The position numbers were made by a program, and so were the translations under genes. Shown here one piece after another: positions 1-42,550 of a stretch of 42,550 nt of DNA. The first letter of the stretch is position 1; each line of letters begins with the position of its first letter. A model generated the notes under the pieces. That model was not told the DNA's origin, made no database searches, and saw nothing but the letters and a program-made list of their open reading frames with translations. This stretch comes from a virus: positions 1-42,550 of the IMG/VR virus record IMGVR_UViG_3300037847_003647; one strand, given 5' to 3'.

Positions 1-1
1 T

Positions 2-1414
2 TTGAATCAAACAAGAATAATGACTGGAATTACTATACAGTCTTTGAGTACAGATAAAAAAACAATAACAGTAACAGGAGGTGACCCTCGTCAGTGGTTT
101 GAATTAACAGAAAACGATAGACAGCATAAGGTCATATTCCGTAGTTCAACTGGCTCTTGGAGAGTGAGTGGGGGGAGGATATACGAGGGCTTAGTAACAT
201 CAGTTACTAGTAGCCAGTTTACAATCGAATTTGTTAACAAAATAAGTGCATCTACTCCTCATGCAGCAGGCGACTCAATCTACATTAGGCCAATCGACTA
301 CGGTGACCCTAATCTTTATTCTACTCCACTCAACCCTGTTATGATAATACCTATCAAAAACGCTGATACTTTTGATGAGCAGGCTGCGCCTGAGAAAGCA
401 GTAGGTCCCGAGTTCCCTGCTCACGAGGATGGGAGCGCAAGAGACAGCGGTGGAAGTTTAAAGAGAACAGACGAATACATCACATATTTGCTATCAAAAG
501 CGCTGACTGCCGACTACATTGATTTGGATAGACCGTCAAATTCTGTTCATAGTAGTGGGGTACTTGTTAATAATGCAACAGGCTATAGTGCAGGTACAAC
601 TACTGCTATGAATGTCGACACAGTAGATGCTACTACAGTTTATGATGTAGGAGACAAATTGTACAATTCTACAGGAGCAACAGTAGGAGTTATAACAGCG
701 TTAACGGCTACCTCTATAACTATAAAAAACGGTACTGAAATAGATATTAGTAATAATGAAATTTTGTACAGGGAAAGCACTACATTGGACAAAGTATTCT
801 CGACTGCAATTAGTAATTCTACAAGCGGTCACGCTTCTCGCTTGACCATAACCCAGCAGTTCGCTTCGTCTTTAGGCAGTCTATCTGACACAATCAACAC
901 TAACCTAGGTGTAGGTCAGATGCCTGTGACCCAAGGTTTTTCAGGTGGTAGAAGTGGTAAGCGTGTCAAAAGTGGAGGTGACAAGATACAAGACATAATC
1001 GGTATACTTGGTAATAGTAATAACTACGCAACTAATCCTGATTTGAATTTTGTTACAGATGCTTTGAATATAGGTCTTGATTTCTTAAGTAACCAAATTG
1101 GCAACAAAGATACGAGTGGAGATTATATTAGAGGAATACAAATACCTTACAACTCTCTTGCTACCAAAGGTAAAAATCAACTTGATACAGAAGTAGCACA
1201 GCGTAACTTTTTCTTAACCACAGAAGGTAACACTGCTGATAAATTGTCAAGTGCGAACACAGTTCACTCTTCACGCTCATTTTCTCATTCGATAGAAGGT
1301 CATTTGAAAAACGGCATAAGCGGACTGGTAACTGACTTTACATTCCACCGTGACGCAGAAATGAAAGCCTACGAGTTTTCTTTGAAATTTATAGCGGCAG
1401 ATATAATATTGTGA
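2..1414 (+). CDS. Tail/baseplate structural protein A (5' end probably outside window)
   Basis: The reading frame is open from base 2 and its first codon is TTG, with no room to see a ribosome binding site, so the true start is probably upstream. The 470 visible residues are beta-rich, low in cysteine and rich in Thr/Ser/Asn, as in virion proteins. Residues 186-256 carry a module also present in three other proteins of this cluster. The C-terminal third (about residues 325-470) has landmarks GDKIQDIIG, RGIQIPYNSL and RNFFLT and ends in YEFSLKFIAAD; the same landmarks occur in the next gene, so the two are paralogues at their C-termini. The stop is 9 bases before the next start. Position before the giant adhesin gene suggests a tail-tip or baseplate component. 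Function is inferred from context; I do not recognise a named family. Confidence 0.6.
   Translation: MNQTRIMTGITIQSLSTDKKTITVTGGDPRQWFELTENDRQHKVIFRSSTGSWRVSGGRIYEGLVTSVTSSQFTIEFVNKISASTPHAAGDSIYIRPIDYGDPNLYSTPLNPVMIIPIKNADTFDEQAAPEKAVGPEFPAHEDGSARDSGGSLKRTDEYITYLLSKALTADYIDLDRPSNSVHSSGVLVNNATGYSAGTTTAMNVDTVDATTVYDVGDKLYNSTGATVGVITALTATSITIKNGTEIDISNNEILYRESTTLDKVFSTAISNSTSGHASRLTITQQFASSLGSLSDTINTNLGVGQMPVTQGFSGGRSGKRVKSGGDKIQDIIGILGNSNNYATNPDLNFVTDALNIGLDFLSNQIGNKDTSGDYIRGIQIPYNSLATKGKNQLDTEVAQRNFFLTTEGNTADKLSSANTVHSSRSFSHSIEGHLKNGISGLVTDFTFHRDAEMKAYEFSLKFIAADIIL
557..769 (+). repeat. Shared ~70-residue beta module, copy 1 (protein A)
   Basis: Encodes residues 186-256 of protein A. Pattern: GVLVNNATGYS, then AMNVDTVDATTV, GDKLYNSTG, a VGVITALTATSITI stretch and NNEILY. 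Copies lie in the second tail protein, the giant protein and the hub-like protein. Confidence 0.75.
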
Positions 1415-1423
1415 GGTGAAAAA

Positions 1424-3391
1424 GTGGCGATTCCGATTAAGTTGATAACAGGAGACAAATCGATTATTGTTGATTTGGAAGCGCAAAGTGTAGACATGGC
1501 AATCGACAGAAATGTATCTGCCTTCCCTACACCTGCTAATATTTTGAAAAGATTTGCAGTAGACACCAACATACCTAGAATTACCATGGAAATAAATGGC
1601 ATCTTGATAGATGATGATGGTGTTGATATTTCAGGGATTTCTAATGTCGATGATGCTGTGACTATTACCCCTATGAGAACTTTGATAAATTTTGGTAGTT
1701 TTATGAACACCGAGCCATTTGACCCTGCTCAAATAGTAGACTACGGTAACAGAGCCGGCTACCCCGACTCTATTACAGCAGGTTCAGTTTACAAAGTTAA
1801 TACTAATCATGTAAAGGGTTCTACCTCTACTATTGTAGGAACTAGTGAAACCTTCTCTGATGCGATAATCAGACAAGGTACTACTTTGGAATTTTCAAGT
1901 AATTATTCAACCGGAACAACAGGCGCTCTAAATTTAACAGACTCTATCCTCTCAACAGTCGACGCTGATTCTATTTTGAGCAAGGGAGATAGAATAGTCA
2001 AATCAAGTGGTATTTTACTAGGTATAGTTTTGTCTGTCACAGACGGAACTGTTACCTTTCAATCAGCGTTACCTGTAGATGTTTCTTCGGGTGATAAATT
2101 ATTCATCAGTTACAAATGTTTTAATTACAAAAATGAATTTTTAGGCTACCTTGATAATGCTGCTAGAAGTGGTAAGCAGCACACATTCACATTAGATAGG
2201 AGTATAGAAAGCAATATACTGCAAGATAGTAAAATTTCAATTAACCGAAGTAACTCCAGCATGGAGGAAATGTTGCACAAAGAATACATTAAGTTGACTC
2301 CTTCTTATTGGCTAGAAGATTCCTCTCGTGGACCTACAGGAAGCAGACCTTTGACTGATGTAATAAACGGTACATTTGCTTACCCCAACTATGGTATAAA
2401 GTTCATATTTGATAAGACTCGTGCACACTCACTTGCAGGAGGCTCTGATAGTTCTATAATAAAATACAAAGCCGGTGAGGTAAATGCAAATGGTTATCCT
2501 CATAGAAGAACTGTCAGTTCGACCGATGCTTCTTATCTTGATGCAGAAGTGTGGATTCCTATAAAGGATATTACAAGAACAGATGGTAAAAATCCTGCTG
2601 TACTTTTAGCAACTCTTGTAGAAGAAGCCATGCAACTTACTGGTACTATAACTGCTAATTCTAAAAAATTAAACTCGGCAGGTGACGAGGTGTTGTATTC
2701 TAGTGGTGCTTATACTACTTTCAGAGTAAAGCGTATGGGTTCTGTTTTAGCCATTGACCAAGTTTACAGACCCAGCCAGTCAATTGAGCACCCTCCAGTC
2801 ATGAGTAGTAGGTTCAGAAGAATGTTTAACCCTCAATTGTTTAACTCTTCTGCCTCTTTTAGTTCACTAACAAAAAAATCTGCTGGAGATAAAGCACAAG
2901 ACTTGATTGGTCTAGTTTCCAACGCTAACACTACTAAAGGTGATTTATTCCAAGGCATACAGATACCTTATGACAGCCTAATAACAAGTTCAGGTGTCAC
3001 TGGTATGGCTCGTAATTTCTTTTTGACATTTGGAGAAATAGCCGCCTCCGAAAAAGGAGCGTTAGCGAATACTCGTTCTGCATCTGAGAGTATCAATGAT
3101 TTGTCTCTCACAGGTGATGCTGGTGGTAACAAATCTGACAGAGGAGAAAACAAAGATAATCTTTTGACCAACTGGGCAAAGTCGGTTATTCCCGATGAAG
3201 TAGAATCTCTTGTGGGCTTTTTGACAAACACTGTTTCTGATATGTTTGTAACTTTAAGCACTGGTGCACATGGAAATGACGGCGGTATTCGTATAATGCC
3301 GGAGAAACTTCATGTGCGATATGATGCTGGCAACAACTACTACGCATACAATTTGCTACTTGTTGCTACAGACTTTGTGATAGGTGTATAA
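1424..3391 (+). CDS. Tail/baseplate structural protein B, paralogue of protein A
   Basis: Starts at GTG 1424 with a Shine-Dalgarno AGGTGA at 1414-1419, which overlaps the previous stop codon. The 655-residue product is Ser/Thr-rich and beta-strand-rich. Residues 154-227 hold a divergent copy of the shared module (GDRIVKSSG, LLGIVLSVTDGTVTF, GDKLF). Its C-terminal part repeats the landmarks of protein A (GDKAQDLIG, FQGIQIPYDSL, RNFFLT) and ends YAYNLLLVATDFVIG, with an extra insert of roughly 60 residues before the final strand. It lies directly upstream of the giant gene, probably in the same transcript. Most likely a tail-tip or baseplate protein working with protein A; no enzyme motif is visible. 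Confidence 0.6.
   Translation: MAIPIKLITGDKSIIVDLEAQSVDMAIDRNVSAFPTPANILKRFAVDTNIPRITMEINGILIDDDGVDISGISNVDDAVTITPMRTLINFGSFMNTEPFDPAQIVDYGNRAGYPDSITAGSVYKVNTNHVKGSTSTIVGTSETFSDAIIRQGTTLEFSSNYSTGTTGALNLTDSILSTVDADSILSKGDRIVKSSGILLGIVLSVTDGTVTFQSALPVDVSSGDKLFISYKCFNYKNEFLGYLDNAARSGKQHTFTLDRSIESNILQDSKISINRSNSSMEEMLHKEYIKLTPSYWLEDSSRGPTGSRPLTDVINGTFAYPNYGIKFIFDKTRAHSLAGGSDSSIIKYKAGEVNANGYPHRRTVSSTDASYLDAEVWIPIKDITRTDGKNPAVLLATLVEEAMQLTGTITANSKKLNSAGDEVLYSSGAYTTFRVKRMGSVLAIDQVYRPSQSIEHPPVMSSRFRRMFNPQLFNSSASFSSLTKKSAGDKAQDLIGLVSNANTTKGDLFQGIQIPYDSLITSSGVTGMARNFFLTFGEIAASEKGALANTRSASESINDLSLTGDAGGNKSDRGENKDNLLTNWAKSVIPDEVESLVGFLTNTVSDMFVTLSTGAHGNDGGIRIMPEKLHVRYDAGNNYYAYNLLLVATDFVIGV
1883..2104 (+). 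repeat. Shared beta module, copy 2 (protein B, divergent)
   Basis: Encodes residues 154-227 of protein B. It keeps the YSTGTTGALNL, GDRIVKSSG, LGIVLSVTDGTVTF and GDKLF positions of the module but has lost the leading GVLVNN-type strand. Confidence 0.55.
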
Positions 3392-3392
3392 G

Positions 3393-6300
3393 ATGACTCT
3401 GACAATAGACGCTGGATATGCTATAAAATTCAATGGTATAAGCGACAGCATTCTAGTTCCTGTAAATAATAAATTTATACACGGCGTACAAAATGAAGAA
3501 AGGAAGGGTTTACCTAAAGCACTAAATTCATTTACACTAGAGACTTGGTTTATACCTGATTGTGGCGGTGTTATATTTGAGCAGGAAAATGTAATGCGGC
3601 TGACTGTAGGAAGCCCAAGTAGTCCTGCTCCTGCTACATTTGAAATAAGACTAAGAAATCAAGCCAGTGGAAGAGATGCAGTTTATACTTTATCTACAGC
3701 GAAGCCTGTGACAAAGGCTAATGGTAAAATCGCATACTGGGACGGTATACAGTTTCCTTTAGAAAACGATATGCATACATCTTACTTAGCAACCGATGCA
3801 GAAAGAGAAGACTCTTCTGCTTTCAACGAAGGGCATAGAGAGTTACTAAATGTCACGGTCATATTTGATAGAAAAACAATCAACTTATTTGTAAATGGCG
3901 ATTTGGCAGTCTCTCAGGAATTAGAAGAAGTTCATGAGTTAGTCACTCAACAAAACCACATCTACCTTGGTGGCAGAGGCGGTGATTTCAGAGGCACACT
4001 TGAGGCTGTACATTGGTCAAGAGGTGCGCTTGTATCAGGCTATCAGCAATATGCTCCTGTAAAAAGCGACAACACAATAGGACTTTGGAGGTTTGAAGAG
4101 CCAGTCAGTCCAATTAGTTTGATTACTACGACTCCTTCTATAACTGCTTCGACTTCTGCTAATTCTACTATAACTATAGGTGCGACTGCTGCTCAGTCTT
4201 TAGTCGATGAATTGAGCGGTCAAAGTGGACTGACCTCTATAGACTTCACAGCCAGCCCTTACAGTGGGGGAAGTTATAGCGTAACAGTTCATGCTGTTTC
4301 TTCTACTTCCACGGTTTCGATTCCTAAAGTACCTTACAACATACTTGTGAATCCACTTGGCTACAGTCAAACTACAGGTAAGCCCACTGCTAAATCTCCT
4401 GAAAGAATGAGACTGATGGCGGTCAATGCTAGTGCAGGAACTATCACTGTCGAATCAATACACTTAGATTTCAGTGCTAACGCTACAAACGGAAGGAGGG
4501 GAGCACTCGCAAGTCACGATGCTGGTAGATTTGTAATTATCACAGGTGACTGCATAGTAGACACAGGTAACGGTAACGACTTCCAACCATACGGTACAGG
4601 TACGCAGTTTTCTCAAAGACAAGGGCAAGTCATCATAGACGAAAGTGACTTTGGTAACAACGGTATTATGTTTTCTCAAAGTATGGCTATTGACAGTCAC
4701 GAGTACAACAAGTTTTCAGCCAGTTCAAGTAATGTAGGTAAATCATTTGTGGCAGGTCATTCAGGTAGACACATACTCAATCATGTAACGAGTCATCCTT
4801 TTATGGGTACACTACCACCTACTAGTTCTCATGGAGTAGAGAAAAAACTAGACATAGGTAGCGATGTAATAGTAGCAGGCTTCCCATCTCAGTTTTCTGA
4901 CATAAGGTCTACTGTTCCAATAAACAGCGTAGTGTCTAGTTACGATGCTCACGGTCCTATAAAAATAGATTATTTACTAAACAGTTCTTTAGTCAGTGAC
5001 ATAGTTGAAAATGGAATGTCTGACATAGATGACACTCAAAGAAACATACTGGCTATAGGTGGAAAGGGCTTTGTTCCTGAACCCTTTATGTTAAAGTCTA
5101 CTTCTTCTAACGATGAACAAGGAGATGTTAAGCATATCATCCCTTCTTCTGACAGTAGAATAGCAGTGTTGTATGTTCCTAATTTATCAACATATAACTA
5201 TGCACCATTTGTACAGTTACATTACAACGCAGTTGACTTAGACGGTAACCAGTTCAATGTAGGTGCAAGTTCAAGACTCACTGGTAACATAAGTGGTGGT
5301 AACACAGTTATTACTTTACAGAGTGTCAAGTCATTCGGATACGATGGTCAGACCATAGAGGCATCTTCGGTAAGCATAGGTGGTACACCTGCTTCCACAT
5401 CTTCGACTATTAGAGGAACGATTAGTTATTCTGCAAAAACAATAACATTCAGTACAGCAGTTGATTCAGGATTCGTAAGCCTAGCAAATACTGGTGCAAT
5501 TGTCAAAGTTTCTAATTTGAATCCAAAGATAATTGTAACTGATACTTTGCCAAAGGTTAGTACAATTGTAACTGGTAGCACTTCTATACTCGATGTAATT
5601 AGAAGTAGCCTTGAAGGTCAAGATTTAAGATTGTTTTCTGCTGGAGGAGTTATAGAATTTGACAAGCCTGAAATGTTTGGATTTTTAGATGGTGATTTAG
5701 AAGGTGAAACATCGGAAGGAACTGTTGCAGAAAAGGTCTTGAATTATGACCTCTGTCCTGAAAATTACTTACCTTTGAATTCTGCTGATTCACCTCAGAC
5801 AACACCTCAAGCAATTCCAGTTGCAACCAGCGAATTGAGCACTAGAGGTTCTGTATTTCACAAAGTATTAGTAAGGACTAACAAAACTAATCTAGGAACA
5901 TTTGAAGAGGTTGCTAATGTAAGAACTCAAAAGTCTACCAACGGTGCAAGGCCAAGGATTGGTTTGTTTGTAAACAATGCATCAGGATATTCGTCTTCTA
6001 CTTCGGGAGCGATGACAGTAGACGGGGTAAACGCTACTACTGTCGTAACTACAGGTGACAGTCTCTACAAGTCAAATGGTAAAAAGTTAGGAACAGTTAC
6101 AGCAGTAACTTCTACGAGCGTCACTATCGGGGCTGGTACTACAGACGCCTTGGTAGATGACGATGAATTATTTACTCAGCCACAGATTGTAGGAAAGGGT
6201 ACTGCCAACCAAAGTTCTTGTGTTCATGATTACTTTGACATAATAGAGCACCAGTCTGTAGGTAATAGAGTAAAATTGATACTACAGCCTAGTGACAAAA

Positions 6301-9300
6301 GTAGATTTAACCTGTTTAGTAAATTAGGCGACTCTACTGAATCTGCTAATTACATTAGTATAGAAAGTCTAACATCTCGTGGAAGAGTATTATCTTTTGC
6401 AGATGATTCAGAGGGTAACACTGTCATGCGAGCGCATGGTATAATTAGTGACCTTGCTTCTTCAAGTGTCTATGTCAAAGGCTCTGCTTCTCCTGATTCT
6501 CACATAGTCAAAGAAATAATGCCGGGCGCACCTGTAGTAACTATGACTCTTGGAGGTGCAGGTCAAGGTGCTGTAAATACCAAAGAAAGTTATGACCCCA
6601 GCCCTTTGTCAAGACTAGAATGGAACACTCGTAGAGACTGTCAAACTCGTGTAACCTCTACCAGCAGCACGACTGTAGTAGTCGCTCCTCTAAATAACAA
6701 ATCGACAGACCTACAAAGTTGGGGCACATACTGTTTCCCAAAGGAAGGTAGAATCTACCTTGCAATAGCAGGTAACCAAGGCGAACAAACTAGATTTGCA
6801 AGTGCAGAATATGCTAGTAAAACAGGTGATACCTTTACATTTGCTTCGGGTAGTCAAATAGGGACTGGTAAGTTTATTGTGGCAGATGGCAGTGAAGCAG
6901 ATACATTTGCTGATTGGATAACAGCGACAGGTATAGTTGCCGGTAGTGTTTTACATGTCGATGATAAGTTTGGAGAGGACAGTATGTGTAATGACGGGAC
7001 TACTATCAATGATAGATTATTCCAAACTCTTGACACGGTTCAGCATGATTATCAACTAGGTACGCAGTATGCAAGTACTAGGGCTTTAGTAGAAATCCCT
7101 CTGTTTGAGCAGTTCTTCTTTGATAACCCGTCAGAAGGAGTATTCGTTGGTCCTGATAACAGCATGAAGTTACACATAGATGCTACTCACACTGCTCATT
7201 CTTGGAATCCTAATCCTGTGGGTCGTAGGCCAAATTCCATATCTCCGCAAGACCCTGAACTATTTGGCTCGTTTTCTTATGCTATACAGAATGATACTCA
7301 CCGAAGCGGTACAAAGGTGACGAGGCCATATGATTCTAGCAATAGCCGTGTGTATGTAGAAGATGCTAATATTTTCCCAATACCAAGTGCTCCGCCTGTA
7401 TCTGTCGCAGGGCTAGGTGGTAGTGCAAGATACCGTAGAGCGTTTTTAGGAAATGGAGAATGGGTAACTTACAGTGCAAGAGATACCACTAACCACTTTT
7501 TGACCGTAGTTGATTCGGGCGATGACCATGCTTTCAGTGAGCACTTTTTGAGAGACATTAGTGTGGGCGCTCATATTTTCCCTGCACCCGGCTACCAAGA
7601 TATGAGTTACACTAGCATGGCTGACAATCCAAGTTTGATTAGTGCTGGTTATGAAAACAGACGCTCTTTTTACTATGACCGTTCTAATGTAATGACTCAA
7701 GGTGGTAATGTAGATTACGGACTAAAGCAATATGTTAGTGCCATTGAATTAAAGGCTGGTCCTACAGTTAATCCTCACTTACCAAAGATAGTGAGTAAGA
7801 GACCAAGAGGAATTATAGCCTCTGTAACAGGTAGCCCTGCCACCTCTATTACACTAGAAGACGCTAGTCTTTTTCCAATAAGTTCTACTGACAGTAGTTA
7901 TAAATTTAGAGTTGCTTGGAAAAATGCAAGCGGCGCTGTTAACCGTGGATTCTATGACAACAGAGTAGGTAATGTACTTACTATAGTCAGTCCTGATTCA
8001 GGATTTACTCCTTCTGTCGGTGATGAAATATATGTTGAAGACTTGTACGCTACCGCATCGGGTACTTATCCAAAGGTGAAAGAGACATTCTTGAACAGAG
8101 CATGGTCGCACCCTTATTGTGTAGGCGGTTTGAGACAAGGTGACACTATATGGATGAACATGCATTATACTAACCCTCACGCTATCGAAGGTTTGTTTTG
8201 TAAAAGCAGAGGTACACTCAATGAAGCAGAAGTTTGGTCAGGATTTAATGGTGGAGAAGGAGCATTCAATGCTAGTCCAAGAGATAGTATACCTATGGAA
8301 AATTTCCTAATAGGTAATAGTTGTATAGAAACGGCTCAGAATCTAGTACAGCATATAAACAAGACAATAGAAATGAACTATGATGCTTTTGGTCTATCAG
8401 AAACTCCTCCACCAGTTGCTTACCTTGACCCCTATCAATGCACACAGAACTATGCAAGGATATTACTCTACGATGTAGAGCATGACAGGGAGTTTATTGC
8501 ATTTCAAGACTTACATATGCAAGTACAATCAAGCCCTGCTGCCTCTTCGATAGGTAAAGAGGATACTAGTACAACTGGTCTAATTCAAAATACAGTTAGT
8601 GGCTCAGGCTCTTTGTTAGATGTAGCGGCAGGTTTCCCAACTCAAAATAAAAGACTAAACACTACGGAAGATTCTGACTTTATAGAATCGGCATACGCTC
8701 ATAAATCTACATGGAACTCAAATGTAACTGGTGGAGATGTAGGTCATTACATTGGAGGTGTAGACGATACTGCTACAAATGGCTATATCGACCGCACTGA
8801 TAATGCAGTCACGGTTGCATCAGATGCTAACACTAAGCATCAAGAAATTGATTCTTCCTCAAGAGAGCAATCTACATTCTTTGATACACCTGATGGTACA
8901 AGAGTAATACCTGCCTTCTTAGCGATGAAGGGTATAAGGAGTTCTACTCTGTCATTAGATGATACTAGAATGAATAACTTAGACCATTGGACAAAAATGG
9001 ACTTTGTAAGAAGATTAACTGTCGATATGGGAGAAGTATCTTTGAAAGACGGAGTTACTAACATAGAGTCGGCAGCAAGAGAAGTTGTGAGATTAATTAA
9101 TCAAGCAGGTGCTAAGAATGGGAAAACACAGGCAAGAAAACCTGCCGATTCTTTCTTAGGCAATACTGACAACTTTGACCCTGCTCATGTCCATCAAAAA
9201 GCGGACTTTGCAACTACTGCTTCTACACACGACCCTGCTCCTTTTTGGGACACTAAGAAATCATTTTCAAGTCACGATAGAGGCTCTCACATGGGATATG

Positions 9301-12300
9301 TTAGAGCGCATCTTGGAAGAGTAGTACTAGATTCTGATGGTAATCAAGGATTTTCTATAATAATACATTCTACTATTCCGGGTGCTGGCGGAAGAAATTT
9401 CTGCACATGGTTAGATAACAGTAAGGCTCAGACACCATACAAACCACAGTATTTGATAGGTCACGGTGGTAGATTTAGAAATTACTGGTGTCAGCCGGAT
9501 GAAATTACTGGAGAAAACATGCACCCTGCACCTATGCCAATTAATAGATTTGGTAGGCCGTTTGCACCAATAACTACTCTCAAAGAATATTTGCCACCTG
9601 AATCACCTGACGATGAGTTACTTAACAACTTAAACTTAGGCGCAGATAGAGTAGACAGCCAAGGTGCATTGGCGACTAGTAATGTGGAATTAGTGAGCGG
9701 AAGAAATGCTAATACTGTGTTAAACGAATCATTTGAAACAAAAAGCCCTGCATCAGTTCTAGTAGACGGTCTTAGAATAGGTACGAAAGCGAAGGCGAGA
9801 ATCAACTTTGGCGGCATGACACAAGCGGGTATACCCGGCTGGGCACCTGATTTGAGTAAATGGGGATTCGATAACGATGGTACAAATAATGTATCAAGAT
9901 ACGGTAATGCCAGCAATGCCGCCACTGCGATGACAGCGACTACTGTCCAAGCAAGTAGTGACGGCTACATTCCAGCAGATGATATGAAGAGCGAGAACAT
10001 TGGTCAAAGACCTATGTATGGTTTGAAATTTACAGACCATAGAGGAGATAACCATACTATCCGTCTACTTTACAGGCAATTCGGCCAAACCTTTGCCAGC
10101 GATAATACATTTTTACCTTCTACACTAGATGAAGAAATCATAATTCAATTTGACGATAGAGATGTAGGGCAGGGTGGATTTACTATCGGTCGCCACATGG
10201 TCGGTAGTGGAGAAGTCTGTGGTGAAAAGACAGGGGGCGACCCTATTAATTTCAAGGGTAATCTTTGGAATAACTACCCTTCTCCGATTGTAGGGGTTAA
10301 GGTTGCTACAAATTTGTCAGGTGATGAAATGACAGTTACGCTTGATAGACCCTACGCAGGTAACGGTAGTGATTCTGTAATGAACGCTCACCCTGACATA
10401 CTAGGTTATCTTGGTTTCCCTGAAAGCGGTATGTTCCAACTTTCTATGCATGGCACTACATCTAACGACCATCAGGGTTTAACCTTCCACTATACTAGTA
10501 GAAGTCATAGCGATGCAACTGCTGCATCTGCACAGCATAAGTTCTTCGGAGTATCAGGAGGAGGAGCAAATCACGCTAATGGAGACTGGTATCTAAGCCC
10601 AAGAATCAACTTTACCTGCTTACTTACTGATGAAGTAATTGCAGCGGCAGTAGAGCATGCTATCAATGCCTCAACTAACGATGAAGACATTACATTTGAC
10701 TGCACTAATATGTTTGCACCTGATGGTAAAACGCTGGGAGAATGGGGTGTTAGCCCCACTGCAATTACGATTAGAACAAGAGCAGATGGTAAGACTCCTA
10801 TGAGTAAACTGTTTGAGGCAAAGAGAACCAAGGATTGGGGCTTACTTGACGGTGCATCCACTGACGCAGTTGTTTCGACCAAGCACACTGGTGGTTTATC
10901 TAACGCAGAAAAAGACGCAGGTACTAGGTTGGATATAGGTTACATACCTCATACTGTGTTACAAATCAGTACTAAATTCAGGGGTAGTAATGCAAATACA
11001 GCGACTCCTGTACTGGTAGATAGTCAGAATAACATAGTCGATGTTACTACTTGGCAAAGAAACTTGAGGGGCGATAACTTTACTGATGTAGCAGGTGACC
11101 ATATCATACCAAGAGTGGATTCACCTTGTTTAGAAGTCGATGCAGTTTCTAGCGGAGTAATACAATCAGCGTCTAACGAGTCTTGGGCTTTGTTAGGTAA
11201 GTTAGCATCACATGACAGTAATAGTTGGGGAGAACCTTACATCGTTTGGTATAGTACCAAAGAGTATGCAGAGGTTCGTAGTAAACCCGGCTCTAACGCA
11301 ATAACGCATGTGGATGAGATTACAGAGTCGGCTAACTTTTCACCTGCTCAACATGACTTATTGTTCAAAGGCACAAGTCGTATAGTGGACTTCCGTGAAA
11401 CAGATGGCGTAAGACGAGCAGGTAGTAAACAAGGTAGTCCTTTCTTATACTTCCGTGGTGGTAGAGACAGCCCTGACCACTGGGTGCCACTTTACTTCGG
11501 TGGTGGCTTTAGTGGTGCAGTAATAGATATTAACGACGGTACTCAGAATGACTACTCTGATTTCTACCAACACCCCTACTCTAGCGGACCTACCGGTAGT
11601 GCTGGCTTCCAAAATGTGGGAGAAATCGCTGGCTCTTATGCACTACTCGATGCTAACGCTATGCTTGCTATGTTCCCCGGTACTCCTTACCTTGACCAGC
11701 ACCGTGGTCAAAATAACCCACCTTACTTTAACCAAGATGCTATTTTACCATTCGATATGGCAAAGGGCGCTAACTCAAAAGTAACTGGCGTCACTTATAC
11801 AGATGGCTCAAACTCAGTTCATGCTAACATACCGAGTCCGATAGTATTGAGATTTGCTCATCCGAATGCAAGATATAGCCATAGTAGCAGTGACAGTGAC
11901 CAAACAGCGTACATAATATTTGGTCCGGGTCAAGCCTTCCCTCACAACACCGCTGCTCACGAGCCTCAAGGTGCTAATATAGTAACGACAGGAAACGGAT
12001 ATAGTGCAGTCCCTGTTCACATAGGTGGTGACAGGGCTAAAGATTCATTCCTACCAAATCAACTTGCCAATGGTGATGCTACTGAACATAGTGGGTTTAA
12101 CAGACTAACTAGTGCTAATGCCCACTTACCTATGACTACATTTTTCCAGCAGAACAAAAGGTCAGGTTTCAATTATGTAATGAACTGGGAGCCTCTCAAA
12201 GGTTTACCATCTACGAAATCAAGTTCTACTAAAAGTTACAGCCAAGCGTATAACCATGCTTTCTATTATGAAGGCTCAGTTGCCACAACTTCTAATTTAC

Positions 12301-15300
12301 CAAAGCATTACCATCCTTTTAATTTCATATTCCAAGACATAAGTGGTGCATCTATAGGCGGCAGCGCTCATCCAAAGAGCAGACAAGCATCTGTAGTTTG
12401 GCACATGGATGGAGGCTACCATCCCGGCGGTCATTTCCTTGATGACCATGTAAGTAAAAATCCAAAACACACGGTGTCCACGGTTAGATTAGTTACAGGC
12501 AGCGGCTCACAGCATAATGCTAGTGTTTTCAGACCCTGTGGTCTTTTAGCACAGGCTTACAAAACTAAGTACGGAGGTGACTTTAGTGGTCAAGATGTAA
12601 ATGAAAGTGTAGTAATCGTAGACGCTACTAGGTGTCAAAATGCAGAAGAGTTAGGAACTGTAATTAGCGGTGCAATAAACACATTCCCCGGTAAGAATCC
12701 ACTCAAAGCGATAGGCGGTACATTCATGCCTTCTATGCAGAATGCGCACAAACAAGATAGATACGGCTGGGTAGAAGTACCTGTAGTAAGTTACACAGCA
12801 GAAGCAGGAGGGACTGCTGCTAGTCTTGTAGTCACTAGCACTGCTACTACTTTACCTGATTACGGTTGGTTAAGAGTTAGTGATGGGACAAATTCAGGAT
12901 ATGCACCTTATATCTCATACAGCGTATCTGCGCCTAATACGACCTTTACTTTAGGTAAAAACTCAGTCACGACTAATACAAATGTGGTGAATCCTGCTAG
13001 TAACTCCGCTCTAGCACCTGACAATACTTACAAAGCCTATATTTGGACAAAGGCAGGTACTCATAGACACAATAACGCAGCCGGTGCTGGTTCTCGTGAC
13101 CACATATGCCAAGTGCACTTTAGTGGATACATAGATGCAGTTGACAGAACAAGACCAATAGGTGCAGTCGGTTGGGCAGGTGAGGCTTACTCTTATCTAA
13201 GTTCATATCATGCACCAAATGATATAGGTGGAACAATACACCCTGCTGGATTAGGAGCATGGCATCCTTTCTTAGGATTCAATCCATATGGGGCTGCTGA
13301 AACTTGTGTTTCTAGCCCTAGCCCAGTCGGCTCGGCAGAAGTACCGGCGGGTACATTTTACCAAGACTACTGTGTAACAGGCTTGTCCAGTAGACACTTA
13401 ATTGCTATAACGCATGAGAGCGAACTACCTTTGATTGCAAAAGCAGATAGAGACGGTATTACCTGTAACGGCGATTGGTTAATGGTAAAGCAAACGGGTA
13501 CTTTGTCACATGCTGGAACAATCGCTTGGGATACTGGGAAAGTGCACAATAAGAGCAGATACATCGGAACTGCTACTGCTGGACCTCATGTAGAGGCACA
13601 GATGCACAGCGGTTACACTAGACCCTCTGCATCAGGTGATTACCCCGCATCGGCTTCCGCTCCTACAGATGGTGAACTACATCGAACAATACAAAGCGGA
13701 GATATGGTGAGAGCCAACGCCTGTAATTATCCAACAGGTGATTTGTTTTGGGATGAATCGGTCGTTAAAAATTCAGCATTCCACGAAAGTGCAGGTACAT
13801 ACGGAGTGGAATGTGTGGGAGTAAGTAATCACGACCACTACTTGGACATAACTGCCTCCCCTCACACTGGCTTATTTGGATACTACGGTGATAGACACCC
13901 TGCTCGTAACTTCTTACCTGAACATGTTGTATGGAAGCGTATGGATGGTGGAAGCCTTACAATGCCTGCCGTCAATGCTCGTGGACTTGGCATGATACCT
14001 TGGGTGAAGCGAAAAGACGGCTCGGATTACAAAACAGTCGGTGAAAAGATTCTTGGAAATGTAAGATTCTCGTTTGAAACTACCAATGCTGCCATGTTCC
14101 CTGTTATCCAAGCACAAGAGTTAGGTCATCCTCAACTAGCAAGTGAGCATCCTTTAGAGATAAGAAACGCATTGTTAATTCCAAACGAACATATACAGTT
14201 TGAAAGCGTTCAAGTAATAGATGACACAGGTCAAGAGCATCGTTTGGAAGGAGGCTCTCCTCTAGGTACAGTAATAATGGATTTCAGACATATCAGTGAT
14301 AGAGAGGTCGAAGGACTAGCCCCTGCTTTGGCAGGAGCAGGTGTTAATCCTAATTTGAAAATTAGGTTACCTAACCCTGACGAAATTCCCGGTAACATAA
14401 TAGTAAGGTCAGGGTTTGACAGAATACAAGCGTATCAAAATGAAACATTTGGTTCAGGTGGATTACAGCACCCTGCACAGAACATTACTAACATTAGGCA
14501 GATTTTCAATAACGAATACTCAGGTCCAAGGCTTTGGCCTACATGGGAAAATAATGGCTGGGAACATCTGAGCCAAGATGCATCTGATGTGTCTGTGACA
14601 AAAAGCGATAGTCGTCTAAAGTTCCCTGCTTCTACCAGTGAAGGTTGGTCAGATTATACCGACAACGCTCCTTTGAAGTCTGCATATGAGCCGCATGACA
14701 GAAGTCTATTCTTCCATGTAACACGCATGGGTATATCTATGACTCATCGATACGATGTAGACGAGTTGTCATTTAGTGCTTATGATGAGGCAAATAACGA
14801 AATCGATGTTACTACCACACCGGAGGGCGCTACATGGTTAGATGCAAGTGAACAAAGTGGAGGTCGTTATTTCCTAAGAGTATACGACCCTACTACAGAC
14901 AAAGGAGTACTAGCATCTTATACAGGAAAGGATACAAATAAGTTTACAGGTGTAGTAGTATCGCCTGACTTTAAGTCTTTTATTAGTGGTAAAAGTGGGC
15001 TGAAAGTTGTACCGAGTTACTATATGCCTGCGGGTAGCACTCGTATGTTTGCAGCGAGAAGATTGCGTGACCATAGTGAATACAGTGGTGCAAGTCCTGA
15101 CATGAAGAAAATAGATTGGTTTAACATGTATAGTAATCTACCAACATCTACAGGTAATATGGCAGACCCGTCAGTACCTCATGAAAGTATAACTGCTCCT
15201 AAGATGACACCTATGCCAATCCCAAGGATGGGTCATCACTATGTTACCCCTACAATGGCATTAATGCCCGGTCACTATGCACACCCTGCTTATCAAAGAC

Positions 15301-18300
15301 TATACGATTTGAATAGGTCTTGTAAGAGTTCAAGCCATGACCCTATCGAAGATGCCTTAGTAGGTACGCTTGAAACTGCGAGAACTAGTGGTACTAATAC
15401 CTTGGACAACCAAGGATTTGGTCGTGACCCACTTATATGGTTCTCCACTCCATCAGCCGCATTTAGTCCGAGCGATATACACGGAGGAGCATTTACACTA
15501 CTAACTGAAACCAAACTCAAGTACGAAGGTTACGGGATTGCAGCATCCGTGGGCACTAATGCAGGTAATGTAAACGCATCAGGCGGTCACACACTTGTGT
15601 TAGAGGCAGCGTCGTCTTATACATTTAACAACCATTTCCCTGACCCGCTTGAAGTAGGCGCTTATCAGATTATCATTCAGCCGAATGTGTTTAAGCAGCA
15701 ACTGAAAGGATTCCATGCTAACGGTCCTGCTACAGATGTACCTGACGGCTCGGTTGTAGAACTTACAGGGCAACAAGTCAATACTGTCATTGCAATAGAA
15801 AAGAATGTATCGACAAGAGGAGGATATGCTCTGATTCTAGCAGAGGCCACTATGGCAGATGTAAGAGGCTGTGAAGTAATACTGAATGAAATAATATTAG
15901 ATATTGAACCCGATGCAGGTAGTCACTTTACTAACCTACCTCCCTTGGCACTTTACAATCCACTAGGTGTTCAAGAAAGTTACAGCCCTTCCTTTACAAG
16001 AAGAAGTCTACCTTACAGACCAAATATGTTTGAAAGTTCAACACCCGGTAGAACAGTGAATATACCTTGGTGGGGTATTTTACACAAAGATGGTGCTACG
16101 GCAACAGGCGCTAATAAATTTAAACATCTTGAATGGCACAAGCCTGATAATTACTACGAACTATGTAGAGCAAACTACGGCTGCGTAGGTGCACAATTGA
16201 CGCTTGCGGGTTATCCTACTACATTCCTTGATATATATGAACCACATAAGAGACTAAGAAGCCTCAATCCAAACTGTGTAGTTATTAGCACCAACGGTTC
16301 TTCTACTATCACTGTAGATAACAATGACTTGTTCCCAGTAGTACCTTACTACGGTGAAGTATTAGAGTTGATAAAGAACGGAGTAAGGTACACAGCAACA
16401 TACAGTAATAGAACTGGTACTCTCGCTCATGCTACTTTAGGAGCAAGTACTACCTTTTCAGGAGTTACAGCAGATGCAGCATTTTGGTCTGCTTTAGCAG
16501 CCAATGATATACTCAGACTTAGCCGACCTTATGATAATGCAAACTCTGATACGCTTTATACAGACTTGGAAACAAGTGCATTGACAAGAAACTTAAGTCA
16601 GATACAGGCTGGTAGCAGAGATACTAATTCACTGAATCCAGCAGATGCATTCTTATGCATGTGGCATCCTAACTTAGGTAGACCTTTCACTTGGTACAGT
16701 GATGACAGCAGTAGAGCCTTCTATACTAAGGCAGGGACTGCTGACACTCCTGTAGACCAAAAGGCATACAATCATGTTCCTGAGCACTTTGAAACTATAC
16801 ACTATCAGGATTTCAATTATGTAGCAAGTAAAGGTCCATTCGCACTTGCTATGAAATGGGTAGTGCCTCCTCATGACCATGATAATGATGCAGGAACTGC
16901 ACTGAGCCATGACGGTACGCTACAAACTGCTGCTCAAATTGATGCAAAAGTAGACGGCTCAGGTACACTGAATCACCAAGGTGGCACAGTCAGTTCAAAC
17001 AAATACAACTTCTTCGGCTTTTGGCCGGGCGGCTCTCACGGTGGAGGTGGAGTGAGTAGACTAGAATCCTATGGTCATTCTCTGATTGGATGGGGTAGTG
17101 ATACATTTGGCATGGATTGTGAAACATACCAAGACTCTACTGGTGTCGCTACACTGTCTTTACCAAATGACAGAAACCGCTGCTTTGGATACCGTATGGG
17201 AGTGCGCCAGTTATACAATCGCCCTCGTTGGTCTCCTTATGTGCGTGGTTGGTTAGAAGTAGCAAATAGCAACGCCATGCTTGGATATTACCACGGTCCA
17301 CTAATCCAACACGACTCTAAGACAAATGGCTGGGATTATGTAGGCTCGGATAGTGGTCAAAGTGACAAGACATTCGACGCAATGTATGTCGGTATACTTG
17401 AAAGACTTACTCAAGTTTCAAGTCTGATTGGACAAGACCAAATCGGTAGACAAGTAAGATACAGTGACGGTAGAAGGATGACCGCATCTTTTGGTTGCCC
17501 TGTTAGAACTCTAAGAAATGCATCCACTACCACACGGCTTTTCCCTAACGACGAAGCCGGTAAAGGTATAGAAGAGTTAGCAAATGCTCATAGATTTTAC
17601 ATGATTGACTGGTGGGGTAATACTCGTGGTGAAGATGTTAGGCGTTTCCCTGTAAGAGGATTTGGATTGCGACCATCGTGGGACCCCGAAGATGCTTACA
17701 AAGATACTAATGTTACTCACAGACCTGCTGCTCATAACATATTTGGAGGAGATGGAACTGACAGACATAGTGGTAGTGACAACTCTACCAATAACGATGG
17801 TACTAACATGGGAACAGCAGACTGGTTCAATCCAGCCAGTGCACTGAGAGTAGGTGACCGTGGAGATGGTAGAGGTGTTAGATGGCCTACTGTCTTTAAC
17901 GAAAGCCTACTGATGGCAGTTAGTGAAAACCACGATGCTACAGGATTGGTATTATCTCATAGCACTGCCGAGCCAATATTCGGACAAGGGCTGATTAGAC
18001 CAAGTAATGACGCTGCTCAGGCTGGAGAAATCGAAAGAGGTATCAGCGACAGAGTTGATTTGAACTCTGATGATGGGTTACTCAAGCCAAGCGCACAGGT
18101 AGGCGAGGCTACTGAAACTGTTAACGCAGATGACCGTGGTGCAGAACCAGTGTCAAGAAACGATGTGAGGTTAGGATTAGATGTAGATACTCTCGCTGAA
18201 TTAAATGACGGTACATCTCGTGAGTATGTAGTTATGTCAACAGAGGCGGCTAGCCTACACACTGACAGAGAAGTAGGTCAGAGAACCAGTGTTAGAGGAG

Positions 18301-19055
18301 CATATAATGTAGGTAGTAGGACTCTAAAGGACTTAGACATGACTGCTTTGAACTGGAGTGCGCAACCAGTAACTGGTGTGGTCAAGCACTCTAATGCTCA
18401 TGCAATGTGGCCTCTTGGTGGAACATATGTCATGGAGTGGAGCAAACACGCAGGTAACCTAGATGTCAAGGGATGGGGCAAGACTGGTGTATCTTCGTCA
18501 TCTAATCCATACCAAGATGCTAACCACGACCCAATCCTTGAAAATATCAACTATACAGATAGCACTATACAGTTCTTGTACAGACCTGCTTATGGATTAG
18601 ATTACAAGCACAGTCAGATGTTCAGACCTTATGTCGCTTTGAAGGGAAGCAGCCCTCAAGAGAATGCTAACTTTTACAGAGCAACTGCTGGCGGTAAGTA
18701 CGGTATGTTTACCAGCGATGCACCATCTGCTCGCACAGGAACTCCAAGTAGTCCACCTTACGCTCCTGTTTACAATATAGTGCCCGGTACAAGTCTAACT
18801 GTACCTGATAGCCAAGGACCTAAGATTCAAGGAGTAGATGTTACAGATTATGATAAGAGTGACATACGCTCACCTGTAGCGAGAGTAGTCATGTCTGAGA
18901 ATACACTTGAGCATTTCAGAGCAGATGCAAGTAGAAAGTCAGTAGATGACGATGAAGGTGATTACGAAGTGCAACCGAGATTCAGTCAAACCCTACACCC
19001 GAAGGGTAGTAAAGAGGATGCATCTTATAATACGGGTGACCATAGTGGGGAGTGA
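3393..19055 (+). CDS. Giant 5220-residue virion protein, probable tail adhesin/receptor-binding protein
   Basis: One uninterrupted 15.66-kb reading frame, 37% of the window. I place the start at ATG 3393 because AGGTG at 3382-3386 is spaced six bases from it; an upstream in-frame GTG at 3384 overlaps that signal. Residues ~10-230 look like a LamG/concanavalin-A-like domain (FTLETWF, INLFVNGDLAVSQ, IYLGGRGGDFRGTLEAVHW). Residues 857-927 are a copy of the module shared with other tail proteins. A second type of beta repeat recurs at least three times, recognised by DANIFP, DASLFP and NNDLFP (near bases 7370, 7860 and 16325), with a weaker fourth at ~12800. The rest is aromatic-, His-, Asn- and Gly-rich with no membrane segment or catalytic motif that I recognise. 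Position between tail genes and the hub supports a tail-tip or fibre role in host attachment. The stop TGA (19053-19055) lies inside the leader of the next gene. Confidence 0.7.
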   Translation: MTLTIDAGYAIKFNGISDSILVPVNNKFIHGVQNEERKGLPKALNSFTLETWFIPDCGGVIFEQENVMRLTVGSPSSPAPATFEIRLRNQASGRDAVYTLSTAKPVTKANGKIAYWDGIQFPLENDMHTSYLATDAEREDSSAFNEGHRELLNVTVIFDRKTINLFVNGDLAVSQELEEVHELVTQQNHIYLGGRGGDFRGTLEAVHWSRGALVSGYQQYAPVKSDNTIGLWRFEEPVSPISLITTTPSITASTSANSTITIGATAAQSLVDELSGQSGLTSIDFTASPYSGGSYSVTVHAVSSTSTVSIPKVPYNILVNPLGYSQTTGKPTAKSPERMRLMAVNASAGTITVESIHLDFSANATNGRRGALASHDAGRFVIITGDCIVDTGNGNDFQPYGTGTQFSQRQGQVIIDESDFGNNGIMFSQSMAIDSHEYNKFSASSSNVGKSFVAGHSGRHILNHVTSHPFMGTLPPTSSHGVEKKLDIGSDVIVAGFPSQFSDIRSTVPINSVVSSYDAHGPIKIDYLLNSSLVSDIVENGMSDIDDTQRNILAIGGKGFVPEPFMLKSTSSNDEQGDVKHIIPSSDSRIAVLYVPNLSTYNYAPFVQLHYNAVDLDGNQFNVGASSRLTGNISGGNTVITLQSVKSFGYDGQTIEASSVSIGGTPASTSSTIRGTISYSAKTITFSTAVDSGFVSLANTGAIVKVSNLNPKIIVTDTLPKVSTIVTGSTSILDVIRSSLEGQDLRLFSAGGVIEFDKPEMFGFLDGDLEGETSEGTVAEKVLNYDLCPENYLPLNSADSPQTTPQAIPVATSELSTRGSVFHKVLVRTNKTNLGTFEEVANVRTQKSTNGARPRIGLFVNNASGYSSSTSGAMTVDGVNATTVVTTGDSLYKSNGKKLGTVTAVTSTSVTIGAGTTDALVDDDELFTQPQIVGKGTANQSSCVHDYFDIIEHQSVGNRVKLILQPSDKSRFNLFSKLGDSTESANYISIESLTSRGRVLSFADDSEGNTVMRAHGIISDLASSSVYVKGSASPDSHIVKEIMPGAPVVTMTLGGAGQGAVNTKESYDPSPLSRLEWNTRRDCQTRVTSTSSTTVVVAPLNNKSTDLQSWGTYCFPKEGRIYLAIAGNQGEQTRFASAEYASKTGDTFTFASGSQIGTGKFIVADGSEADTFADWITATGIVAGSVLHVDDKFGEDSMCNDGTTINDRLFQTLDTVQHDYQLGTQYASTRALVEIPLFEQFFFDNPSEGVFVGPDNSMKLHIDATHTAHSWNPNPVGRRPNSISPQDPELFGSFSYAIQNDTHRSGTKVTRPYDSSNSRVYVEDANIFPIPSAPPVSVAGLGGSARYRRAFLGNGEWVTYSARDTTNHFLTVVDSGDDHAFSEHFLRDISVGAHIFPAPGYQDMSYTSMADNPSLISAGYENRRSFYYDRSNVMTQGGNVDYGLKQYVSAIELKAGPTVNPHLPKIVSKRPRGIIASVTGSPATSITLEDASLFPISSTDSSYKFRVAWKNASGAVNRGFYDNRVGNVLTIVSPDSGFTPSVGDEIYVEDLYATASGTYPKVKETFLNRAWSHPYCVGGLRQGDTIWMNMHYTNPHAIEGLFCKSRGTLNEAEVWSGFNGGEGAFNASPRDSIPMENFLIGNSCIETAQNLVQHINKTIEMNYDAFGLSETPPPVAYLDPYQCTQNYARILLYDVEHDREFIAFQDLHMQVQSSPAASSIGKEDTSTTGLIQNTVSGSGSLLDVAAGFPTQNKRLNTTEDSDFIESAYAHKSTWNSNVTGGDVGHYIGGVDDTATNGYIDRTDNAVTVASDANTKHQEIDSSSREQSTFFDTPDGTRVIPAFLAMKGIRSSTLSLDDTRMNNLDHWTKMDFVRRLTVDMGEVSLKDGVTNIESAAREVVRLINQAGAKNGKTQARKPADSFLGNTDNFDPAHVHQKADFATTASTHDPAPFWDTKKSFSSHDRGSHMGYVRAHLGRVVLDSDGNQGFSIIIHSTIPGAGGRNFCTWLDNSKAQTPYKPQYLIGHGGRFRNYWCQPDEITGENMHPAPMPINRFGRPFAPITTLKEYLPPESPDDELLNNLNLGADRVDSQGALATSNVELVSGRNANTVLNESFETKSPASVLVDGLRIGTKAKARINFGGMTQAGIPGWAPDLSKWGFDNDGTNNVSRYGNASNAATAMTATTVQASSDGYIPADDMKSENIGQRPMYGLKFTDHRGDNHTIRLLYRQFGQTFASDNTFLPSTLDEEIIIQFDDRDVGQGGFTIGRHMVGSGEVCGEKTGGDPINFKGNLWNNYPSPIVGVKVATNLSGDEMTVTLDRPYAGNGSDSVMNAHPDILGYLGFPESGMFQLSMHGTTSNDHQGLTFHYTSRSHSDATAASAQHKFFGVSGGGANHANGDWYLSPRINFTCLLTDEVIAAAVEHAINASTNDEDITFDCTNMFAPDGKTLGEWGVSPTAITIRTRADGKTPMSKLFEAKRTKDWGLLDGASTDAVVSTKHTGGLSNAEKDAGTRLDIGYIPHTVLQISTKFRGSNANTATPVLVDSQNNIVDVTTWQRNLRGDNFTDVAGDHIIPRVDSPCLEVDAVSSGVIQSASNESWALLGKLASHDSNSWGEPYIVWYSTKEYAEVRSKPGSNAITHVDEITESANFSPAQHDLLFKGTSRIVDFRETDGVRRAGSKQGSPFLYFRGGRDSPDHWVPLYFGGGFSGAVIDINDGTQNDYSDFYQHPYSSGPTGSAGFQNVGEIAGSYALLDANAMLAMFPGTPYLDQHRGQNNPPYFNQDAILPFDMAKGANSKVTGVTYTDGSNSVHANIPSPIVLRFAHPNARYSHSSSDSDQTAYIIFGPGQAFPHNTAAHEPQGANIVTTGNGYSAVPVHIGGDRAKDSFLPNQLANGDATEHSGFNRLTSANAHLPMTTFFQQNKRSGFNYVMNWEPLKGLPSTKSSSTKSYSQAYNHAFYYEGSVATTSNLPKHYHPFNFIFQDISGASIGGSAHPKSRQASVVWHMDGGYHPGGHFLDDHVSKNPKHTVSTVRLVTGSGSQHNASVFRPCGLLAQAYKTKYGGDFSGQDVNESVVIVDATRCQNAEELGTVISGAINTFPGKNPLKAIGGTFMPSMQNAHKQDRYGWVEVPVVSYTAEAGGTAASLVVTSTATTLPDYGWLRVSDGTNSGYAPYISYSVSAPNTTFTLGKNSVTTNTNVVNPASNSALAPDNTYKAYIWTKAGTHRHNNAAGAGSRDHICQVHFSGYIDAVDRTRPIGAVGWAGEAYSYLSSYHAPNDIGGTIHPAGLGAWHPFLGFNPYGAAETCVSSPSPVGSAEVPAGTFYQDYCVTGLSSRHLIAITHESELPLIAKADRDGITCNGDWLMVKQTGTLSHAGTIAWDTGKVHNKSRYIGTATAGPHVEAQMHSGYTRPSASGDYPASASAPTDGELHRTIQSGDMVRANACNYPTGDLFWDESVVKNSAFHESAGTYGVECVGVSNHDHYLDITASPHTGLFGYYGDRHPARNFLPEHVVWKRMDGGSLTMPAVNARGLGMIPWVKRKDGSDYKTVGEKILGNVRFSFETTNAAMFPVIQAQELGHPQLASEHPLEIRNALLIPNEHIQFESVQVIDDTGQEHRLEGGSPLGTVIMDFRHISDREVEGLAPALAGAGVNPNLKIRLPNPDEIPGNIIVRSGFDRIQAYQNETFGSGGLQHPAQNITNIRQIFNNEYSGPRLWPTWENNGWEHLSQDASDVSVTKSDSRLKFPASTSEGWSDYTDNAPLKSAYEPHDRSLFFHVTRMGISMTHRYDVDELSFSAYDEANNEIDVTTTPEGATWLDASEQSGGRYFLRVYDPTTDKGVLASYTGKDTNKFTGVVVSPDFKSFISGKSGLKVVPSYYMPAGSTRMFAARRLRDHSEYSGASPDMKKIDWFNMYSNLPTSTGNMADPSVPHESITAPKMTPMPIPRMGHHYVTPTMALMPGHYAHPAYQRLYDLNRSCKSSSHDPIEDALVGTLETARTSGTNTLDNQGFGRDPLIWFSTPSAAFSPSDIHGGAFTLLTETKLKYEGYGIAASVGTNAGNVNASGGHTLVLEAASSYTFNNHFPDPLEVGAYQIIIQPNVFKQQLKGFHANGPATDVPDGSVVELTGQQVNTVIAIEKNVSTRGGYALILAEATMADVRGCEVILNEIILDIEPDAGSHFTNLPPLALYNPLGVQESYSPSFTRRSLPYRPNMFESSTPGRTVNIPWWGILHKDGATATGANKFKHLEWHKPDNYYELCRANYGCVGAQLTLAGYPTTFLDIYEPHKRLRSLNPNCVVISTNGSSTITVDNNDLFPVVPYYGEVLELIKNGVRYTATYSNRTGTLAHATLGASTTFSGVTADAAFWSALAANDILRLSRPYDNANSDTLYTDLETSALTRNLSQIQAGSRDTNSLNPADAFLCMWHPNLGRPFTWYSDDSSRAFYTKAGTADTPVDQKAYNHVPEHFETIHYQDFNYVASKGPFALAMKWVVPPHDHDNDAGTALSHDGTLQTAAQIDAKVDGSGTLNHQGGTVSSNKYNFFGFWPGGSHGGGGVSRLESYGHSLIGWGSDTFGMDCETYQDSTGVATLSLPNDRNRCFGYRMGVRQLYNRPRWSPYVRGWLEVANSNAMLGYYHGPLIQHDSKTNGWDYVGSDSGQSDKTFDAMYVGILERLTQVSSLIGQDQIGRQVRYSDGRRMTASFGCPVRTLRNASTTTRLFPNDEAGKGIEELANAHRFYMIDWWGNTRGEDVRRFPVRGFGLRPSWDPEDAYKDTNVTHRPAAHNIFGGDGTDRHSGSDNSTNNDGTNMGTADWFNPASALRVGDRGDGRGVRWPTVFNESLLMAVSENHDATGLVLSHSTAEPIFGQGLIRPSNDAAQAGEIERGISDRVDLNSDDGLLKPSAQVGEATETVNADDRGAEPVSRNDVRLGLDVDTLAELNDGTSREYVVMSTEAASLHTDREVGQRTSVRGAYNVGSRTLKDLDMTALNWSAQPVTGVVKHSNAHAMWPLGGTYVMEWSKHAGNLDVKGWGKTGVSSSSNPYQDANHDPILENINYTDSTIQFLYRPAYGLDYKHSQMFRPYVALKGSSPQENANFYRATAGGKYGMFTSDAPSARTGTPSSPPYAPVYNIVPGTSLTVPDSQGPKIQGVDVTDYDKSDIRSPVARVVMSENTLEHFRADASRKSVDDDEGDYEVQPRFSQTLHPKGSKEDASYNTGDHSGE
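5961..6173 (+). repeat. Shared beta module, copy 3 (giant protein)
   Basis: Encodes residues ~857-927 of the giant protein. It is the closest relative of copy 1: GLFVNNASGYS, AMTVDGVNATTV, GDSLYKSNG, LGTVTAVTSTSVTI, DDDELF. Confidence 0.75.
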
Positions 19056-19085
19056 GGCGTATGACACCGATGGATGAGGCTTGGA
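19047..19085 (+). repeat. 39-bp translation-start repeat, copy 1
   Basis: Covers the GGGGAG ribosome-binding region, the spacer, ATG and first eight codons of the HD-hydrolase gene. It matches 19478-19516 at 38 of 39 positions (T/C difference just before ATG). Confidence 0.9.
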
Positions 19086-19486
19086 GGATTCTCAAGATGC
19101 CCCAAGAGGCTCGTGAGTTTGCTACACAAGCCCACGGCGACCAAATGTACGGCGACCAACCTTACATGACACATGTAGAAGATGTGGCGAGTGGATTCAG
19201 TGACCCGCATCTACAGCGTATCGCTTACTTGCACGATGTAGTAGAGGACACTGGGATTGGTTTGAACGAAATTCATGAACGGTTTGGTCCTGAAGTGGGT
19301 TCAGCGATTGACGCTTTGACTCGCCGTGAAGGAGAACAATACTTTGATTTTATCCAACGAGTCAAAGAACATCCCGAAGCAAGACAAGTAAAACTTGCTG
19401 ATTTACATGCTAATCTAAAAAGACAACCGCATGAGAGTCTCGCTCGGAGATACAACAAAGCCATCGGTATGCTGAGGGGGGAGTGA
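19061..19486 (+). CDS. HD-domain hydrolase of RSH/MESH1 (SpoT-like) type with N-terminal MTPMDEAW tag
   Basis: Start chosen at ATG 19061, eight bases after GGGGAG (19047-19052). A GTG at 19052 overlapping the previous stop would add only three residues and lacks a site. The 141-residue product shows the metal-binding pattern of RelA/SpoT-homologue hydrolases: H25, H38, the HDVVEDT motif (H58-D59, E62-D63) and KLADLHANL with D114. No synthetase domain is present, and the length fits single-domain small alarmone hydrolases/MESH1. Such enzymes remove the 3'-pyrophosphate of (p)ppGpp, and MESH1 can also dephosphorylate NADPH; the substrate here is unknown. The first ~12 residues (MTPMDEAWRILK) lie outside the HD fold and recur in the next gene. 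An odd cargo for a tail operon; may act on host nucleotide signals. Confidence 0.8.
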   Translation: MTPMDEAWRILKMPQEAREFATQAHGDQMYGDQPYMTHVEDVASGFSDPHLQRIAYLHDVVEDTGIGLNEIHERFGPEVGSAIDALTRREGEQYFDFIQRVKEHPEARQVKLADLHANLKRQPHESLARRYNKAIGMLRGE

Positions 19487-19516
19487 GGCGCATGACACCG
19501 ATGGATGAGGCTTGGA
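19478..19516 (+). repeat. 39-bp translation-start repeat, copy 2
   Basis: Second copy of the leader plus first eight codons, in front of the ADP-ribosyltransferase-like gene. It overlaps the 3' end and stop of the HD gene. Confidence 0.9.
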
Positions 19517-19911
19517 TATTACTAAAGCGTCAGACTACGCTTGGTGAGTTTCATCCTGATTTACCAAGTCCTCATGGACCTGTGATGTATTATCATGGTA
19601 CCGGTCAAAGATATATACCTACTATCCAATCTACAGGGCTAAAGCCTTCGTTTGGTAATTACGGTAACGCAGTTTATGCTACAAGTGACATAGACTTAGC
19701 AAGGTATTACGCAAATAAACACAAATTTGGAATAGGAACGCAAACTGTAAATCGACCAAGGTCGCCACCTTCAATAGTGGGAATCAGAGCGCCAAAAGAC
19801 AACTCTGTTCCTGTGGATATAGTTGATTCAACAAATATAGCGATGTTCCCTCAAACAATACCGCCTCAGTATTTAGTGACAGAGGGAATTAGCCCCTACA
19901 AAGAGGAGTAA
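19492..19911 (+). CDS. Possible ADP-ribosyltransferase-fold protein with N-terminal MTPMDEAW tag
   Basis: Starts at ATG 19492 after the duplicated GGGGAG leader. The 139-residue protein opens with MTPMDEAWILLK, nearly identical to the preceding gene, then diverges. Residues 33-74 (YYHGTGQRYIPTIQSTGL, then VYATSDIDLARYYA) follow the pattern of small ADP-ribosyltransferase/RNA 2'-phosphotransferase-like folds: His in YHGT, an I..xGL turn, then a strand with Y-x-T and an A.xYA helix. A candidate third-site Glu lies near the end (VTEGI, E131). If the fold is right it would use NAD+ to modify a protein or nucleic acid. Recognition rests on motif pattern only. It ends three bases before the next start. 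Confidence 0.5.
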   Translation: MTPMDEAWILLKRQTTLGEFHPDLPSPHGPVMYYHGTGQRYIPTIQSTGLKPSFGNYGNAVYATSDIDLARYYANKHKFGIGTQTVNRPRSPPSIVGIRAPKDNSVPVDIVDSTNIAMFPQTIPPQYLVTEGISPYKEE

Positions 19912-19913
19912 AC

Positions 19914-21569
19914 ATGGCAGTAGGTAAGAACACAGTTACTGGTCGCTTTGATGCCGACCAAGATTCTGTTATGAAGGTCGTGCGTAAGCCACGCTTCGTA
20001 GATAACGCTGTCAGACATGGTGAGTACACACGAGTCAAAGCAGGTTTTGCTGTTAACAAACCTACTGCTACAGATTTCGTTCCTACCGCTGAAAGAAAGT
20101 ACAAGTTAATCGAGGAAGAGGATACTGTCCGTTTGCTTCACAACCCTACAGATAGCATTCGATACGAAGGTGCTGTTTACTTCGACAAAGACAAAGTAAG
20201 CACTTCCAGTACACTACCTGCACTGTTAGTAGGTGCTGAAAACAATGACCAAGCGTTAGTGGTATCTCAGATAAAAGACGCTAACAAAGGTACGAGGTAT
20301 TTGGTTGAGAATCTAAAAGGACAAGACTTAGCCAACATCGGCTTCACCAATAAAACCATCCGTTTTGCTCAGAAAGTGGGCGTGGGCTTGCGAACTTCTG
20401 ACTTGGCAGTTAGAGTAGCAAAAGCAAACACTTCATCAATCAACGGAGTGAGAGCGAGGCTACCAAGTTCTACTTTCCTTGCTCAAGACTTCTATGGTGT
20501 TGAGGCATTCAGCGCACTTAGATACCTTGCAAAGCACGATGGCTATAGCCCTCGTGGTGATAGGTATGGGAATGTCTGCTATTTCCCTCAGAATAGAATA
20601 GAAAGAGAATATCTGTTGACTGAGAACAGAGTAGTAGGAGGCACTATTAATGACAATAACGAAACTACTCCTAACAGAGTAGTCGTCAGAGGAAAGGCAA
20701 GAGCCAACAATCATCAAAATACAGTGCAAGTGGATGACTTTGGTAGACAAGAAAATGGTATAAACGAAGTACCGGGTGGCATACACGCTCCTACAGCAGT
20801 CACCAAAGCCAGTGCTAAACTGATAGGTCAGCGTATGCTAAAGATGGCAAAGAACGCCACAGGCTCTCGTAAGTTAGTAGATGTTTTATCTGCTACACAC
20901 ATGCATCCGGGTGATATGGTATCTTACCAATCGAGAACTGATAACGAAAGATACATGTTACTAGGAACTAGATTTGACTTAGATACAAGAATGAGCGAAC
21001 TACATGTTAATTCTGTAGATGTAACATTAGAAGATGTATTGCAGCGTTTCCAAGAAATAGATGTGAGTGGTAGTATACAAGCCAATGATGAAAGAAATAG
21101 ACAATTTTCTACAGAAGAATTTTCTACATCTTTTGGATTCAAAGTCAAAGTAACTTGGCAAATATCTGAGAGAGTAGACATGAATCGTGGTGTAGGTTAC
21201 ACCCTAGGTATGAACAAGCGCAATTCTATACACGGCAATATCTTCTTCCAAAGCACAGGGGTACTGATTAACAACGGAGGCGGGTACGCAATAGGTACAA
21301 CTTCATTTACCACAGACGGAACTGCTGCAAACTCTGCTTTTGCTACTGATAATCAGGCAATTTATACTGCAAACGGTAACAAACTAGGCCATATTCATTT
21401 AGCCGGAGTAGGTGCAACTACAGTGGTGATTAAGTCAGCGAGTGTGCACCCTATTGATAATAATGAAGAAATATTCATAATATCTACACAAACTAATCCT
21501 GAAACAAGAAACTCTAGTTTGAAGATAGGAACTGTACACAGTAATTACTTGAACTCTAGGAGGGGATGA
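19914..21569 (+). CDS. Probable baseplate hub / tail tip protein (late-control-D-like) with C-terminal shared module
   Basis: Starts at ATG 19914 with GAGGAG just upstream. The 551-residue protein begins with a basic, beta-strand-rich N-terminal half. The region VVVRGKARANNHQN through ATHMHPGDMVSYQS (~residues 260-345) resembles gpD/gp27-type hub proteins, in which a strand 'v.G' is followed by a helical stretch with repeated Ala/Lys and then a beta domain around a 'PGD.v' turn. Residues 449-521 are a copy of the module found in the other tail proteins, here near the C-terminus. Hub proteins sit at the tail tip between tube and spike; that role is inferred from these resemblances and from the flanking tail genes. 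Confidence 0.55.
   Translation: MAVGKNTVTGRFDADQDSVMKVVRKPRFVDNAVRHGEYTRVKAGFAVNKPTATDFVPTAERKYKLIEEEDTVRLLHNPTDSIRYEGAVYFDKDKVSTSSTLPALLVGAENNDQALVVSQIKDANKGTRYLVENLKGQDLANIGFTNKTIRFAQKVGVGLRTSDLAVRVAKANTSSINGVRARLPSSTFLAQDFYGVEAFSALRYLAKHDGYSPRGDRYGNVCYFPQNRIEREYLLTENRVVGGTINDNNETTPNRVVVRGKARANNHQNTVQVDDFGRQENGINEVPGGIHAPTAVTKASAKLIGQRMLKMAKNATGSRKLVDVLSATHMHPGDMVSYQSRTDNERYMLLGTRFDLDTRMSELHVNSVDVTLEDVLQRFQEIDVSGSIQANDERNRQFSTEEFSTSFGFKVKVTWQISERVDMNRGVGYTLGMNKRNSIHGNIFFQSTGVLINNGGGYAIGTTSFTTDGTAANSAFATDNQAIYTANGNKLGHIHLAGVGATTVVIKSASVHPIDNNEEIFIISTQTNPETRNSSLKIGTVHSNYLNSRRG
21258..21476 (+). repeat. Shared beta module, copy 4 (hub-like protein)
   Basis: Encodes residues 449-521: GVLINNGGGYAIGTTSF, then NQAIYTANGNKLGHI, VGATTVVIK and NNEEIF. 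Clearly related to copies 1 and 3, with an altered middle. Confidence 0.7.
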
Positions 21570-21570
21570 T

Positions 21571-21927
21571 TTGCCATTATTAGATGAAGGAACAAGATTT
21601 TTGATTGACACGCTTAAAGATAGAATAAACGAAGTAGTTTTTGGATTTGACGGAACTATTGCCACTCAACAAGATGGTGGTGTAGGTAACCCTGCGGTGG
21701 TGGTAACTCCTAATGTCAGAGTCGTTGATGATAATACATTGATAGTAGAAGCGAAACTAGCATTAGACACTACCTTCACCCGCCCTCTGAGGGAAGTTGT
21801 TATTCGTTACAAAAATCCATCAGATTCAACTGATACTACAGACTTTATGAGATATACCTACAATGCTATACAAAAGAACAATAATAACGAAATTCAATTC
21901 TCAGCAATAATAGAGGTGACAGTATGA
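21571..21927 (+). CDS. Small tail/baseplate-associated protein
   Basis: Begins with TTG at 21571, supported by GGAGG at 21559-21564 and by the absence of an in-frame ATG nearby. The 118-residue protein has an N-terminal amphipathic helix (LLDEGTRFLIDTLKDRI) followed by beta strands (VRVVDDNTLIVEAKL, LREVVIRYK). It ends IIEVTV, whose codons form the Shine-Dalgarno GAGGTGA of the tail fibre gene; the two genes overlap by ATGA. Compact size and location between hub and fibre suggest a connector or fibre-attachment protein. No family recognised. Confidence 0.6.
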   Translation: MPLLDEGTRFLIDTLKDRINEVVFGFDGTIATQQDGGVGNPAVVVTPNVRVVDDNTLIVEAKLALDTTFTRPLREVVIRYKNPSDSTDTTDFMRYTYNAIQKNNNNEIQFSAIIEVTV

Positions 21928-24056
21928 CCAATCCAAAAGCAGGGCACACAAGTGCAAGTGGAATGACAAATAATTCTCAAGGTTTGAGAGACGGAGATGG
22001 GTTGACCAGCCCAAGTCTGACTAATCTTTACGAAGGTTTACATGGCAACGGTATACTTAGACTAGGTGACGGTGCAAAGGGAGATTCTCTCAGAAACAGT
22101 ATCATTGCCAATACGCCCGGTTTTATAGAGACGACTGCTACCCAAGGTGAGTTAAAAGTCTACGGGGGATATTGTGTACTAGATGGAGTGCTGTATAAAT
22201 TCGCTAATGGTCCGGGCAGTCATGAAACATTCGTCATAGGAACTACTGGAGGCGGTGCTAACCACAGCGGTGATTTACCTAGCGTACCTGCTGATAACAG
22301 TGATGTATTTGTTGTGGTTTATCTCGTTGGTAGAAACACGCCCGAAGCGCATCTTATGTACGAAATGGGAACACCTGCTGCTCCATCTACTGGTACTCCT
22401 TTAATTCCTAACAGGTTTTTATCTAATCCAAGTATAACTAGTAATACAGATTTGAATCATCAAACTAGCGTTTTGGCAGTTCTTAGATACTCTATGACAG
22501 GAGGGGCGGGTAGCGTTACTAGTTCACTCAGCACAAGTCCTACCATCAACGACAGAAGAGCATTCATTAGGCAATCTCCTGTTTATCTAACTCCAATGAC
22601 TAAGGGTTCTATAGGAAATGTAGATGCTGCTAATATCGTAACTAGTCCTGATGGATTCTTCCCATCACCTGAAAATGGAGATTTAGCAGGAAGTACCTTC
22701 GGCGCTATTTGGCAAAGTCATAGAGACGATGTAGCAGGTAACCAACATGCTGCTATTTACGCTGCTATACCTAGAAATCTGAACACAACCCCTGTAACCA
22801 ATACGCATATATTAGGACCGGACAGACTAGAAGTGATAACTACTAGTGGCAATGTTACCTTTGAATTCAACGAAGGTAATGTATGGGTCGTAACTACCGA
22901 TAACAACAGAACAATCAATCCAACTGGTACTTTCCCTATAGGGCATATCGTGGAAATATATCATGCGAGTGGAGCGCATAATCTTCACTTTGACTCAACA
23001 TCAGGAGGTCACAGTGCCAGCCCAACAAATGTAAACATACCATTAGGTAGTTTTGGTAGATTTATTTATGATGGTACTAATTGGAAGCAATTACTTGTTT
23101 CTTCTACATCGGCTTCGGCTTATACAGATGCACAGGCAATTGCCGCAGTTGAAGGTGAGTCTACATTAGTATTACAATCAGGAGTTACGGTAGGCACTGA
23201 CTTGAAAATGACTACATCTTCTGATGATGTTATAATTGAGAATGTAACTCAAGATAAAGATATTATATTCAGAGTTAATGATGGTGGTGCGACTAAAGAT
23301 GTTTTAACAGTAGATGGTGCAAGCCAATTAGTACACATAAAATCAGACCATGAAACTAATACTGTACTAATAGAATCTACTGTTGCTTCTGCGGGAGGCG
23401 CACCCGACATTATGTTTTACAAAAATAGAACCCCTGCTGGAACTAACGAAGATATAGGTCACCTAAAATGGAGAGGTAAAACTGATAGTGGGGCTACATC
23501 GGATTATGCCGATATGTATGTTGAAACTCAAGTTATTACTAATGGTACTGAAAGCGGTAAAATGCAAATTAGGACTAAAAAGGCCGGAACGATGAGAAAT
23601 AGACTTTCTCTTAACGCTACTAAAACAGTATTTAATGAAGATAGTCAAGATATAGATTTTGTTGTTGAAAGCAACGGTAATACTCATATGATTTCGGTAG
23701 ATGCTGCAAATGATGAAGTCGGTATAGGAACTAATTCTCCATCTGCTACTCTCGATATTCTTACAGGTGGTACATTTAGAAACACTAGGCTACTTACTGT
23801 ATCAGTATCAGCAAGTACTACTCTAACAGAAGCAGACCATGCTGGTAGATACAATATATGTGCAGGAAATATTACTTTACCATCAACATCAACGGCTGGT
23901 GAATATTATACGATTCTAAATACGACAGGTGGGAATATTACTATTGGTCGAAATGGAAACAACATAAATGGAGCAGGCGCTGACTATACCTTAGCGACAT
24001 TTAAAATCGCTACATGTATAGCGATAGGTTCTAACAACTGGATAGTATCTGATTGA
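21924..24056 (+). CDS. Tail fibre protein
   Basis: Starts at ATG 21924, overlapping the previous stop (ATGA). The 710-residue product has an N-terminal globular part (residues ~1-390), then a junction reading SASAYTDAQAIAAVEGE near residue 395, then repetitive strands such as SSDDVIIENVTQDKDIIF and QDIDFVVESNGNTHMISV, followed by the fibre signature DEVGIGTNSPSATLDI near residue 600. The last ~90 residues (ITLPSTSTAGEYYTI, ITIGRNGNNINGAG, ending NNWIVSD) resemble the C-terminal tip domain of many phage and marine-virus fibres. The N-terminus presumably anchors to the baseplate and the C-terminus contacts the host surface. No intramolecular chaperone domain is evident. Confidence 0.8.
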   Translation: MTNPKAGHTSASGMTNNSQGLRDGDGLTSPSLTNLYEGLHGNGILRLGDGAKGDSLRNSIIANTPGFIETTATQGELKVYGGYCVLDGVLYKFANGPGSHETFVIGTTGGGANHSGDLPSVPADNSDVFVVVYLVGRNTPEAHLMYEMGTPAAPSTGTPLIPNRFLSNPSITSNTDLNHQTSVLAVLRYSMTGGAGSVTSSLSTSPTINDRRAFIRQSPVYLTPMTKGSIGNVDAANIVTSPDGFFPSPENGDLAGSTFGAIWQSHRDDVAGNQHAAIYAAIPRNLNTTPVTNTHILGPDRLEVITTSGNVTFEFNEGNVWVVTTDNNRTINPTGTFPIGHIVEIYHASGAHNLHFDSTSGGHSASPTNVNIPLGSFGRFIYDGTNWKQLLVSSTSASAYTDAQAIAAVEGESTLVLQSGVTVGTDLKMTTSSDDVIIENVTQDKDIIFRVNDGGATKDVLTVDGASQLVHIKSDHETNTVLIESTVASAGGAPDIMFYKNRTPAGTNEDIGHLKWRGKTDSGATSDYADMYVETQVITNGTESGKMQIRTKKAGTMRNRLSLNATKTVFNEDSQDIDFVVESNGNTHMISVDAANDEVGIGTNSPSATLDILTGGTFRNTRLLTVSVSASTTLTEADHAGRYNICAGNITLPSTSTAGEYYTILNTTGGNITIGRNGNNINGAGADYTLATFKIATCIAIGSNNWIVSD

Positions 24057-24068
24057 TAGGTGCTTATT

Positions 24069-24320
24069 ATGGGTAGGTTCATCGAACATCTCAAACAGAA
24101 ATGCGAGAACTGTAACCGAATCGCTTTGCCTCTTAGTATCGCTGGTAATTACATCAGCGGCGAAAAGGTAGTGCTACATCAGTGTCCTTTCTGTGACTAT
24201 GTTAGATTCCATGGTCAACTCGGTTTCAAAGGTCAACGCAAAAGAAAGACCAAGACTGTAGCAAAAAGTACAGGTGGTCGTTTCTCTCGCTATCTCAGAA
24301 AAAGGGCTGAGAAGTATTAG
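24069..24320 (+). CDS. Small basic zinc-ribbon protein
   Basis: I choose ATG 24069 because AGGTG at 24058-24062 is six bases upstream; a GTG at 24060 inside that signal is less likely. The 83-residue protein has two CxxC knuckles (CENC and CPFC, about 30 residues apart), the usual zinc-ribbon layout, followed by a strongly basic tail (QRKRKTKT...RYLRKRAEKY). A nucleic-acid-binding role is plausible. It is the last plus-strand gene; its TAG stop overlaps the TAA stop of the convergent chaperonin gene. Confidence 0.65.
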   Translation: MGRFIEHLKQKCENCNRIALPLSIAGNYISGEKVVLHQCPFCDYVRFHGQLGFKGQRKRKTKTVAKSTGGRFSRYLRKRAEKY

Positions 24321-25813
24321 TCACCACGCTTGCCGATAATGTCATCAATGCGCAGAATACTAATGGTAACTTCACTTGCTGATTGAATAGCCTGCTTAAC
24401 TAAGTCCAGTGGTTCGTAAACATCAGCGTCAATCATAGAACAAGCACCACCGTTTTCAATATCAGGACCCATATGAGGGTCGCCTAAGTTATGCTCGTTT
24501 CTGAGTGTTAGAATAGTATCTAATGGGTCGTGACCAGCATTCTCAGCGATAGTAGCAGGTATAGACTCCAATGCATCAGCAAACGCATCAATAGCCATTT
24601 GTTCTCTGCCACCAGCCTCTGCTGCCCTCGACCTCAAGTGTATGGCTGCATTCAGATAAGAAGAGCCTCCACCTGATACGACTTTATCACTGTTGTAAGC
24701 AAGACATACTACACCAAGTGCATCTTCAAAACCACGCTCTGTTTCATCAAGAGTTTGCTTTGTAGCACCTCTTAGGATGAGAGTGGTAACTTCTCCTTCG
24801 CCTTTTGCTATAACATACTTCATGTCACCAATTGTTTTGCATTCTACATTACAATCAACTGCTTCCGTCAAATCATCAGTGCTATGTGATACTGGTGCAC
24901 CGAGTAGTTTGGACAGAGCGGTCATGTCACTTTCAGGAATTCTATGTACAAGAGAAATACCTTGCTTTGCAAGAGCAGCAGCAACAACTTCGTTTACGCT
25001 GTCTCTGACAAATACTACTCCGCCTTCGGGTAATAAATCGATAATTAACTGAGCCTTGTCTATCCATTGCTCACGGCCTGATTGTCGCTTGTACTGCTGG
25101 TATTCGCTAGCAGAAGATAAACTAAGTTGAATATTGTCATCACCTTTTATGTCACTCAAGCCAGTGTTAATCAAAAGAGCCTTACCTGTAGGAACAAGCG
25201 GCATTGCTGGTAACATGAATTCTTTATGTAAAACTACTCCACTAAAGCAAGATGAATCATCCAAACTACCACCGGGTTGACAAAGTACACGAATACGCTC
25301 GTATTCTCCACCTGCGGTCTTGACAGCATCTACGCATAGTTCACTTACATGGTCTATGCTGGATTCTAACGCTTTGCCTGTTATTGATGTTTTAGCGACA
25401 TTTACCAAATGCTTGTCAGCGGATATGGTCAGGTTACCTATATGTTCTGTAGCCCATCTCGACGCTTGTCTATATCCTCGACAGATGATGTTAGCATGTA
25501 GACCTTTGTTAAACAATAATTCACTGTTACCAAGTAATTCACCTGCTAACACGACTGTACTAGTTGTACCATCGTAGCACATGTTTTCTTGAGTGTTCGC
25601 TGCTTCAACTACCATCTTTGCTGCTGGATGACTAATGTCTAACTCTTGTAAGATGGTTGCTCCATCGTTAGTCACTATTACATTCCCTCCAGCATCAACC
25701 ATCATTTTATCCATACCCATAGGACCAAGAGTTGTCTTGACTGTTGCTACTGCTCGCTTTGCTGCTCTTATATTGTGCACTACTGCACTTGTGTTTCCCT
25801 CATTTTCGTTCAT
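24317..25813 (-). CDS. Group II chaperonin (thermosome-like), virus-encoded
   Basis: ATP-dependent protein-folding chaperonin of the archaeal thermosome/CCT class. ATG 25813 follows GAGGAGGG. The 498 residues show, in order, LGPMGMDKMMVD (29-40), NDGATIL (49-55), DGTTS (81-85), an apical domain with the lid-forming helical segment (~residues 233-262), EDAL with D364, GGGSSY (381-386) and NAGHDP (425-430). The three Asp residues that serve ATP hydrolysis in GroEL (D52, D87, D398) correspond to D50, D81 and D364 and are all present. The glycine that normally precedes DGTT is replaced by Tyr80, and the GGGAxE motif is altered to GGGSSY. It is ~45 residues shorter than typical thermosome subunits and lacks the C-terminal Gly-Met tail. 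Last gene of the minus-strand module; presumably folds virion or replication proteins. A chaperonin is a hallmark of magroviruses. Confidence 0.93.
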   Translation of the reverse strand: MNENEGNTSAVVHNIRAAKRAVATVKTTLGPMGMDKMMVDAGGNVIVTNDGATILQELDISHPAAKMVVEAANTQENMCYDGTTSTVVLAGELLGNSELLFNKGLHANIICRGYRQASRWATEHIGNLTISADKHLVNVAKTSITGKALESSIDHVSELCVDAVKTAGGEYERIRVLCQPGGSLDDSSCFSGVVLHKEFMLPAMPLVPTGKALLINTGLSDIKGDDNIQLSLSSASEYQQYKRQSGREQWIDKAQLIIDLLPEGGVVFVRDSVNEVVAAALAKQGISLVHRIPESDMTALSKLLGAPVSHSTDDLTEAVDCNVECKTIGDMKYVIAKGEGEVTTLILRGATKQTLDETERGFEDALGVVCLAYNSDKVVSGGGSSYLNAAIHLRSRAAEAGGREQMAIDAFADALESIPATIAENAGHDPLDTILTLRNEHNLGDPHMGPDIENGGACSMIDADVYEPLDLVKQAIQSASEVTISILRIDDIIGKRGD

Positions 25814-25825
25814 TAAGTTCCCTCC

Positions 25826-26434
25826 TCACCAGTCTACTTCAAACTCTTTTATATCACCAGTATGGCGACACCTCGCTTTTACAAAGCCTTCGTTTAAACC
25901 ATGTTCCCATAGTTCGTATACTAGTTGAGCATCCTTTAGGCAGTATTCCGCTACCTTGTCATAATTACCTTTACGCCACTCTATAGGTGCATCGTGGCTA
26001 TTCATCAGTTTACCTTTGTTAAGAGTATGATAACACGCATCAGATAAAGGCACTGCGTGACCTACTATACCTTTCAGCAGAACAGATGTATCAAACACTT
26101 GTTCCTCTGACTTTGCCAGTATGTCACCTGCTGTCCAACAATCAAGAGCATCTCTGATTATTGGCAAATCGAATTTCTTGAGATTATGACCCAGTATCAT
26201 CCCTCCTTCTGATACATGCTTTGCTAAATCCTCTCCTATTTCTTTAGGATGAAGTTTCTTGATTACTGTTCCTTCGGGAAGATACTTCTTGATAGGCTCG
26301 TTAGAGTAAACTGTACCTTGTTCACCGTTCCAAGTAGCAACTATGGTCGGCTCAAAAAGATGGCTTTGACCCCATCCTCCTATTTCGTGAGAAAAGTTGG
26401 CAGTTTCAATGTCAAGTGCGAGCATATTGGTCAT
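25826..26434 (-). CDS. DEDDy-type 3'-5' exonuclease
   Basis: Start placed at ATG 26434 because GGAGG lies upstream and the ATG overlaps the stop of the preceding microprotein; an earlier ATG would run through that gene. The 202 residues carry ExoI LALDIET (D8, E10), ExoII GHNLKKFDLP (N84, D89) and ExoIII YCLKDAQL (Y164, D168), the DEDDy set of the DnaQ/PolB exonuclease superfamily, metal-dependent 3'-5' nucleases. It could proofread for or assist the viral polymerase, or trim recombination intermediates. It is a stand-alone protein; no polymerase domain follows. Confidence 0.85.
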   Translation of the reverse strand: MTNMLALDIETANFSHEIGGWGQSHLFEPTIVATWNGEQGTVYSNEPIKKYLPEGTVIKKLHPKEIGEDLAKHVSEGGMILGHNLKKFDLPIIRDALDCWTAGDILAKSEEQVFDTSVLLKGIVGHAVPLSDACYHTLNKGKLMNSHDAPIEWRKGNYDKVAEYCLKDAQLVYELWEHGLNEGFVKARCRHTGDIKEFEVDW

Positions 26435-26562
26435 AGTAAGTCCTCCATACACATCTTGCACCAGTCGCAGATTATAACAGCATTTCTATGATGCATGCCT
26501 ACAAAATGTCCCCCGATGTTATCTCCTATTTTGGTGTCACATATTACACATTCGGTAGTCAC
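26431..26562 (-). CDS. Zinc-binding microprotein (43 aa)
   Basis: Too short for usual ORF cut-offs. Starts at GTG 26562, overlapping the helicase stop (GTGA) after a GGTGG signal, and ends in ATGA overlap with the exonuclease start. The peptide contains CVIC near its start and CDWCKMC near its end, with HFVGMHH between: a Cys/His pattern fitting one zinc site. The double overlap and an intact frame across 43 codons support a real gene. Confidence 0.65.
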   Translation of the reverse strand: MTTECVICDTKIGDNIGGHFVGMHHRNAVIICDWCKMCMEDLL

Positions 26563-27995
26563 TTCTTACCACCTTTCTTGTATTCTTCTTTGAGTTTGAT
26601 GTAAACCCTTACTCCTTCACGAGTCTCTTTAAACATCTCTTCTCCATACAACTTGAATTTGTCATTGACTGACGCATGGCTGCTGTAGTTAGCCAGTTTA
26701 CCAAACGAGTCCATGACTGCCTTCTTCTGTGCCCAGCCAAAGCCACGCTTATCATCGAAGTCGAACAGTTCTGATTTGTTATACGCAGTCCTCCAGTAAT
26801 TTTGCATTTTACTTTTCTCAGCAGCAGCAGCGCCGATGTTGATTTCAGATTCAAGCCACTGGATTAAGTTTTGATAAAGGTCAAGTAAAATTTCCTTAGC
26901 CATGTCTATGTGGTCACCATTGACTATCCAAGTACCCTCTACCATAGCGAAATGATGAGCCAATATGTCTGTGTAATTTTGCAAACCCATGATAAAAGAA
27001 GAACAAATATCTTGTTTATCGGGACTCATTTTTTCTACTATGTCATAGTAATCTTGAATTGCAGAATTCAGCGCAGGTTTGTAAGAATCGTCAATTGTAA
27101 ACATTATTTTCTTTCTACAGCACAAATCCATAACTATCTGCTCTTGGTCATCATCAGTCATTTCTTCCCATGCTAAAGGAGGTATGTCAGCCAGTGTCAA
27201 TACTCTTCTTTTTAGTTCTCTCTTCATTTCTTTGAAAAAGTCCACGACTTCTTCAAAAGACACTTCTGTTTTGGCAGAGGAGTATCTACCGTCAGCAAGT
27301 ATACTGTTAACTTCCTTCTTCATTTCAAGTGTCCAATGTCTCCAGTAAGTAAGTACACGCTGAAATATACCTTTGTCAAGAATATGCTCTTTGATACCTT
27401 TTGGTGGATAAGTAGTAATCCACAGCGACACCTCTGACTTTACACTAAAACTGTCTCTTGCCATGTGCTTAGTAACATAATTACGACCAGTCCCTGCTGA
27501 ATTCAGAGCAGACTGTAAATAAAGCGTGGTGTTTTCATTATGCTGACCCGACTTAAGAATAACACTTCCTTCGTCAAAGTTAAGCCCTTTCCTTCCACCT
27601 AACAAGCCTTCTCTGACTATCTGAGGAGCGTCTCTTGTAGCCCCATCAAAATCAGGGTCAGGTACAAGTGTACCAACTAAAGCAGCATCGTTAACTGAAT
27701 TACAATCTACGCTGTTTAATCCAGTTTCTTTGAGAATCTTTTCTATTATTTGGTAGGCAGCAGACTTACCTGTCCTTGTACCTTGAATCCAAAACATATT
27801 CACTCTTGGGTCTATGTTACTTTCCCAAATGGGTATTCTGACATAAGGAACTGCAACTTGACCTAGTATGAAAAAGAAAGAAATCAAACCCGGTATTTCG
27901 TTATTAATACTAACTTGCTTGAAATGCTCAAGATAGCCTTTCATCATGGGGTATTTCTTTACGCATTCATAGTTATCTGCCCTGTGCTCCATCAT
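26559..27995 (-). CDS. DUF3987-like AAA+/RecA-fold helicase, probable replicative helicase
   Basis: 478 residues. The P-loop is GTRTGKS (72-78), an unusual form in which the first Gly of the GxxxxGKS pattern is replaced by Gln71. Walker B is LNFDE (138-142), and a sensor-like LWITTYPPKG follows at 191-200, then FQRVLTYWRHW as candidate arginine finger. The N-terminal helical segment before the P-loop and the overall order match DUF3987-type primase-associated helicases, common in viruses and mobile elements. C-terminal ~150 residues are charged and helical. It overlaps the XPF-like gene by 23 bases and is in the operon with primase, polymerase and clamp, supporting a role as fork helicase. 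An MCM-like assignment is an alternative. Confidence 0.65.
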   Translation of the reverse strand: MMEHRADNYECVKKYPMMKGYLEHFKQVSINNEIPGLISFFFILGQVAVPYVRIPIWESNIDPRVNMFWIQGTRTGKSAAYQIIEKILKETGLNSVDCNSVNDAALVGTLVPDPDFDGATRDAPQIVREGLLGGRKGLNFDEGSVILKSGQHNENTTLYLQSALNSAGTGRNYVTKHMARDSFSVKSEVSLWITTYPPKGIKEHILDKGIFQRVLTYWRHWTLEMKKEVNSILADGRYSSAKTEVSFEEVVDFFKEMKRELKRRVLTLADIPPLAWEEMTDDDQEQIVMDLCCRKKIMFTIDDSYKPALNSAIQDYYDIVEKMSPDKQDICSSFIMGLQNYTDILAHHFAMVEGTWIVNGDHIDMAKEILLDLYQNLIQWLESEINIGAAAAEKSKMQNYWRTAYNKSELFDFDDKRGFGWAQKKAVMDSFGKLANYSSHASVNDKFKLYGEEMFKETREGVRVYIKLKEEYKKGGKK

Positions 27996-28710
27996 AATTT
28001 ATCCCTCTTTTCTTGTATGTCTTTTTGACTGTAATTGGCTCTTCTGAGGTCAGAACATCAAGTAGTCTCTGACGCAGAGTCGCACCTAATCCCTTCACCT
28101 GTTTAAGTGATTCGGGATAGAGCATTTCTTCAATCGACCCGCACTTATCTAGTAACTTTTGAACCATTTCAGGTCCAAAACCGGGCACTGCTACTAACAT
28201 GTCCGCTCTTACATCGTTAGTGCTAACTCTTGTAACTGCTCTAGCACCATGCCTGCTGGCTGGCTTATGCATTTTACTGTGAAGTTTAGCGATGAACATA
28301 GCCGCTTCGGTATGGTCTTTCGCTCTGTAAATGTGACAATCGAAATCTGCTGTAATTCTTGCGAATGTACCCAAGAGTTCATTCATCACTTTGGAATATG
28401 ATACCTTTCTACCTTGTTTGTTTGAAATGGATACATACTTAGCAATGTCACCGTGTACTACTAAGAACACTCTTTCGCAGTTTGCATCAAGGTTTTCCAT
28501 TTGCCTCATCAAATGACCACTATGGCTTGATTGGAATAAATCAGATAGGCTCTTGCATTCTATGTGGGCGTTACCAGCCTTGTAATCTCCCATACCTTGG
28601 AGATGTTCTACCTTCACGGCAAATCCTTCTCTTTCAGCGGCACGAGTAACAGAGTCACATAGTGGTCCTCTCTCGTTGGAATCTATTATGAGTGGTTGTT
28701 TGACTTTCAT
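27973..28710 (-). CDS. XPF/ERCC4-type structure-specific nuclease with helix-hairpin-helix
   Basis: Start set at ATG 28710 (GAGGTGG upstream, ATGA overlap with the previous gene), giving 245 residues. The ERCC4 nuclease core reads IIDSNERG (D10, E13), GDY (41-43) and ECKSLSDLF (E51, K53), then SGHLMRQMENL. The classical family motif is ERKxxxD; here the Arg is Cys52. A helix-hairpin-helix follows (VPGFGPEMVQKLLDKCGSIEEML, described in two halves: VPGFGPEMV and LLDKCGSIEEML, ~residues 176-200) plus a second (VKGLGATLRQRLLDVL). Family members cut branched DNA, flaps and stalled forks, often with PCNA. Fits a role in viral replication, recombination or repair. Confidence 0.88.
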   Translation of the reverse strand: MKVKQPLIIDSNERGPLCDSVTRAAEREGFAVKVEHLQGMGDYKAGNAHIECKSLSDLFQSSHSGHLMRQMENLDANCERVFLVVHGDIAKYVSISNKQGRKVSYSKVMNELLGTFARITADFDCHIYRAKDHTEAAMFIAKLHSKMHKPASRHGARAVTRVSTNDVRADMLVAVPGFGPEMVQKLLDKCGSIEEMLYPESLKQVKGLGATLRQRLLDVLTSEEPITVKKTYKKRGINYDGAQGR

Positions 28711-28994
28711 CTGTCCACCTCTGATAATGTCCAAAGATTGACTGGCATACTGTGACCTAGGCCACTGCTTCCGTTTGTAGTTCCTAAAGATTTGAAAATA
28801 GGATATTTGGTAAGTATTTGCTTTACCTTACCCTTGGTTGGATTTCTACTATATCTCATTCTACCATCTCCTTTGGTTTGATTTCTTAGTCGATTCATGA
28901 TTTGATTAAGAGTAAGCGGCTCGGTTTCCAATGCACGAATTATTCTTTGACAGTAAACCCCTTTGTAATTGTAATATAATCTGTTTTCTTTCAT
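28707..28994 (-). CDS. Small basic protein, possible winged-helix DNA-binding
   Basis: 95 residues, basic. The segment IIRALETEPLTLNQIMNRLR near the N-terminus reads as helix-turn-helix (short helix, PLTLNQI, recognition helix), followed by KVKQILTKYPIFKSLG, which could be the wing region. It starts in TAATG overlap with the upstream membrane microprotein and ends in ATGA overlap with the nuclease gene. A transcriptional or replication accessory is possible; no family recognised. Confidence 0.5.
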   Translation of the reverse strand: MKENRLYYNYKGVYCQRIIRALETEPLTLNQIMNRLRNQTKGDGRMRYSRNPTKGKVKQILTKYPIFKSLGTTNGSSGLGHSMPVNLWTLSEVDR

Positions 28995-29122
28995 TACCTA
29001 TCACCACTTAGTATTTCCAAAACGACAACTAAAGGAACTGCAAATATCAAAAGGATTGGTATCACTATTATACAGCCTACTGCTATTGATAGTTCAAAAA
29101 TCCTCAATAGTTTACGCTTCAT
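28994..29122 (-). CDS. Single-pass membrane microprotein (42 aa)
   Basis: Starts at ATG 29122 with GAGGAGG immediately upstream (these bases also encode the Glu-rich C-terminus of the primase; ATGA overlap). Sequence begins MKRKLLRIFELS, then about 25 hydrophobic residues (IAVGCIIVIPILLIFAVPLV and following VV), then a short polar end. Basic N-terminus and uninterrupted hydrophobic segment predict one transmembrane helix with the N-terminus inside. Role unknown; holin-like, anti-defence or membrane anchoring of replication are all possible. Confidence 0.65.
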   Translation of the reverse strand: MKRKLLRIFELSIAVGCIIVIPILLIFAVPLVVVLEILSGDR

Positions 29123-30225
29123 TCCTCCTCACCGTCAAATGCACCTGTCCTATCCCAATATTTACACTTACCCAAACACATACCTTTCTTGTAAAGCATG
29201 GAGCATGTCTGTGGATATTCAGTACCTACAATAGTACTAACTTGGTAACGAGTCGTACTTTCATCAAAGTCAGCCCATTCAAGGCTACTGATATAACGCA
29301 CTATGGTTTCAGCGTGTTCGTCTAATTTACTTCTGTCAATTCTTTCTACTGGTATAAAATTTCTTAACCGTTTAGATAGGAATTTGACAAGTTGCACTCT
29401 TGCATCATGGCTTGGGTTACTCCCTACTCTACATGCTGCTGAATTTAAACAAGGTAGTATAGTAACTCCTTCCATCGAAACTGTAGGTAAATCAATCGGT
29501 TTTGAACTAACATTGAACATTTTGTCTCGACTTTTACCTCTAACTATCTTAAGTTCAAGCCCTTTTTCTCCATAAGGTATCATACCTTTACCTGAGTCAA
29601 GTGCCTTTTCCATAATGTAGTCCACTCCTTTCTCAAGGTCAGAGGTACTCAAAGGAATAGACCAAAGCCCTCGCTTTGAATTGTAAGAGTTAGGTATACG
29701 AATCATACCGCTAGTATCGAATGGAACTGCTGGGTCTGAACAGTACAAATCTAACTTATGAATCCAGTCACTAATTAGTTTCATTCCTGCTTCTTTTATG
29801 TCAGATAAGTTATCTTCGCTGCTAGGCATATACGGTTTGTCAAGTCCGACCCATACATGAAATCCACCACCACTATACCAAATGCCGTGTTTGATGTTTT
29901 CTTTCAATAGAAAATTATGAAGCCTTACAGTTTGCTCTAAGGCTACTTCCGGCTCTACATCAGGTCTGTCTTTATGTCTGAAATCTTTAGGGTCAAAGTC
30001 CATGACAAAGTGCCTAACTATGGGAGTAACTAAGTCAACTCGGTTGTTATGAGGTTGCTTGGTGGCTCTATAACCATAGACTGTCATGTAAGCGTTAGAT
30101 ACGCCGTTCTTACCTGCCCAGTACCTTTCTAAGTCCTTACTGTTTCTAACAATCTTACGAAAGCCTCTTCCCTTCCCACTCCCAAGTTCCATTACTTCTC
30201 TTGGGAAATCGAAGGTCAGTTTCAT
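29119..30225 (-). CDS. Archaeo-eukaryotic primase: PriS-like catalytic domain fused to PriL-like Fe-S domain
   Basis: Synthesises primers for the viral DNA polymerase. 368 residues. The catalytic part has the archaeo-eukaryotic primase motifs: HFVMDFDPKD with metal ligands D76 and D78, WYSGGGFHVWVG (S118 to H123), and MIRIPNSYNSKRG (R176-S180). The C-terminal part (~residues 250-360) resembles the C-terminal domain of the large primase subunit: LPC259, PSHDARVQLVKFL, TTRYQVSTIVGTEYP, then C341, C350 and C354, giving four or five cysteines for a 4Fe-4S cluster. Cellular archaea carry these on two proteins (PriS, PriL). The PriS zinc-binding insertion is not obvious. Operon neighbours are helicase, nuclease and polymerase genes. 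Confidence 0.85.
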   Translation of the reverse strand: MKLTFDFPREVMELGSGKGRGFRKIVRNSKDLERYWAGKNGVSNAYMTVYGYRATKQPHNNRVDLVTPIVRHFVMDFDPKDFRHKDRPDVEPEVALEQTVRLHNFLLKENIKHGIWYSGGGFHVWVGLDKPYMPSSEDNLSDIKEAGMKLISDWIHKLDLYCSDPAVPFDTSGMIRIPNSYNSKRGLWSIPLSTSDLEKGVDYIMEKALDSGKGMIPYGEKGLELKIVRGKSRDKMFNVSSKPIDLPTVSMEGVTILPCLNSAACRVGSNPSHDARVQLVKFLSKRLRNFIPVERIDRSKLDEHAETIVRYISSLEWADFDESTTRYQVSTIVGTEYPQTCSMLYKKGMCLGKCKYWDRTGAFDGEEE

Positions 30226-30229
30226 AGTA

Positions 30230-30490
30230 TCACTCTCTGTTGTTTTCTACAATTTCTTTTATTACTCTAAGCAGTTCGCCTGTATCCTGTAATAGGAAAT
30301 TGTTCAATGTAATGTACATAGGACCTCTCGGTCCAGTGACATTTTCATCGAACTCATACAGGGTGGTTTGGATAGATACACTGTAGTCTTTTCCACTTTG
30401 ACCTAGATGTGCGAATGTTATTTCTACATCTCTGTCAACTATTTCAGACAATAGGGTTTCAATCGTTCTGCCCAACATTCCTTTGTTCAT
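30230..30490 (-). CDS. Hypothetical protein (86 aa)
   Basis: Starts at ATG 30490 after AGGAGG, overlapping the Cas4-like stop by ATGA; ends 4 bases before the primase start. Acidic protein with an N-terminal helix (RTIETLLSEIVDRDVEI), central strands and a C-terminal helix (GELLRVIKEIVENN). No cysteine and no family I recognise. Its place directly before the primase suggests a replication-linked accessory. Confidence 0.55.
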   Translation of the reverse strand: MNKGMLGRTIETLLSEIVDRDVEITFAHLGQSGKDYSVSIQTTLYEFDENVTGPRGPMYITLNNFLLQDTGELLRVIKEIVENNRE

Positions 30491-31482
30491 TGTTTTTCCT
30501 CCTGATAATTTGCAAGGTATTCTTGCGGGTCATCACTGCCCTCCCAAGAGGGACATATCGATTTGAAATTGCACCAAGCGCATTTACCTGCACTCGGCTT
30601 AGGAGGGAAATCCTCGGCCAAGTAAGCAGTTATCAGTGCTGTTTTTAATTTGTCAATTGCTTTTTCGTAAGTTCCTGAACTTCTTCCTGTACAGGACTCA
30701 TAGAATATTTTGTTGATGCTCCTTTGCTCACGGCCATATTTATCAAGTCCGTCAAGACCTTCCACTCTACCTGATGGGTAGACCCAGCCCCAGTGAGTGA
30801 CATTTTGATATTCGTGGTCAGCCAGTTTAAGCAACTTCTTGTAGAAAGCCATCTCTCTTCTCATAGATTTAATTTTGAAATTGGAATCTTTCCATTCGTC
30901 TTCCTTGTTTTTAGTTTGCATCCACTTACCTGTCTTCAATTCCATGAGGGCTACTCCGCCATCACCTGTCGCATAACCACGGTCAATGCTACCAGCGAAA
31001 TGGATAGGAATTGTGTGCACCTCGCCATTGAACTCAAACTCTTCTTCTACAAATGCGTGAATCTCGGACTCGTTGATTATCGGCAGGTAGTCTTCTGTGC
31101 CACCGCTCAGTAGTCTTTCCAAGTCCCATCGTATTCTTTGCTCAATAGAGCCTTCTTCACCTAAACGGTATTCTTGTTCAGGGATTACGCTAAGTGCTAA
31201 CTCCAGTGCCTCCTGTCTCTTGTCTCTCTTCATAAGAGTGTGAAGTTCTTCAAGGACTGGTGTCACATTGTCGTAGTACTGCTCAATAGCATCGTGTACA
31301 TTTGTACCCTTTACCATTGCATCTGTCGATGGCTCAGGTAGCCTGTGTATTCTCTTGTATTCGTACTGTTTAGGGCAGAAGTCGAAGTCTGATGTTAGAC
31401 TTGTCTTTGTCATTCGCAGGTATGGTTTCTCGCCCATGATGTACGATGACTTAGCATATGCACTCCAATCTCTATCACTCAC
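30487..31482 (-). CDS. Cas4/RecB-like PD-(D/E)XK nuclease with Fe-S cluster
   Basis: GTG start at 31482, overlapping the previous stop (GTGA) and preceded by AAGGAGGAG. 331 residues. Catalytic residues of the PD-(D/E)XK fold: H63 in KGTNVHDAIEQ, D167 in GSIDRGY, and E181/K183 in LMELKTGK; REMAFYKKLL is the following helix. Four cysteines, C36 (DFCPKQYEYKR) and C301, C304, C310 (CAWCNFKSIC), match the 4Fe-4S arrangement of Cas4 and AddB-type nucleases. Members resect DNA ends or process recombination intermediates; Cas4 in CRISPR systems trims spacers. No cas1/cas2 or array is nearby, so a replication/recombination role is more likely. Confidence 0.88.
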   Translation of the reverse strand: MSDRDWSAYAKSSYIMGEKPYLRMTKTSLTSDFDFCPKQYEYKRIHRLPEPSTDAMVKGTNVHDAIEQYYDNVTPVLEELHTLMKRDKRQEALELALSVIPEQEYRLGEEGSIEQRIRWDLERLLSGGTEDYLPIINESEIHAFVEEEFEFNGEVHTIPIHFAGSIDRGYATGDGGVALMELKTGKWMQTKNKEDEWKDSNFKIKSMRREMAFYKKLLKLADHEYQNVTHWGWVYPSGRVEGLDGLDKYGREQRSINKIFYESCTGRSSGTYEKAIDKLKTALITAYLAEDFPPKPSAGKCAWCNFKSICPSWEGSDDPQEYLANYQEEKQ

Positions 31483-31616
31483 TCGCTCTCCTCCTTTAAT
31501 TTCACAGGCTTGGGTATATTCTTTGCAAATCGCTCATTACAACAAGCGCAGGTTATTGATGGATGGTATCGTAAACTCATCCAATCTAGTTTAGTCCAAT
31601 GTGAACGGTCACTCAT
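31479..31616 (-). CDS. Cys-containing microprotein (45 aa)
   Basis: ATG 31616 overlaps the previous stop (ATGA) with GGAGG upstream encoded in the preceding gene. Contains HPSITCACCNERFAKNIP, a single CxCC/CxxC knuckle, and ends KLKEESE, whose codons provide AAGGAGGAG for the Cas4-like gene. Its first residues (MSDRSHW) echo the next protein (MSDRDW). Short but well framed by overlaps. Confidence 0.6.
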   Translation of the reverse strand: MSDRSHWTKLDWMSLRYHPSITCACCNERFAKNIPKPVKLKEESE

Positions 31617-31801
31617 TCGCCTCCCTCCTCTTCGATAATGCGTTGTAGATACACTGTCGCATCCATTAGTTCTTCTTGTAAATGAACCAGCCAGTCAAGA
31701 AACTTGAGGTCGTTTCTTTCCATCGTGACTCCATACTTGTTTTTACCAAGTTCTGCTCTTTGCTGTATCTTCTCACAAACTGTATCTTCTATACTACTCA
31801 T
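31613..31801 (-). CDS. Phage-type all-alpha protein, possible MazG-like NTP pyrophosphohydrolase fragment (62 aa)
   Basis: A compact helical protein. IQQRAELGKNKYG, RNDLKFLDWLVHLQEELMDA and VYLQRIIEE follow a pattern I know from small proteins of many tailed phages. The EELMDATVYL helix recalls the ExxD metal-binding helix of all-alpha NTP pyrophosphatases, but the protein is too short to hold a full active site, so it may act as an oligomer or have another role. It starts 8 bases inside the upstream gene and ends in ATGA overlap with the next. Confidence 0.5.
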   Translation of the reverse strand: MSSIEDTVCEKIQQRAELGKNKYGVTMERNDLKFLDWLVHLQEELMDATVYLQRIIEEEGGE

Positions 31802-32117
31802 TTTTCTTCACAATCCTGAATGCTTTTCTTTTCTTTCCTCTCTTCATTCGCTTAGGCTCTCCAATGAATTGAGTTCTCACTCTATGTTTACATTCCCATC
31901 CTCTTTTCAAAAGAGCAGGTGTAGTCAATGTTTGACTAAATCTCAGCAACGGGTAAGAGTTTTTGATAATAACACGGTGACCTGAAATCGCTTCGTAAAG
32001 GTCTATTACTTTAGGTATCAAGTCCTCAACCCATATTTCGTCTACTTCTAAATTAGACATAACTATGTCTATAGACTGGTTAACTGCAAAGTAATTAAGC
32101 CTCCTCTTTCTTCCCAT
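31794..32117 (-). CDS. Hypothetical basic protein (107 aa)
   Basis: Start chosen at ATG 32117, with GGTGAT nine bases upstream and four bases after the DNA polymerase stop; an earlier in-frame ATG at 32153 lies inside the polymerase gene. The N-terminus (MGRKRRLNYFAV) and C-terminus (PKRMKRGKKRKAFRIVKKNE) are strongly basic. The centre (VMSNLEVDEIWVEDLIPKVIDLYEAI) could be helical, perhaps a degenerate helix-turn-helix. Likely nucleic-acid-binding; no family recognised. Confidence 0.5.
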   Translation of the reverse strand: MGRKRRLNYFAVNQSIDIVMSNLEVDEIWVEDLIPKVIDLYEAISGHRVIIKNSYPLLRFSQTLTTPALLKRGWECKHRVRTQFIGEPKRMKRGKKRKAFRIVKKNE

Positions 32118-32121
32118 AATA

Positions 32122-34464
32122 TCACCAGTACCTCTTAGGCATCGCTGCCCCACTTGCTCTTTCTAAGTCCCAATTAAGGGCGTTGAAAATGGGCTTGATT
32201 TTAGCCTTGATGAGTTTGTCCACCATCAGGTCATAATTCAACGAGAAGCCATCGAGAATCTTCTCATCTTCGTATGCAATCACATCTACAGACGGCATAC
32301 CTGCTGGAACTTGATTGACATACAACCAGTTTACACTGTCTCCTTCACCCAAATTACCATTGAAATGCTCATTGTAATAACGAGCAGCCTTCACAGCACC
32401 ACCTGTAGTTTCTGAATAGTCATAGAGTTTCTTCTGTAATCTTGTAGTGGTAGCCACTTCTTTAGGACTCACATCACCACGCTGTATGCGTTTAGATAGT
32501 GGCCTAACCATGTCGATTACTTGTTCTTCGTTAGCACCTGTACAAACGGCTGTAAGCACATCGTTTTCAAGATTCTTAGAAATAGGAGCAAGAGTGCTGA
32601 TTTTGCCCCATCGTGCGCTCTTGACCTTCCCGTCATCTTCGGGAGGCCATGAGCATATACCGTAGTAGAGATTCTTACCGCCTACAATCCAATAGGGCAT
32701 ATAAGCCTCAAACTCTACAATTAGATGGCTCGCTTCATGCTCTCGCTGAACTGTCTCAGTGAGATGCTTCGCAAGCGCAGTGGCCTCGTCAAAAGGCACT
32801 TGAACGAAAGCAGAATCAGTGTGTCCATACAATGAATTGTAGCCCTGATTCTGTGATTCTTCCATTAGGAATTTAATTGCCTGTCTTCCACAGGCAGTAA
32901 TAGCAGAGGCTATGTCAAGGTCACACCATCCCCAATAAGGACTCGCGGTTGCCCCATATAGGCTCGCCATGACTCGCTTGGTAGCAAGTTGCATAGTATT
33001 CCAACCAGCCTTTTCTGTAGGGTCAGTTACCTGCCTCATTTTTTGTTTATATTCATCACGAAGTTCAAACATCTCATTGACTATACTTGGGAGTAAAGCA
33101 GGCACTCCCTGCTTCCAACAAGTTCCATCAGGTAAACGCCTGACATTTTCCTCATCAACCATGTGACTTGGAACTTGTGTCTCCCAACTAAGATTATGCG
33201 ACAGTATGATTGACGGATAAAGACCCTTGTAGTCAACACAGGCCACGCCTTCGTATCTACCCGGTCTAGGTGGAGGTATGAAAGCACCTTCGTATTCTTG
33301 TTTTTCTTGCGTAGACCTAGTTGGTGCTTTCCACTCTGTTCTGCGCTGTAATAGTCCTCTTGCAAATCTTGTAACATTGTGACAAGAGCGAAATGATACA
33401 CCACATAGTCTTTGTAAAGACAAGAAGAAGTTAGCCACATGGTTATTCTCATCTATCTTCTTGAGAAGTAGGGTATCTTGCATACAGTAGTCTACATATT
33501 CATCGAATCTCTCAGTCCAGCCTGTGAATACATCCATGTCGAACTTACCGCCCAGTTTACAAGCCTCTGCTATTGTATCTAACTTGAGGTTCTTCAACTG
33601 AGGCTTACCGCTGTCTTTCCATACACGCTCAAAACCACTTCCACTTCTGACAGGAGCAGCAGTATCGAAACAGAGTCTACCTAAGATAGGTTGGTCCACA
33701 TAATCGTAAGCACCTTTGCTTGGTCGAAGGACTCTCTTTAGTGGACTGAGCCTTCTGAACTGCTTGAGCCTACTAATTAGATGAGGTAAGTCAGCCCACA
33801 TGATGGCGTGAGCGATGAATATGTCAGGATTACATTCGTCTAAATAGTGTAAGAAAGCATCATGCATTTCTTCTTCTGAGCCGTACAGATGACGCTCGTA
33901 GTTGAACTTGGTCATGACTCCGTTGACTTCGTATTCTACTTCTCTGACTTCTTCGTATGAATCCATGTCGAACAAACCGTTAGGGTTGTCCTTCTTCCAG
34001 CAGAATGCTACGAATCTGTTATTGTAGTTATCAATGACAGCCATTACTGTGGTTTCTTTTGTGTCAGGCTCCCACTCTAAATCGAAGTGCCATACACGAG
34101 GTTTCCACTCAGGCATTTCTTTGACATTATCAATGAGGTATCTGTCTTCTAATGACAGGTCAGCCTCCCATGTCTTCTTAAACCGCCTTGCTACTTCCTT
34201 AATGTCTCGTTGTCTATGAGTGTACACCTTGACCAACGGCTCTTCATCTCTCAACCCTACGGCCGTATCATTCCAATCGACCCAAGCACCGGGGTATTGT
34301 TCAATTATTCTGTCTACATATCGCCTTGAGTTGTTAGCAGAAATCCAAAAGTATGGTTTGAAATCTGTAACAGTTTCCTCGATGAGGTTACCCTCGGCAT
34401 CACGCCACCTCTTGTAGATGTGGTCAGAGCCTTCGGGGTCAGGGCAATATGCGTTGATAATCAT
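32122..34464 (-). CDS. polB: Family B DNA polymerase with 3'-5' exonuclease domain
   Basis: Replicative polymerase. Start set at ATG 34464 (ATGA overlap with the upstream zinc microprotein, GAGGG upstream), giving 780 residues, the size of archaeal PolB. Exonuclease motifs: ExoI HFDLEWEP (D128, E130), ExoIII YCMQDTLLL (D330); ExoII reads IAHAIMWADLP, keeping D225 but with Ala where the usual HN Asn sits. Polymerase motif A is CVDYKGLYPSI (D411), motif B KRVMASLYGATAS, motif C YGHTDSAF (D550). The first Asp of the standard YGDTDS is His548. A GGKNLYYGIC segment corresponds to the KxY motif. The catalytic Asp pair (A and C) is intact, so activity is expected. Surrounded by primase, clamp and loader genes. 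Confidence 0.97.
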   Translation of the reverse strand: MIINAYCPDPEGSDHIYKRWRDAEGNLIEETVTDFKPYFWISANNSRRYVDRIIEQYPGAWVDWNDTAVGLRDEEPLVKVYTHRQRDIKEVARRFKKTWEADLSLEDRYLIDNVKEMPEWKPRVWHFDLEWEPDTKETTVMAVIDNYNNRFVAFCWKKDNPNGLFDMDSYEEVREVEYEVNGVMTKFNYERHLYGSEEEMHDAFLHYLDECNPDIFIAHAIMWADLPHLISRLKQFRRLSPLKRVLRPSKGAYDYVDQPILGRLCFDTAAPVRSGSGFERVWKDSGKPQLKNLKLDTIAEACKLGGKFDMDVFTGWTERFDEYVDYCMQDTLLLKKIDENNHVANFFLSLQRLCGVSFRSCHNVTRFARGLLQRRTEWKAPTRSTQEKQEYEGAFIPPPRPGRYEGVACVDYKGLYPSIILSHNLSWETQVPSHMVDEENVRRLPDGTCWKQGVPALLPSIVNEMFELRDEYKQKMRQVTDPTEKAGWNTMQLATKRVMASLYGATASPYWGWCDLDIASAITACGRQAIKFLMEESQNQGYNSLYGHTDSAFVQVPFDEATALAKHLTETVQREHEASHLIVEFEAYMPYWIVGGKNLYYGICSWPPEDDGKVKSARWGKISTLAPISKNLENDVLTAVCTGANEEQVIDMVRPLSKRIQRGDVSPKEVATTTRLQKKLYDYSETTGGAVKAARYYNEHFNGNLGEGDSVNWLYVNQVPAGMPSVDVIAYEDEKILDGFSLNYDLMVDKLIKAKIKPIFNALNWDLERASGAAMPKRYW

Positions 34465-34622
34465 TCTTCTTCCCTCGGATATATACATTCGCAATCATTA
34501 CAACCGTCTTTTCCTTGATAACAATGACAATGAGGACAAAGTGGCTTACCTCTGATACTGGGCACAATTTTACCACAGTTACAATAACCATGCTCTGGGT
34601 GTCCAAAATGAACCTTAGTCAT
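34461..34622 (-). CDS. Cys/His-rich zinc-binding microprotein (53 aa)
   Basis: ATG 34622 follows GGGAGG; the stop overlaps the polymerase start by ATGA. The peptide contains HGYCNCG, LCPHCHCYQG and CNDCEC: nine cysteines plus several histidines in 53 residues, enough for two zinc sites. The final codons (EEE) form the purine-rich leader for PolB. Translation is likely coupled with the polymerase. Confidence 0.7.
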   Translation of the reverse strand: MTKVHFGHPEHGYCNCGKIVPSIRGKPLCPHCHCYQGKDGCNDCECIYPREEE

Positions 34623-34634
34623 ACATTACCCTCC

Positions 34635-35153
34635 CTAAATTGCATTTCTCTCATTCCTATTTTCTCTAAGCCATTCACTCAGTTCTTTGGGAACTTTATT
34701 TTTAACCATAGCCAACATGACCATAGTAGTGTAAATTGTATAATGAGTTCCCTCGTCTTGAATCTGAAAATAGGTTCTACAATTCTTTTTATCCTTTGAA
34801 CGAACATTCCATAAATTACAAATCTTACCATAGGTGCTGAACCAAGGGTCAACTATTATCTCGTTATCTTCGTTATCAATGTAAGTAAGCCAAGCGTGAG
34901 CATCTATACCTCCAAGGTTATCCCAACCTTCGGTACTGGTGCGTGAAGGGTCACCATACTCCCAGTGTATCTGACCGTTGTCTGACTTAAAGCCCATTGA
35001 GCCTACGCATATCTTTACATTCTCAGGGTCTTTGTCCTTCACTTTGTCCAAGTGATTCTCTAACATTGTCATTCGGTTGTACTGAGCATTGACAATGCAA
35101 TTACCCATAGAAATGATACTTCTATTCTTACTACCTTGTCTTATCATACTCAT
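34635..35153 (-). CDS. Transglutaminase/papain-like protein (possible cysteine peptidase or amidase)
   Basis: 172 residues starting at ATG 35153 (ATGA overlap with the upstream microprotein). The sequence GNCIVNAQY (C19), then DAHAWLTYID (H86), then IIVDPWFSTYG (D102) has the Cys-His-Asp order and spacing typical of transglutaminase-like/papain-like folds, where 'HAW' and 'vDPw' are common signatures. Such proteins cleave or form amide bonds. The C-terminal part is helical and charged. Substrate and role are unknown; it sits between the clamp and the polymerase, an unusual place for this fold. Assignment rests on the three motifs. Confidence 0.5.
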   Translation of the reverse strand: MSMIRQGSKNRSIISMGNCIVNAQYNRMTMLENHLDKVKDKDPENVKICVGSMGFKSDNGQIHWEYGDPSRTSTEGWDNLGGIDAHAWLTYIDNEDNEIIVDPWFSTYGKICNLWNVRSKDKKNCRTYFQIQDEGTHYTIYTTMVMLAMVKNKVPKELSEWLRENRNERNAI

Positions 35154-35230
35154 TCCTCTTCACCATTACAAACTAACGAATGCTCAATAGGTAGTACTAC
35201 CCTCGCACCGCATTTTTTACAATATTCCAT
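35150..35230 (-). CDS. Zinc-knuckle microprotein (26 aa)
   Basis: ATG 35230, two bases after the clamp stop. The peptide begins MEYCKKCGARVV and ends LVCNGEEE, with one CxxC knuckle and a third Cys. Its GGTGAAGAGGAATGA end supplies the ribosome site and ATGA overlap for the next gene. Very short, so it could be mainly a coupling leader. Confidence 0.5.
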   Translation of the reverse strand: MEYCKKCGARVVLPIEHSLVCNGEEE

Positions 35231-35232
35231 GT

Positions 35233-35994
35233 TCAGTCCTCCTCGTACTCTTGGTCAATCACTATCATCAAGAAGTTAGTACTGGTCTGTTCTAAGATTA
35301 GAACCGTCTCATCTCCAGTATGCAATTCTAACTCTCCAACTGGTAAATTATACAGTAATTCAGGTAGCCAGTTATCAAACGCAGACCTAGCCAGTGTTGA
35401 AGGTGCATCCACATTAGACAACTTCGCTCTTACAAACATCTTACCTGTCTGACTTTTACCACCTCTAATGACAAACTCCTCACCGTCAGAGTCAAACTCG
35501 GTTTTACAAGCAAACTTACCACCAAGTACTTTCTTGAATCCAGTAGCAGGTTTCAGCGATTCGGCTGTAACTCTTGCGTGGTGAGTTAGGGGAGTGTTGA
35601 ACCAAGTGGTCCACATACTACCCTTAGATTGCTCGATAGTCTTACTTAGTAAACCAAGTCTCTTTTGTGACTCGACATAGGAACTCGTTGGTAGTTGTAA
35701 ACTTGAATTACCTGCCCTGATGTGTAGCGTTCCGGTCTTACCTTCTTGGCTCAGATGGAGGTCGGCTACCTTGACAGTGCTCAAAAATGACTTGAGTTTC
35801 ACTATATCTGTGATGTATAGTTTACCCTTTGATTCTGTACCACAGTCTACCTTTCTATAGATATAGTGAGTGCTATTCGCTACAGCAGCAGAAATACTAT
35901 CCGTATTCACATTTATCGCAATGTCAATTAAATCCCTACCAAAACTGGCTAGGAAATTATTGAATGTCTCTTTGCTAATTGTAAAACTCACCAT
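35233..35994 (-). CDS. DNA sliding clamp, PCNA-like
   Basis: Start set at ATG 35994 with GGTGAT six bases upstream; the frame is open for 32 more codons, but those fall in a likely non-coding leader. The 253 residues match the usual clamp length (~245-260). The N-terminal pattern (FTISKETFNNFLASF, DSISAAVANSTHYIYRKVD), a central linker (~residues 115-130) and a C-terminal domain ending LPVGELELHTGDETVLIL fit the two-domain PCNA architecture. It should encircle DNA and tether polymerase, nuclease and ligase. Sequence is divergent and I see no canonical PIP-partner residues with certainty, but pairing with an RFC gene in the same operon strongly supports the call. Confidence 0.75.
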   Translation of the reverse strand: MVSFTISKETFNNFLASFGRDLIDIAINVNTDSISAAVANSTHYIYRKVDCGTESKGKLYITDIVKLKSFLSTVKVADLHLSQEGKTGTLHIRAGNSSLQLPTSSYVESQKRLGLLSKTIEQSKGSMWTTWFNTPLTHHARVTAESLKPATGFKKVLGGKFACKTEFDSDGEEFVIRGGKSQTGKMFVRAKLSNVDAPSTLARSAFDNWLPELLYNLPVGELELHTGDETVLILEQTSTNFLMIVIDQEYEED

Positions 35995-36124
35995 AATATC
36001 ACCTACAAGTGGGAGGGGGAGGGTACGATTCATCTCGTGGTGAATCAGTATACCGAAAGCGCCTTCTGTTAAAAGAGGCAGTGTACCCAATTACCTTACC
36101 AAGAACCCCATGTGCCACTGATGT
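35995..36124 (-). promoter_or_regulatory. 130-bp intergenic leader upstream of clamp gene
   Basis: The only sizeable non-coding gap in the minus-strand module. It holds a pyrimidine tract on the transcribed sense (complement of the G-run region at 36011-36023) close to the clamp ribosome site, and an inverted repeat GATTCA/TGAATC (36027-36032 and 36041-36046, 8-base loop). A promoter, mRNA leader or replication signal are all possible. I see no clear TATA box. Confidence 0.4.
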
Positions 36125-37159
36125 TTAGATAACACCATCCCTTAGTTCAGGCAGACCATACCACTGAGCGTCTTCGCCTTTGTTAGTTACAAAGTATAGA
36201 CGCTCTTGGTTTAGTAGATTCGGGTTTGTCTTCTGCTTGAAGAACTCAGCCGAATACCTTACTTCTCCAGTCAAAGAGCCGTCATTGTTTCTTACATGCT
36301 TGGATTTACACCAAACAATTTGGAATAAGTCTTTGTTAGCACTTGCATGCCATGCAAATTTCCATCCGTCGAATCCAACTTTACCGTCTTTGTCTTCTTT
36401 GAGATGAGTCTCCCAGTAAACATCGACACCAAGTCTGTTTAATTTCTGACATTGTGCTGTCAATTGCTTGAAACGAGTAGCACGAATGTTCCAGTTCCAA
36501 CCAATTTCTGCATTCAGTTTTGAATGAGATGCTTCTACTGCATCTGTCGCTTTCATATCTAAGTCGTATATCTTCATACAAGTAATGCACATTTCATCGA
36601 ACTGGTCAACGCCTGTCACTATGAATGACTTAAGTTGTGGACCTTCAAAGCCTTCTTTGTATTGGTTCTCTGCATACTCCACTGCAAACTTACATATGTC
36701 CATGACACGATTGTAAGACGCTAGATAGTTGTAAGCAGTCCTGTCCTGTTGTTGCATAACCCAAGGTGAGAATATGCGAAAAGAAGAGTCATTGTTGTAA
36801 TGCGCTTGCTTACAAGATAGTCCACCGTTATCGTGGTCAAGTACAATAGCAAGACCGTCAGGGTGCTTGTGCTTGTGAGCATCATAAGCAAGTCCTGTTT
36901 TACCAGTTCCCTCGTGACCTACAAAAGCCAACATTGTACTGCTAGGCTCAATCTTAGGAGTCTGACCCTGCTCAGTCATCTCTGCCTGTAACTCAGGGAA
37001 TCGACTGATAAAGTCGGAAGAAGACACAGGTGCTTGTTCTGCAATCACTTGAGCCTCTACTTCGTTTACTCTTTCTAATTCTTCCGCAGGTTCTACGACC
37101 TTTGGAGTCGCTACTACTTCTGCTTCTGTCGCTTCTGCTAATGCTTCCCAACCGTTCAT
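36125..37159 (-). CDS. RecA-fold ATPase, Sak4/AAA_24-like recombination protein
   Basis: 344 residues starting at ATG 37159 (ATGA overlap). The first ~70 residues are Glu/Ala/Val-rich and probably disordered. The RecA core follows: Walker A GHEGTGKTG (81-89), LAIVLDHDNGG (the strand after the P-loop helix) and Walker B SFIVTGVDQFDE. Pattern and length match AAA_24 phage nucleotide-binding proteins and Sak4-type single-strand annealing recombinases, which are short RadA/Rad51 relatives and are often encoded next to an SSB. The next gene downstream is the clamp, and the upstream gene is a probable ssDNA-binding protein, consistent with recombination-linked replication. RadA is an alternative, but the helix-hairpin-helix N-domain is absent. 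Confidence 0.7.
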   Translation of the reverse strand: MNGWEALAEATEAEVVATPKVVEPAEELERVNEVEAQVIAEQAPVSSSDFISRFPELQAEMTEQGQTPKIEPSSTMLAFVGHEGTGKTGLAYDAHKHKHPDGLAIVLDHDNGGLSCKQAHYNNDSSFRIFSPWVMQQQDRTAYNYLASYNRVMDICKFAVEYAENQYKEGFEGPQLKSFIVTGVDQFDEMCITCMKIYDLDMKATDAVEASHSKLNAEIGWNWNIRATRFKQLTAQCQKLNRLGVDVYWETHLKEDKDGKVGFDGWKFAWHASANKDLFQIVWCKSKHVRNNDGSLTGEVRYSAEFFKQKTNPNLLNQERLYFVTNKGEDAQWYGLPELRDGVI

Positions 37160-38400
37160 CTTTCATTTCCTCCAAACTGTTCTAATGATGTGTCCCCACT
37201 ACCACCCGCAGGGCGAGCGGTTCGTGGTGGAATGTAAATACCGAGAGCACTCAGACTTGCTTGCATCTCATTTTGGTAAGGTTTCAATCGTAGTCTACCT
37301 ACAACAATCACTTGTGTTTTCTCATTGTAATGACCCCATTCACCCTTTGTATTTTGATATTCAAATACACGGTCTTCATCGTGCATTCTACCTGATACCC
37401 AAACAGTAACTGGTTTTTCATTACCAACATAGATGCTCAATCTGTAAGAGCGACCTGTAGGGTCATACTCGCTGTCCATGTGTTCTCTATTCAAGTAGGT
37501 AATGTACCCCTTGGTAATGACGATAGGATTAACAGTGCCACCGTTAGCAGTGGTAATTTTTCTGTCTCCATGTGCATCCACAAGGTCAGGTAATTCTACA
37601 AACTCATCGTGCATCTTAGCATTGATTAGTAATCTTTCAGGTGAGAAGGCTGTCCTCAATCCTTCGGGTAACCACTCGTTAGTGTATTCCACTGTCTCAG
37701 AGAAATTGCTGTTAGTGTAAAGAATATCTTGCTCTTCCTTAGTAGGAGCAATTGTTTGTATCTTACATGCTTCCCATTTGGTGTAAGGTACATTCATTGA
37801 CTTGCCTTGTAAACTGATACCCCATCTCTTAATGTCGCCACCAGTCTCAGGTGAACCTAGGAAGTAAGCAGTCCTGCTGATACTTGTAGGTGCAATTGGT
37901 TTTCTCTCTCCATTTCTGTTAGCCATCAAGCACAGAATCATGTCATCTGATTCAAAGCCAAACCAAGGTAAGTCGCTACCTTGAACTCTCTCATCTGTCG
38001 CTTTACCGTTGATGTGCCATACTCCGTCTTTTGCTGTGAGTACACCAATCATCCCATCATCGATTGCTCTGTCTCTGTTAGACCTGAACATGTTCATTGC
38101 TCTGTCATACATACCTTTACGGTTATCTCTTTCACTGTCTTCTATACCGATAAACATACCAACAAAGGATACAGTTTCTCTTTGAGAGCCTGTGCTTTCA
38201 TTCCTCTTTTCAAGAACAAATTGCTCGCTCCATTGACTTAGGTAAAAGGGGTCTTCGTCTAGTGGGTTGTCCACACTAAATTCAACAGCCAACCATTCTT
38301 TGAACTTGTTCGCTGCTTCTCCAACCTTTATCCCCATTCGTTCTGCGTAACCTCTTAGTCTTTCCAGTACATCTTCCGGCCATTTATTATCGTCGCTCAT
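37156..38400 (-). CDS. Probable single-stranded DNA-binding protein (RPA-like OB-fold)
   Basis: 414 residues, ATG 38400 in ATGA overlap with the clamp-loader stop. The N-terminus is a short helical bundle (EDVLERLRGYAERMGIKV). Beta-rich segments follow, such as ETVSFVGMFIGIEDSERD and YRLSIYVGNEKPVTVWVSG, then EKTQVIVVGRLRLK, which look like OB-fold strands; the end is Gly/Pro-rich and flexible (RTARPAGGSGDTS), ending in acidic/polar residues. No zinc finger is visible. Operon position between RFC and a Sak4-like ATPase is the classic place for an SSB. The call relies on context and strand pattern. Confidence 0.5.
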   Translation of the reverse strand: MSDDNKWPEDVLERLRGYAERMGIKVGEAANKFKEWLAVEFSVDNPLDEDPFYLSQWSEQFVLEKRNESTGSQRETVSFVGMFIGIEDSERDNRKGMYDRAMNMFRSNRDRAIDDGMIGVLTAKDGVWHINGKATDERVQGSDLPWFGFESDDMILCLMANRNGERKPIAPTSISRTAYFLGSPETGGDIKRWGISLQGKSMNVPYTKWEACKIQTIAPTKEEQDILYTNSNFSETVEYTNEWLPEGLRTAFSPERLLINAKMHDEFVELPDLVDAHGDRKITTANGGTVNPIVITKGYITYLNREHMDSEYDPTGRSYRLSIYVGNEKPVTVWVSGRMHDEDRVFEYQNTKGEWGHYNEKTQVIVVGRLRLKPYQNEMQASLSALGIYIPPRTARPAGGSGDTSLEQFGGNER

Positions 38401-39329
38401 ATATTTTCCTCCATATTTTTTCTTAGTTTTGCTACAAAGTATTCCACAAATGACACATCATCATCCGGCCACTGTGTAGCCAGCAAGATGAACTCGCCAT
38501 ATGTGAGCATGAAACTGTGCCAATCGCTTTCGCTTTCCATCAACGGCTTGGCTCGGTAACGGAGTCCTTTAAGCACTCCGAATCTGCTCTGACCTGACTC
38601 AAGTGATTGGGTCATCAGCGCAGTTAGCATCGGGAAATTACTTCCCATCAGATTGAGAGCCGCCTTGTTCAGATAAGTCGTGTCTCTCTTCAAGTGAGTC
38701 CTGAGCGATTCTGCCGACCTTGGTAGTCCCTCAAGAATATCAATGGCTTTTCTGTAACTACCATTTGTGAATCTAATTAGGTTGGGTAACATAGGTAACC
38801 ACTCTACAGGCATACCTTCTAATTGAACTATTTTCTCTAATCGACTTGTAGAGGTATCGCTAATTGGTTTGAAATAAAATGTCAAGCACCTGTCTCGGAT
38901 GGCATCGTGGATGGGACCAATGTCATTCGCTGTTAAAACAAAGATGCTCGACTTGTAACTTTCTTCCATAACTTGTCTCAGTGCTTTCTGAGCGGGAGCG
39001 GTGAAACTATCTGCTTCATCTAAGCAAATTATTCTCCTACTCACACCGAGTCCTTTTTGTTTACTGATTGATTTCAGTTCACGGATATAATCTATGCCTC
39101 TGTCATCAGATGCATTAGTGATAATGAAATTGCTTGGGTCAAAGTAATCACCTTGTAAATCCATTGCCAAAGCACGAGCGGCACTAGTCTTACCAACACC
39201 CGGTGGACCAACTAGTAGTATGTTAGGAGGACATGTATCAATGTTCCATGACCTAGCCGCCTTGACGAAATCGTCTTGGTCTACCAAGTTCTTAACCGAT
39301 ACAGGTCTATATTTCTCTCTTAAACTCAT
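38397..39329 (-). CDS. Clamp loader small subunit (RFC-S-like AAA+)
   Basis: 310 residues, typical of RFC small subunits (~310-330). Begins with the RFC box EKYRP (5-9). Walker A is GPPGVGKTS (41-49), NASDDRGID (72-80) is the RFC-specific motif, Walker B is CLDEADS (102-108) and sensor 1 lies in FVLTAND. The arginine-finger motif, normally SRC, is DRC (146-148), keeping Arg. The C-terminal collar domain is present. Loads the PCNA-like clamp encoded two genes downstream. GGGGGAG upstream is the ribosome site; a TATA-like box lies about 32 bases before the start. Confidence 0.95.
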   Translation of the reverse strand: MSLREKYRPVSVKNLVDQDDFVKAARSWNIDTCPPNILLVGPPGVGKTSAARALAMDLQGDYFDPSNFIITNASDDRGIDYIRELKSISKQKGLGVSRRIICLDEADSFTAPAQKALRQVMEESYKSSIFVLTANDIGPIHDAIRDRCLTFYFKPISDTSTSRLEKIVQLEGMPVEWLPMLPNLIRFTNGSYRKAIDILEGLPRSAESLRTHLKRDTTYLNKAALNLMGSNFPMLTALMTQSLESGQSRFGVLKGLRYRAKPLMESESDWHSFMLTYGEFILLATQWPDDDVSFVEYFVAKLRKNMEENI

Positions 39330-39360
39330 TCAAACTCCCCCACTTACCTTTATTGTCTAC

Positions 39361-39370
39361 ATATAAATGA
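39361..39370 (-). promoter_or_regulatory. Possible TATA-box promoter for RFC gene
   Basis: On the minus strand the 47-base gap before the RFC gene reads TCATTTATAT at this place, an archaeal TATA-like element. Its centre is about 35 bases before the ATG at 39329, so transcription could begin roughly 10 bases before the start codon. Judged from sequence alone. Confidence 0.35.
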
Positions 39371-39376
39371 AATTGC

Positions 39377-40834
39377 TCAGTCACTCATTTCTATCAAGTC
39401 AGTTAACTGTGAAATGTCAGTGTACCCTAAGTTATCATCAAGATATAATATCTCTGCTTTTTCTAATAATAACTTATCCAATGAAAACGATTGCAATTCT
39501 AACACCACTACAATAGCGTACTCGTCTACAGGTAACCAGTCTTGTCCTACCAAAACACCGTGATGAGCGAGTCGCTGCCTCATGTGTTGAGCAGACTCGA
39601 CCTTTAGTTGTATCTGACCGACCTCGTATGTTTCATAACCATCCATTGCTGACAACCTGACGAATGTTTCAAACTGGTCGTCTCTCATTACTGCGGATAC
39701 GAGCAGGTTGATGTGGAATGCATCCTTGAGAATAGACCAGCCACCGTCTCCACCTAACTTGATGGGACCAGCGTCTATGAGTCTGAGTCTATCACCTTCC
39801 TCAATAGTCTCAAGCAAATGGCTGAAATCTGTAGAGGCTGGTACGAACTTACCTTGTTTAACAGGGACAGATAGTTTTAGTTGATTCAACGCTTTGATTC
39901 TATCTTGGTAATCTAACTTGTAAATACCCCAGTCTTCTCCCAGTGCAAGAATGTCAGTGACATACTTCACCTCGATGCCGTCTACTTCTACCTCAAAGAT
40001 AGCCTCTTTCTCAGAGTAGGGTAAATTGTAAGCCTTACCCATGACTTGTTTGTGACGATTGTAAAGTACACCTTTGAATGTCCCGACAGGGAACTCAGTG
40101 ATGTGTAAGTATCGTCTTGAATTTGATAGTACATCTGCATATACATCAGCAGGTGTAGTGAGTTTATCCCAAGCCTTGTAGACAGGACCTAAGAAAGGTT
40201 GACCGGGTTGCATAGTGCGTACCTCCATATCGTCTACTCGACCAAATATCTTCTGTATGATTTCAGAAGGGGTCATTGTTTGGAGCATGATGTTGATTGA
40301 TTGTAGGCTCTGAGCATAGCCTTGTTCTCTTGCGTATGATACGACTTGTAAGAAGCGATTGATTGGCATGGGTGGTCGTTCATCAGTAGCACGACTCCAA
40401 AACAACAATGCTTCTTTCTCATTCATTTTGCTGGCAATTTGGAAAAAGCCTTCGTCTCTAATACGAGCCATGAGATTGAGTGACTGCTTGATAGTCAAGC
40501 CTTCACCGCCGTACTCAGGTGACTCTAGGGATAGAAGAGGAACGATTGGTTTACCTGCCAGTGAGTCATCCCATACCAAAGGTGAGATAGATAGTTTGAG
40601 ACAAACATCGTCTCTCAACTCTCTGAATGATATGAACTGCCGTGGGTACTTTGAATGCTCAGGATAGAACATGTCAATTAGTTGACTAACATCTTCTACA
40701 GAATTTCGCAGGGCTATCCTGATAACATCTACTACTTCTCTAAAATGCTTTGAGCGGTTGTCTGCATCAGTCATATACCTGCGATATAGATTACGCAGTT
40801 TGTCTGCAATGTCAGCCGCCTCAGCCAGTAACAT
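39377..40834 (-). CDS. ATP-dependent DNA ligase-like protein, active site not recognisable
   Basis: 485 residues, start ATG 40834, overlapping the PC4-like gene by 14 bases. The N-terminal ~200 residues are helical and resemble the DNA-binding domain of archaeal/eukaryal ligases (LTIKQSLNLMARIRDEGFF, then PSEIIQKIFG, parallel to the family's 'ikxvxxxlxxIA...g' and 'xExkxLvriilg'). GQPFLGPVYKAWDKL corresponds to the 'vGxPvxPMLA' link. Later, YVTDILALGEDWGIYKLDYQDRIK (two pieces: YVTDILALGEDW, YKLDYQDRIK) resembles ligase motif IIIa ('fDiLxlxGxdl...p...R'), and GGWSILKDAFHINLLV resembles motif V and the start of the OB-fold. The catalytic KxDG motif I is not seen where expected (~245-262). Either a highly divergent ligase or a ligase-derived DNA-binding protein. 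Confidence 0.5.
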   Translation of the reverse strand: MLLAEAADIADKLRNLYRRYMTDADNRSKHFREVVDVIRIALRNSVEDVSQLIDMFYPEHSKYPRQFISFRELRDDVCLKLSISPLVWDDSLAGKPIVPLLSLESPEYGGEGLTIKQSLNLMARIRDEGFFQIASKMNEKEALLFWSRATDERPPMPINRFLQVVSYAREQGYAQSLQSINIMLQTMTPSEIIQKIFGRVDDMEVRTMQPGQPFLGPVYKAWDKLTTPADVYADVLSNSRRYLHITEFPVGTFKGVLYNRHKQVMGKAYNLPYSEKEAIFEVEVDGIEVKYVTDILALGEDWGIYKLDYQDRIKALNQLKLSVPVKQGKFVPASTDFSHLLETIEEGDRLRLIDAGPIKLGGDGGWSILKDAFHINLLVSAVMRDDQFETFVRLSAMDGYETYEVGQIQLKVESAQHMRQRLAHHGVLVGQDWLPVDEYAIVVVLELQSFSLDKLLLEKAEILYLDDNLGYTDISQLTDLIEMSD

Positions 40835-41093
40835 CTGTTTCCCTCAGTTCTGCGAGGGTATGTTGAATCGCTTTCGCTAACGAAGCAGCGTCTTCAAGTG
40901 TAAGTCTCACGCCCTCTTTCGTGTAACCTTCACCTTTTGTATGTTCTACAGTTCTTCTTGTACGAATATCAATTTTAGGAGGATGATTACCTTGTGGGTC
41001 AGCCACACTCATGACAATTTCAGCCTTACCTCTCCACTTTGCTGCGGTGGCTGGTATACGCCAGCGTATCTCTTGGTCGAATCCTCTTGACAT
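40821..41093 (-). CDS. PC4-like ssDNA-binding / transcription coactivator domain protein
   Basis: 90 residues with ATG 41093 and GGAGAG upstream. The segment KIDIRTRRTVEHT, then YTKEGVRLTLEDAASLAKAI (residues 40-76), follows the PC4/Sub1 pattern: a 'vDiR' strand, a 'pTkkGisLt' turn-strand, and a C-terminal helix. PC4-fold proteins bind single-stranded DNA as dimers and can act in transcription or replication. Located just ahead of the ligase-like gene. Moderately sure of the fold. Confidence 0.55.
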   Translation of the reverse strand: MSRGFDQEIRWRIPATAAKWRGKAEIVMSVADPQGNHPPKIDIRTRRTVEHTKGEGYTKEGVRLTLEDAASLAKAIQHTLAELRETDVTG

Positions 41094-41099
41094 TTATTT

Positions 41100-41150
41100 T
41101 CACTCTCCGATGAACTCACCGTAGTATGGCATTTCTCTGACTTCATTCAT
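41100..41150 (-). CDS. Very small ORF (16 aa), possibly a coupling leader
   Basis: ATG 41150 preceded by GAGGTGAAAGC (good site); peptide MNEVREMPYYGEFIGE, stop TGA. Its last codons supply GGAGAG for the PC4-like gene. The ribosome site argues that it is translated; a function for the peptide itself is uncertain. Confidence 0.35.
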   Translation of the reverse strand: MNEVREMPYYGEFIGE

Positions 41151-41154
41151 GCTT

Positions 41155-41271
41155 TCACCTCAACGCCGCCTCTTCTTCATCTTCAAGTATACCAGTGCAT
41201 ACAGCGCACACTTCATTGTTAATGATTGAGCCATATTTTCCTTTACACATTGGGCACTTCTTTTCATTCAT
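41155..41271 (-). CDS. Zinc-ribbon microprotein (38 aa)
   Basis: ATG 41271 in ATGA overlap with the previous gene, after GAGGTGACGGC. The peptide has CPMCK near residue 6 and CAVCTG near residue 22, two CxxC knuckles sufficient for one zinc, then an acidic tail (ILEDEEEAA). Confidence 0.7.
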   Translation of the reverse strand: MNEKKCPMCKGKYGSIINNEVCAVCTGILEDEEEAALR

Positions 41272-41414
41272 GCCGTCACCTCTTTCCATTCAGTTCCGCA
41301 ACCATCACAAGCCCATAAAGTCCATGACCCATCTTCGGCTTCGTCAACAGATACCTTTGCATCACTCCAACCTGCTTGGCAATTTCCATGTATAAAATGT
41401 GGGCAACAACTCAC
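41268..41414 (-). CDS. Cys-containing microprotein (48 aa), GTG start
   Basis: Starts at GTG 41414 in GTGA overlap, after GGAGGTGACGGC. Contains CCPHFIHGNC near the N-terminus and WACDGCGTEW near the C-terminus, a candidate zinc ribbon. It ends EVTA, whose codons GAGGTGACGGCA are the ribosome site for the next gene. The long conserved frame between two overlaps supports it. Confidence 0.7.
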   Translation of the reverse strand: MSCCPHFIHGNCQAGWSDAKVSVDEAEDGSWTLWACDGCGTEWKEVTA

Positions 41415-41560
41415 GCCGTCACCTCCAATTCACAACCGGGGCAACCGACAGTTGAACATTCCATATGGTAAGTATCTTCCACAAGGTATTCAATTTCGTT
41501 ACCTTCACTGTCCAATACTTTCAGTATTTCATCATCATGTGTCAGTATTATTGTAATCAT
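41411..41560 (-). CDS. Small protein (49 aa) with CxxxxCxxC motif
   Basis: Start set at ATG 41560, overlapping the previous stop and preceded by GGAGGTGACGGC; a longer frame from 41596 would run inside the upstream gene. Sequence starts MITIILTHDDEILKVLD and ends with CSTVGCPGCELEVTA. Three closely spaced cysteines plus C-terminal EVTA. Function unknown. Confidence 0.65.
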   Translation of the reverse strand: MITIILTHDDEILKVLDSEGNEIEYLVEDTYHMECSTVGCPGCELEVTA

Positions 41561-41889
41561 GCCGTCACCTCCAAGCCATAATTTTCCTTTAGCCATTTAA
41601 CCAAAAGATGAAAGTAAGTACCACCGTAGTAATCAGAAGCCGTTTGTAAAAACTTCTTCATGTCTTTGAAGTGCTTTGATTTTTGAACTGCTTTAGTCAA
41701 TGCTGCAATGTAAAAGTCTATTTCATACTGACACTCACCATTGCATTCAATCTCTTGAACTTCAGCATCTTCCCTTGCGATATATTCAACTAAGTAGTGA
41801 CCTATGCTATCAATTGCGGTGCTACTTGTCATACAATAAACTGCCATGTCCTTCATCTCTTTACTCCAAACTACATCTTTTCCATTCAT
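41557..41889 (-). CDS. Hypothetical protein (110 aa)
   Basis: ATG 41889 (ATGA overlap, GAGGTGAAGGC upstream). Mostly helical, acidic first half, with IECNGECQYEIDFYIAALTKAVQ in the middle (a CNGEC pair) and HLLVKWLKENYG before the EVTA end. No known family; operon position is the only clue. Confidence 0.6.
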   Translation of the reverse strand: MNGKDVVWSKEMKDMAVYCMTSSTAIDSIGHYLVEYIAREDAEVQEIECNGECQYEIDFYIAALTKAVQKSKHFKDMKKFLQTASDYYGGTYFHLLVKWLKENYGLEVTA

Positions 41890-42044
41890 GCCTTCACCTC
41901 TTTAATCTCTAAATTGCTGTCCACGAATAGATAAGCAAATGCTTCTCGCATTCTCTCTTCAAACTCATCAATAGCCTCATCTTCATTTTCAGCACGAGCG
42001 TATATCATAACTGTTCCTTTCATTTCATATCTCTTTTTCTTCAC
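41886..42044 (-). CDS. Small acidic-helical protein (52 aa), GTG start
   Basis: I choose GTG 42044 (GTGA overlap, GAGGTGACA upstream) rather than an ATG 24 bases earlier inside the upstream gene. Contains KGTVMIYARAENEDEAIDEF, a strand followed by an acidic helix, then a second helix-strand; the pattern recalls small beta-alpha-beta proteins of phages. Ends EVKA. Confidence 0.6.
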   Translation of the reverse strand: MKKKRYEMKGTVMIYARAENEDEAIDEFEERMREAFAYLFVDSNLEIKEVKA

Positions 42045-42550
42045 ACTGTCACCTCCACGCCTCGCCACCAGTCAGGAGCAGGTGTTCCCTTCTCCCACTT
42101 GGCGAACTGCTTGGAATGGTAGTATGCTTGGTATGCCTTGACCGCATCATTATCACGATACTCGTCAGGCATAGCCTGTGCGAAGTGCATCAGTCCACCT
42201 TCGGGAATGATGTAATCTTTACAGGACATAATGTGAATAGGCCCGTTACAAGCATGGACTTTATCAAAGCGGTTTGAGTATTCAGTAAGTAGTGCTTGAG
42301 CATGACGAGCCAACCAAATGAAGTTATCACGACTGTCACCCGCCCAACGGGTACATGGGTGATTTTTGTAACCACCTTTGTATCTGCTTTTTCCATCTTT
42401 GCGAAATGGCATCTGCTCATCAGTCGCACCATGCCTACGCAGGGCTGATGCCATCATCTGCGCTGCTTCAACACACATCTTAGGCACATGCTTGTCGCAG
42501 TGCATTCGTGCTGCTTTTACAGGGTCTAAGTCTAATACAAATATGTTCAT
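42041..42550 (-). CDS. Phage 'MNIFVLD' family protein of uncertain function
   Basis: 169 residues with ATG at the very edge of the window (42550); a ribosome site cannot be checked. MNIFVLDLDPVKAARMHCDKH, described by halves (MNIFVLD; AARMHCDKH), then VPKMCVEAAQMM, NHPCTRWAGDS and NFIWLARHAQALL are hallmarks of a family I recall from many tailed phages of marine and other environments, usually left as hypothetical or loosely linked to DNA repair. Conserved Cys18, Asp19, His21 and His/Cys of NHPC suggest a metal or catalytic site. The C-terminus ends EVTV, providing the ribosome site for the next gene. Confidence 0.7.
   Translation of the reverse strand: MNIFVLDLDPVKAARMHCDKHVPKMCVEAAQMMASALRRHGATDEQMPFRKDGKSRYKGGYKNHPCTRWAGDSRDNFIWLARHAQALLTEYSNRFDKVHACNGPIHIMSCKDYIIPEGGLMHFAQAMPDEYRDNDAVKAYQAYYHSKQFAKWEKGTPAPDWWRGVEVTV

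Follow-up and report, generated by a model that had tools for sequence, protein, structure and literature searches.

Introduction

In bacteriophage T4, internal proteins are sent into the prohead by their ten N-terminal residues, which a protease removes (PMC9026906). Targeting and processing reside in different residues of this peptide, and the set of packaged T4 proteins includes the ADP-ribosyltransferase Alt (PMC9026906). N-terminal propeptides that the prohead protease cleaves off as the head assembles are also found on DarA of phage P1 and on head proteins of phage SPN3US (PMC12810830, PMC10052503). Among the viruses of archaea, the magroviruses, which are viruses of Poseidoniales, are marine and tailed, encode an S78 prohead protease, a portal protein, a major capsid protein (MCP) and a PolB, and are related to haloviruses (PMC10160649). 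The words motif, N-terminal and ribosyltransferase are absent from that paper, and the part of the literature covered by our searches contained no account of the peptide tag described here. The tag is carried by marine viruses related to the viruses of Poseidoniales archaea, and we consider it fairly probable that it is a head-targeting propeptide, which works like the T4 capsid-targeting sequence (CTS) but is not homologous to it.

A repeated gene start on two unrelated enzymes

The window, a stretch of 42,550 nucleotides that makes up positions 1 to 42,550 of IMG/VR record IMGVR_UViG_3300037847_003647, is a virus contig that, as read from its sequence, contains a gene for a protein of 5223 amino acids, tail-like genes and PolB-, RFC- and thermosome-like genes. 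This gene content is consistent with a magrovirus-like virus, and the magroviruses are the likely group of the window; no reference magrovirus was present among the MCP matches in the phage collection. Between the giant gene and the tail-like gene that follows it lies a slot, which is occupied by two tagged genes in the window. The features of this region are:

3384 to 19055, plus strand: giant gene (5223 amino acids), left border of the cargo slot
19047 to 19085, plus strand: start cassette copy 1, consisting of Gly-Glu-stop of the giant gene, the Shine-Dalgarno-like GGGGAGTGA, and ATG with the first tag codons; 38 of 39 bases identical to copy 2
19061 to 19096, plus strand: tag copy 1, MTPMDEAWRILK, the protein start of ORF 19061-19486 (from translation, the tag PSSM and relatives)
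19061 to 19486, plus strand: tagged HD hydrolase, predicted to be of the small alarmone ((p)ppGpp/(p)ppApp) hydrolase type (Pfam HD_4, 2.8e-06, over the cut-off; PDB 7smg, 1.2e-11)
19478 to 19516, plus strand: start cassette copy 2; 38 of 39 bases identical to copy 1
19492 to 19527, plus strand: tag copy 2, MTPMDEAWILLK, the protein start of ORF 19492-19911 (from translation)
19492 to 19911, plus strand: tagged protein with a modelled ADP-ribosyltransferase (ART) fold (AlphaFold2, pLDDT 77; fold from residue 29-30)
19914 to 21569, plus strand: conserved gene, right border of the cargo slot (weak Phage-tail_3 match, below the cut-off)

Direct comparison of the two gene starts confirmed what the earlier note had described, a repeated start cassette and the peptide MTPMDEAWxxLK on two unrelated enzymes: 38 of the 39 bases are identical between 19047-19085 and 19478-19516, both proteins begin with the peptide, and the folds downstream are unrelated. 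The likeness had been thought to end at codon 8; a repeat search of the window, however, extended it to 53 nucleotides at 87% identity (19044-19096 and 19475-19527), so that it reaches codon 12 before the remainder of the two proteins becomes unrelated. The cassette starts within the stop of the preceding gene, where GGGGAGTGA provides the Gly-Glu-stop codons and doubles as a Shine-Dalgarno-like site. Since the tag DNA of the pair is nearly identical, with different codons at one of the nine identical tag residues compared, it was copied recently at the DNA level.

As judged from profile matches and conserved motifs, the product of 19061-19486 has an RSH-type HD hydrolase domain with HD and ED motifs, and alarmone hydrolysis is its predicted activity. 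The matches include 7smg, a (p)ppApp hydrolase, as well as RelA/SpoT hydrolases, and begin at residue 15-17, beyond the tag. Residues H38, H58-D59, E62-D63 and N118 are invariant in five relatives, and neither of the two phage relatives of the enzyme that were inspected carries the tag. The product of 19492-19911 belongs to the ADP-ribosyltransferase superfamily by the fold of its model, which was matched to Tpt1 (8tg4; VIA-align Z 11.8, rmsd 2.2, 89 residues) and to Tpt1/KptA (Foldseek, 5.8e-05) from residue 29-30 onwards; the tag itself was modelled as a helix spanning residues 3-14. His35, Gly36 and Arg99 are invariant in 18 relatives, and no clear catalytic acidic residue was identified. 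The tag thus lies outside both folds rather than being an integral part of each, an alternative that the earlier note had raised against its own view of a portable signal. Relatives of the ART protein in KVP40-type T4-like phages (E about 3e-4) align from residue 14 onward and start with MKNLKSFMEE, which resembles MKTFKEF of T4 IPI and might be a weak but suggestive parallel to the tag.

Distribution and cargo of the tag

In related viral contigs, about 270 proteins, which fall into about 117 families once the tag is removed, carry the tag among the matches listed; the largest cluster in this family count is chained via multi-module proteins and splits in 31. The tag comprises 12 residues at the N-terminus with the consensus M-x-[PA]-[FMIL]-[DE]-x-A-W-x-[LVI]-L-K. 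The exact pattern MxPMDEAW was found in 26 stretches of viral contigs, where it precedes HD, ART, peptidase-like and very basic proteins, and a relaxed DNA pattern was found in at least 118 viral stretches versus three in 257 Gb of bacterial and archaeal genomes. These three cellular matches were rejected as chance-like, their reading frames being short or unconvincing, and the tag is thus virus-specific. All 30 records examined matched the tag pattern, whereas the pattern read backwards gave no match in the same records. A position-specific scoring matrix (PSSM) built from 116 tags yielded 91 matches in nine large records, at least one of which is a false positive in PolB, and none in the reversed proteins of these records; the PolB matches (PFDEAxALAK) were discarded. 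Recurrence on about 270 proteins with no match in either reversed control is far beyond chance, and chance as the origin is ruled out by these controls together with the rarity of the pattern in cellular genomes. The searches also rule out a tag limited to the two window genes. Looking for tagged proteins and their downstream domains in related viruses, as the earlier note had suggested, thus revealed diverse cargo in over 100 families, which strongly supports its proposal of a portable signal on unrelated enzymes.

Most tagged proteins are short and consist of a single module. In a set of 97 representatives, the families matched in Pfam include NUDIX, D12 adenine methyltransferase, DUF6321, HD_4 and GNAT, and a zincin-like HExxH motif, a ParB-like GxHR motif and a kinase-like family were read by eye from motifs only. 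The kinase-like family shows the motifs GxGxxxxV, VVK, DxKxxNW and DPxF; it had no PDB profile match, its AlphaFold model (pLDDT 37) was uninterpretable, and a wider search for relatives returned five loci, all of which lie within or resemble the tagged virus group. These cargo types overlap with effectors that phages package or are predicted to package (PMC5512222). Exceptions to the single-module architecture include a protein of 829 amino acids in the relative G015, which has five tags of the type TGEPMDLAxRLLK and some of whose modules exist elsewhere as separate tagged proteins. In a conserved head-module protein, TGEPM[DE]xAWSSL[MI]K occurs one to three times.

Within genomes, the same tag residue is encoded by a different codon in 43-58% of the comparisons, which is near the level of random codon usage. 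As codons vary while residues stay, selection acts on the peptide, and a purely DNA-level cassette is ruled out. Recent gene-start recombination, which the earlier note had offered as its second hypothesis, therefore holds for the window pair with its near-identical DNA but not for the other tagged genes. Across relatives, the number of tagged genes in the slot after the giant gene ranges from zero to three, with varying cargo; the slot is empty in G013 and G015, where gaps of 8 and 6 bases are left. The upstream cassette DNA recurs in the slot of relatives carrying different cargo, and the upstream DNA of tagged genes differs between clusters. This variable content indicates that cargo is exchanged in the slot, probably by recombination within the cassette.

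Gene location and possible links to the prohead protease

Apart from those in the slot, most tagged genes cluster upstream of the genes for the portal, the S78 protease and the SU10-type MCP. In nine records, the 76 tagged genes share without exception the strand of the head genes, compared to 305 of 550 untagged genes of at least 100 amino acids; as clustered genes are not independent, the P value of this comparison serves as an indication only. The same S78 protease is encoded in 25 of 30 tagged records, and the remaining five are 56-70 kb in size and possibly incomplete. There are no recognised head genes within the window, which counts against head targeting.

The capsid protein of HK97 is cut after a lysine. 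Among 147 representatives of the tagged proteins, the residue following LLK is alanine in 44 and alanine, serine, glycine or asparagine in 91, compared to 21-48 for these four residues at each of the next 15 positions. Hydrophobic residues, proline or cysteine follow LLK in five representatives, versus 34-62 at the next 15 positions. The bias resembles a cleavage site, and helix capping could account for part of the preference for asparagine, glycine and serine. Some cargos have arginine or methionine after Lys12, among them the window pair with methionine and arginine, which counts against cleavage. The MCPs that cover the N-terminus contain [LI]LK followed by alanine or serine about 34 residues in. 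Invariant lysines, many with a small residue next to them, are present in the protease-scaffold protein, whose scaffold part has the tag-like ExAY(E/A)V[YF]K-A in most members and whose protease domain ends with FRILK-E. Within this protein, it is often the scaffold site that matches the tag PSSM best, yet weakly, with scores of about -10 to 5 versus above 14 for tags. When tested, the short cleavage-like motif was not generally enriched in late proteins. No convincing tag was found in the scanned half-genomes of the haloarchaeal relatives HVTV-1 and HCTV-1, which have a homologous MCP and protease, or in the scanned regions of vir519.

Proposed function and alternative explanations

A virion-targeting tag, the first hypothesis of the earlier note, is favoured as the best explanation; we infer a location in the virion from strand, position, cargo and cleavage-like sequence, and packaging, a docking partner, cleavage, injection and host targets are predictions of the same kind. 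The tagged proteins would be made late, alongside the head proteins, and the tag, a predicted short helix, would dock the cargo, while the prohead assembles, onto the core of protease and scaffold or onto a different head component. The P-[FMI]-[DE]-x-A-W half of the tag may serve docking and the x-[LVI]-L-K half processing, with the S78 prohead protease probably cutting after the invariant Lys12 and leaving the enzyme inside the capsid. From each virus, the host would then receive about 6-15 packaged proteins together with the DNA and be modified by them early, and new cargo would be acquired through recombination at the tag, as at the window slot. On balance, we lean towards the more general view that tailed viruses of archaea have a generic head-loading code of 12 interchangeable residues, which probably mimics the scaffold and is cut by the prohead protease. 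By this code, each virus would package about 6-15 effectors in varying combination, drawn from alarmone hydrolase, ART, kinase-like, methyltransferase, peptidase, NUDIX and nucleic-acid-binding proteins, and deliver them to the host with its DNA.

The tag might instead direct its cargo to the tail, the giant protein or some other part of the virion outside the capsid interior, or to the injection machinery, and delivery would still follow. The window slot, flanked by the giant gene and a tail-like gene, speaks for such a destination, and late-strand expression suits any virion part; however, the clustering of most tagged genes before the portal, protease and MCP genes, the bias at P1' and the [LI]LK site of the MCP point to the prohead protease, and we regard a destination outside the capsid interior as unlikely. 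Similarly improbable is an intracellular docking motif, which brings late proteins to a host or viral hub such as the membrane, the polymerase or a virus chaperonin, and which involves no packaging. A short helix common to unrelated proteins, internal copies that are not obviously cleaved and the thermosome-like chaperonin encoded in the window would fit this function, but it predicts neither the restriction to the head-gene strand nor the P1' bias nor the overlap with domains of injected effectors. We give little credence to the idea that the tag is only a processing signal, which marks module boundaries of polyproteins for a viral protease. The P1' bias and the five internal tags preceding modules of the 829-amino-acid protein, some of which are separate tagged proteins elsewhere, agree with it; yet most tags are located at the extreme N-terminus of single-module proteins, where separation would be purposeless, and conservation of the first half (P-[FMI]-[DE]-x-A-W) extends further than a short cleavage site. 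Finally, a merely recombining gene-start or translation cassette (Shine-Dalgarno site and first codons) that has no peptide function is suggested by the near-identity of the window pair, including 14 upstream bases, and by the identical upstream DNA in slots with different cargo, but it is scarcely credible and is refuted as the sole explanation by near-random codon differences and by tags inside proteins, away from start sites, with the divergent upstream DNA between clusters also against it; cassette recombination is likely the way in which cargo is swapped in the slot.

If the head-targeting propeptide is confirmed, a simple sequence search would expose the delivered arsenal of viruses that are among the most abundant in ocean surface waters and whose hosts resist culture, and predict the viral proteins that are the first to meet the host. 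A function would be assigned to over a hundred unannotated protein families at once, and the short tag could be used for loading proteins into the capsids of archaeal viruses. It would also mean that head targeting in the manner of T4 evolved independently here, on the basis of an unrelated peptide.

Comparison with known systems

Like the T4 CTS of IPI, IPII and IPIII, the tag is a short N-terminal peptide common to otherwise different proteins, and an ART is among the cargo of both; the prohead-protease site at which the T4 peptide ends has a putative counterpart at the end of the tag. However, the N-termini of IPI-III showed no resemblance to the tag when compared (MKTYQEFIAEA in T4 versus MxPFDxAWxLLK), and the tag is therefore not classed as a T4 CTS but only as working like one. 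Cleavage would also differ, with an S78-type cut expected after lysine in place of the gp21 cut after glutamate in T4. Furthermore, the tag is found on more than 100 cargo families, with several tagged proteins per genome and additional internal copies, and its role in packaging is a predicted one.

The polyvalent proteins of phages and conjugative elements share with the tagged proteins an overlapping effector repertoire (ART, GNAT, NUDIX, peptidases and, by motif, a ParB-like domain), predicted packaging and injection, and some multi-module proteins; here, by contrast, the effectors are mostly separate small proteins that share a tag rather than domains of one long polypeptide (PMC5512222). 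If the tag is a propeptide as proposed, its N-terminal position and removal would be features in common with P1 DarA and the SPN3US head proteins, but their propeptides have 20 to over 200 residues (PMC12810830, PMC10052503), whereas the viruses described here use one shared tag of 12 residues on many unrelated enzymes.

Tag-like copies, neighbouring genes and a second shared N-terminus

Features in the window and in compared loci (L-numbers)
L151:14910-16499, charged conserved protein upstream of the portal gene, internal tag-like repeats
L152:15180-15623, protein encoded after the MCP gene, tag-like KSFDDAWSILK
L151:3266-4120 and L169:12048-12875, HMG-CoA lyase-like gene without tag, motifs EVGPRDGLQ and HPKLVPNM
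Window 3384-19055, one 5223-aa open reading frame
L169:1-1718, minus strand, several consecutive small genes headed by MIDTDKYEGHT
L219:2599-3708, ART-like protein of KVP40-type Vibrio phages, annotated hypothetical

Sequences resembling the N-terminal AWxLLK tag also occur inside proteins. The charged protein, which is probably disordered and has homologs in the related viruses G001, G005, G007, G014 and G029, contains one to three repeats of TGEPM[DE]xAWSSL[MI]K, and KSFDDAWSILK lies near the C-terminus (residue 124 of 147) of the protein encoded after the MCP gene, also in G014. The HMG-CoA lyase-like gene, possibly metabolic, has tagged genes as neighbours in both loci. Relatives encode homologs of the 5223-aa protein.

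The MIDTDKYEGHT N-terminus, shared by small genes of the same viruses that carry the AWxLLK tag (also in L131, L132, L155, L161 and L119), is unrelated to that tag.

The ART-like protein of KVP40-type phages might be a packaged effector; its N-terminus resembles the capsid-targeting sequence of T4 internal proteins.
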